This document shows, piece after piece, positions 1 through 64,000 of a stretch of 64,000 nucleotides of DNA. The notes under the pieces were generated by a model. That model saw only the letters and a program-made list of their open reading frames with translations, did not search any database and was not told the DNA's origin. Positions within the stretch are counted from its first letter, which is position 1. Each line of letters begins with the position of its first letter. Source of the stretch: Falsiroseomonas bella (GTDB taxonomy: Bacteria; Pseudomonadota; Alphaproteobacteria; Acetobacterales; Acetobacteraceae); NCBI RefSeq assembly GCF_003173615.1, contig NZ_QGNA01000002.1, forward strand, positions 620,001-684,000, written 5' to 3'. The translations under genes were made by a program, and so were the position numbers.

Positions 1-1214
1 CGCTGTTCCTGCTGCCGCTCGGCGTCCTGCTCTATGTCGAGGGCGGCGTGCCCGCGCTCGGCGAGATGGTGATCGGCAAGCTGGACGGCTACCTGCTGGT
101 CGCCATCCCGCTCTTCATGCTGATGGCGCATATCATGGTGCGCGGGAAGGTTGTGGACGACCTGTACGGCGCCGCCTTCGGCCTGCTGCGCCGCGTGCGC
201 GGCGGCGTCGGCATGGCGACCGTCGCGGCCTGCACGATCTTCGCCGCGATCAGCGGCAGCTCCGTCGCCACGGCGCTGACCATCGGCAAGATCGCGATCC
301 CGCAGATGCTGCGCTACGGCATGTCGCGCCGCGGCGCCTTTGGCGTGGTGGCGGGCGGCGGCACGCTCGGCATCCTGATCCCGCCCTCGGCGCCGATGGT
401 GCTCTACGCCTATGTCACCGAGACCTCGGTCGCCGCGCTGTTCCTCGCCGGCGTCATCCCCGGGCTGATGATGGCATGCATGTTCGCGCTCTATGTCTTC
501 CTCACGGAAGGCAAGGCGCGCGCGCCCGACGACGAGGCGTCGGCCGAGATGGAGAGCGGTGTCGCGCTGCGCGCCTGCTGGTCGCTCAGCCTGCCGATCT
601 TCGTGCTCGGCGGCATCTATCTCGGCGTCTTCACGGCCACGGAGGCGGCGGGCACCGGCACGCTCTACGCCCTGATGATCGCGGCGCTGATCTACCGCAC
701 GCTGACATGGCGCGACATGCTGGACGGCGTGCAGGAGGCGACGCGCACCTCCGCGATGCTGCTGATGATCATCGCGGGGGCGGCAATCTACGGCTACATG
801 CTGACCAAGCTGCAGGTGCCGCAGGAGCTGACGCAACTCGTCGCCGATCTCGGCCTCTCGCGCACCGGCTTCCTGATCGCGATGATGGTGCTGCTGTTCG
901 TGCTCGGGCTGGTGCTGGAGAGCTTCTCGATCATCCTGCTCACCATGCCGGCGATCCTGCCGCTGCTCGGCACGCTCGGCATCGACAAGGTCTGGTACGG
1001 CGTGCTGCTGACCTTGAGCCTGGAGATGGCGCTGATCTCGCCGCCCGTGGCGCTGAACCTCGTGGTGATCAAGGCGATCACCGGCGCCTCGCTCGGCGAG
1101 GTGAACCGCAGCATCTACCCCTACATGCTGATGCTGGCCCTGGGGACCGCGCTGCTCATCGCCTTCCCCGAGATCGCGCTGTGGCTGCCGCGCCTGGCAG
1201 GCTACGGCGGCTGA
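1..1214 (+). CDS. TRAP transporter large permease (DctM type), 5'-truncated by window edge
   Basis: The reading frame is already open at the first bases (codon phase from base 3), so the true start lies outside the window; a GTG at 48 is internal. About 403 codons are visible. The protein is almost wholly hydrophobic, with many membrane helices, and carries DctM-family stretches such as AAISGSSVATALTIG and GGTLGILIPPSAPMVLYAY. In the family this subunit forms the sodium-driven channel of a tripartite ATP-independent periplasmic transporter for organic acids, with a small permease and a periplasmic receptor that would lie upstream of the window. The last codons overlap the convergent M23 peptidase gene by 13 bases. 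Substrate unknown. Confidence 0.93.
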   Translation, partial: LFLLPLGVLLYVEGGVPALGEMVIGKLDGYLLVAIPLFMLMAHIMVRGKVVDDLYGAAFGLLRRVRGGVGMATVAACTIFAAISGSSVATALTIGKIAIPQMLRYGMSRRGAFGVVAGGGTLGILIPPSAPMVLYAYVTETSVAALFLAGVIPGLMMACMFALYVFLTEGKARAPDDEASAEMESGVALRACWSLSLPIFVLGGIYLGVFTATEAAGTGTLYALMIAALIYRTLTWRDMLDGVQEATRTSAMLLMIIAGAAIYGYMLTKLQVPQELTQLVADLGLSRTGFLIAMMVLLFVLGLVLESFSIILLTMPAILPLLGTLGIDKVWYGVLLTLSLEMALISPPVALNLVVIKAITGASLGEVNRSIYPYMLMLALGTALLIAFPEIALWLPRLAGYGG

Positions 1215-1726
1215 GGCGGCGGGCAGGGAGCCAGACCGAACACCGGGGCCGGATCCACGCGCTGCCCGTCAACGAGCAGTTCAAGATGCAGATGCGTGCC
1301 ATAGGTGATGCCGGTGCGGCCGATCCGCGCGATCCGCTCGCCGGCGGCGACGCGCCGCTGGCCGCCGGCCAGCGCCGGCGCGACCGTGCCGAGATGGGCG
1401 TAGCGCGTGACGCGCCCGTCGGCGTGCCGAAGCTCGACCTCCAGCCCGACGCCGGCGCGTGTGGTGCGGCGGATGGCGATCACCTCGCCGGCCGCCGCCG
1501 CGCGCACCCAGGCGCCGGCCGGGGCCGGGATGTCGATGCCCTGATGGAAGCGGCTGGCGCGTGGCCCCGTCTCCGCCCGAGACCCGAAGGGCGATGAGAT
1601 GCAGGCCGGGGCGAGCGGAGGCTGGAAGGTGACCGGCTCCGCCACCGCCGCGGACGCCCAGGCGCCCAGCGCGCCGAGAGCGCGCAGCGGAATCGACAGG
1701 GGCGAAGCCGCGCACGGCAGGGACAT
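1202..1726 (-). CDS. M23 family metallopeptidase (LytM-like), exported
   Basis: The protein is 174 aa from the chosen ATG, which begins a good signal peptide (MSLPCAASPLSIPLRALGAL then an Ala-rich cleavage region, AVAEP). An in-frame start at 1810 would add 28 residues ahead of the signal and is less likely. The M23 zinc motifs are present: HQGID (H-x(3)-D) and the C-terminal HLHLE after GTH. M23 enzymes cut glycyl bonds in peptidoglycan peptides or, when degenerate, activate amidases; here the ligands look intact, so an active periplasmic endopeptidase is inferred. It stands alone, convergent with the TRAP permease. Confidence 0.85.
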   Translation of the reverse strand: MSLPCAASPLSIPLRALGALGAWASAAVAEPVTFQPPLAPACISSPFGSRAETGPRASRFHQGIDIPAPAGAWVRAAAAGEVIAIRRTTRAGVGLEVELRHADGRVTRYAHLGTVAPALAGGQRRVAAGERIARIGRTGITYGTHLHLELLVDGQRVDPAPVFGLAPCPPPQPP

Positions 1727-1824
1727 GCCGCGCATCCAGCACATCGGCGGCGCGATCCACAACGTCGCGGTGAAGCCCGCCGCGCGCCCCGGGCCTGCGT
1801 TGTCCCGCAAGCGCCAGGCAAGCG

Positions 1825-2781
1825 TCAGGCCGGCGTGTATTTCCCGCCTGTCTGCTTCGCCAGGATGCCGGTCGGCGGCGGCGTCTCGCCCGTGGCGCGC
1901 ATCTTCTCGGCTTCCTGGTTCCGCGTCGCGCGGGTCCAGCTGCGCTTCAGGTCGTCGCGCACATGCACGCGCAGCTTGCCGAGGCTGCCGACCTCGAGCT
2001 CGATGACGTCGCCATCATGCAGCGCCGACAGTCCGCGGTGGTTGGTGCCGGTCGCCACCACGTCGCCGGGCTCGAGCGTGTGGATGCCGCTGAGCCAGGC
2101 GATGCATTTCGGGATCTTGTGCGCCATGTCGTTGGTGTTGAAGGCCTGGCGCACATCGCCGTTGATCGTCAGGCGGACATCCAGGTTCTGCGGGTCTGCC
2201 ACTTCGTCGGCGGTGACGATCCAGGGGCCCATCGGCGCGAAGGTGTCGCGCGACTTGGCCTGAAAGAAGACGTTGTTGGCCGGCGGCATGCCGCGCGCGG
2301 AGCCGTCGATGAAGTTCATGTAGCCGAAGACGTGGCTCATCGCCTCGGCCTCGCTGACATTGGTCGCGCGCTTGCCGATCACGAGGGCGAGCTCCGCTTC
2401 CGCCTCGAAGACGATCGCGGGGATGTCGGGCAGCACCATCGTGTCGCCCTGGCCGATGACCGAGCTCGGTGACTTGTGGAAGGCATTGATCGGCGGCGCC
2501 GCGGGCAGCGTGCCGTCCTCCATGTAGTTCACCGCCATGCAGTCGATCTGGCGCGCGCGCGGCAGCGGCGCACGCAGGCGCACGGAGGCGAGCGGCTTGG
2601 CCGCGGCGCCTGCGACATGCGCCTCGATGCGGGCGCGATGCGCGGCGAAGTCGGCGATCAGCGCCGGCATCAGGTCCTGCGCGTCGCGATGCGGCAGCGC
2701 GGTGAGCAGCGACGTGACATCCACGATGCCGTCGCCCTTCAGCACGCCGAGCCGATAGTCGTCGAAATAGGTGAGGCGCAT
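1825..2781 (-). CDS. Fumarylacetoacetate hydrolase family protein
   Basis: The protein is 318 aa. The C-terminal two thirds is a FAH-family domain: metal-binding acidic residues in VFEAEAELALVIG (about residues 124-136), the NFIDGSARG segment and a final GDVVATGTNHRG loop. Family members hydrolyse or decarboxylate diketo acids such as acylpyruvates, or hydrate 2-oxopent-4-enoate, with Mg2+ or Mn2+. An N-terminal region of about 75 residues (MRLTYFDDYRLGVL) matches the extended subgroup common in aromatic and sugar-acid catabolism. It is monocistronic and divergent from the ABC importer operon at 3030, separated by 248 bases that could hold both promoters. Exact substrate cannot be assigned. 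Confidence 0.88.
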   Translation of the reverse strand: MRLTYFDDYRLGVLKGDGIVDVTSLLTALPHRDAQDLMPALIADFAAHRARIEAHVAGAAAKPLASVRLRAPLPRARQIDCMAVNYMEDGTLPAAPPINAFHKSPSSVIGQGDTMVLPDIPAIVFEAEAELALVIGKRATNVSEAEAMSHVFGYMNFIDGSARGMPPANNVFFQAKSRDTFAPMGPWIVTADEVADPQNLDVRLTINGDVRQAFNTNDMAHKIPKCIAWLSGIHTLEPGDVVATGTNHRGLSALHDGDVIELEVGSLGKLRVHVRDDLKRSWTRATRNQEAEKMRATGETPPPTGILAKQTGGKYTPA

Positions 2782-2964
2782 GCGTTTCCCCCGGGATCGG
2801 CTTCAGCGGCGTTACCCGGCGGTCAGGAAGACCGGCCGCAGATGACCGCCGCGACATCCGGTCGCTGCCGATACGCGCGCGAGGCTAGGAGGCGGCGAAG
2901 CGGGGCGTCAAGCGGCGTCCGGGCGGCGGCGGAGCGCCCGGGCGACGCAGCCGAAAATGACCAG

Positions 2965-2992
2965 TTGTCCACACCCGCCGCTCAGCTATGCT
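2965..2992 (+). promoter_or_regulatory. Candidate sigma70-type promoter of the ABC importer operon
   Basis: TTGTCC at 2965-2970 and TATGCT at 2987-2992 are separated by 16 bases, ending 37 bases before the ATG at 3030. The surrounding sequence is less GC-rich than the coding DNA. This is a pattern match only. The rest of the 248-base divergent spacer must also hold the minus-strand promoter for the FAH-family gene, which I could not place. Confidence 0.4.
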
Positions 2993-3029
2993 GGCCTCCA
3001 ACGATCCAAGACCAATGGGAGAAGCGTTC

Positions 3030-4058
3030 ATGAGCATCCATGCCACAGGGCTGTCCCGGCGCGCCGCGCTCGGGCTCCTGGCCGCGCCGCTGGTCGCGCG
3101 CGGCGCCGCCGCGCAGAACCGCAACCTGCGCCAGGTTGTCTTCGTGCAGCCGAGCCCCTCGGCCATCAACTCCTATCCGATCTTCGTCGGCATGGGCGAA
3201 GGCTACTTCCAGGCGGAAGGGCTGACCGTGCGGTCTGAGGCGGTGAACGGCTCCGGTCCCGTGCTGCAGGCCCTCTCCTCCGGCCAGGCGCAGTTCGGCC
3301 GGCCCGGCCCGGGCCCGGTGCTGCGCGCGCGGGCGCGCGGCGTGGACGTGGTATTCCTCTACAACTCCCTGCCGCGCAGTTCCTTCGGCATTCTTGTGAA
3401 GACAGGGTCGAGCTACCGGACGCCGGACCAGCTTCGCGGGAAGGTCATCGGCGTCGGCACCGCGGACGGTGCGGAGGTTGGCTTCGCACGCGCGATCTTC
3501 AGTGACCTCGGCATGCAGGAGCCTCGGGACTACCGCTTCATCCCGGTGGGCGACGGCGGGCCGGCGGTGGCGGGCTTCATGCGCGGCGACATCGAGGCCT
3601 ATGTCGGCTCCACGGCCGATGCGGCGATCCTGAACTTCCGCGGCATGGCGGTGCGCGACATCACGCCCGACAAGTACCAGACCTTCTTTGGCAACGGCTA
3701 TGTCGCCATGGGGTCGTTCATCAACGCGAATCCGCAGGTGGTGGAAGGCTTCGGCCGCGCCCTGGTGCGCGCGACGCGATTCACCAACGATCCCGCCAAC
3801 CGGGACAAGGTGCTGCGCCACCTCGCCGCGGGCAACCCGCAGGAAATCGAGAACAGGAACTTCGCGAACGCCCTGCTCGACCAGGTGCTGGAGAAGGGCA
3901 AGCCGCACGACCCGTCCAGGGGCTGGGGCTGGCAGGATCCGGCGCATTGGCGCGCCTGGCACGAGAGCCTGGTGCAGAGCAAGGAACTCGACGCGCCGCT
4001 GCCGGACCTGGAGGCGGCCTATACGAACCGCTTCGTCGAGGCCTGGAACCGGACCTGA
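3030..4058 (+). CDS. ABC transporter substrate-binding protein (SsuA/TauA/NMT1-like)
   Basis: The protein is 342 aa. The ATG at 3030 is chosen because GGAGAAG lies just upstream and it begins a twin-arginine-like signal (LSRRAALGLLAAPLVARG, then AAAQ). The mature part has the periplasmic-binding fold typical of nitrate, sulfonate, taurine and thiamine-precursor receptors (INSYPIFVGMGEGYFQAEGL; QLRGKVIGVG). It is the first gene of a receptor-ATPase-permease operon; the ATPase start follows after one base. In the family the receptor delivers small anions or precursors to the membrane permease. The ligand is unknown. Confidence 0.9.
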   Translation: MSIHATGLSRRAALGLLAAPLVARGAAAQNRNLRQVVFVQPSPSAINSYPIFVGMGEGYFQAEGLTVRSEAVNGSGPVLQALSSGQAQFGRPGPGPVLRARARGVDVVFLYNSLPRSSFGILVKTGSSYRTPDQLRGKVIGVGTADGAEVGFARAIFSDLGMQEPRDYRFIPVGDGGPAVAGFMRGDIEAYVGSTADAAILNFRGMAVRDITPDKYQTFFGNGYVAMGSFINANPQVVEGFGRALVRATRFTNDPANRDKVLRHLAAGNPQEIENRNFANALLDQVLEKGKPHDPSRGWGWQDPAHWRAWHESLVQSKELDAPLPDLEAAYTNRFVEAWNRT

Positions 4059-4059
4059 C

Positions 4060-4872
4060 ATGTCGGCCGCACGCCTAGAGGCCCTCGCCCCGTCCGGGCA
4101 GCGCGGCCGACCGGTCTATGAGCTGCGCGGGGTCAGCAAGACCTATGCGCGGCGCAACATCCAGGCACTTGGCAGCGTGGACCTGACGCTGACCGAGGGG
4201 AGCTTCTCCTCGGTGATCGGCGCGTCGGGCTGTGGCAAGTCCACGCTGCTGAAGATCATGGCGGGGCTGGTCCCCCCATCGGCGGGGCGGGTGATGCTGG
4301 CGGGCAGCCCGGTGACCGGGCCGCGCCGCGACATCGGCATGATGTTCCAGCAGGCGACGCTGTTCCCGTGGAAGACCGCGCTCGAGAACGTCGTGCTGCC
4401 CATCGAGATCCGCGACGGCAAGGCCGCGGCGCGCGCCAAGCAGGGCGAGGCGCGGGCGCTGCTGGAACTGGTCGGGCTCAAGGGCTTCGAGACCGTCTAT
4501 CCGGGCGAGCTGTCCGGCGGCATGGCGCAGCGCGCCGCGATCTGCCGCATGCTGATCACGGAGCCCGCCGTGCTGCTGCTGGACGAGCCCTTCAGCGCGC
4601 TGGACGAGCTGACGCGCGACTACATGAACATGGAGCTGCAGCGCATCTGCATGGCGCGCAACGCCACGGCGTTCCTGGTGACGCACTCCATCTCCGAGGC
4701 GGTGATCCTCTCCGACACCGTCTATGTGATGTCGCCGCGGCCTGGCCGCTTCGTGGAGGCGGTGGAGGTGGACCTGCCGCGCCCGCGAACGCTGGAGATG
4801 ATCACCACCCCGCGCTTCGGCGCACTGGTGGACCGCATCCGCAGCCATCTCGACAAGGGATCCTTCCTGTGA
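4060..4872 (+). CDS. ABC transporter ATP-binding protein (SsuB/TauB-like)
   Basis: The protein is 270 aa with all ABC ATPase motifs: Walker A GASGCGKST (residues 54-62), Q-loop MMFQQATLFPWK, signature LSGGMAQR, Walker B LLLLDEPFSALDE and the switch histidine in THSISEA. The FPWKTALENV segment and DYMNMELQRI are typical of the nitrate/sulfonate/taurine importer class. The ATG lies one base after the receptor stop, and the stop overlaps the permease GTG, so translation of the three genes is probably coupled. It powers uptake at the cytoplasmic face of the inner membrane. Confidence 0.93.
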   Translation: MSAARLEALAPSGQRGRPVYELRGVSKTYARRNIQALGSVDLTLTEGSFSSVIGASGCGKSTLLKIMAGLVPPSAGRVMLAGSPVTGPRRDIGMMFQQATLFPWKTALENVVLPIEIRDGKAAARAKQGEARALLELVGLKGFETVYPGELSGGMAQRAAICRMLITEPAVLLLDEPFSALDELTRDYMNMELQRICMARNATAFLVTHSISEAVILSDTVYVMSPRPGRFVEAVEVDLPRPRTLEMITTPRFGALVDRIRSHLDKGSFL

Positions 4873-5723
4873 GCGACGCCACCCTGCGTGCCGAGCCCGC
4901 GCCCGGCGACACCGTCTGGGTCGAGCAGGTCTCCTGGTTCGACCGCATCCCGCGTTCCGTCGCGATGGCGCTGCTGGCGGTGGCCTTCATCGCGATCTGG
5001 CACCTCGTCTCCAACTTCGGCATCGTCTCGCCCATCATCCTGCCGACGCCGGCGGAGACGCTGCGGCACCTGATCTTCGTGGGCGAGAACCTGCTCACCG
5101 GCGGCTACATGCTGGGTTCGCTGATGATCACGCTGCAGGAGCTGGTGATCTCCTTCGCGCTGGCGATCTTCATCGGCTTCACCCTCGGCGTGCTGGTGGG
5201 CGAGACCGCCTTCGGCGAGCGCGCGGTGATGCCCTATCTCGTCGCGCTCGACACCATGCCGAAGGTCGCTTTCGCGCCGATCTTCATTGCCTGGCTCGGC
5301 TTCGGGATCGAGAGCAAGGTCGCGCTGGCCACATTCATCGCCACCTTCCCGATCGTGGTCGGCACCGCGGCCGGGCTGCACGCGGCGGATGAGAATGCGC
5401 GCATGGCGTTCAAGACCATGGGCGCGACGCGCTGGCAGACGCTGGTGAAGATGAAGCTGCCGATGGGCCTGCCGCAGTTCTTCACAGGACTCAAGATCGC
5501 GGCGGTGGGCGTGATGGCCGGCGTGATCACCGGCGAGTTCCTGGGCGGCGGCAAGGGCTTCGGCGAGCTGATCCGCGTGGCCTCCACCAACCTCGACACG
5601 GCGCGGGTCTTCGCGCTGATCCTCTATCTCAGCCTGCTCGGCCTCGCGACCTTCGGGCTGGTGGTGTGGCTGGAGCGCAAGCTGGTGTTCTGGCAGCGTT
5701 CCAGCGTGCGCACGGCGGGATAG
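4869..5723 (+). CDS. ABC transporter permease (SsuC/TauC-like)
   Basis: The protein is 284 aa from a GTG start that overlaps the ATPase stop (GTGA). About six membrane helices are visible, beginning at AMALLAVAFIAIWHLVSNF. The cytoplasmic EAA-type loop that docks to the ATPase is recognisable (ENARMAFKTMGATRWQTLV). PILPTPAETL-type sequence near the first helix and LATFIATFPIVVGTAAGL are characteristic of the nitrate/sulfonate/taurine permease class. It completes the three-gene importer; only 3 bases separate it from the convergent DUF1622 gene. Confidence 0.92.
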   Translation: MSDATLRAEPAPGDTVWVEQVSWFDRIPRSVAMALLAVAFIAIWHLVSNFGIVSPIILPTPAETLRHLIFVGENLLTGGYMLGSLMITLQELVISFALAIFIGFTLGVLVGETAFGERAVMPYLVALDTMPKVAFAPIFIAWLGFGIESKVALATFIATFPIVVGTAAGLHAADENARMAFKTMGATRWQTLVKMKLPMGLPQFFTGLKIAAVGVMAGVITGEFLGGGKGFGELIRVASTNLDTARVFALILYLSLLGLATFGLVVWLERKLVFWQRSSVRTAG

Positions 5724-5726
5724 GCC

Positions 5727-6089
5727 TCACGACGCGGCGTCGCGGTGCGCCTCCGCGCGCGCCGCGGCCTCGATCTCGCGCTGCAGGAAGAAGTTCAGCA
5801 CCGTGCGCAGTGCCGCGATGGCGGCGAGCTTGCCGATGTCGTCCCAGGTCGGCGCCACGGCAGTGCGCAGGATGTCGGCGGCCAGGGTGAATTCCAGCGC
5901 GACGGCGAGCCAGCGCGCCAGGCGCAGCCGCATGTGCTCGATGCCGACCTCCACCGTGCCGCCGCGCCCGATCCAGACGCCAAGCACGCGCCAGCCGGCT
6001 TCGAGGCCCGCATAGGCGATCACCAGCACCGCCGCGACCTCCACGGCGATCGCCACCCACTGGGTGAGGTCCTTGATCAGCTCTTCCAT
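5727..6089 (-). CDS. DUF1622 family small membrane protein
   Basis: The protein is 120 aa. An N-terminal helix (VAIAVEVAAVLVIAYAGLEAG) is followed by ARWLAVALEFTLAADIL and a third hydrophobic stretch around AAIAALRTVLNFFLQREIE, the usual layout of DUF1622 inner-membrane proteins. Biochemical function of the family is not established. It is monocistronic and divergent from the HlyD-type adaptor gene, with 134 bases between the starts. Confidence 0.82.
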   Translation of the reverse strand: MEELIKDLTQWVAIAVEVAAVLVIAYAGLEAGWRVLGVWIGRGGTVEVGIEHMRLRLARWLAVALEFTLAADILRTAVAPTWDDIGKLAAIAALRTVLNFFLQREIEAAARAEAHRDAAS

Positions 6090-6223
6090 GGCGCCGCTCC
6101 GATAGCCCTTGCCCGCGGGATACTGCCCGGATCTGGCGGCTTGTCGCCGGGCCGGGAAAGCCCGCCTTGCACATCGCAGAGATATCCTGTCACGTGCATG
6201 GACGAGTCCAGGGACGTGTCGCG

Positions 6224-7375
6224 ATGCGCCTGCGCAGCCTTCTCCTCCTCCTCGCCGCGCTGGTGGTGATCGGGGGCGGGGTGGCGGTGGCGCGGCTGCG
6301 CCCCATCGCGGTCGCCGTCGCGCCGGTCGAACAGGACGTCGCCGTGACCGTCTTCGGCCTTGGCAGCGTCGAGGCGCAGGTGGTCGCGCGGATCGGTTTC
6401 GAGGTGTCCGGCACGCTGGTGCGCGTCGCCGCCGATCACGGCGATCTGGTGCGTGCCGGGGACGAACTGGCCGCGCTCAATCCTGCCAGCGCGGAAGCGC
6501 GGCTGGCGCGCGCGGAGGCCGGGCTGCAATCGGCCGAGGCGGCGGCGGCGCGCGCCGAGGCGCAGCGCGACCGCGCCGAGGCGCTCAGTGCCCAGCGTCA
6601 GGCGACGGCGCGGCGGCGGCGCGATCTGGCGACTCGCGGCGTCGGCAGCCAGGAATCGGCCGAGCTGGCCGAGACGGAGGCGGCCGCGGCTGTCGCCGAC
6701 GTCGCGGTGAACCGCGCGGATGCGGCGGTCGCCCGTGCGGCGATCGCCGATGCGCGCGCAAACCTCCTGGCCGAGCGCACGGCGCTGGCGAAGCATCGCC
6801 TCCTCGCCCCCTTCGACGCGTTGGTGGTGACGCGCCATCGCGAACCCGGCACCGCGCTGAACCCGGGCGAGGCGGTGTTCACGCTGGTGGCGCCGGACAG
6901 CTACTGGGTTCTCGCCTTCGTGGACGAGGGCCGCGCGGGCGGGCTCGCCGTCGGCCAGCCGGCCCGCGTCACGCTGCGCAGCCGACCGGGCCAGCCGATG
7001 ACGGCCGAGGTAGTGCGCATCGGGCTCGAGGCCGACCGCGTGACGGAGGAGCGCCGGGTCTGGCTGCGCTGCCGTGGCTGCCCTGGCCAGCCGGTTCTGG
7101 GAGAGCAGGCGGAGGTGCTGATCGAGACCGGTCGCCTGCCGCGTGCGCGCCTGCTGCCGGAAAGCGCGCTGCACGGCTTCGACGGCGCGAAGGGCACGAT
7201 CTGGACGGTGGAAGACGGCCGGCTTGCGCGGCGCGAGGTGCGTGTAACGGCGCGGCTTGCGGATGGTCGCGTCGCTCTGACTGAGGGCCTGCCGGAGGGC
7301 GCCGAGCCGGTGCTCCGTGCGGCGAGCGGCTTCGCGCCGGGCCGAGCGGCGAGGCCAGTGCCGGGCACGCCATGA
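6224..7375 (+). CDS. HlyD/MacA-type periplasmic adaptor of an ABC exporter (DevB-like)
   Basis: The protein is 383 aa from the ATG preceding MRLRSLLLLLAALVVIGGG, an N-terminal membrane anchor; an upstream in-frame start at 6167 would add residues that do not resemble a signal. A lipoyl/barrel-sandwich half (VEQDVAVTVFGLGSVEAQVVARIGF) is followed by an Ala/Glu/Arg-rich alpha-helical hairpin (about residues 90-190) and a second barrel half with LLAPFDALVVTRHREPGT. Adaptors of this class bridge an inner-membrane ABC exporter to an outer-membrane channel. It is coupled to the permease by an ATGA overlap. No outer-membrane TolC partner is in the window. Confidence 0.88.
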   Translation: MRLRSLLLLLAALVVIGGGVAVARLRPIAVAVAPVEQDVAVTVFGLGSVEAQVVARIGFEVSGTLVRVAADHGDLVRAGDELAALNPASAEARLARAEAGLQSAEAAAARAEAQRDRAEALSAQRQATARRRRDLATRGVGSQESAELAETEAAAAVADVAVNRADAAVARAAIADARANLLAERTALAKHRLLAPFDALVVTRHREPGTALNPGEAVFTLVAPDSYWVLAFVDEGRAGGLAVGQPARVTLRSRPGQPMTAEVVRIGLEADRVTEERRVWLRCRGCPGQPVLGEQAEVLIETGRLPRARLLPESALHGFDGAKGTIWTVEDGRLARREVRVTARLADGRVALTEGLPEGAEPVLRAASGFAPGRAARPVPGTP

Positions 7376-8505
7376 ACCTCGCCCTGGCCGATATCCGGCA
7401 CGGCATCGGCCGTTTCCTGATCACCTGCGTCGGCATCGGCCTGCTGCTCGGCGTGGCGCTGTCCATGGTCGGGATCTACCAGGGGGTCGTGCGCGAGGCG
7501 CTGGCGCTGACGCGCAGCCTCGGTGCTGAGCTCTGGGTGGTGGAACAGGGCACGCGCGGCCCCTTCGCGGAGGCGTCGCGCGTGCCGGGAGACGTGCGGG
7601 AGATGGTGGCGCGCATTCCCGGCGTCGCCGCCGCGGGCGGCCTGACGCTGCGCACCGCCGAGGCCGAGGGTCCGCAGGGGCGCATCCGCCTGCAGGTGGT
7701 GGGCTACGAGCCCGGGCGGCCCGGCGGGCCGGGCAGCCTGGTGGAGGGGCGCGCCCTCGGCGGTGCGCGCTTCGAGCTGGTGGCCGATGCACGCAGCGGC
7801 CTGCCGCTCGGCGCCACGCTGCATCTCGGCGCGGATCGCTACCGCGTGGTCGGCATCACGCGCGGCCTGGTCGCCTCCGGCGGCGATCCGCTGGTCTTCG
7901 CGACGCTGCGCGACAGCCAGGAGATGCAGTTCCGCCAGGCGCCGCCGGCGGCACGCCGCGCCCTGGCGGCCGGCGCGCTGCCGGCCGTGACGGATACCGT
8001 GAATGCCGTGGTTGCCGTGCTGCATCCGGGCGCCGACCCGAGCGCCGTAGCGGAGACGGTGCGCCGCTGGAAGCACCTCTCGGCCCTGACCGCGGCCGAG
8101 CAGGAGGACCTGCTCACGCGTTCCGTCGTGCAGCGCGCGCGCATGCAGCTGGGTATCTTCACCGTTGTGCTGCTGTTCGTCTCGGGCGTGATCATCGCCC
8201 TGATCATCTACACGATGACGATGGACAAGCGCCGCGAGATCGCGACCCTCAAGCTGATCGGCGCGCCGGACCGGACCATCGCGGGCCTTGTGCTGCAACA
8301 GGCGATGCTGATCGGTGCCTTCGGCTTCGTGGCGGGGCTCGTGCTGCTGCTGTCGGTGCGCGACCATTTTCCGCGCGCGGTCGAACTCGGCGTGTTCGAG
8401 GTCGCCGTCATGGCGGGCGTGACGGCGACGATCTGCCTGCTGGCGAGCGTGCTCTCCATCCGCGCGGCGCTGCGCATCGATCCGCAGCAGGCGCTTGGCG
8501 GATGA
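7372..8505 (+). CDS. FtsX-like ABC transporter permease (DevC/MacB type)
   Basis: The protein is 377 aa. One N-terminal helix (FLITCVGIGLLLGVALSMVG) is followed by an extracytoplasmic domain of about 230 residues with LGAELWVVEQGTRGPFAEASR, a sequence typical of DevC-class permeases. Three C-terminal helices match the FtsX domain (IFTVVLLFVSGVIIALIIYTM; MTMDKRREIATLKLIGA; the terminal LASVLSIRAALRIDP). It sits between its adaptor and ATPase with 4-bp overlaps on both sides, so the three products form one export or lipid/peptide extrusion complex. Cargo unknown; DevBCA moves glycolipid and MacAB moves macrolides or peptides in characterised cases. Confidence 0.88.
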   Translation: MNLALADIRHGIGRFLITCVGIGLLLGVALSMVGIYQGVVREALALTRSLGAELWVVEQGTRGPFAEASRVPGDVREMVARIPGVAAAGGLTLRTAEAEGPQGRIRLQVVGYEPGRPGGPGSLVEGRALGGARFELVADARSGLPLGATLHLGADRYRVVGITRGLVASGGDPLVFATLRDSQEMQFRQAPPAARRALAAGALPAVTDTVNAVVAVLHPGADPSAVAETVRRWKHLSALTAAEQEDLLTRSVVQRARMQLGIFTVVLLFVSGVIIALIIYTMTMDKRREIATLKLIGAPDRTIAGLVLQQAMLIGAFGFVAGLVLLLSVRDHFPRAVELGVFEVAVMAGVTATICLLASVLSIRAALRIDPQQALGG

Positions 8506-9206
8506 CCGCCGCGCCGCTCGTGCTGCTGGAGGGTATCGCCAAGCAGTTCGGCACCGGCGAGACGGCGGTTCGCGCGCTGTCGGACGTGAACCTGGCGGTC
8601 GGGCCCGGGGAGGTGGTCGGGCTGAAAGGCCCGTCCGGCAGCGGCAAGTCCACGCTGCTGAACGTGATCGCCTGCATCATGGCGCCGAGTGCGGGGCGGC
8701 TCAGCCTGGCCGGGGAGCCGATCTGGGACGAGCGCTACCTGGTGCGCGACCTTCGCCGCCTGCGCCGCGAGCGCATCGGCTTCATCTTCCAGTTCCACAA
8801 CCTGCTGCCCTTCCTGACCGCGCGCGACAACGTGGCGCTGGCGATGACGCTGGCGGGGCAGCCGCGCGCGCAGGCGCGGCAGCGCGCACAGGCGCTGCTG
8901 GAGGAACTGGAGGTCGGCCGGCGGGCCGATGCGATGCCGGCGCGGCTGTCGGGTGGCGAGGCGCAGCGCGTGGCCATCGCCCGGGCGCTGGCGAATGCGC
9001 CGCCGATCATCCTGGCCGACGAGCCAACGGCGGCACTGGATTCGGAACGCGCGCGCGTGGCCATGGACCTGTTGCGCCGCGTCGCGCGGGAGCGCGCGGC
9101 GGCGGTGCTGGTGGTCACGCATGACGAGAAGATCTTCGATCGCTTCGACCGCATGGTCGCGCTGCGCGACGGTCGGGTCGAAGCGGAGGTGCTGCGCTCC
9201 GCCTGA
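8502..9206 (+). CDS. ABC exporter ATP-binding protein (DevA/LolD/MacB type)
   Basis: The protein is 234 aa. Motifs in order: Walker A GPSGSGKST, Q-loop FIFQFHNLLPFLTARDNV, signature LSGGEAQRVAIARAL, Walker B IILADEPTAALD, and switch His in VVTHDEKIFDRFD. The FQFHNLLP loop and the short compact length are those of the LolD/MacB/DevA class that pairs with FtsX-like permeases. The start overlaps the permease stop (ATGA). It energises the exporter encoded by the two preceding genes. Confidence 0.92.
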   Translation: MTAAPLVLLEGIAKQFGTGETAVRALSDVNLAVGPGEVVGLKGPSGSGKSTLLNVIACIMAPSAGRLSLAGEPIWDERYLVRDLRRLRRERIGFIFQFHNLLPFLTARDNVALAMTLAGQPRAQARQRAQALLEELEVGRRADAMPARLSGGEAQRVAIARALANAPPIILADEPTAALDSERARVAMDLLRRVARERAAAVLVVTHDEKIFDRFDRMVALRDGRVEAEVLRSA

Positions 9207-9212
9207 GGCGGG

Positions 9213-9788
9213 TCAGAACCCGCCGCCGGCATCCAGCCATGCCTGCTCCGCCGGCGTGCTTTGGCGGCCGAGGGCGGCGTTGCGGTGAGGGAAGCGACCG
9301 AAGCGCTGGATGACGACACGGTGGCGCCAGGCATAGTCGATGGTCCCGCCCGGCGTGCGCATCGCGGGATTGTCGCGCAGGCCTTCGAACAGCGCGACGG
9401 AGAGATCCTGGTCCTGCATCGCCTCGCCATGCTCGAAGGGGAGATACAGGAAGATGCGCTGCACCGGCGTCAGCGCCAGGTCGAAGCGGTCGCGCAGCAC
9501 GACGCCGCGGGCGATCGCGCGGGCATGCGGATCGGAGGCGAAGGCCTCCGCGCTGCCGCGGAACAGGTTGCGCGGGAACTGGTCGAGCAGCAGCAGCAGC
9601 GCGAGAGCACCCTTCGGCGTGCTCGCCCAGTCGTCCAGCGCGCCCTCGCGCGCCGGGACGACGAGCGCACCAAAGCCCTCGCGGCAGGCGGTGTCGAAGG
9701 CGTCGTCCCTGCGGAACCAGGCCTGGCGGAAACTGTCGGGGCCCTCGGCGAACCAGAAGGCGAGCAGGCGGTCGGCGTCGGGGCTCAT
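9213..9788 (-). CDS. DUF924 family protein
   Basis: The protein is 191 aa, beginning MSPDADRLLAFWFAEG. The DUF924 hallmarks are visible: a WF-rich N-terminus, GALALLLLLDQFPRNLFRGSAEAFASDP and FLYLPFEHGEAMQDQDLSV. The family has a TPR-like helical fold and no firmly established activity. Its ATG overlaps the stop of the upstream FAD/Fe-S oxidase by 4 bases (ATGA), so it is the second gene of a two-gene transcript; a functional tie to the oxidase is possible but not shown. Confidence 0.88.
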   Translation of the reverse strand: MSPDADRLLAFWFAEGPDSFRQAWFRRDDAFDTACREGFGALVVPAREGALDDWASTPKGALALLLLLDQFPRNLFRGSAEAFASDPHARAIARGVVLRDRFDLALTPVQRIFLYLPFEHGEAMQDQDLSVALFEGLRDNPAMRTPGGTIDYAWRHRVVIQRFGRFPHRNAALGRQSTPAEQAWLDAGGGF

Positions 9789-12691
9789 GCCAGGGCGCGC
9801 TCCAGCAGGCGGATGGAATGGATGGCCTCGCGGCCGGCGAGGTCGCGGATCTGGTGCCGGCAGGAGGTGCCGTCGGCGACGATGAGTGCCTCGGCCTTGG
9901 TCTTGCGGATATGCGGCAGCAGGGAGAGCTCGGCCATCGCCTTGCTGACGGGAAGGTTCTTCGCCTCGTAGCCGAAGGACCCGGCCATGCCGCAGCAGGA
10001 GGAGGTGATCGGCGTCACCTTCAGGCCCGGAATGCGCGTGAGCGCGGCGACCGCGGCCGGGAAGGCGCCGAAGGCCTTCTGGTGGCAATGGCCGTGGATA
10101 TGCGCCTCGCCCTCGATCGGCTTGAGCGCGAGATCGGGCTTCGCCTGCGCCAGCCATTCGGAAACCAGCATCGCGCGCGACGCAAGCTTTTCGGCCGCCT
10201 CGCCCGGCAGCAACGACAGAAACTCGTCGCGCAGCGTCGTCAGGCAGGAGGGTTCGAGGCCGAGCACCGGGCTTTCCCAGCGCGACAGGACGTCCAGCGT
10301 GCGGCGTGCCTCCGCACGGGCTTCCGCGATCATGCCGGCGGCGAGCAGGGTGCGACCGTCATCCAGCGGGCGCGTGCCGCGCGGCGGCCGCGCCACGGCG
10401 GGATCGGCGCCGGCTGCGCGCAGCACGCGCAACGCGGCACGAAGATTCTCCGGCTCGAAATAGCGGTTGAAGAGGTCGGGCAGCAGGATGACCTCGTTCG
10501 CGCGTCCGTCGGGCTCGCGGCATTCCCAGTCATGGAACGGGTTGTGCCGGAAGCGGGGCAGGGCGCGGTCTGCGAAGCCGAGCAGGCCGGGAGCACCGGG
10601 GATCATCGCGGGCCAGTTGACGAAGGGCGCCAGCATCGCGGCGAAGGGCGCCCAGCGCGGCATGGTGGCGATGAGGCGGTTCTTGAGCGCGATGCCGCGC
10701 GCGGCATTGCGCGCCGCCGTCGCCTCGACCTTCATCTTCGCCATGTCCACGCCGGTCGGGCATTCGCGCTTGCAGCCCTTGCAGGCGACGCAGAGCGAGA
10801 GCGCGTCGGCGACTTCGTCGGAAGCGAGTCCGCCCGGGATCTGGCCGGTGAGCGCGAGGCGCAGCGTGTTGGCCCGCCCGCGCGTGACATGCTGCTCGTC
10901 GCGCGTCGCGCGGTAGGAGGGGCACATCGTGCCGGCATCGAACTTCCGGCACGTGCCGTTGTTGTTGCACATCTCGACGGCGCCGAGCAGGCCGCCTTGC
11001 GGGCCGGGCCATGCACTCCAGTCCAGCGCGGGCGTGATGGCGGGATCGGCCGTGTAGCCTTCGTGGTAGCGCAGCAGGGAACGGTCATCCATGCGCGGCG
11101 GATGCACGATGCGGTTCGGGTTCAGCAGGCCGTGCGGCAGGGTCGGCGTGGCGGGATCGAAGGCGTCCTTCACCTGCTCGAAGGCCTGCACGATGCGCGC
11201 GCCGAACATCGGCTCGTGGAACTCGCTGCGCACGATGCCGTCGCCATGCTCGCCGGAATGGCTGCCCTTGTATTCGCGCACGAGGGCGAAGCATTCCTCC
11301 GCGATGGCGCGCATCTTCGCCACCTCCGTGCCGTCCTTCATGTTCAGCACGGGGCGGACATGCAGGCATCCGACCGAGGCGTGTGCGTACCAGGTGCCCT
11401 TGGTGCCGTGCCGCTCGAACACCGCGTTCAGGCGCTCGGTGTAGTCGGCCAGGTCCTCCAGCGCGACGGCGGCATCCTCGATGAAGGAGACGGGCTTCCC
11501 GTCGCCCTTCATGCTCATCATGATGTTGAGCCCCGCCTCGCGCACCTCCGCGACCTGCGCCTGGAAGCCGGCATCCGTCACGCGCACGACCTGGCCGGGC
11601 AGGCCGAGGTCGCCCATCATCTCCTCCAGCCGGTCGAGCGCGGCCAGCAGCGGGCCGTCCTCATGGCCGTGGAACTCGACGATGAGCAGGCTGTCGGGCT
11701 CGCCGATGACGATGCGGTCAATGGTGTTGCGGTAGATCGGGATGGAGCGGCCGAGATCGATCATCGTCCGGTCCACGAGCTCCACCGCCTCCGGGTCGAG
11801 CGTGACGAGATGCTGCGAGGCCTCCATCGCGCGGCGGAAGGAGGGGAACTGGCAGATGCCGAGCACCTTGCGCGGCTTGATCGGCCACAGCTTGAGATCG
11901 AGCGCGGCGGAGAAGGCGAGCGTGCCCTCGCTACCCACCAGCAGCCGCGCGAGCGAGGCTCGCCCGTTCGCGCGCGCATCCGGCGTCAGCGCGTCCAGGT
12001 TGTAGCCGCCGACGCGGCGGAGCTGGTGCGGGAACTTCGCCGCGATCTCCTCGGCCTCCCGCACGCCGATGGCGCGCAGCTTGGCGACGACGTCCGCGAC
12101 GGAAGGCGGCACGTCGGGGCCGAGATTGTCCGGCAGCTCGCCGAAGCGAAAACGCGTGCCGTCAGCCAGGATCGCGTCGATGGCGCGGACATTGTCGGCC
12201 ATGAGACCGTAGCGGATGGATTTCGAGCCGCAGGAATTGTTGGCGGCCATGCCCCCGATGGTGCAGCGCATCCAGGTGGAGGGATCCACGGGGTAGAACA
12301 TGCCGCGCGGCTTCAGCGCCTCGTTCAGTGCGCCGAGGGTGATGCCGGGCTGCACGCGGGCCGTGTCGCCCTCCACGGCGATGACGTTCCGCAGGTATTT
12401 CGTGCAGTCCAACACCAGCGCGCGGTTGACGGTCTGGCCGCATTGGCTGGTGCCGCCGCCGCGCGGCAGGACCGGAATGCCTTCCTCCCGGCAGATCGCC
12501 ATCGCGGCGGCCACGTCTTCCGCGCTGCGCGGCACCAGCACGCCGACGGGCTCCATCTGGTAGATCGAGGCGTCGGTGGCGTAGCGGCCGCGGTCGCCCG
12601 GGGAGAACAGCACCTCGCCCTGCGTCTCCCGGCGCAGCCGCTCGGCCAGCCTGCTGTCCCCGATCCTGGCCCGCCCGGCGATGGCGTTCAT
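9785..12691 (-). CDS. FAD-linked oxidase with Fe-S and CCG domains (YdiJ-like D-2-hydroxyacid dehydrogenase)
   Basis: The protein is 968 aa from the ATG at 12691, preceded by GGGGAGAA; an upstream in-frame ATG lacks such a site. The N-terminal half has the PCMH-type FAD domain (VLPRGGGTSQCGQ; IGGMAANNSCG) and a vanillyl-oxidase-type C-terminal FAD domain (HASVGCLHVRPVLNM). Then come two [4Fe-4S] motifs, CNNNGTCR...MCPSY near residue 575 and CVACKGCKRECP near 635, and two CCG-type cysteine motifs (EPSCL near 810; SSCCGMAG near 898). This matches YdiJ, a D-2-hydroxyglutarate dehydrogenase in E. coli, and related D-lactate dehydrogenases. Electrons probably go to the quinone pool. Confidence 0.9.
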   Translation of the reverse strand: MNAIAGRARIGDSRLAERLRRETQGEVLFSPGDRGRYATDASIYQMEPVGVLVPRSAEDVAAAMAICREEGIPVLPRGGGTSQCGQTVNRALVLDCTKYLRNVIAVEGDTARVQPGITLGALNEALKPRGMFYPVDPSTWMRCTIGGMAANNSCGSKSIRYGLMADNVRAIDAILADGTRFRFGELPDNLGPDVPPSVADVVAKLRAIGVREAEEIAAKFPHQLRRVGGYNLDALTPDARANGRASLARLLVGSEGTLAFSAALDLKLWPIKPRKVLGICQFPSFRRAMEASQHLVTLDPEAVELVDRTMIDLGRSIPIYRNTIDRIVIGEPDSLLIVEFHGHEDGPLLAALDRLEEMMGDLGLPGQVVRVTDAGFQAQVAEVREAGLNIMMSMKGDGKPVSFIEDAAVALEDLADYTERLNAVFERHGTKGTWYAHASVGCLHVRPVLNMKDGTEVAKMRAIAEECFALVREYKGSHSGEHGDGIVRSEFHEPMFGARIVQAFEQVKDAFDPATPTLPHGLLNPNRIVHPPRMDDRSLLRYHEGYTADPAITPALDWSAWPGPQGGLLGAVEMCNNNGTCRKFDAGTMCPSYRATRDEQHVTRGRANTLRLALTGQIPGGLASDEVADALSLCVACKGCKRECPTGVDMAKMKVEATAARNAARGIALKNRLIATMPRWAPFAAMLAPFVNWPAMIPGAPGLLGFADRALPRFRHNPFHDWECREPDGRANEVILLPDLFNRYFEPENLRAALRVLRAAGADPAVARPPRGTRPLDDGRTLLAAGMIAEARAEARRTLDVLSRWESPVLGLEPSCLTTLRDEFLSLLPGEAAEKLASRAMLVSEWLAQAKPDLALKPIEGEAHIHGHCHQKAFGAFPAAVAALTRIPGLKVTPITSSCCGMAGSFGYEAKNLPVSKAMAELSLLPHIRKTKAEALIVADGTSCRHQIRDLAGREAIHSIRLLERALA

Positions 12692-12748
12692 GCCCGTTCT
12701 CCCCGCATCGGGCCGCGGATTAGCGGAGGGTTGGCCGCAGGTCGCATC

Positions 12749-12754
12749 TATAAT
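12749..12754 (+). promoter_or_regulatory. Consensus-like -10 box upstream of the aminotransferase
   Basis: A perfect TATAAT lies 81 bases before the ATG at 12836, in the spacer between the divergent FAD oxidase and the aminotransferase. No convincing -35 at 16-18 bases was found; TTGGCC lies only 12 bases upstream. Such a perfect AT hexamer is rare in this GC-rich DNA, which is the main argument for it. Confidence 0.35.
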
Positions 12755-12835
12755 GCTCATCAATCCAACGGGGGTTACTCATTGGCAGATCGCATTGCCG
12801 GAGGCTAGACAGCCGGCAGCAAGAGGACCCGTCCC

Positions 12836-14020
12836 ATGGCCTATTTCCAGTCCAAGCCCACTGCCGGCCGCCACTTCCTGCAGATCCCCGGCCCGACCAA
12901 CGTGCCGGACCGCGTGCTGCGGGCGATGGACAACCCCACCATGGACCATCGCGGCCCCGATTTCGGCCGGCTGGGCAAGGCGGTGCTGGAAAAGGTCAAG
13001 GCGGTCTTCAAGACGCAGGGTCATGTGGTGATCTATCCGGCCTCCGGCACCGGGGCCTGGGAAGCGGCGCTGGTCAACACCCTCTCGCCCGGCGACCGGG
13101 TGCTGATGTGCGAGACCGGCTGGTTCGCTCATCTGTGGCACGAGATGGCGACACGCCTGCAACTGGTGCCTGACTACATCCGCACCGACTGGCGCCGCGG
13201 CGCGGATGTGGCGGCGATCGAGGCGAAGCTGCGCGAGGACAAGTCGCACAGCATCAAGGCCGTCTGCGTCGTCCACAACGAGACCAGCACGGGTGCGACC
13301 TCCCGCATCGACGAGGTCCGCAAGGCAATGGACGCGGCGGGCCATCCGGCGCTGCTGCTGGTGGACACGATCTCCTCGCTGGCCAGCATCGACTACCGCC
13401 ACGACGAATGGGGCGTGGATGTCACGGTCTCCGGCAGCCAGAAGGGGCTGATGCTGCCGCCGGGCCTCAGCTTCAATGCCGTGTCGGAGAAGGCGCTGAA
13501 GGCGAGCGAGACGGCGAAGCTGCCGCGTGCCTTCTGGGACTGGAAGCCGATGATCGCGGCGAACGCCACCGGCTACTTCCCCTACACGCCGGCGACCAAC
13601 ATGCTCTACGCGCTCGACGCCGCGGTGGACATGCTGCTGGAGGAAGGGCTCGACAACGTCTTCGCCCGTCACGACCGCCATGCGGAGGCCACGCGGCGCG
13701 CCGTGCGCCATTGGGGCTTCGAGATCCAGTGCTTGGACCCGCGGCACTACTCCTCCTCGCTGACCGCGGTGCGCCTGCCGGAGGGTCACAGCGCCAACGC
13801 GCTGCGCGCCACCATCCTCGAGAAGTTCAACATGAGCCTGGGGAACGGGCTTGGGCAGCTCAACGACCGGGTGTTCCGCATCGGCCATCTGGGCGACTTC
13901 GGCGACCTGCAGCTGGTCGGCACGCTGGGCGGCGTGGAGATGGGGCTGAAGGCCGCCGGCATCCCGCACAAGGCCGGCGGCGTGCTCGCCGCGATGGACT
14001 ACCTGAACGGCAACGCGTAG
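12836..14020 (+). CDS. Class V aminotransferase, serine-glyoxylate / alanine-glyoxylate type
   Basis: The protein is 394 aa. It begins FLQIPGPTNVPDRVLRAMDNP and has the class V PLP fold with YPASGTGAWEAAL (residues 67-79), the aspartate in LLLVDTISSLAS and the Schiff-base lysine K203 in SGSQKGLMLPPG. The C-terminal MSLGNGLGQLNDRVFRIGHLG is typical of serine-glyoxylate aminotransferases, which convert serine and glyoxylate to hydroxypyruvate and glycine. AGAGG-like sequence precedes the ATG. It is divergent from the large 2-hydroxyacid dehydrogenase, suggesting a shared role in two-carbon acid and serine metabolism. Confidence 0.88.
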   Translation: MAYFQSKPTAGRHFLQIPGPTNVPDRVLRAMDNPTMDHRGPDFGRLGKAVLEKVKAVFKTQGHVVIYPASGTGAWEAALVNTLSPGDRVLMCETGWFAHLWHEMATRLQLVPDYIRTDWRRGADVAAIEAKLREDKSHSIKAVCVVHNETSTGATSRIDEVRKAMDAAGHPALLLVDTISSLASIDYRHDEWGVDVTVSGSQKGLMLPPGLSFNAVSEKALKASETAKLPRAFWDWKPMIAANATGYFPYTPATNMLYALDAAVDMLLEEGLDNVFARHDRHAEATRRAVRHWGFEIQCLDPRHYSSSLTAVRLPEGHSANALRATILEKFNMSLGNGLGQLNDRVFRIGHLGDFGDLQLVGTLGGVEMGLKAAGIPHKAGGVLAAMDYLNGNA

Positions 14021-14029
14021 CCGTTCCCG

Positions 14030-14065
14030 CCGAGGCGTGATCCGCTGTCGTGGATCGCGCCTCGG
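14030..14065. terminator. Strong inverted repeat between convergent genes
   Basis: Fourteen-base arms (CCGAGGCGTGATCC and GGATCGCGCCTCGG) pair with a single G-U wobble around an 8-base loop. It begins 9 bases after the aminotransferase stop and ends 12 bases before the stop of the convergent Bug receptor gene. No long T-run follows on either strand, so it may be a weak or Rho-assisted bidirectional terminator. Confidence 0.6.
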
Positions 14066-14077
14066 CCTTGCCGACCG

Positions 14078-15058
14078 CTAATCCGCGCGCGCGCCGCTCG
14101 CCCGCACCAGCGGCACCCAGAGGTCGATCTCGCTCTTCAGGAAGTCCGCGAAGCGCTGCGGCGTCCAGCCGCGCATCGCCGGCGTGCCCATCTGGTCGAA
14201 GCGCTCCGTGATGGCGGGGGTCGAGAGCGCCTGCTCGATGGCGGCCGCCATCCGCTCCACGATGGGCGCGGGCGTTCCGGCCGGCGCGTAGATGCCGTAC
14301 CAGGAATAGGCCTTGTAATCGCCGAGCCCGACCTCACGCGCGGTCGGAACCTCTGGAGCGGCCGGGCTGCGCTCGTCGGTCGCGACGAACATCAGCCGCG
14401 CCGTGCCGGCCCGGTGGAAGGGCGCGAGCAGGGAGGGGATGTCGCTGGTGAAGGCGATCTCGCCCTGTTGCAGCGCCAGGTAGGTCTGGCCCGGATTGCG
14501 GTAGGTGACGTGTTCCGCCGTGGCCCCGATGCGCGAGAGGAAGGCGGAGGAGGCGATGTGGCCCGAGGTGCCCGCGCCTGCGCTGCCATAGCTGAAGCGG
14601 CCCGGATTGGCGCGCAGCAACGCGATGAACTCGGCCGCGTTGTTCACGCCGAGCTTGCTGGACGCCGCCATGCCGATCGGGATGAAGACGGTCGGCGCGA
14701 CGCCGACGAAGTCGCGCACCGGATCATAGGGCAGGCGGTCGCCGTAGAGCGGGATGGCCAGCGCCATGTTGGACACGGTCGCCAGCAGGAAGGTCTCGCC
14801 GTTCGGCGGCTGCTTCGCGACATGGTCGGCGCCCACCGTTCCGCCGGCGCCGACGCGGTTCTCCACCACCACGGGCTGGCCGAGGATCTCGGACAGGCGC
14901 GGCGCCAGGAGCCTGGTGGTGATGTCGGTGCCGCCGCCGGTGCCGAAAGCGACGACGATGCGGATCGGGCGGGTCGGCCAGGCCTGGGCCAGGGATGGAC
15001 GGGGCAGCGCGGCGGCAAGCGGCAGGGCGAGCGCGGCGCGGCGGGGCAGGGTGGGCAT
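14078..15058 (-). CDS. Bug family tripartite tricarboxylate transporter substrate-binding protein
   Basis: The protein is 326 aa. A signal peptide (RRAALALPLAAALPRPSLAQA) precedes the Bug/TctC signature start WPTRPIRIVVAFGTGGGTDITTRLLAP and PVVVENRVGAGGTVGADHVAK. Bug receptors bind carboxylates, amino acids or related acids through water-mediated contacts. No TctA or TctB membrane genes are nearby, so it is an orphan receptor, as is usual in bacteria with large Bug inventories. It is divergent from the polyketide synthase operon. Confidence 0.93.
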   Translation of the reverse strand: MPTLPRRAALALPLAAALPRPSLAQAWPTRPIRIVVAFGTGGGTDITTRLLAPRLSEILGQPVVVENRVGAGGTVGADHVAKQPPNGETFLLATVSNMALAIPLYGDRLPYDPVRDFVGVAPTVFIPIGMAASSKLGVNNAAEFIALLRANPGRFSYGSAGAGTSGHIASSAFLSRIGATAEHVTYRNPGQTYLALQQGEIAFTSDIPSLLAPFHRAGTARLMFVATDERSPAAPEVPTAREVGLGDYKAYSWYGIYAPAGTPAPIVERMAAAIEQALSTPAITERFDQMGTPAMRGWTPQRFADFLKSEIDLWVPLVRASGARAD

Positions 15059-15168
15059 GGTGCAGATCCTCCGCCGGCATCAAAGCGCGGAAAGGGCAGC
15101 TTGGCACCCCCTTCACGTCACCGCCGGTCCGGTCTTCCCATCGGCCGGCGAAGCCCCACCATGGACGG

Positions 15169-16230
15169 ATGGTCGAAGTCTTCCTCAACCGCATCGCCAC
15201 CGCCGTGCCCCGGCACGAGGTGCACGGTGCCTTCCGTGCCTTCGCCGCCGGGCAGGTGACCGCGCGCGACCGCGCGCTGTTCGCCCGCATGGATGCGCGG
15301 GCGGAGATCGCCCGGCGTTGGTCCGTGCTGGAACCCTCGGAACCGGAGGGCAGCGGCACGCTTTGCGGCTTCTACCGCGCGGGCGCGGCCTTCCCCACCA
15401 CCCGCGCCCGCATGGCCCGCTACGAGGCCGAGGCGCCGGCGCTGGCCGATGCCGCGCTGGCCCGCCTCGGCTTCGCGGCGGAGGCATCGCGCGTCACGCA
15501 TCTGGTGGTCGCCACCTGCACTGGCTTCGTTGCGCCCTTCCTCGACCGCCACCTGGTCGAGCGCCACGGCGTGCCGCGCGGGGTGGAGCGCACGCTGGTC
15601 GGCTTCATGGGCTGCCAGGCGGCGATCAATGCGCTGAAGACGGCTTGGCACATCGTGCGCAGCGATCCCGGCGCGCGCGTGCTGGTGGTCTCCCTCGAGC
15701 TCTGCACGCTGCACCTGCAGGGCAGCAGCGCGCTGGAGCAGCTGCTGTGCTTCCTGCTCTTCGCCGATGGCTGCGCCGCCGCGATCGTCAGCGCGGAGCC
15801 TGCCGGGCTGCGGATGGAGGGCTTCTCCAGCGTCATGCTGCCGGAGGCGGCGGAGATGATCACCTGGCGGATCGGCGATGACGGCTTCGACATGACGCTT
15901 TCGGGCCTCGTGCCCATCACGCTCGCCCATGCGCTGCCGGACTGGGAGAAGGGGATGCTGGACGGGCTTCCCGCGGCCGAGGTGGATCTCTGGGCCGTGC
16001 ATCCGGGCGGGCGCAGCATCCTCGATGCGGTGGAGCACGGCCTCGCGCTGCACCAGGGCGCGCTGGCGGAGAGCCGGGCGGTGCTGCGCGACCACGGCAA
16101 CATGTCCTCCGCCACCGTGATGTTCGTGCTGGCGGCGATGATGCGCCGCGCGCAGGCCGGGCAGCGCGGCTGCGCTCTGGCCTTCGGGCCGGGCCTCTCG
16201 GCCGAGGCCATGCGCTTCCGCGTGGCGTGA
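15169..16230 (+). CDS. Type III polyketide synthase (chalcone/stilbene synthase family)
   Basis: The protein is 353 aa from the ATG at 15169. The Cys-His-Asn triad is at C149 (VGFMGCQAAINAL), H278 (WAVHPGGRSILDAV) and N311 (DHGNMSSATVMFVL); HPGGRSIL and GNMSSAT are the chalcone-synthase-type forms, distinct from FabH. Such enzymes load an acyl-CoA on the cysteine, extend it with malonyl-CoA and cyclise it to resorcinols, pyrones or phloroglucinols. It heads a three-gene operon with a methyltransferase and a flavin oxidoreductase, consistent with methylation and oxidation of the product. Starter unit and product are unknown. Confidence 0.9.
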   Translation: MVEVFLNRIATAVPRHEVHGAFRAFAAGQVTARDRALFARMDARAEIARRWSVLEPSEPEGSGTLCGFYRAGAAFPTTRARMARYEAEAPALADAALARLGFAAEASRVTHLVVATCTGFVAPFLDRHLVERHGVPRGVERTLVGFMGCQAAINALKTAWHIVRSDPGARVLVVSLELCTLHLQGSSALEQLLCFLLFADGCAAAIVSAEPAGLRMEGFSSVMLPEAAEMITWRIGDDGFDMTLSGLVPITLAHALPDWEKGMLDGLPAAEVDLWAVHPGGRSILDAVEHGLALHQGALAESRAVLRDHGNMSSATVMFVLAAMMRRAQAGQRGCALAFGPGLSAEAMRFRVA

Positions 16231-16233
16231 GCC

Positions 16234-16914
16234 ATGCCGCGCATCCTGGCCGAGGAGATCATGGACGATCCCGCCCAGTCCGAGGCGGATTTTCGGGCGG
16301 CGCTGGACGGTCTGGAGACGCTGAACCGCATCACCTTCGCGCATGCGCCGCTGCACCGCTTCCTGGATCGTGCGGTGAGCGAGAGCGGTGCGACACCGCT
16401 CTCGCTGCTGGATGTCGGCGCGGGGGGCGGCGATGCGCTGCGCGCGGCGGCGGCATGGGCGAAGCGTCGCGGCGTCGCGCTGGATCTTTGGGGGCTGGAT
16501 CGCAGCCCCTGGGCGGAGCGGCACGCGGCCGAGCGCGGCACGCCGGCGCGCTGGCTCACCTGCGACCTGTTCGATCTGCCGGCCGATCGGCGCTTCGACC
16601 TGATCACCTGCAGCCTGTTCGCGCATCACCTGGACGATGCGACGCTGCTCCGGTTCCTGCGCTGGCTACCCGCGCATGCGACGCGGCGCTGGCTGATCCT
16701 GGACCTGCACCGGCACCGCATTCCCTGGGCTGCGGTCTGGGCCGGCACGCGGCTGATGCGGATGCATCCGATGGTCACGCATGACGGCCCGGTCTCCGTG
16801 ATGCGCGCCTTCACGCGCGACGACTGGCGGCGGTTGCTGGAGGAGGCCGGCGTCGCGGCGGAAGTCCGTTGGGTCGTGCCCTTCCGCTGGGCCGTCACGG
16901 GCCAGGGCGGATGA
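16234..16914 (+). CDS. Class I SAM-dependent methyltransferase
   Basis: The protein is 226 aa. The SAM-binding motif I is LLDVGAGGGD (residues 58-67), followed by WGLDRSPW and the DLFDLPADRRFDLITCSLFAHHLDD segment that forms motifs II-IV. The ATG is 3 bases after the polyketide synthase stop, and the stop overlaps the next gene (ATGA). The most economical role is O- or C-methylation of the type III polyketide product. A hydrophobic segment near WAAVWAGTRLMRMHPMV may lend membrane association. Confidence 0.85.
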   Translation: MPRILAEEIMDDPAQSEADFRAALDGLETLNRITFAHAPLHRFLDRAVSESGATPLSLLDVGAGGGDALRAAAAWAKRRGVALDLWGLDRSPWAERHAAERGTPARWLTCDLFDLPADRRFDLITCSLFAHHLDDATLLRFLRWLPAHATRRWLILDLHRHRIPWAAVWAGTRLMRMHPMVTHDGPVSVMRAFTRDDWRRLLEEAGVAAEVRWVVPFRWAVTGQGG

Positions 16915-17975
16915 GCGGGCCGGTGATCGTCGGCGGCGGTCCGGCGGGGGCCGCGGCGGCGATCGGCTTGGCGCGGGCCGGGGTGCGGCCGCGCCTGCTG
17001 GAACGTGATCGCGTCGTTGGCGAGAAGGTCTGCGGCGAGTTCCTCGCCGAGGATGCAGCGCGCCATCTGGATGGCCTGGGTGTGGATCTGCCCAGCCTCG
17101 GCGCCGTGCCATTGCGTCGCGCGCTGTTCGGCGCCGGACGTGCGCAAGCGGAGATGCGGCTGCCCTTCGCCGCCTGGAGCCTGCCGCGCGCGGTGCTCGA
17201 CGCGGCGCTGCTGCAGGCGGCTGAGGAGGCTGGCGCGACGGTGGAGCGGGGCGTCTCCGTCGCTGCAGTGCAGAGCTGCGGCACCGATTGGGAACTGCGC
17301 ATTGCGGGTGGCGAGACGCGTGTCGCGCCGTCCCTCATCCTCGCCACCGGCAAGCACGAATTGCGCGGCGTGCAACGCAGCGCGAGCGGTGGCGCCCTTG
17401 GGCTGAAGCTGATCCTGGCAGGCGACGTGCCGGCAGACGCCGTGGCGGTGCTGGCGTGTTCCGGCGGCTATGCCGGGTTGCAGCCGCGCGCCGGCGGTGG
17501 TGCCAATCTCTGCGCCGCGCTGGACTCGCGCGCGCCGGGCGTGGCGGAAGCGGCGCGCTCGGCCGCGGCGCTGGTCGCGCATGTCGCCGCCGGCTCGGCG
17601 CTGGCGGCGCGTCTGCTGGCCGGCTTGCGGGCCGAGGCATCGCGGCCGATGGCGGTCGCGCGCGTGCCCTACGGCTTCCTGCATCGCGGCGACGGGCCAT
17701 TCCGCGTGGGGGATCAGGCGGCCGTCATTCCGTCCTTCTGCGGCGATGGCGTGGCGATGGCGCTGCTCTCTGGCCTGCGCGCCGCGGAGGCGTGCCGGCG
17801 TGGCGCGAGCCCGGCGCTGCACCATGCCGGCTTTGCGGCTTCGGTCGCGGGCGGCATGCGAATGGCGGGCGTCGTGGCGAGCCTGGTTCGCCACGCGCCG
17901 CGCCTGATGGTCGGCGGCGTTGCCTGGCTGCCAGGCATTGCGGGCGCCGTGGCTCGTCGCACGCGGCTCGGCTGA
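16911..17975 (+). CDS. FAD-dependent oxidoreductase (geranylgeranyl reductase/UbiH-like)
   Basis: The protein is 354 aa. It begins with the dinucleotide-binding motif VIVGGGPAGAAAAIGLARAG, has the LLERDRVVGEKVCGEFL stretch seen in the geranylgeranyl-reductase-like group, and a second FAD contact GDQAAVIPSFCGDGVAMALLSG. Members reduce isoprenoid double bonds or hydroxylate aromatic rings. Translation is coupled to the methyltransferase by ATGA. In this operon an oxidation or reduction of the polyketide is inferred. It ends 8 bases from the convergent enolase-family gene. Confidence 0.85.
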   Translation: MSGPVIVGGGPAGAAAAIGLARAGVRPRLLERDRVVGEKVCGEFLAEDAARHLDGLGVDLPSLGAVPLRRALFGAGRAQAEMRLPFAAWSLPRAVLDAALLQAAEEAGATVERGVSVAAVQSCGTDWELRIAGGETRVAPSLILATGKHELRGVQRSASGGALGLKLILAGDVPADAVAVLACSGGYAGLQPRAGGGANLCAALDSRAPGVAEAARSAAALVAHVAAGSALAARLLAGLRAEASRPMAVARVPYGFLHRGDGPFRVGDQAAVIPSFCGDGVAMALLSGLRAAEACRRGASPALHHAGFAASVAGGMRMAGVVASLVRHAPRLMVGGVAWLPGIAGAVARRTRLG

Positions 17976-17983
17976 CGGCGCAC

Positions 17984-19078
17984 TTACGGAATCGCGCAGC
18001 GCGCCAGGATCGCCGGATCGGGATCGCAGCCGAGACCCGGCCCTTGCGGTACGGCGAAGCATGCGCCCCGCGGCACCACCGCATCCCCGAAGGGACCGGG
18101 ATTGAGGTCGAAGAAATACGCCTCCACCGGCGTCGTCGGCGACAGCGCCGCAAGCACCTGCATCGTCGCCAGCAAGGCGGGTCCGAAATAGGGCGAGTGC
18201 GGCGCGAAGCGCGCGCCGTGGCGCTGCGCGATCTCCGCGACGCGCAGCAGGGCGGAGATGCCGCCGATCTTCGCGACGCTCGGCTGCACCACGTCAACGG
18301 CCTGCGCCATGCGGTCGAAGTCCAGGATGCTTGCCGCGTTCTCGCCGCAGGCGATCACGCGGCCGCTGTCCGCACGCAGCGCGGCGAGCGCGGCGTAGTC
18401 GTCGGGCGGGAAGAGCGGCTCCTCCACCCAGGCGAGCGGCACGTCGTCGAGCTCTCGCAGGATCGCGCGCGCGCCCTCGGCCGACCAGGCGCAGTTCACG
18501 TCCACCATCAGCGCGCCCTCGCCGCCCATGCAGGATGCGGCGGCGCGGATGTCGAGCGCGCGAATCTCGTGCAGCTTGATGTCGCGGAAGCCGCGGGCGA
18601 GGGCTTCCGCCGTGTCGCGCGCCACCGCCTCCGGCGCCCCGTAGCGCGGCAGGCTCGCATAGGCGGGCAGCGCCTCGCAGCACGCGCCGCCCAGCAGCCG
18701 GTGCAGCGGCAGGCCGGCTGCCTTGCCCTTGATGTCCCACAGCGCGGTCTCCAGGCCGGAGACGGCATGCATGAACGGGCCGGAACCGCCGAGCCCGTGG
18801 AAGCGCCGGATGATCGCCTCCGCCGTGCCGGCGGGGTCGAGCGCATCGAGCCCGATCGCACCCGGACCAACCAGGCGGCGCAGCGATTCCCGCACGACGG
18901 GCCAGGATTCATAGAGGCCGAAGCACTCGCCCCAGCCGGTGAGACCGCCTTCGGCCTCGACGCGGACCAGCAGCGTGTCGAAGGCGCGGCGCGGCACGCC
19001 GGCCAGCGTGGGCGTCGCACCGCGGTGATGGACCGCCTGGCTGTAGACGATCGCCTCGACGCCGGTGATGCGCGTCAT
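17984..19078 (-). CDS. Enolase superfamily protein (mandelate racemase/muconate lactonizing type)
   Basis: The protein is 364 aa, beginning MTRITGVEAIVYSQ. The capping domain is followed by a (beta/alpha)7-beta barrel with metal ligands D193 (MVDVNCAW), E219 (WVEEPL) and E246 (ACGEN). The second strand carries K168-x-H170 (DIKLHE) instead of the more usual K-x-K; K270 (VAKIGG) and H294 (APHSPYFGP) are further acid/base candidates. Family members racemise, dehydrate or cycloisomerise carboxylates after abstraction of an alpha proton. The next gene upstream on the same strand encodes a small dimeric-barrel protein, 37 bases away. Substrate unknown. Confidence 0.88.
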   Translation of the reverse strand: MTRITGVEAIVYSQAVHHRGATPTLAGVPRRAFDTLLVRVEAEGGLTGWGECFGLYESWPVVRESLRRLVGPGAIGLDALDPAGTAEAIIRRFHGLGGSGPFMHAVSGLETALWDIKGKAAGLPLHRLLGGACCEALPAYASLPRYGAPEAVARDTAEALARGFRDIKLHEIRALDIRAAASCMGGEGALMVDVNCAWSAEGARAILRELDDVPLAWVEEPLFPPDDYAALAALRADSGRVIACGENAASILDFDRMAQAVDVVQPSVAKIGGISALLRVAEIAQRHGARFAPHSPYFGPALLATMQVLAALSPTTPVEAYFFDLNPGPFGDAVVPRGACFAVPQGPGLGCDPDPAILARCAIP

Positions 19079-19115
19079 GGACGGGTTTCCTTCCTGCTGC
19101 TCGATCGCGCGACGG

Positions 19116-19811
19116 CTACGGCGCCGGCCAGTGGCTCCGGCGGTGGGCCTCGCGCTCCGAGGGGTCGCTGGCCGGGAAGACGAAGGCAAGGTCGTAGACG
19201 CCGCCTGCCGCAAGCGCCGGCGTGGCGGATGGAAGATAGCGCGCCGCGGCCGTGGCGAAGATCCGCTCCGCCGCGGCGCGATCCAGCGCTTCCAGGAGCA
19301 GGACGGCGGAGAAAGCATCCGACGCGCTGGTCTCAGGCGCGCCGATATGGATCCTTCCCGCCGCGCTTCCTTCGTCGGCGCGACGACCGAACTGTGCGGC
19401 GACCATGCCGGGTTCCTGCGCGAGTGCCGCGAGATCCGGCAGCGCAGCCTCGTCCGGCAGGCGCAGCACCGCAAGCGCGCCCGCCAGGCCACTTCCCGCC
19501 GCGCCGAGCCGCACGCAGGGCACGCGCAGGAAGCTGCGGAAATGCGGCCGCATCGCCGCCGATGCGGGCGTGGGATTGTCGAGGAGGTCTCGGTATTCGG
19601 GCGTCTCGAGGCAGCCGAGGTCCGCCAGGTCGTATAGCGTAAACCAGCGGTGCACGGGATGCGCCGGCGCGACATAGCGCCGCCCGCTGCGGAAGCCCGG
19701 CGCGGCCACGCGTTCCGGCACATGCTCGCGCGTGTGCCACGCATCGTATTCCGCTTCCCGTCCGCCCGCGAGGTCGTTCCACAGCGCCAGGAAGGCATGC
19801 CCGCTGCTCAT
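19116..19811 (-). CDS. Dimeric alpha-beta barrel (EthD-like) protein, function unknown
   Basis: The protein is 231 aa, beginning MSSGHAFLALWNDLAGGREA. The N-terminal EYDAWHTREHVPERVAAPGFRSGRRY is a typical EthD/ferredoxin-like alpha-beta barrel opening with conserved His and Trp; the second half, around ALAVLRLPDEAAL, may repeat the fold. Such proteins bind or transform small hydrophobic acids, or act as accessory factors in ring degradation. It is probably cotranscribed with the enolase-family gene 37 bases downstream and is divergent from the fused hydantoinase gene. Confidence 0.75.
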   Translation of the reverse strand: MSSGHAFLALWNDLAGGREAEYDAWHTREHVPERVAAPGFRSGRRYVAPAHPVHRWFTLYDLADLGCLETPEYRDLLDNPTPASAAMRPHFRSFLRVPCVRLGAAGSGLAGALAVLRLPDEAALPDLAALAQEPGMVAAQFGRRADEGSAAGRIHIGAPETSASDAFSAVLLLEALDRAAAERIFATAAARYLPSATPALAAGGVYDLAFVFPASDPSEREAHRRSHWPAP

Positions 19812-19926
19812 CCGCGCAGCATAGGAGGACGGACCGGTGCCGCAATCGCCGCTGCGGTGGCTTTCTGAGCGCGGCGAAACTGCGTTAGCCTCCCCGCCGG
19901 ACGGGCGGCGGCGCCCCGGGGATCGC

Positions 19927-22900
19927 ATGGGCATGAGCGCAGGCTGGCGGATCGGCTTCGATATCGGTGGCACCTTCACCGATTTCATCCTGGCGGATGC
20001 GGCGGCGGGCTCGATCCGGCTGCACAAATGCCTGACCACGCCGGCCGATCCTTCCATCGGCGCCTTGGCGGGGCTGGAGGAGGTCACTGCCGCGGCGGGC
20101 ATCACGCTCGCGGATGTCGGCGAGATCCTGCACGGCACCACGCTGGTGACCAACGCGATCATCGAGCGGCGCGGCGCGAAGCTCGGGCTGATCACCACGC
20201 AGGGCTTCCGCGACCTGCTGGAGATGGGCAGCGAGCAGCGCTACGACATCTACGACCTGTTCCTGCAATATCCCGAACCGCTTGTCGCGCGCCGCCATCG
20301 GCTGGAAGTGCCGGAACGGACGGACCGCGAGGGCCGCGTCGTCACGCCGCTGGACGAGGCGGCGGTGGAGGCGGCGGCACGCAGGCTGGCCGCGGAGGGC
20401 GTACAGGCCGTCGCGATCTGCTTCCTGCACAGCTATGCCAACCCCGATCACGAGCGGCGCGCGGCGGCCGCGGTGCGCCGCGCCGCGCCGGGTCTCGCCG
20501 TCTCGATCTCGTCGGAGGTCGTGGCGGAGTTGTGGGAGTATCAGCGCACCGTCACGACCTGCGCGAATGCCTATGTGCAGCCGCTGATGGATGGCTATGT
20601 CACGAAGCTGGAACGCGCCTTGCGGGCGCGCGGCTTCCGTGGCGCGCTGCGCCTGATGCATTCGGCGGGTGGCCTGGTGAGCCCCGCCGCCGCCCGTGCC
20701 TTCCCGATCCGGCTGCTGGAATCGGGCCCTGCCGGCGGCGGCCTTGCCACCGCGCTTTTCGGTGCGCGCGCCGGGCATCGCGACGTGATATCCTTCGACA
20801 TGGGCGGCACCACCGCGAAGGCCTGCCTGATCGAGGACGGTCGCGCGGAGATCGCCGCGATGATGGAGGCCGGGCGCGTCCATCGCTTCAAGAAGGGCTC
20901 CGGCCTGCCGATCAAGGCGCCCGTCATCGACATGATCGAGATCGGCGCCGGCGGCGGCTCCATCGCGCGCATCGACGAGGTCGGGCTGCTGCGTGTCGGC
21001 CCGCATTCCGCGGGCGCCGATCCCGGCCCCGCCTGCTACGGCCGCGGCGGCACGCAGGCGACGGTCACCGATGCCAACCTGACGCTCGGCTGGTACGATC
21101 CGGGCTTCTTCCTGGGCGGGCGGATGAGCCTGGATGCGGCGGCGGCGGCGCGCGCCGTCGGTGCGCTGGGCGAGAAGCTCGGCCTCGGCCCCGTGGAGAC
21201 CGCCTGGGGCATCGCGAAGGTCGTCACCGAGAGCATGGCCGCGGCGGCGCGTGTGCATCTGGTGGAGAAGGGCAAGGACCCGCGGCGCTACGCGATGGTG
21301 GGCTTCGGCGGCGCCGGTCCCGCCTATGCCGCGATGGTCGCGCGCGCGCTCGGCGTGCGGGAGGTGATCGTGCCGCCCGCTTCCGGCGCGGCTTCCGCGC
21401 TCGGCTTCCTGGTCGCGCCGCTCTCCTTCGAGCAGGTGCGCTCGATGCCGGTGCTGATGGAGCCGGGCTTCGACGCGGCCCCGGTGAATGCAGTGCTTTC
21501 GGCGCTGGAGGCGGAGGGCCGGCAGCTCCTCGCCGAAGCCGGCGTGCCGGAGGCGGAGATCCGCCTGGAGCGCTCCGCCGACATGCGCCTGGTGGGCCAG
21601 GTGCATGAGATCACCGTGCCGCTGCCGGACGGGCCGCTCGACGACACGCGTCTCGCGGCCATCAGCGAGGCCTTCGCGAAGGTCTACACCGCGCGCTACA
21701 CGGCGGTGTTCCAGGGCGCGAAGCTGGAGGCGATCTCCTTCCGCGTGCGGGTCGCCGGAAAGGAGCCGACGCTCGCACTGCAGCAGGCCGGCGCTGACGC
21801 CGCCGGCCGGCCGAAGCGCAAGGGCGCGCGGCGGATCTACTTCGACGGCGGCTGGCACGAGGCCGGCGTCTGGGACCGCTATGCGCTGACCGACGGCGAC
21901 ACGATCCCAGGGCCCGCCATCGTGGAGGAACGCGAGTCCACCACCATCGTGCCGCCGGGTGACACTCTGTCGGTGGATGCGGGCGGCAATCTGCGCATCG
22001 CCGTGGCCTCGGCGCCCATTCCCGATGCGGTGGTCACGCCTGACATGCCGCTGGCCGAGGCCATGGCGCGAATCGAATCCGATCCCATCGCGCTCGAGAT
22101 CATGTGGTCGCGGCTGGTCACGGTGGTGGAGGAGATGTGGCTGACGGTCTGCCGCACCGCCTTCAGCCTGATCATCAGCGAGGCGCAGGACTTCGCCTGC
22201 GAGCTGCTCGACCCCAATGGCGAGACGCTGGCGCACAGCCCGCGCGCCATGCCGGTGTTCAACCTGACCGTACAGCGCGCGGCGCGCGCCCTGCTGAAGA
22301 AGTACCCGCCCGAGACGCTGAAGCCCGGCGACGTGCTGATCACCAACGACCCCTGGCTCTGCGCCGGGCATCTGCACGACCTCGCCATCGCCACGCCGGT
22401 GTTCAAGGACGGCCGCATGGTCGCGCTGATGACCTGCGTCGGCCATGTCTCCGACATTGGCGGCACCAAGGACCATCTGCGCGCCCGCGAGGTGTTCGAG
22501 GAAGGGCTGCAGATCCCGCCGATGAAGCTGGCGCGGGAAGGGGTGCCGAACGAGGACCTCTTCGCGCTGATCGGCGAGAACGTCCGCAACCCGTGGCAGG
22601 TGCTGGGCGACATCCATTCGATGATGGCGGCGAATGCGCTGGGGGCGGAGCGGCTGGTCGCCTTCATGGACGAATACGGGATGCACGACCTGCAGGCGCT
22701 GGCCGCCGTCGTGCAGAACCGCGCCGAGGCCGCGATGCGCGACGCGATCCGCGCCATCCCGAACGGCGTCTATCACTCCACGATCAGCAACAACCCGCTG
22801 GGCACGGAGCTGACATACCCGCTGAAGGTCACGGTCCGCGACGAGTCCATCGAGCTCGACTTCGAGGGCGTGCCCGCGCAGCTACCGCAGGGCGGGCTGA

Positions 22901-23796
22901 ACTGCACGCTGAACTACACCGAGGCGCATGCGACCTATCCGCTGAAATGCATGCTCTCGCCGAATGTGCGCGGCAATGCCGGCTGCTACCGGCCCTTCAC
23001 GGTGAAGGCGCCCGAAGGCTCCATGCTGAACTGCACCAAGCCGGCCTCGGTCTATCTGCGCACGCGCACGGGCTGGTACATCGCGCCCAACATCTTCCGC
23101 GCGCTGTCGGAAGCGGCGCCGCGGCAGGTGCAGGCAATGACGGGCCTGCCCGTCTCCGTCAGCATGTATGGCTGGGACGCGAAGAAGCGGCTCTATTCGG
23201 ACCACCTGTTCATGGGCGGCGGGCAGGGTGCCTCGGCGCAGGGCGACGGGAAATCCTCGCTGCTCTGGCCGACTTCGGCCGCGAACACCTCCATCGAGCT
23301 GATGGAGCAGCGCGTGCCGGTGCTGGTGGTCGAGAAGGCCTATGTGCCGGACAGCGGCGGCCCCGGGCGCAACCGCGGCGGGCTCGGCCAGGTGGTGCGG
23401 GTGCGTAAGCTGGAGGAGGACGGCCTGCCGACGCTGGCCTCGGTCTATCCCGAAGGCGTGCGCGTGCGCACGCCCGGCCTGTTCGGCGGTGCGCCGGGGG
23501 GGCTCGCCTGGGGCGGCGTGCGCGATGCGTCGGGTGCGCTGCTGAAGGACACCGGCACCGGCGAGCTGGTCACGCTGACGCGGACGGGTGAGATCGCCGA
23601 GGTGCTGCTCTGCGGCGGCGCCGGCTATGGCGACCCGCGCGAGCGGCCGCTGGCGCGCATCGCCGCTGACCTGGCGGATGGCTACATCACGCCCGAGGCG
23701 GCAACGCGCGACTACGGCGTCGTGCTGCGCGATGACGGCACGATCGACATGGAAGCAAGCGAGGCAAGCCGCGGCGCGCGCGCAGCGGCCGAGTGA
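19927..23796 (+). CDS. Fused hydantoinase/oxoprolinase (HyuA-HyuB single chain)
   Basis: The protein is about 1289 aa. Residues 1 to about 690 are HyuA-like, with the actin-type ATPase phosphate loop GFDIGGTFTDF, HGTTLVTNAII, and DMGGTTAK. After a short linker (MARIESDPIALEIMWSRL) the remainder is HyuB-like, with TNDPWLCAGHLHDLAIATPVF and CVGHVSDIGGT. The fusion resembles eukaryotic and bacterial ATP-dependent 5-oxoprolinases, which open a lactam ring using ATP. ATG at 19927 is preferred; a second ATG six bases on is equally possible. It is followed within 24 bases by a dipeptide-type importer operon, pointing to uptake of its substrate. Confidence 0.92.
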   Translation: MGMSAGWRIGFDIGGTFTDFILADAAAGSIRLHKCLTTPADPSIGALAGLEEVTAAAGITLADVGEILHGTTLVTNAIIERRGAKLGLITTQGFRDLLEMGSEQRYDIYDLFLQYPEPLVARRHRLEVPERTDREGRVVTPLDEAAVEAAARRLAAEGVQAVAICFLHSYANPDHERRAAAAVRRAAPGLAVSISSEVVAELWEYQRTVTTCANAYVQPLMDGYVTKLERALRARGFRGALRLMHSAGGLVSPAAARAFPIRLLESGPAGGGLATALFGARAGHRDVISFDMGGTTAKACLIEDGRAEIAAMMEAGRVHRFKKGSGLPIKAPVIDMIEIGAGGGSIARIDEVGLLRVGPHSAGADPGPACYGRGGTQATVTDANLTLGWYDPGFFLGGRMSLDAAAAARAVGALGEKLGLGPVETAWGIAKVVTESMAAAARVHLVEKGKDPRRYAMVGFGGAGPAYAAMVARALGVREVIVPPASGAASALGFLVAPLSFEQVRSMPVLMEPGFDAAPVNAVLSALEAEGRQLLAEAGVPEAEIRLERSADMRLVGQVHEITVPLPDGPLDDTRLAAISEAFAKVYTARYTAVFQGAKLEAISFRVRVAGKEPTLALQQAGADAAGRPKRKGARRIYFDGGWHEAGVWDRYALTDGDTIPGPAIVEERESTTIVPPGDTLSVDAGGNLRIAVASAPIPDAVVTPDMPLAEAMARIESDPIALEIMWSRLVTVVEEMWLTVCRTAFSLIISEAQDFACELLDPNGETLAHSPRAMPVFNLTVQRAARALLKKYPPETLKPGDVLITNDPWLCAGHLHDLAIATPVFKDGRMVALMTCVGHVSDIGGTKDHLRAREVFEEGLQIPPMKLAREGVPNEDLFALIGENVRNPWQVLGDIHSMMAANALGAERLVAFMDEYGMHDLQALAAVVQNRAEAAMRDAIRAIPNGVYHSTISNNPLGTELTYPLKVTVRDESIELDFEGVPAQLPQGGLNCTLNYTEAHATYPLKCMLSPNVRGNAGCYRPFTVKAPEGSMLNCTKPASVYLRTRTGWYIAPNIFRALSEAAPRQVQAMTGLPVSVSMYGWDAKKRLYSDHLFMGGGQGASAQGDGKSSLLWPTSAANTSIELMEQRVPVLVVEKAYVPDSGGPGRNRGGLGQVVRVRKLEEDGLPTLASVYPEGVRVRTPGLFGGAPGGLAWGGVRDASGALLKDTGTGELVTLTRTGEIAEVLLCGGAGYGDPRERPLARIAADLADGYITPEAATRDYGVVLRDDGTIDMEASEASRGARAAAE

Positions 23797-23819
23797 TTCC
23801 TGGGAGAGAGGAGGCAACC

Positions 23820-25424
23820 ATGCAGGGACCCATCATCGGACGGCGCGGCGCCATCGCCGCCGGCCTTGGCGCCGCGGGCGCATTCGCGGCGGGATCGCCG
23901 GCACGCGCCTTCGAGCGCGACGGCAACCGCAAGATCTTCGTCTTCGCCGGGGGCCAGCCCGTTCCCGTGCTGGACCCGCATGTCCGCTACGACTGGTCGA
24001 CGCGGCTGATCCAGCAATCCGTCTACGACGCGCTGGCGAAATACGTGAACGATCCGCCGCAGATCGTGCCGTGGCTGGCCGAGCGGTGGGAGAGCAACCC
24101 GGCGCAGACCGTGTGGACCTTCCACCTGGTGCGGAACGCCAAGTTCCACAACGGCGATCCGGTGGATGCCGAGGCGGTGCGCTATTCCTTCGAGCGCGGG
24201 CTGCGGCTGAACAAGGGCGTCGCATGGATGCTGAAGGACGTGCTGGCGCCGGAGGCGATCAAGGCGGTGGACGCGCATACGGTGCAGTTCACGCTCACCC
24301 GGGCGATGCCGAGCTTCATCACCTATGTGCCCCTCTGGTTTATCGTCAATCCGAAGCAGGTGCAGGCGAATGTCGCCAACAACGACTACGGCGAAGGCTG
24401 GCTGACCCGCAACGAGGCCGGGTCCGGCCCGTTCAAGGTACGCCGGTTCGAGCCGCAGTCGGTGATCCAGCTCGATGCGGTGGCGGACTACTGGAAGGGC
24501 TGGCCGCAGGGCGACCAGCGGCGGCTCTCGGGGTTCATCTATCGCATTGTCCGTGAGCCCGCGGCCCGCCGCGCCATGCTGCAGCGTGGCGAGGTGGACA
24601 TGATCACGGAAGTGCCGGCGGACGACTTCGAGCTGCTGAAGAACGCGCGCGGCATCAAGCCCGAGGACCACAAGGGCTTCACCACCTTCGCCATCACCAT
24701 GAACACGACGAAGGGGCCGACGGCCGACCTGAACGTACGCAAGGCCATCGCCCATGCGATGGACTACGATGCGCTGATCCAGATCCACAACGGCGCCGCG
24801 ACGCTGCTGGACAGCCCTTTCCCGGATGCGATCCCCGGCCATGTCGCGGTGCCCGGCATCCCGCGGCGCAACCTGGAGAAGGCGCGTGAGTTCCTGGCGA
24901 AGAGCGCGCATCCGAATGGCGGGTTCGAGCTGGAATACGTGCATGTGCAGGGCCTCGAGGATCCGCGTCGCATCGGCCTCGCGCTGCTGAACTCGCTGCA
25001 GCCGCTGAACATAAAGGTCAACATCGTCGCCCAGCCCTGGCCGACCATGGTCGCCCGCGGCAGCAAGGCGGAGACGGCGCCCGACATGGTCAGCGTCTAT
25101 GTCACGCCGGTCTGCACCGACCCGGATGTGATCGCCGGCAAGTACCACACCCGCGCCCATGGCCAGTTCTGGGGCATGCATCACCTGACCGATGCGCAGA
25201 TCGACGGTTGGGTTGACGCCGCCCGTGTCGAGACCGACGAGGCGAAGCGCAACGCGCTCTATGCGGATGTGCAGAAGCGCGTGGTCGATCTGCAGCCCGA
25301 GATCTTCGGCATGCTGGCGAATCGGCGCTGGCTGATGCGCGACTATTTGCGCGGCTTCCAGTACTGTCCGCTGCGCCTGACCGGCGAATTCGACCTGTAT
25401 CCGATGTGGGTCGACGCGGCCTGA
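23820..25424 (+). CDS. Peptide-type ABC transporter substrate-binding protein (SBP_bac_5)
   Basis: The protein is 534 aa. GAGAGAGGAGG precedes the ATG. A twin-arginine-like signal (GRRGAIAAGLGAAGAFAAG) leads to SBP family 5 sequence in canonical order: LDPHVRYDWSTRLIQQSVYD, FHLVRNAKFHNGDPVDAEAV near residue 110, GSGPFKVRRFE and a C-terminal half with DPDVIAGKYHT. In the family it captures oligopeptides, nickel chelates, glutathione or opines in the periplasm. It begins a five-gene importer operon coupled to the fused oxoprolinase upstream. Confidence 0.93.
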   Translation: MQGPIIGRRGAIAAGLGAAGAFAAGSPARAFERDGNRKIFVFAGGQPVPVLDPHVRYDWSTRLIQQSVYDALAKYVNDPPQIVPWLAERWESNPAQTVWTFHLVRNAKFHNGDPVDAEAVRYSFERGLRLNKGVAWMLKDVLAPEAIKAVDAHTVQFTLTRAMPSFITYVPLWFIVNPKQVQANVANNDYGEGWLTRNEAGSGPFKVRRFEPQSVIQLDAVADYWKGWPQGDQRRLSGFIYRIVREPAARRAMLQRGEVDMITEVPADDFELLKNARGIKPEDHKGFTTFAITMNTTKGPTADLNVRKAIAHAMDYDALIQIHNGAATLLDSPFPDAIPGHVAVPGIPRRNLEKAREFLAKSAHPNGGFELEYVHVQGLEDPRRIGLALLNSLQPLNIKVNIVAQPWPTMVARGSKAETAPDMVSVYVTPVCTDPDVIAGKYHTRAHGQFWGMHHLTDAQIDGWVDAARVETDEAKRNALYADVQKRVVDLQPEIFGMLANRRWLMRDYLRGFQYCPLRLTGEFDLYPMWVDAA

Positions 25425-25431
25425 CGCCGCC

Positions 25432-26442
25432 ATGGCGCTGTTCGTCCTGCGGCGGCTGATGCTGACCGGGCTGATGCTGTTCGGCCTGGTCCTCATCACC
25501 TTCGTGGTTTCGAATGTCGCGCCCTCCGACCCCGCGGCGCTGGCCGCGGGGCCCGACGCCACGCGCGACATGGTGGAGACGATCCGCAAGGAATACGGGC
25601 TGGACAGGCCGCTGCCCGAGCAGTTCGTCCATTATGTCGGCGGTCTCCTCACCGGCGATCTCGGCCGCTCCATCGTCACCACGCGCAGCGTGATGGAGGA
25701 TCTCGGCCGCTATTTCCCGGCCACGCTGGAACTCGTGCTGCTCTCGATGACCTTCGGCGTTCTGGTCGGCGTTCCGCTCGGCATGCTCTCGGCGGTCCTT
25801 AAGAACCGGGCGCCGGACCATGCGACGCGCTTCGTCGCGGTCTCCCTGGTGGCGCTGCCGGCCTTCTGGTTCGGTATCCTGCTGCAGCTGCTGTTCTCGG
25901 TGCAGCTCGAATGGCTGCCGACCTCGGGCAGGCTCGACATCGCCACGCCGCCGCCGCCCTTTGTCACGGGCATGCTGCTGGTGGACAGCGTGCTGGCGGG
26001 CCAGTGGGCGACCTTCGCGGATGCGCTGCGCCACGCGGTGCTGCCGGCGCTGGTGCTCTCCTTTCCCTGCCTCGCCTCCATCCTGCGCGTGAACCGGGCG
26101 GAGATGATCGAGGTGATGGCGGCGGACTACGTCACGGCCGCGCGCGCGCACGGCATCTCGCGGCTGCGCGTGGTCTGCGTGCTGGCGCTACGGAACGCCA
26201 TGCTGCCGACGCTGGCGATCATCGGGCTGCGCTGGGGCTGGATGCTCGGCTCGACGGTGCTGGTGGAGACCGTGTTCGACTGGCCGGGCATCGGGCTCTA
26301 TGCCGTCTCCTCCGCGATCGCGGGCGACTTCAAGCCGGTGATGGGCGTGACGCTGCTGATCGGCGTGAACTTCATGATCATCAACCTGATCGTGGACCTG
26401 CTCTATGGCGTGCTCGATCCCAGGCTGAGGGCGACGTCATGA
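25432..26442 (+). CDS. ABC transporter permease, DppB type
   Basis: The protein is 336 aa with the DppB start VLRRLMLTGLMLFGLVLITFVVSNVAPSDPA and about six membrane helices. The cytoplasmic EAA loop is recognisable (DYVTAARAHGISRLRVV), and the C-terminus ends in LIVDLLYGVLDPRLR, typical of the family. It forms half of the translocation pore with the next gene, to which it is coupled by ATGA overlap. Confidence 0.94.
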   Translation: MALFVLRRLMLTGLMLFGLVLITFVVSNVAPSDPAALAAGPDATRDMVETIRKEYGLDRPLPEQFVHYVGGLLTGDLGRSIVTTRSVMEDLGRYFPATLELVLLSMTFGVLVGVPLGMLSAVLKNRAPDHATRFVAVSLVALPAFWFGILLQLLFSVQLEWLPTSGRLDIATPPPPFVTGMLLVDSVLAGQWATFADALRHAVLPALVLSFPCLASILRVNRAEMIEVMAADYVTAARAHGISRLRVVCVLALRNAMLPTLAIIGLRWGWMLGSTVLVETVFDWPGIGLYAVSSAIAGDFKPVMGVTLLIGVNFMIINLIVDLLYGVLDPRLRATS

Positions 26443-27341
26443 GCCTTGCCCTGCGGCGCGCAAGCTTCGCGGAGCGCCACGCCGCCAGCCTGCGGCAGTT
26501 GCGCTTCTTCGCCTGGAGCTTCGGGCGCAGTCCGTCCTCGATGCTGGGGCTCGCCATCGTGCTGGGCTTCCTGCTTGTGGCGGCATTCGGCCCCTGGATC
26601 GCGCCGTATCCGCTGGATGCCGAGGGCGCGATGAATCTCGGCAACCGCCTGAAGCCGCCAGCCGCCGCGCATTGGTTCGGCACGGACGAGATGGGGAACG
26701 ACCTCTTCTCCCGCGTGGTGCTCGCGACGCGTACCTCGCTCTGGGTCGGGCTGACCATCGTCGGCATGGCGACCGTCATCGGCGTGCCGCTCGGCATCGC
26801 CGCGGGCTATTTCGGCGGGGTCGCGCGCGCCGTCATCATGCGCGTCACCGACGTCTTCCTCTCGGTTCCGGGCATCGTTCTGGCGCTGGCCATCGTCGCG
26901 GCGCTCGGCCCCGGCATCCTGAACGGCATCATCGCGCTCTCGATCGTGTGGTGGCCCGGCTATGTGCGGCTGGTGGAGGCGAAGGCGCTGGCGCTGCGCA
27001 ACGAGCCCTTCGTGGAGGCGGCGCGGGCGGTCGGCGCGAGCAACCTGCGCATCCTGGCGGTCCACATCCTGCCGAACTGCACCTCTCCGATCATCGTCAA
27101 GGCGTCCATGGACATGGGTCTTGCGATCCTGGCGGCGGCCTCGCTCGGATTCATCGGTCTGGGCGCCAAGCCACCGGCGCCGGAATGGGGTGCCATGATC
27201 TCCGTCGCGCGCACCTACATGCCGAATTGGTGGTGGTATGCGGTGTTCCCGGGCCTCGCGATCTATCTCACCGTGCTGGGCTTCAACCTGTTCGGCGACG
27301 GGCTGCGTGACATCCTCGATCCGAAGAGCAACCGCGGTTGA
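26439..27341 (+). CDS. ABC transporter permease, DppC type
   Basis: The protein is 300 aa from an ATG overlapping the DppB-type stop. DppC hallmarks: an N-terminal helix LGLAIVLGFLLVAAFGPWIAP, the HWFGTDEMGNDLFSRVV motif, the EAA loop PFVEAARAVGASNLRIL and SLGFIGLGAKPPAPEWGAM. It pairs with the preceding permease. Its stop overlaps the TTG start of the first ATPase. Confidence 0.94.
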   Translation: MSLALRRASFAERHAASLRQLRFFAWSFGRSPSSMLGLAIVLGFLLVAAFGPWIAPYPLDAEGAMNLGNRLKPPAAAHWFGTDEMGNDLFSRVVLATRTSLWVGLTIVGMATVIGVPLGIAAGYFGGVARAVIMRVTDVFLSVPGIVLALAIVAALGPGILNGIIALSIVWWPGYVRLVEAKALALRNEPFVEAARAVGASNLRILAVHILPNCTSPIIVKASMDMGLAILAAASLGFIGLGAKPPAPEWGAMISVARTYMPNWWWYAVFPGLAIYLTVLGFNLFGDGLRDILDPKSNRG

Positions 27342-28330
27342 GCGCATTGCTCGAGATCAGCGGCTACCGGCTTGCCTTCGACGGGTTCGAGGGCCGCGCC
27401 CATGTGCTCGACGGCATCGACCTGACGGTGGCCGAAGGCGAGACGGTCGGCATCGTCGGCGAGACCGGCTGCGGCAAGTCCGTGCTCGCGCGTTCCGTCG
27501 CGCGCCTTGTGGACATGCCGCCCGGTTGCGTGCCGGGCGGCGGCATCCGCTTCGCCGGGCAGGATGTCTTCGCCATGGACCAGCGTGGGCTCGCGCGGCT
27601 GCGCGGCCACGGCGTGGCGATGATCTTCCAGGACCCGATGACCTATCTGAACCCGGTCTTCTCGATCGGGTCGCAGATGGTGGACGTGATCCGGGCGCAT
27701 GACCGGGCGGAGGGGAAGCCGAAGCGCGCGCGCGCCGCCGCACGCGACGCCGCGGCGGAACTGTTGGACGCCGTGCGCCTGCCGGATCCCGGCCGCCTGC
27801 TGGACCGCTACCCGCATGAGCTGTCGGGCGGCATGCGGCAGCGCGTGCTGATCGCGATGGCGCTGACGGGCACGCCGCGCCTGCTGGTCGCGGACGAGCC
27901 GACCACGGCGCTGGACGTGACGATCCAGGCGCAGGTCTTGCGCCTGATCGCCGAACTCGTCGCCGCGCGCAGGCTGACGCTGATGCTGATCAGCCATGAT
28001 CTCGGCGTGATCGGCGCGCTCTGCCGGCGCGTCGTCGTGATGTATGCCGGCACGATCGTGGAGGATGGCGCGGCGGATGTGCTGTTCGCGGCACCGCGGC
28101 ATCCCTACACGCGCGGCCTGCTCGCCGCGGTGCCGGACCTGGCGCGGCCCGCGCATCGCGCGCGCCCGATCCCGGGGCATATCCCGAACCTGCTGCAGCC
28201 GCCGCCCGGTTGCCGGTTCCATCCGCGCTGCGAGCTGGCCGTCGGGCGCTGCGTGGCGGAGAAGCCGCCATTGCGGCAGGTCGATGGCCGTCTGGTCGCC
28301 TGCCATCGCGCCGAGGAAGCGGCAGCATGA
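27338..28330 (+). CDS. ABC transporter ATP-binding protein, DppD type
   Basis: The protein is 330 aa. The start is a TTG overlapping the permease stop (TTGA), chosen because the downstream sequence SALLEISGYRLAF is the normal N-terminus and no better start is near. Motifs: Walker A GETGCGKSV, Q-loop MIFQDPMTYLNP, signature LSGGMRQRVLIAMAL, Walker B LLVADEPTTALDV. The C-terminal oligopeptide-transporter extension carries the cysteines C-R-FHPRC-ELA-VGRC that bind an Fe-S cluster in some relatives. It powers the importer together with the next gene. Confidence 0.92.
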   Translation: MSALLEISGYRLAFDGFEGRAHVLDGIDLTVAEGETVGIVGETGCGKSVLARSVARLVDMPPGCVPGGGIRFAGQDVFAMDQRGLARLRGHGVAMIFQDPMTYLNPVFSIGSQMVDVIRAHDRAEGKPKRARAAARDAAAELLDAVRLPDPGRLLDRYPHELSGGMRQRVLIAMALTGTPRLLVADEPTTALDVTIQAQVLRLIAELVAARRLTLMLISHDLGVIGALCRRVVVMYAGTIVEDGAADVLFAAPRHPYTRGLLAAVPDLARPAHRARPIPGHIPNLLQPPPGCRFHPRCELAVGRCVAEKPPLRQVDGRLVACHRAEEAAA

Positions 28331-29268
28331 GCGGCGCGCTGCTCGAGGTGCGGGGCCTCGCCAAGCGCTACGCCCAGAAGGGCGGGAGGGTGCTGCGCGC
28401 GGTGGATGGCGTGGATCTGCGCCTCACTGCAGGAGAATCGCTCGGGCTCGTTGGTGAGTCCGGCTGCGGCAAGTCCACGGTCGCGCGGCTGGTGCTGCGG
28501 TTGATCCCGCCGAGCGGTGGCGAGATCCGCTTCCAGGGCCGCGACATCGCTTCGCTCGGAGAGGATGCGCTGCGTCCGCTGCGGCGCGACATGCAGATCA
28601 TCTTCCAGAATCCGCATTCCGCGCTGAACCCGCGCCGCACCGTCTTCGCCTCGGTGGCGGAGCCGCTGGTCGTGCAGGGTACCAGCCGTGGCACCGAGGC
28701 CCAGGCGCGCGTGACGGAACTGCTGCGCCAGGTGGGGCTGCCGGAAAGCTTCCTCTGGCGCTTCCCGCATGAGCTGTCCGGCGGGCAGAAGCAGCGCGTC
28801 TGCATCGCGCGCGCGCTTGCCCTGGCGCCGAAGCTGCTGGTGCTGGATGAGCCGACGAGCGCGCTGGATGTCTCCGTGCAGGCGCAGATCCTGGACTTCC
28901 TGCAGGAGCTGCGCGGCAGCCTCGGCCTCACCTACCTGTTCATCAGCCACAACCTGGCAGTGGTGCGGCAGGTCTGCGACCGCGTCGCGGTGATGTATCT
29001 CGGCCGCATCGTGGAGGAAGGCCCGGTGGAGACGATCTTCGCCGCGCCGCGGCATCCCTATACCCGCGCGCTGATCGGCTCCGTGCTGCCGCCGCGGCCG
29101 TCGTGCCTGCCGGAGGCCGCGCTTGCCGGCGACGTGCCGAATGCAGCCGAGATTCCGCCGGGCTGCCGCTTCGCGCCCCGCTGCCCGATCCGGATGGAGC
29201 GCTGCCTGGGCGACGATCCGGCGCTGGCGGGCGACGGATCGCACCGCGTCGCCTGCTGGGCGGCGTGA
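28327..29268 (+). CDS. ABC transporter ATP-binding protein, DppF type
   Basis: The protein is 313 aa from the ATG in the ATGA overlap at 28327. Motifs: Walker A GESGCGKST, Q-loop IIFQNPHSALNPRRTV, signature LSGGQKQRVCIARAL, Walker B LLVLDEPTSALDV, followed by the C-terminal CRFAPRCPIRMERC oligopeptide-transporter extension. It is the second ATPase of the first dipeptide-type importer. The AroM-family gene follows 17 bases later. Confidence 0.93.
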   Translation: MSGALLEVRGLAKRYAQKGGRVLRAVDGVDLRLTAGESLGLVGESGCGKSTVARLVLRLIPPSGGEIRFQGRDIASLGEDALRPLRRDMQIIFQNPHSALNPRRTVFASVAEPLVVQGTSRGTEAQARVTELLRQVGLPESFLWRFPHELSGGQKQRVCIARALALAPKLLVLDEPTSALDVSVQAQILDFLQELRGSLGLTYLFISHNLAVVRQVCDRVAVMYLGRIVEEGPVETIFAAPRHPYTRALIGSVLPPRPSCLPEAALAGDVPNAAEIPPGCRFAPRCPIRMERCLGDDPALAGDGSHRVACWAA

Positions 29269-29285
29269 GGAAGGGGGAGGCGCGC

Positions 29286-29939
29286 ATGCTGCAGGTGCTC
29301 GTCATCGGCCAGGCACCGCGCCCGGAACTCGCGGCGGAGATCGAGGCCGCCATCCCTGGCGTGCCGATCCGCATGGGCGGTGCGCTGGATGGCCTGACGC
29401 GCGACGAGATCGCGGCGCTTGCGCCGCATGAAGGCGCCGACACGCTGTTCACCGTGCTGCCCGGCGGCGAGGCGGTCACCGTCTCCAAGGCGGCCGTCAC
29501 GCGCCGCCTCCGCGCAAGGCTCGCCGCTGCGGATGGGCCCGTGCTGCTGGCCTGCACCGGGCATTTCGACGGCCTGCCTGCGCGCCCGGGCCTGGTGCAG
29601 CCTTCCGCCGTTCTGGATGCGCTGGCCGCCGCGCTGCTGCCGCGCGGGCGGCTCGGCCTCTTCCTGCCGCTGCCCGAGCAGGAGGAGGCTTTCGGGGATG
29701 CGCGCTGTCGCGACGGGTTGGAGGTGACGACGGTTGCGCTGAGGCCGTATTCCGACGACGCGGCGCGCTGTGCGGCGGCCGAGCGCATGGCGGCTGCACG
29801 GCCTGACCTCGTCCTGCTGGACTGCATGTCCTACACGCGGCGGGACAAGGCTGTGGCGTGCGCGGCGCTGGCCTGCCCGGTCCTGCTGTCCATCGCCGTC
29901 GCCGCCCGGGCCGCGGCCTCGCTGCTGTCGGAAGGCTGA
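29286..29939 (+). CDS. AroM family protein
   Basis: The protein is 217 aa. The ATG at 29286 follows GGGGGAGG; a GTG at 29265 overlapping the upstream stop is an alternative. It begins LQVLVIGQAPRPELAAEIEA, has GPVLLACTGHFDGLPARPGLVQP and ends with LLDCMSYTRRDKA, all AroM hallmarks; the fold is related to Asp/Glu racemases. E. coli AroM has no confirmed activity despite its name. Its position at the end of a peptide importer and near hydantoinase genes suggests a role in racemising or processing an imported amino-acid derivative. Confidence 0.85.
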   Translation: MLQVLVIGQAPRPELAAEIEAAIPGVPIRMGGALDGLTRDEIAALAPHEGADTLFTVLPGGEAVTVSKAAVTRRLRARLAAADGPVLLACTGHFDGLPARPGLVQPSAVLDALAAALLPRGRLGLFLPLPEQEEAFGDARCRDGLEVTTVALRPYSDDAARCAAAERMAAARPDLVLLDCMSYTRRDKAVACAALACPVLLSIAVAARAAASLLSEG

Positions 29940-29982
29940 GCGCGCCGGCGGGCCGACGGGGTCCGCCGACGATCAGACATTG

Positions 29983-29995
29983 TGCAAATCTTGCA
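29983..29995. promoter_or_regulatory. Small palindrome in the AT-richest spacer (possible operator)
   Basis: TGCAA and TTGCA form perfect 5-base arms around ATC, within an unusually AT-rich run (29978-30005) 128 bases before the second peptide receptor gene. TTGTGC at 29980 could be a -35 element. The location at the start of a new operon makes an operator plausible; the responsible regulator is not in the window. Confidence 0.35.
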
Positions 29996-30122
29996 TATCG
30001 TTTAGGCGGAATCGTCCTGCATGGGACCTCGGCTGCTGCCGGTCCAGTGCGGCACAAAGCTTGCTGTGGGAGCGCGGCTGCACTCCTCGGGAGGGCGCCG
30101 GAACGGAACTGGAGAGAACACA

Positions 30123-31772
30123 ATGAAAAGAACGGGTCTGCGCGCGCTACTGCTCGGCGTGGTCGCGCTCGCCGGCGTTGTGGGCACCGCGGCGGCACAG
30201 GAGCGTGTGCTGCGCATCGGCATGACGGCGGCGGACATCCCCCGCACGCTCGGCCAGCCGGACCAGGGCTTCGAGGGGAACCGCTTCACCGGCATCCCGC
30301 TCTATGACGCGCTGACCCATTGGGACCTCTCGAAGGCGGACCAGGCCTCGGTGGTCATCCCTGGCCTCGCCACGGAATGGGCAGTGGATGCGAACGACCG
30401 GACCAAGTGGGTGTTCCGCCTGCGCCCCGGCGTGCGCTTCCATGACGGCAGCCCGTTCAACGCGGCGGCCGTGGTGTGGAACGTCCAGAAGGTGTTGGAC
30501 CAGAACGCGCCGCATTTCGACCAGAGCCAGGTCGGCGTCACCGTCAGCCGGATGCCCACGCTGCGCAGCGCGCGCGCGATCGACGAGCTGACGGTGGAGC
30601 TCACCACTTCCGAGCCCGACAGCTTCCTGCCGATCAACCTGACCAACCTGTTCATGGCCTCGCCCGCGCATTGGCAGGCGAAGTTCAACGCCGTGCCCGC
30701 CAGCGTGACGGATCCCCGCGCGCGCGCGCAGCAGGCCTGGGCCGCCTTCGCGGCCGATCCCTCCGGCACCGGGCCGTTCCGCGGCGCCCGCTTCGTGCCG
30801 CGCGAGCGCTTCGAGATGACGGCGAACCGCGACTACTGGGACGCCGCCCGCCGCCCGCAGATCGACCGCGTGGTGCTGCTGCCGATCCCTGAGGCGAATG
30901 CGCGCACCGCCGCGCTGCTCGGCAACCAGGTGGACTGGATCGAGGCGCCGGCGCCGGACGCCGTGCCGCAGATCACACGCCGCGGCTTCGTCATGTACCA
31001 GAACGCCCAGCCGCATGTCTGGCCGTGGCAGTTCTCCTTCGTGGAAGGCTCGCCCTGGCTTGATCGGCGCGTCCGCCACGCCGCCAATCTCTGCGTCAAC
31101 CGCGAGGAGATGAAGCAGCTCCTCGGCGGGCTGATGGAGACCCCGCGCGGCTCCGTGCCGCCGGGCCATCCCTGGTGGGGCAACCCGTCCTTCAACATCC
31201 GCTACGACCTGCCCGAGGCGCAGCGCCTGATGCGTGAAGCCGGCCATTCGCCGCAGCGGCTGCTGCAGGTGCGTGTGCTGACCTCGGCCTCCGGCTCGGG
31301 CCAGATGCAGCCTGTTGTGATGAACGAGTTCCTCCAGCAGGCGCTGCGTGAGTGCTACTTCGACGTGCAGCTGGAAGTGGGCGAGTGGAACGCCGTCTTC
31401 ACCAACTGGCGCGAGGGCGCGCGGCATCCGAACGCCCGCGGCGCGAACGCGATCAACGTCACCTTCGCCACGATGGACCCGTTCTTCGCCATGGTGCGCT
31501 TCGTCTCCTCCGCGACGCAGCCGCCGGTGTCGAACAACTGGGGCCATTTCGTGAACCCCGAGTTTGACCAGCTGATCGCCGCGGCGCGCACCACCTTCGA
31601 CGCGGCCGGCCGCGACGCGGCACTCGCGCGCCTGCATGCCCGGATCGTGGAGGAGGCGCCGTTCCTCTGGGTCGCGCATGACGTCGGCCCCCGCGCGATG
31701 AGTGCACGGGTCAAGGGCGTGGTGCAGCCGCGTTCCTGGTTCATCGACATCGCGACGATGCGCATCGAGTAA
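30123..31772 (+). CDS. Peptide-type ABC transporter substrate-binding protein (second system)
   Basis: The protein is 549 aa. GGAGAG precedes the ATG, and the signal peptide LRALLLGVVALAGVVGTAAAQ has an Ala-rich cleavage site. SBP family 5 order is canonical: RIGMTAADIPRTLGQPDQGF, LRPGVRFHDGSPFNAAAV near residue 105, GTGPFRGARFVPRERF and a C-terminal lobe with LREC-YFDVQLEVGEWNAVF. It begins the second complete importer (30123-35637), separated from the AroM gene by 183 bases containing a likely promoter. Ligand unknown. Confidence 0.93.
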   Translation: MKRTGLRALLLGVVALAGVVGTAAAQERVLRIGMTAADIPRTLGQPDQGFEGNRFTGIPLYDALTHWDLSKADQASVVIPGLATEWAVDANDRTKWVFRLRPGVRFHDGSPFNAAAVVWNVQKVLDQNAPHFDQSQVGVTVSRMPTLRSARAIDELTVELTTSEPDSFLPINLTNLFMASPAHWQAKFNAVPASVTDPRARAQQAWAAFAADPSGTGPFRGARFVPRERFEMTANRDYWDAARRPQIDRVVLLPIPEANARTAALLGNQVDWIEAPAPDAVPQITRRGFVMYQNAQPHVWPWQFSFVEGSPWLDRRVRHAANLCVNREEMKQLLGGLMETPRGSVPPGHPWWGNPSFNIRYDLPEAQRLMREAGHSPQRLLQVRVLTSASGSGQMQPVVMNEFLQQALRECYFDVQLEVGEWNAVFTNWREGARHPNARGANAINVTFATMDPFFAMVRFVSSATQPPVSNNWGHFVNPEFDQLIAAARTTFDAAGRDAALARLHARIVEEAPFLWVAHDVGPRAMSARVKGVVQPRSWFIDIATMRIE

Positions 31773-31815
31773 GGGAGCCGGGGCGCGTCATGATCACGGC
31801 GCGCCCCTTCCACGC

Positions 31816-32769
31816 ATGACCCTGTTCCTTCTGCGGCGGCTGCTCTACGCGCTGCCCATCGTCCTTGGCGTCTCGCTGGTCTGCTTCGCGCTGGTGCATA
31901 TCGCGCCGGGCGATCCGCTGATCTCCGTGCTGCCGCCCGACGCAACGGATGAAGTCCGCGCGCGCATGATGGCGGCCTATGGCTTCGACCGGCCCTATCA
32001 CGAGCAGTTCCTGCTCTGGGCCTGGCGTGCGCTGCACGGCGATCTCGGTATGTCCATCGCCACCGCGCGGCCCGTGGCGTCGGAAGTGATCCGTGCCGTG
32101 GGCAACACGCTGATCCTCGCCGTGGCGGCGACCGTGATCGGCTTCGCCTTCGGCCTGCTGTTCGGCGTCGTCGCCGGCTATTTCCGCGATTCCTGGATCG
32201 ACAAGGCGGCGTCGACGCTCGCGGTGGTGGGTGTCTCGGTGCCGCATTACTGGCTCGGCATGGTGCTGGTGATCATCTTCTCCTCCGAGCTCGGCTGGCT
32301 GCCAGCCACCGGCATGGGGCCCTCGGGCTCCTCGGGCTGGGTGCCGGATCTCGAGCACCTGAAGCACCTGGCGCTGCCGGCGCTGACGATGAGCGTGATC
32401 CCGATGGGCATCGTCGCGCGCACCACGCGCGCGCTGGTGGCCGAGATCCTCAGCCAGGATTTCGTCGGCGCGCTGCGCGCCAAGGGCCTCTCGGAAGGCG
32501 GCGTGTTCCGGCACGTGGTGAAGAACGCCGCGCCGACCGCGATCGCGGTGATGGGGCTGCAGCTCGGCTACCTGCTCGGTGGCTCGATCCTGATCGAGAC
32601 GGTCTTCTCATGGCCCGGCACGGGCTTCCTTCTCAACAACGCGATCTTTCAGCGCGACCTGCCGCTGCTGCAGGGCACTATCCTGGTGCTGGCGCTGTTC
32701 TTCGTGGTGCTCAACCTGGTGGTGGATGTGGTGCAGACGCTTCTCGATCCGCGGATCCAGCGGGCATGA
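31816..32769 (+). CDS. ABC transporter permease, DppB type (second system)
   Basis: The protein is 317 aa, from the ATG before TLFLLRRLLYALPIVLGVSL. It shows the DppB pattern HIAPGDPLISVLPPDATDE, the EAA-type loop QDFVGALRAKGLSEGGVFRH and a C-terminal LNLVVDVVQTLLDPRIQ. It forms the pore with the next permease, which begins inside its stop codon region (ATGA). Confidence 0.93.
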   Translation: MTLFLLRRLLYALPIVLGVSLVCFALVHIAPGDPLISVLPPDATDEVRARMMAAYGFDRPYHEQFLLWAWRALHGDLGMSIATARPVASEVIRAVGNTLILAVAATVIGFAFGLLFGVVAGYFRDSWIDKAASTLAVVGVSVPHYWLGMVLVIIFSSELGWLPATGMGPSGSSGWVPDLEHLKHLALPALTMSVIPMGIVARTTRALVAEILSQDFVGALRAKGLSEGGVFRHVVKNAAPTAIAVMGLQLGYLLGGSILIETVFSWPGTGFLLNNAIFQRDLPLLQGTILVLALFFVVLNLVVDVVQTLLDPRIQRA

Positions 32770-33653
32770 GCGTCCTGACATCCGCTCGCCCTCAGGTGGT
32801 CGCCATTGAGGCTTCGGAGGGCTACTGGCGCTCCGTGCTCCGGCGCTTCCTGAAGGACAAGGTCGCGGTCGCGGCCGCGATCGTGGTCCTCGCCATCGTC
32901 CTGGCGGCGCTGTTCGCTCATTGGATCGCGCCGATGGACCCCTATGCGGGCCGCACCTTCCGCCGGCTGCGCCCGATCGGCACGGAGGGCTTCCCGCTCG
33001 GCACGGATGAGCTCGGCCGCGACATGCTCTCGCGCCTGATCGTCGGCGCGCGCATGTCGCTGCTGATGGGCGTGACGCCGGTGCTGATCGCCTTCGGCAT
33101 CGGCTCCGTCCTCGGCATTGCCGCGGGCTTCATCGGCGGCTGGTTCAACACCGCGGTGATGCGCACGGTGGACGTGTTCTATGCCTTCCCCTCCGTGCTG
33201 CTCGCCGTCGCGCTTTCCGGCGCGCTGGGGGCGGGGCTCGGCAATGCGATGCTCTCCCTGACCATCGTCTTCATCCCGCCCATCGTGCGGGTCGCGGAGG
33301 CGGTGACCACGCAGGTGCGGGCGCGCGACTACGTCGAAGCCGCGCGCGCGTCCGGCGCATCCGCGCTGACCATCGTGCGGGTGCATGTTCTGGGCAACGT
33401 GCTGGGACCGATCTTTGTCTACGCCACCAGCCTGATCTCGGTCTCGATGATCCTGGCCTCGGGCCTGTCCTTCCTTGGCCTCGGCGTACGCCCGCCGGAG
33501 CCGGAATGGGGGCTGATGCTGAACACGCTGCGCACGGCGATCTACGTCCAGCCCTGGGTCGCGGCGCTGCCGGGCCTCTGCATCTTCGTCACCTCCATAG
33601 CCTTCAACATGTTCTCGGACGGCCTGCGCTCGGCCATGGACGTCAAGGCATGA
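32766..33653 (+). CDS. ABC transporter permease, DppC type (second system)
   Basis: The protein is 295 aa. After a cytoplasmic N-terminus (YWRSVLRRFLKDKVAVAAA) come about six helices with the DppC motifs FPLGTDELGRDMLSRL, the EAA loop RDYVEAARASGASALTI and SGLSFLGLGVRPPEPEWG. Both ends overlap neighbours by 4 bases. It partners the DppB-type protein just upstream. Confidence 0.93.
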   Translation: MSVLTSARPQVVAIEASEGYWRSVLRRFLKDKVAVAAAIVVLAIVLAALFAHWIAPMDPYAGRTFRRLRPIGTEGFPLGTDELGRDMLSRLIVGARMSLLMGVTPVLIAFGIGSVLGIAAGFIGGWFNTAVMRTVDVFYAFPSVLLAVALSGALGAGLGNAMLSLTIVFIPPIVRVAEAVTTQVRARDYVEAARASGASALTIVRVHVLGNVLGPIFVYATSLISVSMILASGLSFLGLGVRPPEPEWGLMLNTLRTAIYVQPWVAALPGLCIFVTSIAFNMFSDGLRSAMDVKA

Positions 33654-34657
33654 CCTCGCCGGCGACTCCCCTGATCTCCGTCACCGGGCTGGCCAGGCAC
33701 TTCGCCGTCCGCCGCGACCTGCTCGGCCGCCCGATCGCCGTGGTGCGTGCGGTGGACGGCGTGGACTTCACCGTCCGCAAGGGCGAGACGCTCGGCATCG
33801 TCGGCGAGAGCGGCTGCGGCAAGTCCACCACCGCCCGCCTGATGCTGAAGCTGATCGAGCCGGATGCCGGCGAGATCGTCTTCGACGGCGCCGAGGTGGG
33901 CGGGCGCGACCTGCCGCTCAAGGAGTTCCGACGCCAGGCGCAGATCGTCTTCCAGGACAGCTACGCCTCGCTGAACCCGCGCCTGACTATCGAGGCCTCG
34001 ATCGCCTTCGGACCGCAGGTGCACGGGCTTCCGGCGCGGCAGGCGGTGGAGCGTGCGCGCGCGCTGCTCGCCCGCGTGGGCCTCGAGCCCGCGCGCTTCG
34101 CCGGCCGCTACCCGCATGAGCTGTCCGGCGGCCAGCGCCAGCGCGTGAACATCGCTCGCGCCCTGGCCTTCGAGCCTCGGCTGCTGGTGCTGGACGAGGC
34201 CGTCTCCGCCCTCGACAAGTCCATCGAGGCACAGGTGCTGAACCTGCTCGTGGACCTCAAGGAGGAGTTCGGGCTGACCTATGTCTTCATCAGCCACGAC
34301 CTGAACGTGGTGCGCTTCATGTCGGACCGCGTGATGGTGATGTATCTCGGCAAGGTGGCGGAGATCGGGCCGGCGGATGCCGTCTTCGCCACGCCGCGCC
34401 ACCCCTATGCCGGCGCGCTGCTGCGCTCCATGCCGTCGATGGATCCGGACAACCGGACGGAGGAGGCGCCGATCAGCGGCGATCCGCCGAGCCCGATCAA
34501 CCCGCCGCCAGGCTGCCGCTTCCACACGCGTTGCAGCCTTGCGGAGCCGGTGTGCGCGCAGCGCGCGCCGGTGCTTGGCGGTGGCGATCACGGCGTGGCG
34601 TGCCTGATGCACGAAGCCGGCTCCGGCCATTCGCGCGCCGTGGGAGCGGCGGCATGA
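33650..34657 (+). CDS. ABC transporter ATP-binding protein, DppF type (second system)
   Basis: The protein is 335 aa from the ATGA overlap. Motifs: Walker A GESGCGKST, Q-loop IVFQDSYASLNPRLT, signature LSGGQRQRVNIARAL, Walker B LLVLDEAVSALDK and the CRFHTRCSLAEPVC C-terminal extension. The Walker B reads DEAVSALD instead of the more common DEPTSALD, a substitution often seen in DppF-type subunits. Gene order here is F before D, opposite to the first system. Confidence 0.93.
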   Translation: MTSPATPLISVTGLARHFAVRRDLLGRPIAVVRAVDGVDFTVRKGETLGIVGESGCGKSTTARLMLKLIEPDAGEIVFDGAEVGGRDLPLKEFRRQAQIVFQDSYASLNPRLTIEASIAFGPQVHGLPARQAVERARALLARVGLEPARFAGRYPHELSGGQRQRVNIARALAFEPRLLVLDEAVSALDKSIEAQVLNLLVDLKEEFGLTYVFISHDLNVVRFMSDRVMVMYLGKVAEIGPADAVFATPRHPYAGALLRSMPSMDPDNRTEEAPISGDPPSPINPPPGCRFHTRCSLAEPVCAQRAPVLGGGDHGVACLMHEAGSGHSRAVGAAA

Positions 34658-35637
34658 GCGCGGTCGAGCTGCAAGGCCTGAATGTGACTTTCACCGGCGG
34701 CACGAAGCCCGTTCGCGCCGTACGGGGCGTGGACCTTGGCGTGGATCGCGGCGAGACGGTCGCGCTGCTCGGCGAGTCCGGCTCGGGCAAGTCCGTCACG
34801 CTGCGCGCCTTGCTGCGCCTGAACCCGGAGCGGAAGTCCAGGATCGAGGGCAGCATCCGCGTCGCGGGCCAGGACGTGATGGCGCTGCGTGGCCGGGCGC
34901 TGGAGGACTTCCGGGGCAAGGTCGCCTCGATGATCTTCCAGGAACCCTCGCTCGCGCTCGATCCCGTCTATACGCTCGGCGCGCAGATCGCCGAGACGGT
35001 GGTGAAGCACGAAGGCGGCTCGCGGGCGGCGGGCTGGGCGCGTGCGCTCGAATTGTTCCGCCGCGTGCGCATCCCGGAGCCGGAGCGGCGGCTGAACGCA
35101 TATCCGCACGAGATGTCGGGTGGGATGCGGCAGCGCGCGATGATCGCGCTCGCGCTCGCCTGCAGGCCGCAGGTTCTGCTTGCGGACGAGCCAACCACCG
35201 CGCTGGACGCGACGGTGCAGATCCAGGTGCTGCTGCTGCTGCGCGAGCTGCAGCGGGAGTTCGGCCTGGCCACTATCTTCGTCACCCACGACATCGGCGT
35301 TGCGGTGGAGGTCGCGGACCGCATCGCCGTGATGTATGCCGGCCGCATCGTGGAGACCGGGCCGGTGCGCGAGATCATCCGCAACCCGCGCCACCCCTAT
35401 ACGATAGGCCTGCTGCGCGCGCGCATGGGCCATGAGCAGAGGCGCGGCGCGAGGCTCGAGGCGATCCCCGGTGCGCCGCCCGATCTCTCCGCGCTGCCGC
35501 CGGGCTGCGCCTTCGCCCCGCGCTGCCGCTTCGCCGAGCCGGTCTGCTCGGTGCAGGACCCGGCGGAGGAAGCCGTGGCGCCGCAGCATCTGGTTCGCTG
35601 CCTGCGCAGCGCGGCGACGCTCGCCCCGGCCGGCTGA
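34654..35637 (+). CDS. ABC transporter ATP-binding protein, DppD type (second system)
   Basis: The protein is 327 aa from the ATGA overlap. Motifs: Walker A GESGSGKSV, Q-loop MIFQEPSLALDPVYT, signature MSGGMRQRAMIALAL, Walker B VLLADEPTTALDA, and a C-terminal CAFAPRCRFAEPVC extension. It ends the second importer; an 87-base spacer containing an inverted repeat separates it from the amidohydrolase. Confidence 0.93.
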   Translation: MSAVELQGLNVTFTGGTKPVRAVRGVDLGVDRGETVALLGESGSGKSVTLRALLRLNPERKSRIEGSIRVAGQDVMALRGRALEDFRGKVASMIFQEPSLALDPVYTLGAQIAETVVKHEGGSRAAGWARALELFRRVRIPEPERRLNAYPHEMSGGMRQRAMIALALACRPQVLLADEPTTALDATVQIQVLLLLRELQREFGLATIFVTHDIGVAVEVADRIAVMYAGRIVETGPVREIIRNPRHPYTIGLLRARMGHEQRRGARLEAIPGAPPDLSALPPGCAFAPRCRFAEPVCSVQDPAEEAVAPQHLVRCLRSAATLAPAG

Positions 35638-35660
35638 CCGCCACCTCGTCTTGCTCCGCG

Positions 35661-35696
35661 CTGCGCCGGGGTGCGTAATGCCGCCCTCCGGCGCAG
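35661..35696. terminator. Inverted repeat between importer operon and amidohydrolase
   Basis: CTGCGCCGG (35661-35669) and CCGGCGCAG (35688-35696) are perfect 9-base complements around an 18-base loop, between the last ATPase stop and the amidohydrolase start 29 bases further on. No T-run follows. It could attenuate or partly terminate readthrough into the amidohydrolase gene. Confidence 0.35.
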
Positions 35697-35724
35697 TGCC
35701 GCGCTGTTTCGACGGGGCGATGCC

Positions 35725-36909
35725 ATGAATGCGATCCTCGTGAAGGGTGGCCTGCTGATCGACGGCACAGGCCGCGCGCCGCTGCAGGGCGGCGCCGTGC
35801 TGGTCGAGAACGGGCGCATCGCGGCGGTCGGCCGGCGGGAGGAGATCGCTGCGCCGCCCGGCGCCACCGTGATCGACCGCGGCGAGGAGACGCTGCTGCC
35901 CGGCCTGGTGGACGCGCACACGCATCTCTCCATCGTCCCGGGCCTCGGCAACCAGGGCGGCCAGTTGAAGAGCCGCGCGGCGCAGGCGATGCTGCGCGCC
36001 ATCCCGAACATGCGGAAGGACCTGCTCTCCGGCGTCACGACGATGCGCGTGGTGGGCGAGGAGCACTTCCTCGACATCGACATCCGTGACGCCGTGGCGG
36101 CGGGGCGCATCCCCGGCCCGCGGCTGCGCGTGGCGACGCGGCCCATCGCGGCGCGGCACGGCCATGGCACGGCGCTGACGGCGAGCGACGGGCCGGAGGA
36201 GATCCGCCGCCACATCCGCGAGAACCTCGCCGCCGGCGCCGACCTGATCAAGTTCTTCGCCACCGGCGGCACATCCTCCGCGCGGGCCGCGGCGGACACC
36301 TGCTTCTACTCGCCCGAGGAGATCCGGCTGATCGTGGAGGAAGCGCATCGCGACGGCCGGCCAGCGGCGGTGCATGCGCATGGCGGCCCGGCGATCCGCT
36401 GGTGCGTCGAGGCGGGCGTGGACACGATCGAGCACTGCAAGCTCGCGACGCCCGAGGACTTCGAGATGATGCGCCGGGCGGGCACCTGGATGGTGGCGAA
36501 CCACGCCATCTCCTTCCATCCCGAGGGGATCGAGGGCGGCGACGGCGGCAATCCGCGCATCATGGAGAAGCTCGCCATCTCCCGCCGCCGCGCGCCCGTT
36601 ACCTTCGGCCACGCGCTGCAGAGCCGCGTGAAATGGGCGCTGGGGACGGATTCCATGCATGGCCTGCTGTGGTTCGAGGCGCAGAAGGCGGTGGAGTTCG
36701 GCGCCACGCCGGAACAGGCGCTGGCCGCCGTCACGTGCAACGCCGCCGATGCGATCGGGATGCTTGCGGACATCGGCACGCTGGAGCCGGGCAAGTGCGC
36801 CGACATCGTATCGGTGCGCGGCAATCCGCTGCGCGACATCGCTGCGCTGCGCGAGGTCGGGGTGGTGATGAAGGACGGACGGCGCTTCGACCAGCTTTCG
36901 GCGGAGTAG
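35725..36909 (+). CDS. Amidohydrolase family protein (prolidase/imidazolonepropionase-like)
   Basis: The protein is 394 aa. The metal-site residues of the amidohydrolase barrel are all visible: H65-x-H67 (VDAHTHLS), a candidate carboxylated lysine K176 (LIKFFATGG), H217 (VHAHGG), H237 (EHCK) and catalytic D309 (LGTDSMH). The pattern IKFFATGG with VHAHG matches the subgroup of Xaa-Pro and N-acyl amino acid hydrolases. No signal peptide is present, so it acts in the cytoplasm, plausibly on peptides brought in by the adjacent importer. It is convergent with the third importer operon. Confidence 0.88.
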   Translation: MNAILVKGGLLIDGTGRAPLQGGAVLVENGRIAAVGRREEIAAPPGATVIDRGEETLLPGLVDAHTHLSIVPGLGNQGGQLKSRAAQAMLRAIPNMRKDLLSGVTTMRVVGEEHFLDIDIRDAVAAGRIPGPRLRVATRPIAARHGHGTALTASDGPEEIRRHIRENLAAGADLIKFFATGGTSSARAAADTCFYSPEEIRLIVEEAHRDGRPAAVHAHGGPAIRWCVEAGVDTIEHCKLATPEDFEMMRRAGTWMVANHAISFHPEGIEGGDGGNPRIMEKLAISRRRAPVTFGHALQSRVKWALGTDSMHGLLWFEAQKAVEFGATPEQALAAVTCNAADAIGMLADIGTLEPGKCADIVSVRGNPLRDIAALREVGVVMKDGRRFDQLSAE

Positions 36910-36932
36910 CCGGCGCGGCCCCTGGCGCGGGC

Positions 36933-37907
36933 TCAGGCGAAGTGGCAGGCCACCGCGACGCCGTCGCCTGTGGCGCGCAGCGGCGGGTCTTCCTCCGCGC
37001 AGCGCGGCGCGGCCATGGGGCAGCGGTCGCGGAAGCGGCAGCCGGAAGGCGGCGTGCGCGCATCCGGCACGTTGCCCTTGATCGGCAAGGGATCGCGCGG
37101 CTGGTCCACGCGGGGCAGCGGCACCGCCTGCACCAGGGCGCGCGTGTAGGGGTGGCGCGGCTCGCGCACCACCTCCTCGGTCGGCCCTTCCTCCACGACG
37201 CGGCCGAGATACATCACCAGCGTCCGGTCGCAGACATAGCGCACCAGCGCGAGATCATGGCTGATGTAGAGCGCGGCGACGCCGAGCGTCTCCCGCGCCT
37301 CGCGCATCAGGTTCAGGATGCCGGCGCGAACCGAGACGTCCAGCATCGAGACCGGCTCGTCCGCCACCAGGAAGCTCGGCTCCAGGATCAGCGCGCGTGC
37401 CAGCACGACGCGCTGCAACTGCCCGCCCGAGAGCTCGTGCGGGAAGCGGGGCAGGTAGCGCTCTGCTTCCGCCAGGCGCACGCGCCGCATGGCGAGCGCG
37501 ATGCGGTCGTCCCATTCCGCGCGCGGGATGCGCATGTTGCGCAGCGGCTCCACCAGGCTGTCGCGGATGGTCAGGCGCGGGTTCAGCGCGTCGAAGGGGT
37601 TCTGGAAGACCAGCTGCGCCTGGCGCCGGAAGCCGCGCATTCCTTCCTTGTCGAGGCGCGACAGATCCGTGCCGCGGAAGGTGATGCTGCCGGAGGTCGG
37701 CTCCAGCAGGCGCAGCAGCAGCCGCGCCGTCGTGGTCTTGCCGCAACCCGATTCGCCGACGATCGCCGCCGTCTGACCAGGCGCGAGGCTGAGTGAGATG
37801 CCGTCCACCGCGCGCACGATGGGGCGGCGCCCGGCCATCACGTCGGCGAAGCTGCGCGGCGCGGCGAAGTGCATGGTGAGGTCGGTGGCCTCGATCAGCG
37901 TCGCCAC
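36933..37907 (-). CDS. ABC transporter ATP-binding protein, DppF type (third system)
   Basis: The protein is 324 aa. Motifs: Walker A GESGCGKTT, Q-loop LVFQNPFDALNPRLT, signature LSGGQLQRVVLARAL, Walker B FLVADEPVSMLDV and the CRFRDRCPMAAPRC C-terminal extension. Its start overlaps the end of the upstream DppD-type gene by 13 bases. It is the last gene of the third importer operon on the minus strand. Confidence 0.93.
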   Translation of the reverse strand: MATLIEATDLTMHFAAPRSFADVMAGRRPIVRAVDGISLSLAPGQTAAIVGESGCGKTTTARLLLRLLEPTSGSITFRGTDLSRLDKEGMRGFRRQAQLVFQNPFDALNPRLTIRDSLVEPLRNMRIPRAEWDDRIALAMRRVRLAEAERYLPRFPHELSGGQLQRVVLARALILEPSFLVADEPVSMLDVSVRAGILNLMREARETLGVAALYISHDLALVRYVCDRTLVMYLGRVVEEGPTEEVVREPRHPYTRALVQAVPLPRVDQPRDPLPIKGNVPDARTPPSGCRFRDRCPMAAPRCAEEDPPLRATGDGVAVACHFA

Positions 37908-38902
37908 GTCGCGGCCTCCCCGGCAAGCGGGCGCAGCGCCGCGGCTTCGTCCGACCGCCAGCAGGCGGCTGCGTGGCCGTCCACTTCCGTGCGCAGCGGC
38001 GGTTCCTCGGCGACGCAGCGTGCTTCCGCGAAGGGGCAGCGAGGGGCGAAGCGGCAGCCCTTCGGCGGATCGAGCAGGTTGGGCGGGCTGCCCTCGATCG
38101 GGACGAGCTCGCCGGCGGCGCGCTCGAGGTCGGGGAAGGCGTTGTTCAACCCCATCGTGTAGGGGTGACGCGGGCGCTCCAGCACGTCGCCGACGCGCCC
38201 GGATTCCACCACGCGCCCGGCATACATCACGACGACGCGGTCGCAGGCATAGGCGACGACGCTGATGTCATGCGTGACCAGCACGACCGAAAGCCTGAGC
38301 CGCGCCTGCAATTCCTTCAGCACGTCCAGCACCTGGCGCTGCACGATGACGTCCAGCGCCGTCACCGGCTCGTCCGCCAGCACCAGCTTGGGCTCGAGCG
38401 CCAGCGCCATGGCGATGGAGGCGCGCTGCTTCATCCCGCCAGAGAACTGATGCGGATAGTCGTCCAGGCGCCGTGCATCGATGCCCACCAGGGCGAAAAG
38501 CTCCTCGGCGCGGGCGCGTGCCTGCGAACGGGAACGCCCGCCGCGCTCGACCAGCACCTCCTCGATCTGGCGTCCGACGCGATAGACGGGATCAAGGGCG
38601 TTCATCGCCGTCTGCGGGATGAAGGCCATCTCCTTCCAGCGCAGCGCGCGGCGTTCGCGCTCCGAGAGCCGGATCAGGTCGCGACCCTCGAACAGCACGG
38701 GGCCGCCGAGGATGTCGGCCGTGCGCGGCACGACGCCCATGACGGCGCGTGCGACCGTGGTCTTGCCGCAGCCGGATTCGCCGACGAGGCCCACCACCTC
38801 GCCACGCGGGACGGAGAAGCTTGCGCTGTCCACCGCATGCACCGGGCCCTGCGACGTGCGGTAGCGGACGGTGAGGTCCCGGATGGAGAGCAGGTCTTCC
38901 AA
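37895..38902 (-). CDS. ABC transporter ATP-binding protein, DppD type (third system)
   Basis: The protein is 335 aa. Motifs: Walker A GESGCGKTT, Q-loop FIPQTAMNALDPVYR, signature FSGGMKQRASIAMAL, Walker B LVLADEPVTALDV and the CRFAPRCPFAEARC C-terminal extension. The Q-loop (IPQTAMNALDP) and signature (FSGGM) are of the type seen in the peptide/opine importer subgroup. It follows the permease by 3 bases. Confidence 0.93.
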   Translation of the reverse strand: MEDLLSIRDLTVRYRTSQGPVHAVDSASFSVPRGEVVGLVGESGCGKTTVARAVMGVVPRTADILGGPVLFEGRDLIRLSERERRALRWKEMAFIPQTAMNALDPVYRVGRQIEEVLVERGGRSRSQARARAEELFALVGIDARRLDDYPHQFSGGMKQRASIAMALALEPKLVLADEPVTALDVIVQRQVLDVLKELQARLRLSVVLVTHDISVVAYACDRVVVMYAGRVVESGRVGDVLERPRHPYTMGLNNAFPDLERAAGELVPIEGSPPNLLDPPKGCRFAPRCPFAEARCVAEEPPLRTEVDGHAAACWRSDEAAALRPLAGEAATWRR

Positions 38903-38905
38903 CGC

Positions 38906-39802
38906 TCAGGACCTCAGCTTCGGGAACAGGATCTCCTCGTAGCCGCGGCTGATGAAGAAGCCGGCGAGCACGACGAGCACGATGCAGAGTCCGGGCGGGA
39001 TGAACCAGTTGTAGGCGCCGCGCCCCATCGCCTGACTGGCATACGCGTCCTGCAGCATGCCGCCCCAGGAGATCACGCTGGGATCGCCGAAGCCGAGGAA
39101 GCTGGCCGAGGCTTCGGTCAGGATCGCCCAGCCGACGGCTATCGAGCCGTAGAGGAAGGACAGCGGCAGGATCGAGGGCGCGACATGCACGAACAGGATG
39201 CGCCAGGTGGAGCAGCCGGTGACGCGCGCGGCCTCCACGAAGGCGCGCTCCCGCACGGTCAGCACTTGGCTGCGGATCACGCGCGCAGTGTTCGGCCACA
39301 GCAGCACGGCGACGCTGAAGACGATGGTCGCCGTGCCGGGCCGCGTCAGCGCCGCGAGCACGATGACGAAGGGCAGGAAGGGCAGGCCCAGCACCACATC
39401 GGCCAGCCGCATCACGACCGTGTCCACCCACCCGCGGAAGAAGCCGGAAAGCAGGCCGAGCAGCGTGCCGATCGCGGCGACGCAGAAGGCTGCCGTCAGC
39501 CCCACCACCACGGCGCTACGGCTTCCATAGACGAGCTGCGAGAAGATGTCCCGCCCGCCATGCGTCGTGCCGAGCAGATGGTCCCAGGACATCGGCAGGT
39601 TGCGCGCGATGCGGTAGCGCCCGGTGTAGAGGATCTCGGACGGGTCATGCGTCGCGATCCGGTCCGCGAAGATCGCGACCAGGATCAGCGCCAGGTAGAT
39701 CAGCGTGCCGGCCAGCGCGAACCAGTCGCGCGAGGCGATCCGCAGCACGCGCCCGATCTGTCCCGACGCGGTGCGCCAAGCCGATGGCCGCGCAGGGGCC
39801 AT
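38906..39802 (-). CDS. ABC transporter permease, DppC type (third system)
   Basis: The protein is 298 aa from the ATG at 39802, which has GAAGG upstream and lies 10 bases after the preceding stop; an in-frame ATG at 39829 would overlap the previous gene by 17 bases and has no evident ribosome site. DppC motifs: DHLLGTTHGGRDIFSQLVYG, EAA loop RAFVEAARVTGCSTWRI and ASASFLGFGDPSVISWGGM. It partners the DppB-type gene upstream. Confidence 0.9.
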   Translation of the reverse strand: MAPARPSAWRTASGQIGRVLRIASRDWFALAGTLIYLALILVAIFADRIATHDPSEILYTGRYRIARNLPMSWDHLLGTTHGGRDIFSQLVYGSRSAVVVGLTAAFCVAAIGTLLGLLSGFFRGWVDTVVMRLADVVLGLPFLPFVIVLAALTRPGTATIVFSVAVLLWPNTARVIRSQVLTVRERAFVEAARVTGCSTWRILFVHVAPSILPLSFLYGSIAVGWAILTEASASFLGFGDPSVISWGGMLQDAYASQAMGRGAYNWFIPPGLCIVLVVLAGFFISRGYEEILFPKLRS

Positions 39803-39812
39803 GACGGCGCCT

Positions 39813-40790
39813 TCAGCCCTTGCGTCCATGCGACACCCGCGGATCAAGCCAACCATAGAGAAGATCGGCGACGAGGTTCATCAGAACCAGCACCGCCGCG
39901 ATGATGAGGAAGGCGCCCTGAGCCAGCGGATAGTCGCTGCCCTGCACGGCGGTGACGAGCATGCGCCCGAGGCCGGGCCAGGAGAACACCGTCTCCACCA
40001 CCACATTGCCGCCGACCGATCCGCCGATGCCCAGTGCGAAGGCGGTGGCGACCGGAAGCAGCGCGTTGCGCGCCGCGTGGCGGATGACGATGGTCCATTC
40101 AGAGAGGCCCTTCATGCGGGCCATGGTGACGAACTCGTCCTGCATCACCTCCAGCATGGTGCTGCGCATCAGCAGCAGCGGCAGCCCCTGCAGATAGACC
40201 GCCAACGCGAGCGCGGGCAGGAGCAGGTGATAGAGGAAATCCAGGCTGAACAGCCTCTCCCACTCGCTGCCATACTCGGCGCCGGCGCTCGCCGCGCCAC
40301 CCGAGGGGAACCAGCCATAGCCGAAGGCGAAGATCGCCAGAAGGATCATGCCGAGCCAGAATTCCGGCGCCGCGCGGGTCGCCAGCACCAGCGGAATGGC
40401 GACGCCTTCCGTCAGGCTGCCGCGCTTCCAGGCCAGGAAGGCGCCGGCGATGACGCCGAAGATGTAGGCGACGATCAGGGCGGAGAGCGTGAGCGCCACC
40501 GTCAGCGGCAGCGCCTCCAGCACCAGCTCCAGCACCGGCCGGCCCTGCAGGAAGCTGTTGCCGAGCTCACCGCGCAGCAGGTTCTTCAGGTAGATCAGGT
40601 ATTGCACGTACAGCGGCTGATCGAGCCCGAAGGCCACCAGCATGTTCTGCCGCTGCTCCTCCGTCATGGAGGTGTCGATGTAGTTGAGCGTGGGGTCGCC
40701 CGGCATCAGGCGGAACATCAGGAAGCACAGCGTCGCCACGACCCACAGGACGAAGACCGCCTGGATCAGGCGTTGCCCGACATACCCCAC
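39813..40790 (-). CDS. ABC transporter permease, DppB type (third system)
   Basis: The protein is 325 aa from a GTG start (GYVGQRLIQAVFVLWVVATL). DppB features: MFRLMPGDPTLNYIDTSMTEE, a lengthy extracytoplasmic loop (PSGGAASAGAEYGSEWERLF), an EAA-type loop DEFVTMARMKGLSEWTI and a C-terminal LMNLVADLLYGWLDPRV. It begins 19 bases after the receptor gene, in the same operon. Confidence 0.92.
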   Translation of the reverse strand: MGYVGQRLIQAVFVLWVVATLCFLMFRLMPGDPTLNYIDTSMTEEQRQNMLVAFGLDQPLYVQYLIYLKNLLRGELGNSFLQGRPVLELVLEALPLTVALTLSALIVAYIFGVIAGAFLAWKRGSLTEGVAIPLVLATRAAPEFWLGMILLAIFAFGYGWFPSGGAASAGAEYGSEWERLFSLDFLYHLLLPALALAVYLQGLPLLLMRSTMLEVMQDEFVTMARMKGLSEWTIVIRHAARNALLPVATAFALGIGGSVGGNVVVETVFSWPGLGRMLVTAVQGSDYPLAQGAFLIIAAVLVLMNLVADLLYGWLDPRVSHGRKG

Positions 40791-40809
40791 GCTCGCGATC
40801 CGCTCCGGC

Positions 40810-42492
40810 TCAGTTCGGCGTCGTCTGCTCGCGCGTGCCGGCCGGGTAGTGCAGCCGGCCGTTCACGACGCGATAGCCCGCCTCCTGCAGGATGCGCTGC
40901 GCCTGATCGAGGCCGGAGGGCAGCATCCCCACGATCCCCTCGCGGTGCCAGAAGGGCAGGGCGGGCGAGACGTGGCTGTTGGCCGGTTCCGCGAAGCCGT
41001 TCCACGCCGCCTCCGCCATCAGCTCACGGTTCACCGCGGCGGAAAGGGCGCGGCGGAAGGCCGGGTCGTTGAAGGGCGGCCGACGCATGTTCCAGCCGAG
41101 GAACTGGAAGCCGACATCCACCGCCTCGTTCATGACGATATTGCGGTTGCGCGAGACCAGCTGCTTCACCAGGTCCGGGTCGCCCGTGTAGTCGGCGAGG
41201 AAGTTGATCTCGCCGCGGTTCAGCATGCCGAGCGTGGCTTCCACGTTCTGCACGATGCGCAGGATCCAGCGCTCGATCTTCGGTGCGGCCCAGTGGTCGG
41301 CGTTGCGCTCCAGCACGATCTCCTCGGAGAGGCGGGCGCGCGACACCTTGAAGGGGCCGGAGCCGATCGGGCGTTCCACGACGAAGCGCTCGATGTTCTC
41401 CGGGCGGTTCTGGTAATCGCGCAGCACCGGTTCCCAGGCGGACTTCTGGATGATGTTGAGCTTTGCGAGGGAGGAGGTGAAAAAGCCCGCATCGGCCTGT
41501 TTCAGCGTGATGCGGAAGCTGCGGTCGCCGGTCTTCTCGACCTTCGCAATGTTGAGCACGAAGGGCCGGTACATCGGCACCTCGTTGCCGATCGCCGGCG
41601 CTTCGAAGCTGAAGATGCAGTCGTCCACCGTCACGGGCGAGCCATCGTGGAACTTCATGCCCTGGCGGATGGTGATGTCGATGGTGGTGGGGTCCACCTG
41701 CGTCACCGTCTCGGCCGCCCAGGGGCGCGGCAGGCCGTCCGGCCCGATGCGCATGATGCGGTCCCAGACCAGCTCGGTGACCCAGGAATCCGTGGCGCCG
41801 CTGATCCAGAGCGGATGGATCGCCTGCACCGGCTCCGATGCGTTCAGCACCATGTCGCGGCGGTTGCCCACCGGCTCCACGCCCAGATAGGTCCAGATGT
41901 TCCGAAGGCCGAGGCCGGCTTGGTTGACCAGCGTGCCTTCCCGCAGTTGCGCCTTGTTGAAGGCGTGGACCTGCTTCGGATGCACCAGGAACAGATAGGG
42001 CTGGCCCTGGTTCACCCGCTCCTGGGCGGCGCGGATGATCTCGCGCCGCCGGTCTGGGTTTGTCTCCACGCGCTGCGCTTCGGCAAGGCGGTCGTATTCC
42101 GGGTCCGCCCAGCCGACGAAGTTGAAGCCGGTCGGCGCCGTGGAGGAGTGGAACAGGTTGAACACCAGCTCATCCGGGTCGCTGCGTTCCGGGCGGCCGA
42201 CCATCTGCCACATGGTCATGTCCCATTCCTGGCGGCGGTTCCACACCACCTCGGACTGCTGCTGGCGGGGCAGGGGACGGATCTCCACGTCAAGACCCAG
42301 CTTGCGCCATTCCTGGGCGATGATCTCGGCGGCTTGGTAGGCCTGCGGATTGTTCGATTGCGGGCGGCTCAGGATCACCAGCTTGCGGATCGGATCGCCC
42401 GCCTGCTGCGCCGCCGCGCCGCGCGCGCCGAGGCCACCGGCAGCCAGCGCCGCGGCGATGGCCGTCCCCTGGATCAAGTCACGACGACGCAT
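40810..42492 (-). CDS. Peptide-type ABC receptor with circularly permuted SBP_bac_5 fold (third system)
   Basis: The protein is 560 aa; GGGAGG precedes the ATG and a twin-arginine-like signal opens it (RRRDLIQGTAIAAALAAGG). The domain order is unusual. Residues about 36-205 (AAEIIAQEWRKLGLDVEIR; RSDPDELVFNLF; DPEYDRLAEAQR) match what is normally the C-terminal segment of family 5 receptors. The usual N-terminal segment follows (LNASEPVQAIHPLW; IRQGMKFHDGSPVT at about 275-288), and the chain ends in DQAQRILQEAGY, which normally directly precedes the C-terminal segment. This is the signature of a natural circular permutation. It serves the importer at 36933-40790 and is divergent from the M28-like gene. 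Confidence 0.88.
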   Translation of the reverse strand: MRRRDLIQGTAIAAALAAGGLGARGAAAQQAGDPIRKLVILSRPQSNNPQAYQAAEIIAQEWRKLGLDVEIRPLPRQQQSEVVWNRRQEWDMTMWQMVGRPERSDPDELVFNLFHSSTAPTGFNFVGWADPEYDRLAEAQRVETNPDRRREIIRAAQERVNQGQPYLFLVHPKQVHAFNKAQLREGTLVNQAGLGLRNIWTYLGVEPVGNRRDMVLNASEPVQAIHPLWISGATDSWVTELVWDRIMRIGPDGLPRPWAAETVTQVDPTTIDITIRQGMKFHDGSPVTVDDCIFSFEAPAIGNEVPMYRPFVLNIAKVEKTGDRSFRITLKQADAGFFTSSLAKLNIIQKSAWEPVLRDYQNRPENIERFVVERPIGSGPFKVSRARLSEEIVLERNADHWAAPKIERWILRIVQNVEATLGMLNRGEINFLADYTGDPDLVKQLVSRNRNIVMNEAVDVGFQFLGWNMRRPPFNDPAFRRALSAAVNRELMAEAAWNGFAEPANSHVSPALPFWHREGIVGMLPSGLDQAQRILQEAGYRVVNGRLHYPAGTREQTTPN

Positions 42493-42692
42493 GGTCGACC
42501 TCCCGCTTCCCAGATGTCTGCCCGCGCTGGCGGCCTGCGCGTCCGTATCCGCGCCGCACGCCCGCTTCTCTCCCGGTGGGTCAGTTTGACGCAGGCGCCG
42601 CCGATTGCAACCGCGTCCACACCCTCTTTTCGTGCGTCGCGGCGGGTGACAGCCTGCGCTTCGATCCGCCACTGCCTGGGAAGGGAGCACCC

Positions 42693-44426
42693 GTGATCAC
42701 CGAACAGGAACGCCGTCTGCTCGACGCCGTCAGCCTCGACGCACCGTGGGAGCTGGTCGAGACCTTCTCCCGCATGCCGCGCTGGCGGCCTGAAGACGTG
42801 AACAAGGGCGCCGACGCCATCGCCGACCGGTTGCGCCGCCTCGGCGTGCCGGTGACGATGCATGAGCCGGAGATCTACCTCTCCATCCCCCTCTCCGCCT
42901 CGGTCGAGGCCGGCGGCGTCACGCACCGCGCCAAACCGCCCTCGATGTCCCTTTCGGTGCCGGAAGGCCGGAGGGCGAAGCTGGTCTATCTGCCGGCGAA
43001 CCAGAAGGCGCTGCGATCCTATTCGCGCGACGTGCAGGAGCTGTTCGGCGGCACCATCGCGTCCGAGGACGAAGCGCGCGCCAAGGTCGCCGGCTGCATC
43101 GTGGTCACCGAAGGCTTCGGCAACCCGGCGCTCAGCTCGCTGGTCGAGGAATGGGGTGCGGTTGGCCTGATCGCCTGCAATCCGGGCGTGGACATCCACT
43201 GGGGCACCTGCACGACGATCTGGGGCACGCCCGACCTCGACGACCTGCCGCGCAAGCCGAAGATCCCGGTCGTCGCGGTGAACAAGGCGACGGGCGAGGC
43301 GCTGATGGCGCTGGCGCGCGAGGGCGGCGAGGCGACGATCCGCACCGAGATGCTGGAGGGCTTCTTCCCGCAGAAGATCCCCGTCGTGGACATCCCTGGC
43401 GACGAGACCGACTACGTGCTGCTGCACGGCCACTACGATTCCTGGGACGTCGGCGTCGGCGACAACGCCACGGGCGACGCCACGATGCTGGAGATTGCGC
43501 GCGTGCTGTGGGCCAATCGCGGCCAGCTTCGCCGCGGCGTGCGCATCGCCTGGTGGCCCGGCCATTCCACCGGCCGCTATGCCGGCAGCACCTGGTTCGC
43601 CGATGCCTTCGCGCTCGACCTCGATGCGCATTGCGTCGCACAGGTGAACTGCGACAGCCCGGGCTGCCGCTGGGCGAGCAGCTTCCACGCCACCACGACC
43701 ATGAGCGAAACGGCCAGGCTGGTGGAGGCCGCGATCAAGGACATCGTGCCCGACGCCGTGTTCAAGACGAAGCGGCCGAACCAGGCGGGCGACTACTCCT
43801 TCAACAACATCGGCATAAGCAGCTTCTACATGCTGAGCTCGACCATGCCGGACGACCTGCGCAAGGAGAAGAACTACTACGACGTCTCGGGCTGCGGCGG
43901 GAACATCGCCTGGCACACCGAGAACGACCAGCTGGAGATCGCGGACAAGGACAATCTGCTGCGCGACATCCGCATCTACCTGCTCTCCGTGCTGCGCCTG
44001 ACGCAGCCGGAGCTGCTGCCCTTCGACTGGGTGGCGGTCGCGGAGGAATTTGCCGCCACGGTGGATCGCTATGCCAAGGCGGCGGCCGATCACGCCGACC
44101 TCTCGCCGGCGAAGGAGGCGACGGCCGCCTTCCACGCGGCCGTGGCGCGGCTGCAGGGCGACGCGGCGGCAGGCCGCCTGCCGGCCGCCCGCGCCAATGC
44201 GCTGTCCAAGGCGATGGCGCGCATCCTGGTGCCGATCAACTTCACCCGCACGCCGCGCTTCGCGCATGATCCGGCCTTCACCGCGCCGCCACTGCCGGGG
44301 CTTGCCGTGGCGGCGGAGCTGCCGCGCGCGCGTGGCGCCATGCTCGGCTTCGCCAAGACACAGCTGCTGCGCGGCCAGAACCGCTACGTCGCCGCGATGC
44401 GGGACGCGACCCGGCTGGTGGGTTGA
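42693..44426 (+). CDS. M28 family peptidase-like protein with altered active-site Glu pair
   Basis: The protein is 577 aa from a GTG preceded by GGGAAGGGAG. A PA-like insert (about residues 95-225) precedes the M28 catalytic region. Zinc-ligand candidates are H247 (HGHYDSW), D257 (VGDNATG), D321 (NCDSPG) and H408 (AWHTEND). The normal Glu-Glu pair, expected in a GAEE-type motif, is replaced by PGHS at 289-292 (WWPGHSTGRYAGS). Either H291 serves as ligand with a different catalytic base, or activity differs from a standard aminopeptidase. No signal peptide is evident. It is divergent from the permuted receptor, suggesting it processes the imported peptide. Confidence 0.85.
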   Translation: MITEQERRLLDAVSLDAPWELVETFSRMPRWRPEDVNKGADAIADRLRRLGVPVTMHEPEIYLSIPLSASVEAGGVTHRAKPPSMSLSVPEGRRAKLVYLPANQKALRSYSRDVQELFGGTIASEDEARAKVAGCIVVTEGFGNPALSSLVEEWGAVGLIACNPGVDIHWGTCTTIWGTPDLDDLPRKPKIPVVAVNKATGEALMALAREGGEATIRTEMLEGFFPQKIPVVDIPGDETDYVLLHGHYDSWDVGVGDNATGDATMLEIARVLWANRGQLRRGVRIAWWPGHSTGRYAGSTWFADAFALDLDAHCVAQVNCDSPGCRWASSFHATTTMSETARLVEAAIKDIVPDAVFKTKRPNQAGDYSFNNIGISSFYMLSSTMPDDLRKEKNYYDVSGCGGNIAWHTENDQLEIADKDNLLRDIRIYLLSVLRLTQPELLPFDWVAVAEEFAATVDRYAKAAADHADLSPAKEATAAFHAAVARLQGDAAAGRLPAARANALSKAMARILVPINFTRTPRFAHDPAFTAPPLPGLAVAAELPRARGAMLGFAKTQLLRGQNRYVAAMRDATRLVG

Positions 44427-44434
44427 GCGCGTGG

Positions 44435-44460
44435 CCGGGGGAGGGGGCGTCCTCCCCTGG
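44435..44460. terminator. GC-rich hairpin between convergent peptidase genes
   Basis: A 10-base stem (44435-44444 with 44451-44460, one G-U pair) encloses a 6-base loop in the 42-base gap between the M28-like and M20 genes. No T-run follows, so it may be a bidirectional, non-canonical terminator. Confidence 0.4.
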
Positions 44461-44468
44461 CGTCCCCG

Positions 44469-45590
44469 CTACTCCAGCGTCTCGAGCAGCCGCCGCATCA
44501 GCCGCGCGCGCGGCACGAGCGAGGCGACGTAGAGCTGTTCGTAATCGGTGTGGCCGCCCTTGCCGTCCACGCCGAGGCCGTCGAGGGTCGGCGCGATGTC
44601 GGCGGTGAAGTTGCCGTCGCTGCCGCCGCCGGTCTTCAGGTCCTGCAGCTCGAAGCCGATCCCGGCGGCCAGGGCCTTCGCATGCTCGAACAGCGCGGCG
44701 ATGCCCGGCAGCTTCTCATAGGCCGGGCGGTTCATGCCGCCGGTCACCGTCACCGTCACGTCGGGCCCGATCGGCTTCAGGCCGGTGACCTTGGCGACCA
44801 TCTCCTCGGCGATGGCCGGGGAGGGGACGCGCATGTCCACCAGCGCATGCGCCTCCTCGGCCACGACATTCGCGCGCGTGCCGCCGCTGATTTTGCCGAC
44901 ATTGAGCGTGATGCCGCGTTCGTAGTCGGTGAAGCCGTGCAGCACCAGGATTTGCCGCGCCAGCTCCTCGATGGCGCTGCGGCCATCCTGGTGGCGGCTG
45001 CCGGAATGGGCGGGGCGGCCCTTCACATGCACCTCGAAGCGCGCCGTGCCCTTGCGCGCCGTCACGATCTTCCCGCCCTCCCGCGCCGGCTCCGTCACCA
45101 GCACGTATTTCGCCTGCCTGGCCAGATCGCGGATGAGATCGGCGCTGGTCGGGCTGCCCACCTCCTCGTCGCTGGTGAAGAGGTGCGTCACCGGCAGCGC
45201 CACGTTCTGCCGCTCCGCGATCAGCTCGCGCAGCGCGGCCAGCGCGATATAGGCGCCGCCCTTCATGTCGTAGATGCCGGGCCCGAAGGCCGAGCCGCCC
45301 TCCACGCGGAACGGCATGCGCGTGAGCGAGCCGAGCGGATGCACCGTGTCGAGATGCGACATCACCAAAATGCCCTTCTCGCCGGGCGTGCCCCAGGGGC
45401 TTCGCACGATCAGGTGGTCGCCGAAGCCGTCTCGGCCGGGGATGCGTTCCGCGCGCGCGCCGAAGGCCTCGGCCTCCGCCGCCACCTTGGCCATCAGCGC
45501 GGAGATCTGCTCGGGCGCGTCGGTCGGGGTCTCATGCTCGACCCAGGCACGGATGCCGTTGAGCAGCGCGTCGGTGGCGAACTCGGCCAT
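44469..45590 (-). CDS. M20 family metallopeptidase (carboxypeptidase G2-like)
   Basis: The protein is 373 aa. Di-zinc site residues: H79 and D81 (MSHLDTVHP), bridging D108 (GIYDMKGG), catalytic/ligand E142-E143 (TSDEEVGS), and a C-terminal His in GKGGHTDYEQL. The dimerisation domain insert includes KGRPAHSGSRHQDGRSAIEELA. The overall pattern is that of CPG2-type glutamate carboxypeptidases, which remove C-terminal Glu from N-acyl or folyl-like substrates. No signal peptide is seen. It is divergent from the quinone-oxidoreductase-like gene and convergent with the M28-like gene. Confidence 0.9.
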   Translation of the reverse strand: MAEFATDALLNGIRAWVEHETPTDAPEQISALMAKVAAEAEAFGARAERIPGRDGFGDHLIVRSPWGTPGEKGILVMSHLDTVHPLGSLTRMPFRVEGGSAFGPGIYDMKGGAYIALAALRELIAERQNVALPVTHLFTSDEEVGSPTSADLIRDLARQAKYVLVTEPAREGGKIVTARKGTARFEVHVKGRPAHSGSRHQDGRSAIEELARQILVLHGFTDYERGITLNVGKISGGTRANVVAEEAHALVDMRVPSPAIAEEMVAKVTGLKPIGPDVTVTVTGGMNRPAYEKLPGIAALFEHAKALAAGIGFELQDLKTGGGSDGNFTADIAPTLDGLGVDGKGGHTDYEQLYVASLVPRARLMRRLLETLE

Positions 45591-45670
45591 GCTGGCAATT
45601 CCTTCGTGGCGGGATAGGCTCGCCCGATCACAACAGGCCGCGCGCGGCGCGGCAAGGCAGCGGGGTGGGG

Positions 45671-46648
45671 ATGCGCGCGATCCAGTGGCGCCGGAACGGG
45701 CCGGCGCGCGAGGTTCTGGAACTGGTGGACCTGCCGCGGCCGGAGCCTGGCCCGGGCGAGGTGCTGGTCCGCGTGCATGCCTCCGGGGTCAATCCGCACG
45801 ACACCAAGGCGCGCGCGGGCTGGCGCGGCGTGGTCCACGCGGGCGGCCCGATGATCCCGCACAGCGACGGTGCCGGCGTGATCGAGGCCGTCGGCGCCGG
45901 CGTGGAGGCGGCGCGCATCGGCAAGCGCGTCTGGCTGTTCGGCGCGCGGCATGGACAGGGCACCTGCCGGGACTTCTGCACGTTGCCCTCGTCGCAGGCG
46001 GTGTCGCTGCCGGACGAGGTGAGCATGGCGGGGGGCGCGGCGCTTGGCGTGCCCTGCCTCACCGCTCATCTGGCGCTGTTCTCCGATGGGCCGATCGCCG
46101 GGAAGACGGTGCTGGTGCAGGGCGGGGCAGGGGCGGTGGGCATGGCGGCGGTGCGCTTCGCCGCGCAGGCCGGCGCGCGGGTGATCGCCACCGCCAGCAC
46201 CGAGGGCAAGCGAGCCGCGGCGACGCAGGCCGGCGCCGCCGAGGCGTTGGACTACCGAGCCCCAGACGTCGCCGAGCGCATCCTGGCGCTGACCGATGGG
46301 CGCGGTGTGGACCGGATCGTCGAGGTGGATTTCGGCGCCAACCAGGCGCTGGACGGCGCGGTGATCGCGCCGCATGGCGTCATCGCCGCCTATTCCTCGA
46401 CGCGCGAGCCAAGGCCGGTGCTGGACTACTACGTCTTCGCGAAGAAGGCCGTCACGCTTCGCTTCGTGCAGGCCATGCTGCTGCACGGCCCGGCACTGGA
46501 GGCCGCGGTGCGCGACACTGCGGCCGCCGTCGCCGCGGGCTGGATGCGCGTGCCCATCGCCGCCACCTTCCCGCTGGAGCGCGCGGCGGAGGCGCATGAG
46601 GCGCTGGAAGCGGGCGCGATGGGCAAGGTGGTCGTGACGCTGGAATGA
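45671..46648 (+). CDS. Quinone oxidoreductase-like MDR superfamily protein (QorA-type)
   Basis: The protein is 325 aa. The ATG at 45671 is chosen over a GTG six bases upstream. The GroES-like N-domain (RPEPGPGEVLVRVHASGVNPHDTK) is followed by a Rossmann domain with the NADPH motif VLVQGGAGAVGMAAVRFA. The structural-zinc cysteines of true alcohol dehydrogenases are absent, as in zeta-crystallin/quinone reductases. It probably reduces quinones or enones with NADPH in the cytoplasm. It ends 21 bases before the HyuA gene and may be cotranscribed with it; no direct pathway link is evident. Confidence 0.9.
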   Translation: MRAIQWRRNGPAREVLELVDLPRPEPGPGEVLVRVHASGVNPHDTKARAGWRGVVHAGGPMIPHSDGAGVIEAVGAGVEAARIGKRVWLFGARHGQGTCRDFCTLPSSQAVSLPDEVSMAGGAALGVPCLTAHLALFSDGPIAGKTVLVQGGAGAVGMAAVRFAAQAGARVIATASTEGKRAAATQAGAAEALDYRAPDVAERILALTDGRGVDRIVEVDFGANQALDGAVIAPHGVIAAYSSTREPRPVLDYYVFAKKAVTLRFVQAMLLHGPALEAAVRDTAAAVAAGWMRVPIAATFPLERAAEAHEALEAGAMGKVVVTLE

Positions 46649-46669
46649 GGCTGATCTAGCATTCCGCCC

Positions 46670-48739
46670 ATGCCCTCAGATCAGCGCAGCGCCCAGCCCG
46701 GTCCGCTCTCCGTCGCGGTGGATGCGGGGGGCACCTTCACCGACATCGTCCTGGTCGACCGCGGCAGCGGCCATCGTTGGGAGGCGAAGGTTCCCTCCAC
46801 GCCGGACGACCGCTCCCGCGCCTTCGCGGACGGGATCGCCAAGGTGCTATCCCTCGCCGGCCGCAACGCCGGCGAGATCACCCATGTGCTCCACGGCACC
46901 ACCGTTGCGACCAACGCGATCCTGGAACGCAAGGGCGCGCTGGCCGGCCTGCTGACCACGGCCGGGCTGCGCCACGTGCTGGAGATCGGCCGGCACGACA
47001 TTCCCCGGCACGAGAATCTCTATTCATTCACCAAGCCGCGCCGCCCCATCCCGCCGGAGCAGGTGACGGAGGCGCGGGAGCGCCTGGCGGTGGATGGCAG
47101 CGTCGTGACGCCGCTGGACGAGGACGACGTGCGCGCGGCGGCGGCGGAATTCCGCCGACTCGGCGTGCAGGCCGTCGCCGTCTGCTTCCTGCACGCCTAT
47201 GCCAACCCTGCGCATGAGCGCCGCGCGGCGGAAATCCTGGCGCGGGAACTGCCCGGCGTGCCGGTGACGCTCTCCACCGAGGTCCTGCCGGTCTTCCGCG
47301 AATACGAGCGCAGCATGGCGACCGCGCTGAATGCCTATGTCATGCCCGCCGTCTCCACCTATGTCCGCCGGATCGAGGCGCGCCTGAAGGAAGCGGGCGT
47401 CGCCGCGCCGCTGCTGCTGATGAAGTCCTCAGGCGGCGTGATCCGCGGCGAGGGCGCGGCGAAGCAGCCGGTGCAGACGGCGCTCTCCGGCCCCGCCGGC
47501 GGCGTGGTGGGCGCCCGCGCGCTCGGCCTGCAGGCGGGGCATCCCCGGCTGATCACACTGGATGTCGGCGGCACCTCGGCCGACATCTCGCTGATCGATG
47601 GCGAGCCGCGGCTGACGACGGAAGGCAAGGTGGGCGACTGGCCGCTGACCCTGCCGATGATCGACATCCACACGATCGGCGCCGGCGGCGGCTCCATCGC
47701 GCGCGTCTCGCCGGAAGGCGCGCTGCTGGTCGGCCCCGCCAGCGCGGGCGCAGATCCCGGCCCCGTTGCCTATCGCCGCGGCGGCGAGGAGCCGACGCTG
47801 ACCGACGCGAACCTGGTGCTCGGCCGCCTGCCGCCCTCGCTGCTGGATGGCGCGATCACGCTGGATGTGGACGCCGCCGCGCGCGCCATCGAGAGCCGCG
47901 TGGCACGGCCGCTCGGCCTCTCGCTGCACGACGCCGCGCGCGGCATCGTCGCGGTGGCGGACAACACCATGGCGGGCGCGATCCGTGTGGTCTCCGTGCA
48001 GCGCGGGCATGATCCTGTCGATTTCGCGCTCCTGCCCTTCGGCGGCGCCGGGCCATTGCAGGGCGGCGCAATCGCGCGGTTGCTGGGCATGAAGCGCATC
48101 CTGGTGCCATCGCGCCCCGGCGTGCTCTCCGCCGAGGGGCTGATCGCGGCGCCCTTGCGCAACGAGTTCGCGCGCACGGTGATGCTGCGCGCGCCCATCG
48201 CCGACCCCGCGCCGCTCGCCGCCGCCTTCGGCGCGCTGGATGCGGAAGCGGCGGCCTGGCTGCTGGCGGAAGCGGTGCCGGAGGCGGCGCGCGAGATCCG
48301 CTGGCGTGCGGGCATGCGCTACGTCCACCAGGGCTTCGAGCTGTTCGTGGACTGGCCCGGCCGCAGCGCCGATCCCGCGACGCTCGCCGCCGCCATCGAG
48401 CGCTTCCACGACGAGCATGAGCGCCTCTACACCTTCGCGCAGCGCGACACTGCGGTGGAGATCGTGACGCTGGAGGTCACCGCGCTCGGTCGGTTGCCTG
48501 GCCCCGTAGCGGAGCGCATCGCGCCGGCGGGCGCGGTCGAGCCGGTGTCGCACGCGGTGGTTCAACTCGACGACGGGGAAGCGCGCGTGCCGGTCTGGCG
48601 CCGCGACACGCTCGGCGCCGGCGCGGTGCTGAAGGGCCCGGGCATCGTCGTGCAAATGGACGCGACGACCTGGCTGCATCCGGGCGATGTGGCGACGATG
48701 GATGCGTATGGGAATCTGCTGGTGGAGGTGGGGGCGTAG
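46670..48739 (+). CDS. Hydantoinase/oxoprolinase subunit A (HyuA-like)
   Basis: The protein is 689 aa with the ATP-binding start VAVDAGGTFTDIVLVDRGSG, the conserved HGTTVATNAILERKGA, STEVLPVFREYERSMATALNAYV and DVGGTSADISLIDG. HyuA subunits carry the ATPase half of ATP-dependent N-methylhydantoinases and 5-oxoprolinases and need a HyuB partner. The nearest HyuB gene lies immediately downstream but on the opposite strand, an unusual arrangement. It is a clear paralogue of the HyuA at 52486. Confidence 0.93.
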   Translation: MPSDQRSAQPGPLSVAVDAGGTFTDIVLVDRGSGHRWEAKVPSTPDDRSRAFADGIAKVLSLAGRNAGEITHVLHGTTVATNAILERKGALAGLLTTAGLRHVLEIGRHDIPRHENLYSFTKPRRPIPPEQVTEARERLAVDGSVVTPLDEDDVRAAAAEFRRLGVQAVAVCFLHAYANPAHERRAAEILARELPGVPVTLSTEVLPVFREYERSMATALNAYVMPAVSTYVRRIEARLKEAGVAAPLLLMKSSGGVIRGEGAAKQPVQTALSGPAGGVVGARALGLQAGHPRLITLDVGGTSADISLIDGEPRLTTEGKVGDWPLTLPMIDIHTIGAGGGSIARVSPEGALLVGPASAGADPGPVAYRRGGEEPTLTDANLVLGRLPPSLLDGAITLDVDAAARAIESRVARPLGLSLHDAARGIVAVADNTMAGAIRVVSVQRGHDPVDFALLPFGGAGPLQGGAIARLLGMKRILVPSRPGVLSAEGLIAAPLRNEFARTVMLRAPIADPAPLAAAFGALDAEAAAWLLAEAVPEAAREIRWRAGMRYVHQGFELFVDWPGRSADPATLAAAIERFHDEHERLYTFAQRDTAVEIVTLEVTALGRLPGPVAERIAPAGAVEPVSHAVVQLDDGEARVPVWRRDTLGAGAVLKGPGIVVQMDATTWLHPGDVATMDAYGNLLVEVGA

Positions 48740-48766
48740 AGCGCGCCCCTCCCTAGTAATTCGCTT

Positions 48767-48790
48767 CCCTCCCCCGCGGGCGGGGGAGGG
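48767..48790. repeat. Perfect GC palindrome between convergent hydantoinase genes
   Basis: CCCTCCCCCGC and GCGGGGGAGGG are perfect 11-base complements separated by GG, inside the 93-base gap between the HyuA stop and the convergent HyuB stop. The flanks (GGTAAGGGTGGGGGC) resemble the scattered intergenic palindromic repeats found in many GC-rich alphaproteobacteria. It may also act as a bidirectional terminator. Confidence 0.5.
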
Positions 48791-48832
48791 TAAGGGTGGG
48801 GGCCGCGCAGCCTTGAAGAAGGCGCCCCCGAA

Positions 48833-50653
48833 CTACGACGCCATCGCTTCCCACCAGGCATCGGCGTCGCGGTACGCGCCGTGCCGATGGAACATCCCCT
48901 CCACCATCGGCCGATCCGAGCGCAACGCCGCCGTCGCCGCCTCGTCCACCGCGCGGTCCTTGCCCTCGCCCAGGACCACGCCGTAGTCGCGCCGCGCCGC
49001 CTCCACGCTGACGAAGCCGCCCAGCACGTCCTGCCGCACGCGCCAGGGCTCGCGGTCATACGGATGCCCCCAGCCGCCGCCGCCGGTGCTTTCCATCCGC
49101 ACGACATCGCCCTTCTTCGTGGGTATGCCCTGCGCCAGGCGCGGCAGCTCGCGCTCCTCCGGCGTGCCCGGGTTCAGGATGAACCGCCCGGGCCGCCCGC
49201 TCTGCCCGCCCTTCACGCCCCAGGGCGGGTTCTCCACGTTGTCCATGCGGGTGTTGAGCGTGGCGCCGTCCACCAGCACTTCCATCTCCCGCACCATGCC
49301 ACAGCCGCCGCGCCAGCGCCCCGGTCCGCCGGAATCGCAGCGGATCGCGTAGGTGCGGATGCGCACGGGGAAGTCGGTCTCCATGAACTCGATGGGGTAG
49401 TTCTGCTGCGCGACGTAGTAGATGACGTCGAGCCCGTCGGCGAAGGGCCGCGCGCCCTGGCCCGTGCCGTGCCCGCCGGATTTGTAGAACAGGCTGCCGT
49501 CATGCGGCTGCCGGCCGGTCAGGGTATAGATGGTATAGATCGAACTCGCCGCCGGGCTGTCGCCGCCCGTCGCCTGCGCGATCAGCCCAAGGCAGCCGGA
49601 GACCACGCGCGCCAGCGAATTCGACCGCTGCCCGAGCGGCGCCGGCCAGGCCGGCTGGATGATCGTGCCGGTCTTCGTGCGCACATCCTCGATGGCCGTC
49701 AGCAGGCCCTCATTCATCATCACGCTGGGATCGTCGGCGAGGAGATAAAGGCCGAACACCGTGTTCGGCACGGTCGGGTTCATCAGGAAGTTGATGGGTC
49801 CCTTGGCCTGCGGGTCGGACTCGGTCGTGTCCAGCGTGAAGCCGTCCTCTCGCGATTCCAGGGTGAAGCGCACCGTAAAGGGACCACCGCCCTTGCCATC
49901 CGCATCCACCCGGTCGGCGAAGCGCCAGGTGCCGCCCGGCGGGAACAGCTCCTTCAGCCGTCGCCGGAACAGGCGCGACGTCTGGTCGATCATCGCATCC
50001 ACGGCGCCCAGCAGCTTTTGGGTGCCGAAGCGCGCGAACAGTTCCTGCAGACGCTTCTCTCCCAGCCGCACCGCCGCTGTCAGTGCGCGCGTATCCCCAC
50101 GCGCGTGCTCCGGGAAGCGGGAATTACGAACAAAAGTCTCGAACAGGTCGGTGTTGAGCACGCCTTCGCGGTACAGCCGCACCGGCGGCACGATGATGCC
50201 TTCCTGGAAGATGCTTTCGGTGCCCGGCGTGTTCGATCCCGGCCAGGCGCCGCCGATATCGCGGAAATGCGCCCAGCTCTGCGCGAAGGCCACCAGCTCT
50301 CCATCCACGAAGACCGGGGTCGCGAAGACCTGGTCCGAGGTGTGGGAGACGCCGCCGCGCGAGAAGTAGCAGTCGTTGTACCAGAAGATGTCGCCCGGCC
50401 GGATCTCCTCGGCCGGGAAGCGCTTCAGGATGGGGCGCAGCACATCGCCGAACAGGGGCAGCTTGGTGCCGGTCACCAGCTTTCCGTCGGCGGCGTAGAA
50501 GCCTATGAAGTAGTCCTGCTTTTCCCGGATCACCGGGGACATGGCGGTGCGTTCCAGCAGCGCCTCGCATTCCGCCTGGGCCGAGCGCAGCGCGCCCTTG
50601 ATGATCTCGACCGTCACCGCATCCGGCGCATGCCGCGTGCCCGAACCGTCCAT
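48833..50653 (-). CDS. Hydantoinase/oxoprolinase subunit B (HyuB-like), minus strand
   Basis: The protein is 606 aa starting MDGSGTRHAPDAVTVEIIKG; upstream in-frame starts give no family sequence. HyuB hallmarks: FWYNDCYFSRGGVSHTSDQV, the AHFRDIGG motif, CDSGGPGRWRGGCG and a C-terminal TGGGGWGHPYDREP with FVSVEAARRDYGVV. In the family this subunit supplies the hydrolytic active site for cyclic amide opening. It is divergent from a second HyuB gene (50739), 85 bases apart, and convergent with HyuA at 46670. Confidence 0.93.
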   Translation of the reverse strand: MDGSGTRHAPDAVTVEIIKGALRSAQAECEALLERTAMSPVIREKQDYFIGFYAADGKLVTGTKLPLFGDVLRPILKRFPAEEIRPGDIFWYNDCYFSRGGVSHTSDQVFATPVFVDGELVAFAQSWAHFRDIGGAWPGSNTPGTESIFQEGIIVPPVRLYREGVLNTDLFETFVRNSRFPEHARGDTRALTAAVRLGEKRLQELFARFGTQKLLGAVDAMIDQTSRLFRRRLKELFPPGGTWRFADRVDADGKGGGPFTVRFTLESREDGFTLDTTESDPQAKGPINFLMNPTVPNTVFGLYLLADDPSVMMNEGLLTAIEDVRTKTGTIIQPAWPAPLGQRSNSLARVVSGCLGLIAQATGGDSPAASSIYTIYTLTGRQPHDGSLFYKSGGHGTGQGARPFADGLDVIYYVAQQNYPIEFMETDFPVRIRTYAIRCDSGGPGRWRGGCGMVREMEVLVDGATLNTRMDNVENPPWGVKGGQSGRPGRFILNPGTPEERELPRLAQGIPTKKGDVVRMESTGGGGWGHPYDREPWRVRQDVLGGFVSVEAARRDYGVVLGEGKDRAVDEAATAALRSDRPMVEGMFHRHGAYRDADAWWEAMAS

Positions 50654-50738
50654 CGCTTGCCTCGCGCGTGAAGGGGCAAGGCTAGCGGCGCTGCGGGGGC
50701 TGTGCAACGCGCCGCGGCCAAGTGTAGCCTTCCGCTTC

Positions 50739-52499
50739 ATGGAAAGACGCTGCGATCCCGTCTCCCTCGAGGTCATCCGTGGTGCCATCCGCGCCGCCCA
50801 GGCGGAGATGGAGGCGCTGATCGAGCGCACCGCCATGTCCGCCTTCATCCGCGAGAAGAAGGACTTCTATACCGCCCTGTTCGATGCGGATGGCGTGATG
50901 GCCGTGGGCTCCAACGTGCCGGTCTTCGGCGATGTCTGCGGGCCGGTGTTCCGCGACTTTCCGGCCGAGACGATGAAGCCGGGCGACGTCTACTGGTACA
51001 ACGACTGCTACGGCTCCCGCGGCGCCGTCTCCCACTCCAACGACCAGGTGCTGCTCGCGCCGGTGTTCCACGAAGGACGCCGCGTCGCGCTGGTCATGGC
51101 CTGGGCGCATTTCGCCGATATCGGCGGGCTGCGGCCGGGCTCGATCTCGCCCGACGCCACCGAGATCTTCCATGAGGGCGTCATCATCCCGCCCACCAGG
51201 CTCTCCGACGGCGGCGTCGTGAACGAGGCGACGCTCAAGATATTCTTCCGCAACTCGCGCTGGCCCGCGGCCTGCCAGGCGGATCTGCGCGCGCTGCTGG
51301 CCAGCGTCGGCCTCGGCGCGACGCGCATGGCGGAGATCGCTGCGCGCTTCGGCACCGATGTGCTTGCCGACGCTCTGCGCCAACTGCTCGCGCGCACCGA
51401 GGCGACGATCCGGACCAAGCTGGCGGAAACCTTTCCCGTCGGCACGCATCGCTTCACCGATCGCATCGACGGCGACGGCAAGGGCAGCGGCCCGCTGGCG
51501 CTGCGCTTCGCCCTCACCCGCACGCCGAACAACCGCTTCGTCTTCGATGCCGAGGCGACGGACGACCAGTCGCCTGGACCGGTGAACTACCTGATGAACC
51601 CGGATGTGCCGGGCATGGCGCTCGGCCTGTTCCTGCTCGGTGGCGATCCGACGCAGGTGACGAATGCCGGCGGCCCGCGCGCCATCGACGAGGTGAAGCT
51701 GCGCGAGGGTTCGCTGCTGCAGCCGCGCTGGCCGGCAGCGCTCGGCATGCGCGGCCTGACCATGATGCGCATGCTGGCCGCGCTGAACGGCCTGGTCGCG
51801 GCCGCGGGCGGTCCCGCGCCGGCCGCACATGCCGCCTATGTCATCATGCTGCTGCGCGGCCTTGCGGGCGGAAAGCCCTTCCTGATGAGCGACGGCATCG
51901 GCGTGGGCTATGGCGCGCGCCCCTTCGCGGACGGCACCGACGCCGTCTATTTCGTCGCGCAGGAGAACTACCCGGTCGAATTCCTGGAAGCCGAATATCC
52001 CGCGCGCCTGCTGCGCTACGGCGTGCATGAGGACAGCGGTGGCCCCGGCCGCCACCGCGGCGGCTGCGGCATCGTCCGCCACTACGAGATCCTGGCCGAG
52101 GAAGCCGTGCTCGCCGTGCGCATCGACGGCGTGCAATGCCCGCCCTGGGGCGTCGCCGGCGGCCAGTCCGGGCGCCCCGGCCGCGCCGTGGTCAATCCCG
52201 GCACGCCGCGCGAACGCGTGCTCGCGCCGCTCTCGGACGGCAACCGCCTGGTGCGCGGCGACATCCTGCTGATCGAGACCGGCGGCGGCGGCGGCCACGG
52301 CCATCCCTTCGACCGCCCGGCGCAGCAGGTGCTGGAGGATGTCGAGGGCGGCTTCGTCAGCGCCGAGGCCGCGCTGCACGACTACGGCGTGGTGATCCGC
52401 GACGGTGTGCTGGACGAGGCCGCCACCGCCGCCCGCCGGCAGGACCGGCCCGCATCCAAGGCGTTCCACCGGGTGGCCTATGCCGATGTCCTCGAATAA
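50739..52499 (+). CDS. Hydantoinase/oxoprolinase subunit B (HyuB-like), plus strand
   Basis: The protein is 586 aa starting MERRCDPVSLEVIRGAIRA. It is paralogous to the minus-strand HyuB, sharing YWYNDCYGSRGAVSHSNDQV, AHFADIGG, EDSGGPGRHRGGCG and TGGGGGHGHPFDRP. Its 3' end overlaps the next gene, a HyuA, by 14 bases, so these two form a conventional coupled pair. The likely activity is ATP-dependent hydrolysis of a hydantoin or lactam, substrate unknown. Confidence 0.93.
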   Translation: MERRCDPVSLEVIRGAIRAAQAEMEALIERTAMSAFIREKKDFYTALFDADGVMAVGSNVPVFGDVCGPVFRDFPAETMKPGDVYWYNDCYGSRGAVSHSNDQVLLAPVFHEGRRVALVMAWAHFADIGGLRPGSISPDATEIFHEGVIIPPTRLSDGGVVNEATLKIFFRNSRWPAACQADLRALLASVGLGATRMAEIAARFGTDVLADALRQLLARTEATIRTKLAETFPVGTHRFTDRIDGDGKGSGPLALRFALTRTPNNRFVFDAEATDDQSPGPVNYLMNPDVPGMALGLFLLGGDPTQVTNAGGPRAIDEVKLREGSLLQPRWPAALGMRGLTMMRMLAALNGLVAAAGGPAPAAHAAYVIMLLRGLAGGKPFLMSDGIGVGYGARPFADGTDAVYFVAQENYPVEFLEAEYPARLLRYGVHEDSGGPGRHRGGCGIVRHYEILAEEAVLAVRIDGVQCPPWGVAGGQSGRPGRAVVNPGTPRERVLAPLSDGNRLVRGDILLIETGGGGGHGHPFDRPAQQVLEDVEGGFVSAEAALHDYGVVIRDGVLDEAATAARRQDRPASKAFHRVAYADVLE

Positions 52500-54522
52500 G
52501 CCCTGCGACCTCGTCGTCGCCGTCGACATCGGCGGCACCTTCACCGACATCGCGCTGCAGGACCTCGCCACCGGTCAGTCCTGGACCGCCAAGACGCCGA
52601 GCACGCCGCGCGATCCCTCCGAGGCGTTCCTCACCGGCCTGCGTCTGGCGGTGGAGGCCGCGCAGCGCGACGCGGCGAAGATCGGCCGCGTGCTGCACGG
52701 GACGACCGTCGCCACCAACATGATCTTGGAAGGCAAGGCCGCACCCGCCGCGCTTGTCACGACCGAAGGCTTTCGGCACGTGATGGAGATCGGCCGGCAG
52801 GACATTCCCCGCGCCGCCAACCTCTTCGCCTGGGTGAAGCCCAAGCGCCCGGTGCCGCCCTCGCGCGTCCTGGAGGTGCCGGGCCGGATCGCGGGCGATG
52901 GCAGCGAATTGCAGCCGCTGGACGAGGAGGCCGTGCGCCGCGCTGCCGCGCGCTGCCGGACCATGGGCGTGCAGGCCGTCGCCGTCTGCCTGCTGCACGC
53001 CTACGCCAATCCCGATCACGAACGCCACGTGGCCGCCATCCTGCGCGCGGAACTGCCGCCGGAGGTCGCCGTCTCCGCCTCCACCGAGGTGCTGCCGGTC
53101 ATCCGCGAATACGAACGCAGCCTGGCGGTCGTGCTGAACGCGCAGGTGATGCCCGCCGTCTCCACCTATGTCGGCCGGATCGAGCGGCGGCTGGAGGAAG
53201 CGGGGATCGCCGCGCCGCTGCTGCTGATGCAGTCGAATGGCGGCGTCGCCGGTGCGCGGGTGATCCGCCGCGCGCCCGCCACAACCGCGCTGTCCGGCCC
53301 CGCCGCCGGTGTGGTCGGCGCGCGCGCGGAAGCGGCGGCGGCGGGCATCGCCGATGTCATCACCGTGGATATCGGCGGCACCTCCGCCGACATCTCGCTG
53401 ATCAAGGGCGGCCGTATCGGGCTGACGCAGCACGGCCATGTCGGCGGCTGGCCGCTGCCCTTGCCGATGCTGGACATGGTGACGATCGGCGCCGGCGGCG
53501 GCTCGCTCGCGCGCGTCACGGATGGCGCGCTGACGGTCGGCCCGCAGAGCGCCGGCGCCGATCCGGGTCCCGCCTGCTACGGCCGTGGCGGCGAGCGCCC
53601 GACGACCACCGACGCGCATGTCGTGCTCGGCCATCTGCCGCCGCGTCTGCTCGGCGGACGGATGGCGCTGGACGCCGCGCGCGCGGAAGCTGCGGTGCGG
53701 ATACATGTGGCGGAGCCGCTCGGCATGTCGCTGCACGACGCCGCGCGGGGCATGCTGACCATTCTGGATCATGCGATGGTCGGCGCGATGCGCGTGGTCT
53801 CCGTGGAGCGCGGGCATGATCCGCGCGACTTCGCGCTCGTCGCCTTCGGCGGCGCCGGTCCGCTGCATGGAGCCTCGCTCGCCGATCTGCTCGGCATCCG
53901 CACTGTCGTGGTGCCGCGCCATCCCGGCGTGCTCTGCGCGCAGGGGCTGCTCGCCGCCGATCTCGGCACGGAATTCACCCGCAGCCTGCCGCGCGGGCAG
54001 GCCACGGCCGCCGCGATCGCCGCCGCCTTCGGCGAGTTGGAAGAGCAGGCGCGCGCCTGGTTTGCAGAGGAAGCCGTGCCGGAGGCCGCGCGCGTGCTGA
54101 GCCCCGTCGTGCTGATGCGCTATGCCGGTCAGGGATCGGAGCTGCCCGTGCCGTGGCGCGGCGCCATCGCGACCGCCGAGTACGATTTCGCCGCGGCGCA
54201 TCGCGCACTCTATGGCTTCGACCTGCCGGAGGGCACGCCGGAACTGGTCACGCTGCGTCTGGAAGCCCGCGGCCGCCTGCCCGCCGCGCCGCCGCTGCGC
54301 CTGGCACCCGGCAGCGGTGCGGTGCCGGTCGGGCGACACACCCTGCATCTGCGCGAGGGCACCTGCGACGCGCCGCTGTATGAGCGCGCCACGCTCGGTG
54401 CCGGCGATGCCTTCGACGGCCCGGCCATCGTGATGCAGTTCGACGCCACGACGCTGGTGCCACCCGGCTGGCACGCAAGGATGCACGGGTCGGGCGTGCT
54501 GCTGCTGGAGCGTGCAGGGTAG
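52486..54522 (+). CDS. Hydantoinase/oxoprolinase subunit A (HyuA-like), coupled to HyuB
   Basis: The protein is 678 aa. The ATG at 52486 is preferred because GGGTGG lies 9 bases upstream; an ATG at 52480 would give 2 extra residues. It overlaps the HyuB stop by 14 bases. Sequence marks: VAVDIGGTFTDIALQDLATG, HGTTVATNMILEGKA, STEVLPVIREYERSLAVVLNAQV and DIGGTSADISLIKG. It is the ATPase partner of the HyuB just upstream and paralogous to HyuA at 46670. A strong hairpin follows the stop. Confidence 0.93.
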   Translation: MSSNKPCDLVVAVDIGGTFTDIALQDLATGQSWTAKTPSTPRDPSEAFLTGLRLAVEAAQRDAAKIGRVLHGTTVATNMILEGKAAPAALVTTEGFRHVMEIGRQDIPRAANLFAWVKPKRPVPPSRVLEVPGRIAGDGSELQPLDEEAVRRAAARCRTMGVQAVAVCLLHAYANPDHERHVAAILRAELPPEVAVSASTEVLPVIREYERSLAVVLNAQVMPAVSTYVGRIERRLEEAGIAAPLLLMQSNGGVAGARVIRRAPATTALSGPAAGVVGARAEAAAAGIADVITVDIGGTSADISLIKGGRIGLTQHGHVGGWPLPLPMLDMVTIGAGGGSLARVTDGALTVGPQSAGADPGPACYGRGGERPTTTDAHVVLGHLPPRLLGGRMALDAARAEAAVRIHVAEPLGMSLHDAARGMLTILDHAMVGAMRVVSVERGHDPRDFALVAFGGAGPLHGASLADLLGIRTVVVPRHPGVLCAQGLLAADLGTEFTRSLPRGQATAAAIAAAFGELEEQARAWFAEEAVPEAARVLSPVVLMRYAGQGSELPVPWRGAIATAEYDFAAAHRALYGFDLPEGTPELVTLRLEARGRLPAAPPLRLAPGSGAVPVGRHTLHLREGTCDAPLYERATLGAGDAFDGPAIVMQFDATTLVPPGWHARMHGSGVLLLERAG

Positions 54523-54539
54523 GCCCCCTCAGACGCAAA

Positions 54540-54568
54540 CGGCCGCCGCGGTGGTCCCGCGGCGGCCG
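54540..54568. terminator. Hairpin terminator between HyuA and icd
   Basis: Perfect 12-base arms (CGGCCGCCGCGG and CCGCGGCGGCCG) surround a 5-base loop. Read in the icd direction (minus strand) it is followed by TTTGCGT, making it a reasonable intrinsic terminator for isocitrate dehydrogenase; it can also stop the convergent HyuB-HyuA transcript. Confidence 0.7.
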
Positions 54569-54593
54569 CCTGTCCGAAGGCGGGAAGGGCTGG

Positions 54594-55805
54594 TCAGCCC
54601 ATCTTCTTCTTCAGGTTCTCGTCCAGCTTGGCCAGGAACTGCTGGGTGTTCAGCCAGGGCTGGTCCTTCGAGATCAGGATGGCCAGGTCCTTCGTCATGT
54701 GCCCGGCCTCGACCGTCTCGATGCAGACCTGCTCGAGCGCAGTGGCGAAGTCCACGACGTCCGGCGTGTTGTCGAACTTGCCGCGATAGGAGAGGCCCCG
54801 CGTCCAGGCGAAGATCGAGGCGATCGGGTTCGTGCTGGTCTCGCGGCCCTTCTGGTGCTCGCGGTAGTGCCGCGTGACGGTGCCGTGCGCGGCCTCGGAC
54901 TCCACCGTCTGGCCGTCCGGCGAGAGCAGCACGGAGGTCATCAGGCCGAGCGAGCCGAAGCCCTGCGCGACGATGTCGGATTCCACGTCGCCATCGTAGT
55001 TCTTGCAGGCCCAGATATAGCCGCCTTCCCACTTGAGCGCGGAGGCGACCATGTCGTCGATCAGCCGGTCCTCATAGACAAGGCCGCGCTTGTCGTACTC
55101 AGCCTTGAACTCCTTGTCGAAGATCGCCTTGAAGATGTCCTTGAAGTTGCCGTCATAGGCCTTGAGGATCGTGTTCTTGTGGCTGAAGTAGACCGAGTAG
55201 TTGCGCTGCAGGCCGTAGTTGAAGCTGGCGCGCGCGAAGCCCTCGATCGAGCTGTTCAGGTTGTGCATCATCATCGCGACGCCGCCGCCCTTGAAGGCGA
55301 AGTCGCCGATCTCCTGCGGCTGCCCGCCTTCCGGCGTGTAGGTCATGGTGACCTTGCCCGGGCCCGGCACCTTCATCTCCACCGCGCGGTAGATGTCGCC
55401 ATAGGCATGGCGGCCCACGACGATCGGCTTGGACCAGTGCGGCACCAGGCGCGGCACGTTCTTGATGATGATGGGCTCGCGGAAGATCGTGCCGTCCAGG
55501 ATGTTGCGGATCGTGCCGTTGGGCGACCGCCACATCTTCTTCAGGTTGAACTCCTTCACCCGCGCCTCGTCCGGGGTGATGGTCGCGCACTTCACGCCGA
55601 CGCCGTACTGCTTGGTGGCGTTCGCGGCATCCACCGTCACCTGGTCGTCGGTCTTGTCGCGATACTCGACGCCGAGGTCGTAGTACTTCAGGTCGATGTC
55701 GAGATAGGGAAGGATCAGCTTCTCCTTGATGAACCCCCAGATGATGCGGGTCATCTCATCCCCGTCCATCTCGACGACGGGTGTCTTCACTTTGATCTTG
55801 GCCAT
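54594..55805 (-). CDS. icd: NADP-dependent isocitrate dehydrogenase
   Basis: The protein is 403 aa, the dimeric eukaryotic-like length found in many alphaproteobacteria. It begins [20 protein letters not shown]. Substrate contacts are in [18 protein letters not shown]; metal and active-site regions include [20 protein letters not shown]; the coenzyme loop is [17 protein letters not shown]. It oxidises isocitrate to 2-oxoglutarate with NADP+ in the TCA cycle. AGGAT precedes the ATG. It is a housekeeping gene standing alone at the edge of the catabolic region. Confidence 0.97.
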
Positions 55806-55995
55806 GCCGATCCTGCCGATCATCCTGCGGGCCCCGTGGAGGAGCCGTCCTGTGGAGCCTGCCTTCCTGGCGCCCCGGTATTCCGGGCGCGCCGCACCGC
55901 TGTACGGGCGGCGGAACATGCCAACGCGGCCGCCTTCGGGCAAGCCTGCCGCCCGGGCTTGCATCCGCGCCGCGGCGGGACGAAGCCTCCGCGCG

Positions 55996-56172
55996 ATGAG
56001 ATCCCCGCCAAGCCCGGCCGACCGCGCCGAACCCGTCGAATGCCCGCATTGCGGGGAGGCCACCATGCCCAACCGGCTGGCAGACGGCAGCGTGGTCTGC
56101 TCCTGTGCCGCGGAACGGGTTATCGCGGTGCCGCGACCGCGCCTTGCGGCGGACCTGCCGCGGCCCAACTGA
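55996..56172 (+). CDS. Possible small zinc-ribbon protein
   Basis: This frame encodes 58 aa with a plausible zinc-binding pattern: [18 protein letters not shown] then [10 protein letters not shown], that is C-x2-C followed 16 residues later by C-x-C. The rest is Pro/Arg-rich. The ribosome site is weak and the start uncertain, so the evidence is the Cys/His layout and the position directly before another small gene on the same strand. Function unknown. Confidence 0.38.
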
Positions 56173-56197
56173 CGCCCACGCCAACGAGGACATGACA

Positions 56198-56422
56198 ATG
56201 CTGCTGCGATGCGCGAGGGGAATGGTGGCCGGCCCGATCGGGATGGCTGCCGGTCTGGTGGTGGCCACGGGCGTCGCCGCCGGGGTTGCGATAGGGGCCG
56301 GTGTTGTCGGCGCCGCCCTGATCGGACGCCGGGTGTGGGAGGAGCGGCAGGGCTGGCGCGCCGGCACGGCCGGCACGGAGGAGCCCTTGGCCGAGCCCGC
56401 GCCGGACGCGCCCCTGGCCTAA
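56198..56422 (+). CDS. Small membrane protein with Gly/Ala-rich helix
   Basis: The protein is 74 aa. GAGGA lies 8 bases upstream of the ATG at 56198 (an ATG at 56192 adds 2 residues). A long helix rich in G-x3-G and small residues ([20 protein letters not shown] and onward to GAALIGRR) is followed by a charged, Pro/Glu-rich tail of about 30 residues. No family is recognised. Its stop overlaps the stop of the convergent HtrA-like gene by 3 bases. Confidence 0.5.
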
Positions 56423-57549
56423 TCCTCCCGGGCTGGCCGTGCCGCGATCCGGAGCGTCACGGTCTGCTCGCGGCCGTCCCGGAGAAGGCGGATCCGCACC
56501 CGCTCGCCAGGCGGAAGGCCGGCTATGCGCCGGAGCAAGGCCCGGGAATTGGGCACCCGTTCGTCGCCGATCTCCAGCACCACGTCGCCGGGCTTGAGTC
56601 CGGCGCGTTCCGCCGGACCTCCCGGCAGGATTCCCGTGATGACCGCGCCGCGCTGCGGCGCATCGGGTCCGAAGAGCTGCGATAGCACGCCGCCCCGCTC
56701 CTGCACGGTGGCGTCCCCGGCGGCAACGCCGAGCCAGCCTCGCTCGACCGGGCGCCCGGTGCCGAGTCGCGCGACAACGGGCGCTGCCAGGTCGGACGGC
56801 GTGGCGAAGCCGATCCCGGCCGACGCGCCGGAGGGCGAGTAGATCGCCGTGTTCACGCCGATCACCTGGCCGGCCAGGTTGAACAGCGGCCCGCCGGAAT
56901 TGCCGGGATTGATCGGCGCGTCGGTCTGGATGAAATCGTCGAAGGGCCCGAGGCCGATCCGCCGGCCGAGCGCGGAGACGATCCCGCTGCTCACGCTGCC
57001 GCCCAGGCCGAAGGGATTGCCGGCCGCCATGACCCACGCGCCGATGCTGATGGCCGATGAGGGACCGAAGGTCACATGGGGCAATGGCTGCGGAGCGGTG
57101 ACCTGGAGCACGGCGAGGTCCGTCAGCTCATCCGTACCCAGGATGCGGGCAGGAAGCTCCGTGCCGTCCAGCAGCGAAACCGTGACGCGCTCCGCATTCC
57201 CGACCACATGGTTCGCCGTGACGATGAGGCCGGACGGGTCCACCACGAAGCCGGACCCGGCACTGGTCACGGGCGGCCGGCGCCCGCGGGAGTATCGCTC
57301 GTAGGGCGTCCCGCGAAGCTGCGGCGGCACGCTGGCGGCGCCGCCCTGCGTTACCGAAATGCTGACCACGGCCGGCATCACCCGCTCCGCGAGGGCCTCG
57401 AAGTCGGGCAACACCAGTTGCGCTGGGGTCGCCGGCGCCGGGGCGGCGGACTGGTTTGCGGCTGGGACCGCCGGCGGCGAGCGGGGCGGCGGATCGTCGC
57501 AGGCAGCAAGCAGGGGCAGCAGGGCCAGCCAGAGGTGGCGCGGCGTCAT
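56419..57549 (-). CDS. HtrA/DegP-like trypsin-family serine protease with PDZ, predicted lipoprotein
   Basis: The protein is 376 aa from the ATG at 57549, which opens a signal with lipobox LLAAC (C17) followed by DD. The protease triad is complete: H114 (TANHVVG), D144 (LTDLAVL) and S218 (GNSGGPL). One C-terminal PDZ domain ([29 protein letters not shown]) is present. HtrA proteases degrade misfolded envelope proteins. The lipobox suggests membrane anchoring, with Asp at +2 and +3 hinting at inner-membrane retention by the enterobacterial rule, which may not hold here. It is followed on the other strand by a small membrane-protein gene. Confidence 0.9.
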
Positions 57550-57605
57550 CGTTCGGATCGTTCCCTTCACGCAGGGGGAACGCCCGAACATCGCCCGGGT
57601 GGCAG

Positions 57606-58001
57606 CTAGTCGGGGATGATCGCCGTGGCCTCGATCTCGACCAGCGCCTCGCGCTCCACCAGCGCGACGACCTGCACCAGCGCCATGGCGGGAAAGTGCC
57701 GGCCCATCACGTCCCGGTAGACGGGGCCGAGCTCCTTCAGGCTGGCGCGGTATTCCTCCATGTCCGTCACGTACCAGGTGAGGCGGCCGACATGCTCCGG
57801 CCCGCCGCCGGCCTCCCGCAGAACGGCGAGCACGTTCAGCAGCGCCTGGCGGACCTGCGCGACGAGGCCGGGCGGGAAGCGGCCCTCGCTGTCCCAGCCG
57901 ATCTGGCCGCCCACCAGCACGACGCGGCCGCGCCCCATCATGCCGTTGGCGTAGCCGCGCGGGGCCGGCCAGCCGGGCGGCTGCAGCGGGGTGAGGCTCA
58001 T
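57606..58001 (-). CDS. RidA/YjgF family protein
   Basis: The protein is 131 aa, starting in an ATGA overlap with the CoA-ligase stop. The family pattern is clear: GYANGMMGRGRVVLVGGQIGWD, QVRQALLNVLAVLREAGGGPEHVGRLTWYV and a final EREALVEIEATAIIP. RidA proteins deaminate reactive enamine/imine intermediates, and a YjgF-like gene is a known companion in 2-aminobenzoyl-CoA clusters, where nitrogen must be released from a non-aromatic amino-CoA intermediate. It is the last gene of the minus-strand operon. Confidence 0.88.
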   Translation of the reverse strand: MSLTPLQPPGWPAPRGYANGMMGRGRVVLVGGQIGWDSEGRFPPGLVAQVRQALLNVLAVLREAGGGPEHVGRLTWYVTDMEEYRASLKELGPVYRDVMGRHFPAMALVQVVALVEREALVEIEATAIIPD

Positions 58002-59656
58002 GCGGCGGGTTCCTGTGCGGCGCGCTGGCGCAGCGCGAAGCGCTGCAGCTTGCCGGTCTCGGTGCGCGGCAGCGCCTCGGCGAAGACGATGCTGCGCGGA
58101 TACTTGTACGGCGCGATCTCGCGCTTCACATGGTCCTGCAGCGCCTTCGCCATCGCGTCGTCCGGCGCGTGGCCGGAATGCAGCACCACATAGGCGCGCA
58201 CCACCATGCCGCGCTCGGCGTCCGGCGCGCCGACTACGGCGCATTCCTTCACGGCGGGATGCGTCAGCAGCGCGACCTCCACCTCCGGCCCGGCAATGTT
58301 GTAGCCGGCGGAGATGATCATGTCGTCGTTGCGCGCCTGGTACCAGAAATACCCGTCCTCGTCCTGCACATAGGTGTCGCCGGTGATGTTCCAGCCATGC
58401 TGCACGTAGTTGGCCTGGCGCGGATCCGCCAGGTAGCGGCAGCCGGTGGGGCCGCGCACGGCAAGCCGCCCCGGCGTGCCGCGCGGCACCTCCGCGCCGT
58501 TCTCGTCCACCACCTTCGCCGCGTAGCCGGGCACGGGGATGCCCGTGGCGCCCGGGCGGATCTGGTCCTCGCGCGCGGCGATGAAGATGTGCAGCATCTC
58601 GGTCGCGCCGATGCCGTCCATCAGCTTGAGGCCGGTCGCTTGCTGCCAGGCCTCGAAGACGGGCCTTGGCAGCGTCTCTCCGGCGCTGACGCATTTGCGC
58701 AGGCTCGACAGGTCATGCTGACCGGCAAGGCCGGCCATCACGCGCCAGGCGGTGGGCGCCGTGAAGCACACCGTCGCGCGGTGCTTCGCGATCTGCGCCG
58801 GCAGATCCTCGGGCGGCGCCTTCTCCAGCAGCACGGCGGTCGCGCCGACGCGGAAGGGAAACAGCACCAGCCCGCCCAGGCCGAAGGTGAAGGCGAGCGG
58901 CGGCGAGCCTATGAAGATGTCGGAAGGCCCCGGCCGCAGGACCTGCGCCGAATAGCCGTCACAGATCGCGAGCATGTCGCGGTGGAAATGCATCGTCGCC
59001 TTCGGCTCGCCGGTGGAGCCGGAGGTGAAGCCGAACAGGCAGACATCGTCCGCCGCCGTGTCGCAGGCCGCGAAATCCGGAGAGGCCTCAGCGCACAGCG
59101 TCTCGAGCGCGCCATCGCCCCAGGTGAGAAGATGCCTGAGGTCCGGCGCCTGCGCCTTGCGCAACTCGTCAACCAGCCGTGCATCACAGAGCGCGTGGCT
59201 GATCCGCGCCTTGCGCAGCATCTGCCCGAGCTCCTTGGCGCGGAGCAGCGGCATGGTCGCCACCACCACGCCGCCCGCCTTCAGCACCGCGAAATAGGCG
59301 GCGACCATCCAGGCATTGTTGGCGCTGCGCAGCAGCACACGGTTGCCAGGAATTAGGCCGAGCCGCGCTGTCAGCACGTTGGCGATGCGGTTCACGCGCT
59401 CCGCAAGCTGGCGATAGGTCAGCGTCTCGGCTGGCGTGACGACGGCGGGATGCTCGCCGCGCCCCTGCGCCAGGTGGCGGTCGAGCAGCTCCACTGCGCA
59501 GTTCAGCCGCGCGGGGTACCGATACTCGGGCCGGTCGAGCAGGAAGACCGGCCATTGCGCGCGCGGCGGCAGGTTGTCGCGGGCGAAGCTGTCGAGATGG
59601 GCGCTCGGCGCCAGATCCGCGGTGATCATCCCGTCCATCCTCGCCTCTCCGGTCAT
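57998..59656 (-). CDS. Aryl-CoA ligase (2-aminobenzoate-CoA ligase-like)
   Basis: The protein is 552 aa, ANL superfamily. Motifs: the AMP/ATP P-loop [53 protein letters not shown] and the catalytic lysine in [13 protein letters not shown]. The opening [21 protein letters not shown] is characteristic of benzoate and 2-aminobenzoate CoA ligases. It activates an aromatic acid with ATP and CoA, the entry step of the pathway. The start overlaps the acyl-CoA dehydrogenase stop by ATGA; internal ATGs at 59638 and 59629 are alternatives. Confidence 0.88.
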
Positions 59657-60818
59657 GCTGGATCCGACGTGCGACGTTCGCGTTCCGCGCGCGCGATCAC
59701 CAGGCGCTGGATCTCGGAGGCGCCCTCATAGACGCGGAGCGCCCGGACCTCCCGATAGAGCTCCTCGGCCTTGTGGCCCTTGGTCACGCCGAGCCCGCCA
59801 TGGATCTGCACGCAGCGGTCGGCCGCGCGCTGCGCCGCCTCGGTCGCATGCAGCTTCGCCATGGAGGCTTCGCGCGTGACCCGCGGCGCGCCGGCATCCT
59901 TCAGCCAGGCGGCGCGATAGACGAGCAGGGCGGAGGCCTCGACATCCACCGCGCTGTCCGCGATGGCGGCCTGCGACATCTGCTGGTCGAACAGTGTCGC
60001 GCCGAACAGCTTGCGCTCCGTCGCGCGCTCCACCGTCAGATCGAGTGCGCGCCGCGCGAAGCCGAGCGCCGCGGCGCCAACCGTCGCGCGGAACACGTCG
60101 AGCGTGCCCATCGCCACCCGGAAACCGTCGCCGGGCCTGCCGATCATGGCATCCGCCGGCACGCGCATCGCGTCGAAGCACAGCGTTGCGAGCGGATGCG
60201 GCGCGGTCACCTCGATGCGGGATTCGATCCGGAATCCCGGTGTCTCGGCATCCACCAGGAAGGCAGAGAGGCCCTTCGCGCCCGGCGCCTCTCCGGTGCG
60301 GGCGAAGACGACATAGGTGCTGGCGATCCCACCATTGCTGATCCAGGTCTTGCGGCCGGTGATGCGGTAATGCGCATTCCCGTCCTGCTCTGCGACCGTC
60401 GCCAGCGCCGCGACATCGCTGCCCGCCTCGGGTTCCGAAAGCGCGAAGGCGGCGAGCGCCGTTCCCGCACGCGCGGCCGGCAGCACGCGCGCGCGCTGCG
60501 CCTCCGTGCCGAACAGCGTCACGGGCCCGGTGCCCAGGCCCTGCATGGCGAAGGCGAAATCCGCGAGCCCTGCGTGGCGCGCCAGGATGTCGCGCGCCAG
60601 GCACAGGCTGCGCACATCGAGCCGGCCGTCCTCCGGGCAGGGCACGCGCAGCAGCCCGGCCTCGCCCATCGCGCGAACCAGGCTGATCGTCGCGAGGTCG
60701 GTGTCGTATTCGCCTGCCAGCGCCTCGGCATGCTGCGCCGCCCAGGCCTCGACCTCCGCCGCCCAGGCCTTGTGGCGCCGCTCGAAGAAGGGCCAGTCGA
60801 GGAAGCTGCTATCGGGCA

Positions 60819-60819
<1 letters not shown>
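59653..60819 (-). CDS. Acyl-CoA dehydrogenase
   Basis: The protein is 388 aa. The family motifs are [34 protein letters not shown] and the C-terminal [13 protein letters not shown] with catalytic base in [15 protein letters not shown]. The ATG at 60819 overlaps the crotonase stop by one base (TGATG); a TTG one codon upstream is less likely. FAD-dependent alpha,beta-dehydrogenation of a ring-derived CoA thioester, with electron transfer to ETF, is expected. It is part of the aryl-CoA operon. Confidence 0.9.
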
Positions 60820-61642
<823 letters not shown>

Positions 61643-61646
<4 letters not shown>

Positions 61647-62164
61647 GGGTCCTCCGGCGAAAGGGCGGCGCGCACCGAAGCCTTGGCGGTGCCCAGCAGG
61701 CGGAACAGCGCGGCGCGGTCAGCTTCCCCCAGCCCGGCCAGCAGATCGGCGATCCAGCCTTCATGCGCCGCCGACTGGCGGGCGAATTCGCGGCGCCCCT
61801 TCGGCGTCAGACGCAGCAGCTGCGCGCGGCGGTCGCCTGGCCGGGCGCGGCGCTCCACCAGCCCTTCCGCTTCCAGCCGCGTGGCAAGGCCGGTGACGTT
61901 GCCGTTGCTGACCATCATGCGCCGGGACACCTCCCCGAGCGTGATGCCTCCAGGGTCACGGTCCAGCGCCGCCATCAGGTCGAAGCGCGGCAGCGTCGTG
62001 TCGTAGTCGCGCCGCAGCCGCGTGCGGATCTCGCCCTCGATCAGCGTCGTGCAGGTCAGCAGGCGCAGCCAGAGCCGCAGCTCGTCCTTGTGGCCGGGCG
62101 GGGCATGGGCGAGCGCCGTCTCGGCATCCACCGTCATCGGCGCAAGATCGTCGGGTGGCGTCAC
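61643..62164 (-). CDS. MarR family transcriptional regulator
   Basis: The protein is 173 aa from a GTG overlapping the SDR stop (GTGA); an ATG at 62137 would give 164 aa with a weaker ribosome site, so the coupled GTG is favoured. The winged helix-turn-helix is visible ([42 protein letters not shown]), flanked by helices that dimerise. MarR proteins of aromatic CoA clusters usually repress their operon and release DNA on binding the aryl-CoA. Its likely operator is the repeated 13-base motif at 62910 and 62972. Confidence 0.87.
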
Positions 62165-62895
62165 GTCTCGCCCCCGTCCACGGCGACGGCCTGGCCGTTG
62201 ATGGCGGAGGCCGCCGGCGCGCAGAGCAGCAGCACCGCCTGCGCCACCTCCTCGGGCCTCACCAGGCGACGCTGCGGGTTGTGCCGCGCGAGATCCGCGC
62301 GCGCCTCCGCCTCGCTGCGGTGGGTCTTCGCGACGATCCGCGCGACGCTGTCGGCGACGATGCCGGTCTCGGTGAAGCCGGGGCAGACGGCGTTGACCGT
62401 GACGCCCTTCGTCGCGACCTCCTGCGCCAGCGCGCGCGTCAGGCCGAGCATCGCATGCTTCGCGGCGACATAGGCGCTGACATAGGGATAGCCCTTCAGC
62501 GCGGCGGTGGAGGCGATGTGCACCACCCGGCCGAAGCCGGCCTCGATCATCGCGGGCAGGACGGCGCGGGTGACCGCGACCGCGCCCATCACGTTCACGC
62601 GCCACATGCGCTCGAACAGCGCGTCGTCGGATTTCAGGAAGGGGGCGCTTTCCGCCGCGCCGGCGGCGTTCACCAGCAGCGCGAAGCCGGGCAGGGCAGG
62701 GGGCGCCGTCACGTCTCCGGGGAGCGCCGCCGCCGCATCGCCGCGCGCCACCATCGCGCGCAGCGGCGCCTCGCGCCGGCCCATCACGGTGACGCGCGCG
62801 CCCGCCCCGGTCAGCGCCGCCGCGCAGGCCGCGCCGATGCCGGTGCCGCCGCCGGTCACCAGCGCCTCCAGACCGCTCAGCGCGCCTGTCCGCAT
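62161..62895 (-). CDS. Short-chain dehydrogenase/reductase
   Basis: The protein is 244 aa, first gene of the minus-strand operon; GGAGGG lies 3 bases before the ATG. SDR motifs: cofactor loop VTGGGTGIGAACAAAL, NAAG, catalytic Ser in HIASTAALKG and YVAAK (Y-x3-K). The C-terminal [16 protein letters not shown] is typical. NAD(P)-linked oxidation of a hydroxyacyl- or ring-hydroxy-CoA is likely. An SDR at this place is part of known 2-aminobenzoyl-CoA clusters. Confidence 0.88.
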   Translation of the reverse strand: MRTGALSGLEALVTGGGTGIGAACAAALTGAGARVTVMGRREAPLRAMVARGDAAAALPGDVTAPPALPGFALLVNAAGAAESAPFLKSDDALFERMWRVNVMGAVAVTRAVLPAMIEAGFGRVVHIASTAALKGYPYVSAYVAAKHAMLGLTRALAQEVATKGVTVNAVCPGFTETGIVADSVARIVAKTHRSEAEARADLARHNPQRRLVRPEEVAQAVLLLCAPAASAINGQAVAVDGGET

Positions 62896-62909
62896 CCGCC
62901 CTCCGATCG

Positions 62910-62922
62910 TTGAAACTTAAAG
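62910..62922. promoter_or_regulatory. Putative operator site 1 (TTGAAACTTAAAG)
   Basis: This 13-base motif differs by one base from site 2 at 62972. It overlaps the candidate minus-strand -10 (TTTAAG, 62916-62921), which lies 16 bases from TTGCAG (complement of 62938-62943), so a bound repressor would block the SDR-MarR operon. The AT-rich motif stands out in GC-rich DNA. Confidence 0.5.
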
Positions 62923-62971
62923 CATCGTCAGAGCGTGCTGCAAGCGCGCATTTCGCTGGACGCGCGGATTC

Positions 62972-62984
62972 TTGAAGCTTAAAG
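62972..62984. promoter_or_regulatory. Putative operator site 2 (TTGAAGCTTAAAG)
   Basis: Extended by one base (62971-62984) it is a 14-base palindrome centred on AAGCTT with one mismatched pair. It lies 28 bases upstream of the divergent flavin monooxygenase ATG, on the plus-strand promoter side. With site 1 it is a candidate MarR-type operator pair controlling both divergent units; centre-to-centre spacing is 62 bases, about six helical turns. Confidence 0.5.
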
Positions 62985-63011
62985 TAATCGGCTCCGGAGG
63001 AGGGGTGTGCC

Positions 63012-64000
63012 ATGCGCATCGCGGTGATCGGCGGCGGGCCCGCCGGGCTCTACTTCGCCATCCTGATGAAGCGCGACTTCCCCGCGTCCCGCATCACGGT
63101 GGTGGAGCGCAATCGCGCCGACGACACGTTCGGCTTCGGCGTGGTGTTCAGTGACGCGACGCTCGACATCTTCCAGTCCGCCGACGACGCCTCCTACCGC
63201 GCGATCACCGAGAACTTCGCCTATTGGGACGACATCGAGATCCATGCGAAGGGATCGGTGCATCGCATCGGCGGCAACGGCTTCTGCGGTTGCTCCCGCC
63301 GCACCCTGCTGCTGCTGCTGCAGGACCGCGCGCGCGCGCTCGGCGTCGATCTGGAGTTCCGCCGCGAAGCTCGGCCCGAGGATTTCCCCGACGCCGACCT
63401 GATCGTCGCCGCCGACGGCATCAACTCCCCGATCCGCGAACGCTGGCGCGAACACTTCAGGCCCGAAGTGGACCTGCGCCCCAACCGCTTCGCCTGGATG
63501 GGCTCCACACGGCCCTTCGACGCCTTCACCTTCTTCTTCCGCGAGCGTCCGGAAGGCATTTTCATCGCGCATTGCTACCAGTACGAGAAGGGCGCCAGCA
63601 CCTGGGTTCTGGAAACCGATCCCGAGACCTTCGCCCGCGCCGGCCTCGAGGCCATGAACGAGGAAGAGAGCGCGCGCTACCTCGAAGGCGTCTTCGCGGA
63701 GGATCTGCAGGGCCACCGCCTGCTGATCAACCGCAGCAACTGGCGCCGCTTCCCCGCGATCAAGTGCGGGTCATGGGTGAAGGACAACATCGTCCTGCTC
63801 GGCGATGCCAAGGCGAGCGCGCATTTCTCCATCGGCTCCGGCACCAAGCTGGCGATGGAGGACGCGATCGCGCTGCACCAGGCCTTCCGTGCCGGTGGCA
63901 ACGTCGCGACCTGCCTCGCGCGCTTCGAATCCGCGCGCCGCGAGGATGTCGAGAAGATCCAGCACGCCGCCGACGTGTCGCTGGTCTGGTTCGAGCATGT
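63012..64000 (+). CDS. FAD monooxygenase (2-aminobenzoyl-CoA monooxygenase / salicylyl-CoA 5-hydroxylase type), 3'-truncated
   Basis: The reading frame is open from ATG 63012 to the window end (329 codons seen). GGAGGAGGGG precedes the start. The FAD motif RIAVIGGGPAGLYFAILMKR, the VVFSDATLDIFQSAD segment, DLIVAADGINSPIR and the second FAD site IVLLGDAKASAHFSIGSGTKL are those of CoA-thioester aromatic hydroxylases. Family members either hydroxylate and reduce 2-aminobenzoyl-CoA (with an added old-yellow-enzyme-like C-terminal domain) or 5-hydroxylate salicylyl-CoA; the decisive C-terminus is outside the window. The ligase, SDR, acyl-CoA dehydrogenase and RidA next door favour the aminobenzoyl reading. 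Confidence 0.9.
   Translation, partial: MRIAVIGGGPAGLYFAILMKRDFPASRITVVERNRADDTFGFGVVFSDATLDIFQSADDASYRAITENFAYWDDIEIHAKGSVHRIGGNGFCGCSRRTLLLLLQDRARALGVDLEFRREARPEDFPDADLIVAADGINSPIRERWREHFRPEVDLRPNRFAWMGSTRPFDAFTFFFRERPEGIFIAHCYQYEKGASTWVLETDPETFARAGLEAMNEEESARYLEGVFAEDLQGHRLLINRSNWRRFPAIKCGSWVKDNIVLLGDAKASAHFSIGSGTKLAMEDAIALHQAFRAGGNVATCLARFESARREDVEKIQHAADVSLVWFEH

Follow-up and report, generated by a model that had tools for sequence, protein, structure and literature searches.

Among ABC receptors, a natural circular permutation has been described before in TpMglB-2 (Tp0684) of Treponema pallidum, which has relatives elsewhere in bacteria and which is proposed as Type Ic/Cluster Bc, a permuted form of the Type I/Cluster B class of sugar receptors (PMC4990184). 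The same article reports that TpMglB-2 retains ligand binding and a ligand-induced change, and names membrane anchoring as a possible reason for the permutation. Within the open-licence PMC literature, represented mostly by titles and abstract openings and in several cases by the first entries of longer lists, we found no natural permutation of a family 5 receptor, in line with the initial annotation, which knew of no described case; in the available text of the articles consulted, a natural receptor permutation appeared in PMC4990184 only and not in PMC12344293, PMC2588589, PMC12136057, PMC10601554, PMC12311786 or PMC2265533.

Here we describe a receptor encoded in a 64,000-nucleotide stretch of the Falsiroseomonas bella genome (the window). 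With high confidence, we regard it as a family 5 (cluster C) receptor, serving a Dpp/Opp-type importer, whose chain has been circularly permuted in nature, and as a member of an old branch that forms a single clade. It shares with TpMglB-2 that it is a naturally permuted ABC receptor and that other bacteria have relatives of it; TpMglB-2, however, belongs by description to another receptor class, whereas the sequence matches of the present receptor are to family 5-type chains. We place it in a permuted branch that is new within an otherwise known receptor family, natural permutation being already known in another class. Compared with family 5 receptors (DppA, OppA and AppA 1xoc; PF00496), the protein is homologous nearly throughout once rotated (436 columns) and belongs to the same BCDF operon type, but its segment order is rotated and its new termini lie inside the canonical chain. 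Identity to E. coli DppA is ~21% (102 of 475 aligned positions).

Parts and segment order of the receptor

The receptor gene was found on the minus strand at the place initially annotated, and its parts are collected with the neighbouring genes in Table 1. In the 560-residue precursor, an N-terminal signal sequence with an RR-x-L-I motif, which we take to be Tat-like, is followed by AAEIIAQEWRKLGLDVEIR at residue 54, DPDELVFNLF at 105, DPEYDRLAEAQR at 130, FHDGSP at 281 and DQAQRILQEAGY at 529, and the positions originally given for FHDGSP (about 281) and for the terminal DQAQRILQEAGY were recovered. The window's two other family 5 receptors carry the equivalents of FHDGSP at ORF residues 118 (FHNG) and 140 (FHDG); numbered from the inner Met at 10 and at 35, respectively, they fall at ~109 and ~106, within the range of 105–115 quoted for them beforehand. 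The permuted chain ends at EAGY..GRLHYPAG, past which canonical chains run on. The internal joint links the former C-terminus to the former N-terminus and holds a P176-x-G178 motif that is constant across all 23 rows of A1, the alignment (and profile) of 23 mature permuted homologues.

Table 1 Coordinates of the permuted receptor gene, its parts and other genes discussed in the window
Feature	Coordinates	Strand	Remarks
Permuted family 5 solute receptor gene	40810..42492	-	ATG start, 560 codons
Displaced segment, mature residues 1-177	41869..42399	-	homologous to C-terminal part of canonical family 5 receptors
New internal joint, ~mature residues 170-183	41851..41892	-	bounds approximate
Canonical N-terminal part, mature residues 178-529	40813..41868	-	ends EAGY..GRLHYPAG
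DppB/OppB-type permease	39813..40790	-	best NCBIfam match, below cut-off
DppC/OppC-type permease	38906..39856	-	best NCBIfam match, below cut-off
DppD/OppD-type ATPase	37895..38902	-	best NCBIfam match, below cut-off
DppF/OppF-type ATPase	36933..37907	-	best NCBIfam match, below cut-off
Amidohydrolase-family gene	35671..36909	+	best NCBIfam match Xaa-Pro dipeptidase, below cut-off
M28 peptidase family gene	42576..44426	+	divergent
Other family 5 receptor	23793-25421		SBP_bac_5, canonical order
Other family 5 receptor	30021-31769		SBP_bac_5, canonical order
Hydantoinase A-type gene	46670-48739	+
Hydantoinase B-type gene	48833-50848	-
Hydantoinase B-type gene	50541-52499	+
Hydantoinase A-type gene	52405-54522	+

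Evidence for the rotated order was obtained from profile and pairwise comparisons. The Pfam model SBP_bac_5 (PF00496) matched all 23 members of A1 and scored 223.9 bits with the receptor (cut-off 32.4), the better of two stretches aligning residues 255–546 with positions 2–284 of the 368-position profile. A phmmer search against the PDB paired receptor residues 260–545 with residues 70–349 of AppA (1xoc, 95.6 bits), and residues 48–175 with 1xoc 370–492 (25.8 bits), inverted relative to the first match. When A1 was compared with nine checked canonical receptor rows by hhalign, the unrotated alignment gave two inverted matches, at columns 195–509 (363) and 16–151 (103), and rotation at column 178 gave a single match of 436 columns (score 451, E 4.8e-59). 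A profile of the displaced segment (177 mature residues) matched 1xoc at 375–496 (E 4.4e-12) and DppA (1dpp) at 355–480 (E 1.6e-9). Up to E 1, 42 of its 44 PDB matches bear names of ABC binding proteins (for peptides, nickel, heme and others), the remaining two being 3rqt, a 'putative uncharacterized protein' (E 0.0013), and 4fyp, which is unrelated (E 0.32); the 27 matches at E <0.01 are receptor chains plus one unnamed protein, all hit in their C-terminal part.

As a control, the two parts of A1 were found in the opposite order in all 29 canonical receptors in which both parts match, namely three paralogues from the same genome (L004, L005 and L007), the window's two and 24 from other genomes among L077–L106, a set in which L104 duplicates the permuted locus L075; the other canonical rows matched A1 by one part only. 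With the whole A1 profile, the best stretch started at column 178 or later in each of the 60 PDB sequences listed of 101 matched, and the rotated order occurred in none of these 60. A weaker first rotation scan, whose canonical profile included one wrong-frame ORF (window 20028) among its nine rows, returned a single long domain after rotation in 13 of the 23 rows and not in the other 10. The inverted AppA and hhalign matches bear out the proposed arrangement of a C-terminal-type segment followed by an N-terminal-type one, and the collinear full-length profile match that would have spoken against it is absent, the Pfam and hhalign alignments being split and the latter becoming one match once rotated. 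Judged by these alignments, the receptor is a circular permutation, in that its two parts are homologous to one canonical protein, swapped, and joined by rotation; they also place the opening of the chain after the hairpin EAGY..GRLHYPAG and before the strand KLVIL.

Structure prediction points the same way. AlphaFold2 modelled the full chain (23 rows) with a mean pLDDT of 85.9 and a pTM of 0.83, with blocks of 81–92 at residues 141–190 around the joint and a block average of ~80 (lowest 58) for the displaced segment, which, modelled alone (18 rows), reached a pLDDT of 55.9 and a pTM of 0.40. Because the full chain is predicted confidently and the displaced segment alone poorly, the models speak for one interlocked fold and not a free extra domain. 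In structure comparison, VIA aligned model residues 173–523 with 1xoc 18–359 (Z 25.3, rmsd 5.4, 334 aligned), the 50 VIA rows listed spanning model residues 150–527 only, mostly from ~173 onward; 1xoc was also the top-ranked Foldseek chain, in rows that give no ranges. The 50 VIA and 50 Foldseek rows listed name peptide, nickel, opine, sialic acid, heme and similar binding proteins, which we take to be family 5; that other families are missing from these rows carries no weight. Of the two partial unrelated domains considered at the outset as the contrary outcome, the prediction thus gave instead one confident fold, although the superposed part comprises residues 173–523 only. The permuted protein most likely adopts the usual two-lobe receptor fold, as far as these models indicate.

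Relatives, distribution and selection

Homologues with the same rotated order, which the initial annotation had suggested counting, are present in several phyla and form one clade. A scan of genome contigs recovered 26 loci encoding relatives along the rotated query, among 38 pattern-matching stretches, with labels of Roseomonas and kin, Rhodobacteraceae and kin, other alpha- and betaproteobacteria, Armatimonadetes and a Halanaerobiales MAG. In genome samples that may overlap and that include the own or centre genome, A1 was detected in 13 of 59 relatives (5 of 45 genera; one match partial), 13 of 385 genomes of the class of F. bella (one partial), 7 of 244 genomes of the order of a Rhodobacteraceae-labelled genome, 16 of 43 genomes of the phylum of the Armatimonadetes-labelled G067 (two cut short), 6 of 149 genomes of the phylum of the Halanaerobiales-labelled G069, and 1 of 398 genomes in the sample of the F. 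bella phylum (F. bella itself, with at most three candidates scored per genome), all of these counts being lower bounds given thresholds of E 1e-50 to 1e-120 and the few candidates scored per genome in the larger samples. Twelve genomes picked for holding a permuted receptor each gave one match at E 1e-50. Among 72,556 plasmid records, 13 carry a permuted receptor over at least 80% of the query. The permuted receptor is therefore widespread but patchy in its distribution, and rare outside the sampled groups.

Two branches can be told apart by score: close full-length relatives reach ~710–950 bits with A1, and a divergent branch (L056, L061–L064, L072–L076 and L107) reaches ~280–410 bits with the same segment order. 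Of 79 permuted ORFs, a number that counts repeat copies of loci, 77 end 0–5 residues past the profile match, the two exceptions being one gapped contig. Alignment of 41 permuted proteins, trimmed to the profile match, gave 36 columns identical in at least 40 of the 41, among them R72 and D74–P75 in the loop taken up below with Glu71. After exclusion of near-duplicates, partial rows and canonical rows beyond size limits, quick unrooted trees, both with long and mostly canonical branches, placed the permuted receptors in one clade, whether built from 40 permuted and 32 canonical rows (SH-aLRT 100) or from the rotation-free main segment alone of 41 permuted and 32 canonical rows (SH-aLRT 99). By these comparisons, the permuted receptors are an old branch with two sub-branches. 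A single origin of the permutation is most likely, as the simplest reading of these unrooted trees and not a proof. At L033 and L055, from an Armatimonadetes MAG, the receptor is interrupted by undefined residues and resumes in another frame, probably at an assembly gap.

Against its nearest relative (L009), the mature receptor has a dN of 0.041, a dS of 0.434 and a dN/dS of 0.095, and is under purifying selection. The corresponding values are 0.041, 0.599 and 0.068 for the displaced segment and 0.041, 0.363 and 0.114 for the rest of the mature protein. A faster-evolving displaced segment, which appeared when the signal sequence was counted in, was rejected, mature dN being 0.041 in both parts. 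Conservation and the operon indicate that the receptor is probably functional.

Operon, ligand and signal sequences

As initially annotated, the receptor heads a complete importer operon, with permease and ATPase genes next on the same strand (40790–36933); the best named matches of these four genes are of Dpp/Opp/Nik type, each under the cut-off of every listed NCBIfam model. Of 50 related loci, 46 have a B-type permease gene on the strand of the receptor; the others, within the stretches covered, are L030, at a contig end, and L120, L121 and L122. The loci are not independent, since several are closely related and some lie on contigs that stop early. The usual gene order is receptor-B-C-D-F, and the receptor comes last in L108 and L112. 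L120 has weaker C, D and F matches upstream, on the strand of the receptor, and closer F, D and C matches downstream on the opposite strand; L121 and L122 have their transporter genes on the opposite strand from the receptor. At these three loci, the partner of the receptor may be a separate permease. The B and C permease matches lie ~1.2–1.3 kb apart in L110 (9789–11082) and L109 (4124–5292) of the divergent branch, unlike in many other loci, where they are close together.

The divergent M28 peptidase family gene of the window has a relative in 25 of the 50 loci and in none of the 10 divergent-branch loci. Relatives of the amidohydrolase-family gene occur near the operon in 4 of the 50 (L032, L111, L114 and L118) and are absent beside the nearest relatives. 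Hydantoinase A- and B-type genes also lie in the window (Table 1), and relatives of the first hydantoinase A gene were found at 15 of the 50 loci; this recurrence could point to a substrate of the cyclic amide or lactam-like kind.

Known ligands of family 5 receptors include peptides, nickel complexes, opines and others. The residues of DppA that hold the dipeptide, R383 and D436, are replaced in A1 by Gln14 (22 of 23 rows; Lys in one) and Glu71 (23 of 23), the latter within an RPER motif at a position that varies in the divergent branch. The nine canonical rows mostly lack these residues as well (Arg at the R383 position in none, Asp at the D436 position in L005 only), so the replacements mean only that the ligand may be something other than a plain dipeptide. 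In DppB, the scoop-loop residues E41–R42 are described as contacting DppA R383 and D436 (PMC12136057). The pair E41–R42 was seen in none of the 21 other permeases aligned; the permeases of the window's two canonical operons lack it too, so its absence is uninformative on the permutation. Judging from the M28 and amidohydrolase neighbours present in some loci, there is about an even chance that the ligand is a peptide or peptide-like amide. Against it count the replaced DppA residues, the lack of M28 genes at the divergent-branch loci and the lack of the amidohydrolase beside the nearest relatives.

Crude patterns identified Tat-like signal motifs in 22 of 41 permuted proteins, some of which may be chance matches, and a lipobox in 2 of 41; lipobox-like FIGC, FTGC and FMGC were read by eye in L064, L107 and L061. 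We presume that many proteobacterial members carry Tat-like signals and that five divergent-branch members carry lipobox-like ones. Since both kinds of member occur, membrane anchoring does not seem to be a shared explanation for the permutation. The branch differs here from the anchoring idea put forward for TpMglB-2, having many Tat-like signals without a visible lipobox and few lipobox-like ends.

Origin and meaning of the rotated chain

The order of segments might in principle be mimicked by misassembly, by a frameshift or by a chimaera of two broken receptor genes. The F. bella genome (5.9 Mb) contains 57 stretches matching the receptor, a very large family 5 set in which the window's own gene is the only whole-query match, and this abundance makes recombination between copies conceivable. 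Homologues with the same order and the same ends, found in many separate assemblies and in both branches, nevertheless refute such an artefact, purifying selection on the receptor also speaks against it, and we regard its probability as negligible. A fusion, in which a separate N-terminal piece loosely resembling a receptor C-terminus was joined to a truncated receptor, would fit the weaker match of the displaced segment (25.8 against 95.6 bits in 1xoc), and the authors of TpMglB-2, in the available portions of their article, likewise weighed a different-gene origin for its permuted part (PMC4990184). Yet all 27 PDB matches of the segment at E <0.01 fall in the C-terminal part of receptors and one unnamed protein, the segment supplies exactly what the rest of the receptor is missing, and its model is poor in isolation but good as part of the complete protein; we consider a fusion of this kind very improbable, if slightly less so than an artefact.

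A different question is whether the permutation has any effect. That it is real, topologically neutral and inherited, with ordinary family 5 function, is compatible with the reading of a naturally permuted receptor and appears fairly likely to us: the permuted proteins form one clade with conserved operons, and TpMglB-2, as far as the available text reports, keeps its ligand binding and ligand-induced change (PMC4990184). Nothing stands directly against neutrality, the nearest to a counter-argument being the branch's own conserved loop residues, which need not stem from the permutation. The branch itself, with its two deep sub-branches, is established, and its receptor would be the founding case of a permuted cluster C group ('Cluster Cc', cf. 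Cluster Bc). We think it rather unlikely, by comparison, that the move of the termini into the other half of the receptor altered its export, its stability, the opening of its lobes or its docking to the permease, and that the rotation was kept by selection on that account.

For the naturally permuted receptor, we propose that the rotated chain arose, most likely once, by tandem duplication or fusion followed by trimming of both ends; loss of the front of the first copy and the tail of the second would yield the observed boundaries, and no duplication or fusion intermediate was seen among the loci found. By sequence, a short linker joins the old C- and N-termini; the signal sequence would sit on what was formerly an inner strand of the canonical chain. 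The receptor would be exported via this signal sequence and most likely work like any Venus-flytrap receptor of a Dpp-type importer, closing on its ligand and, as the operon suggests, passing it to its own BCDF permease; with about equal chances for and against, the M28 and amidohydrolase neighbours would then cut a peptide or peptide-like amide.

Uptake proteins of family 5 are very common in bacteria, as the set in this one genome illustrates. An old lineage with a rotated chain implies that this large receptor fold tolerates new termini, and it amounts to a natural experiment: does it matter for export and transport which half bears the N-terminus? A permuted receptor may also be of use as a sensor scaffold. 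Rotations of this kind stay hidden in profile annotation, as the plasmid records illustrate: of the 13 that carry a permuted receptor, 8 name a gene there, and all 8 call it 'ABC transporter substrate-binding protein'.
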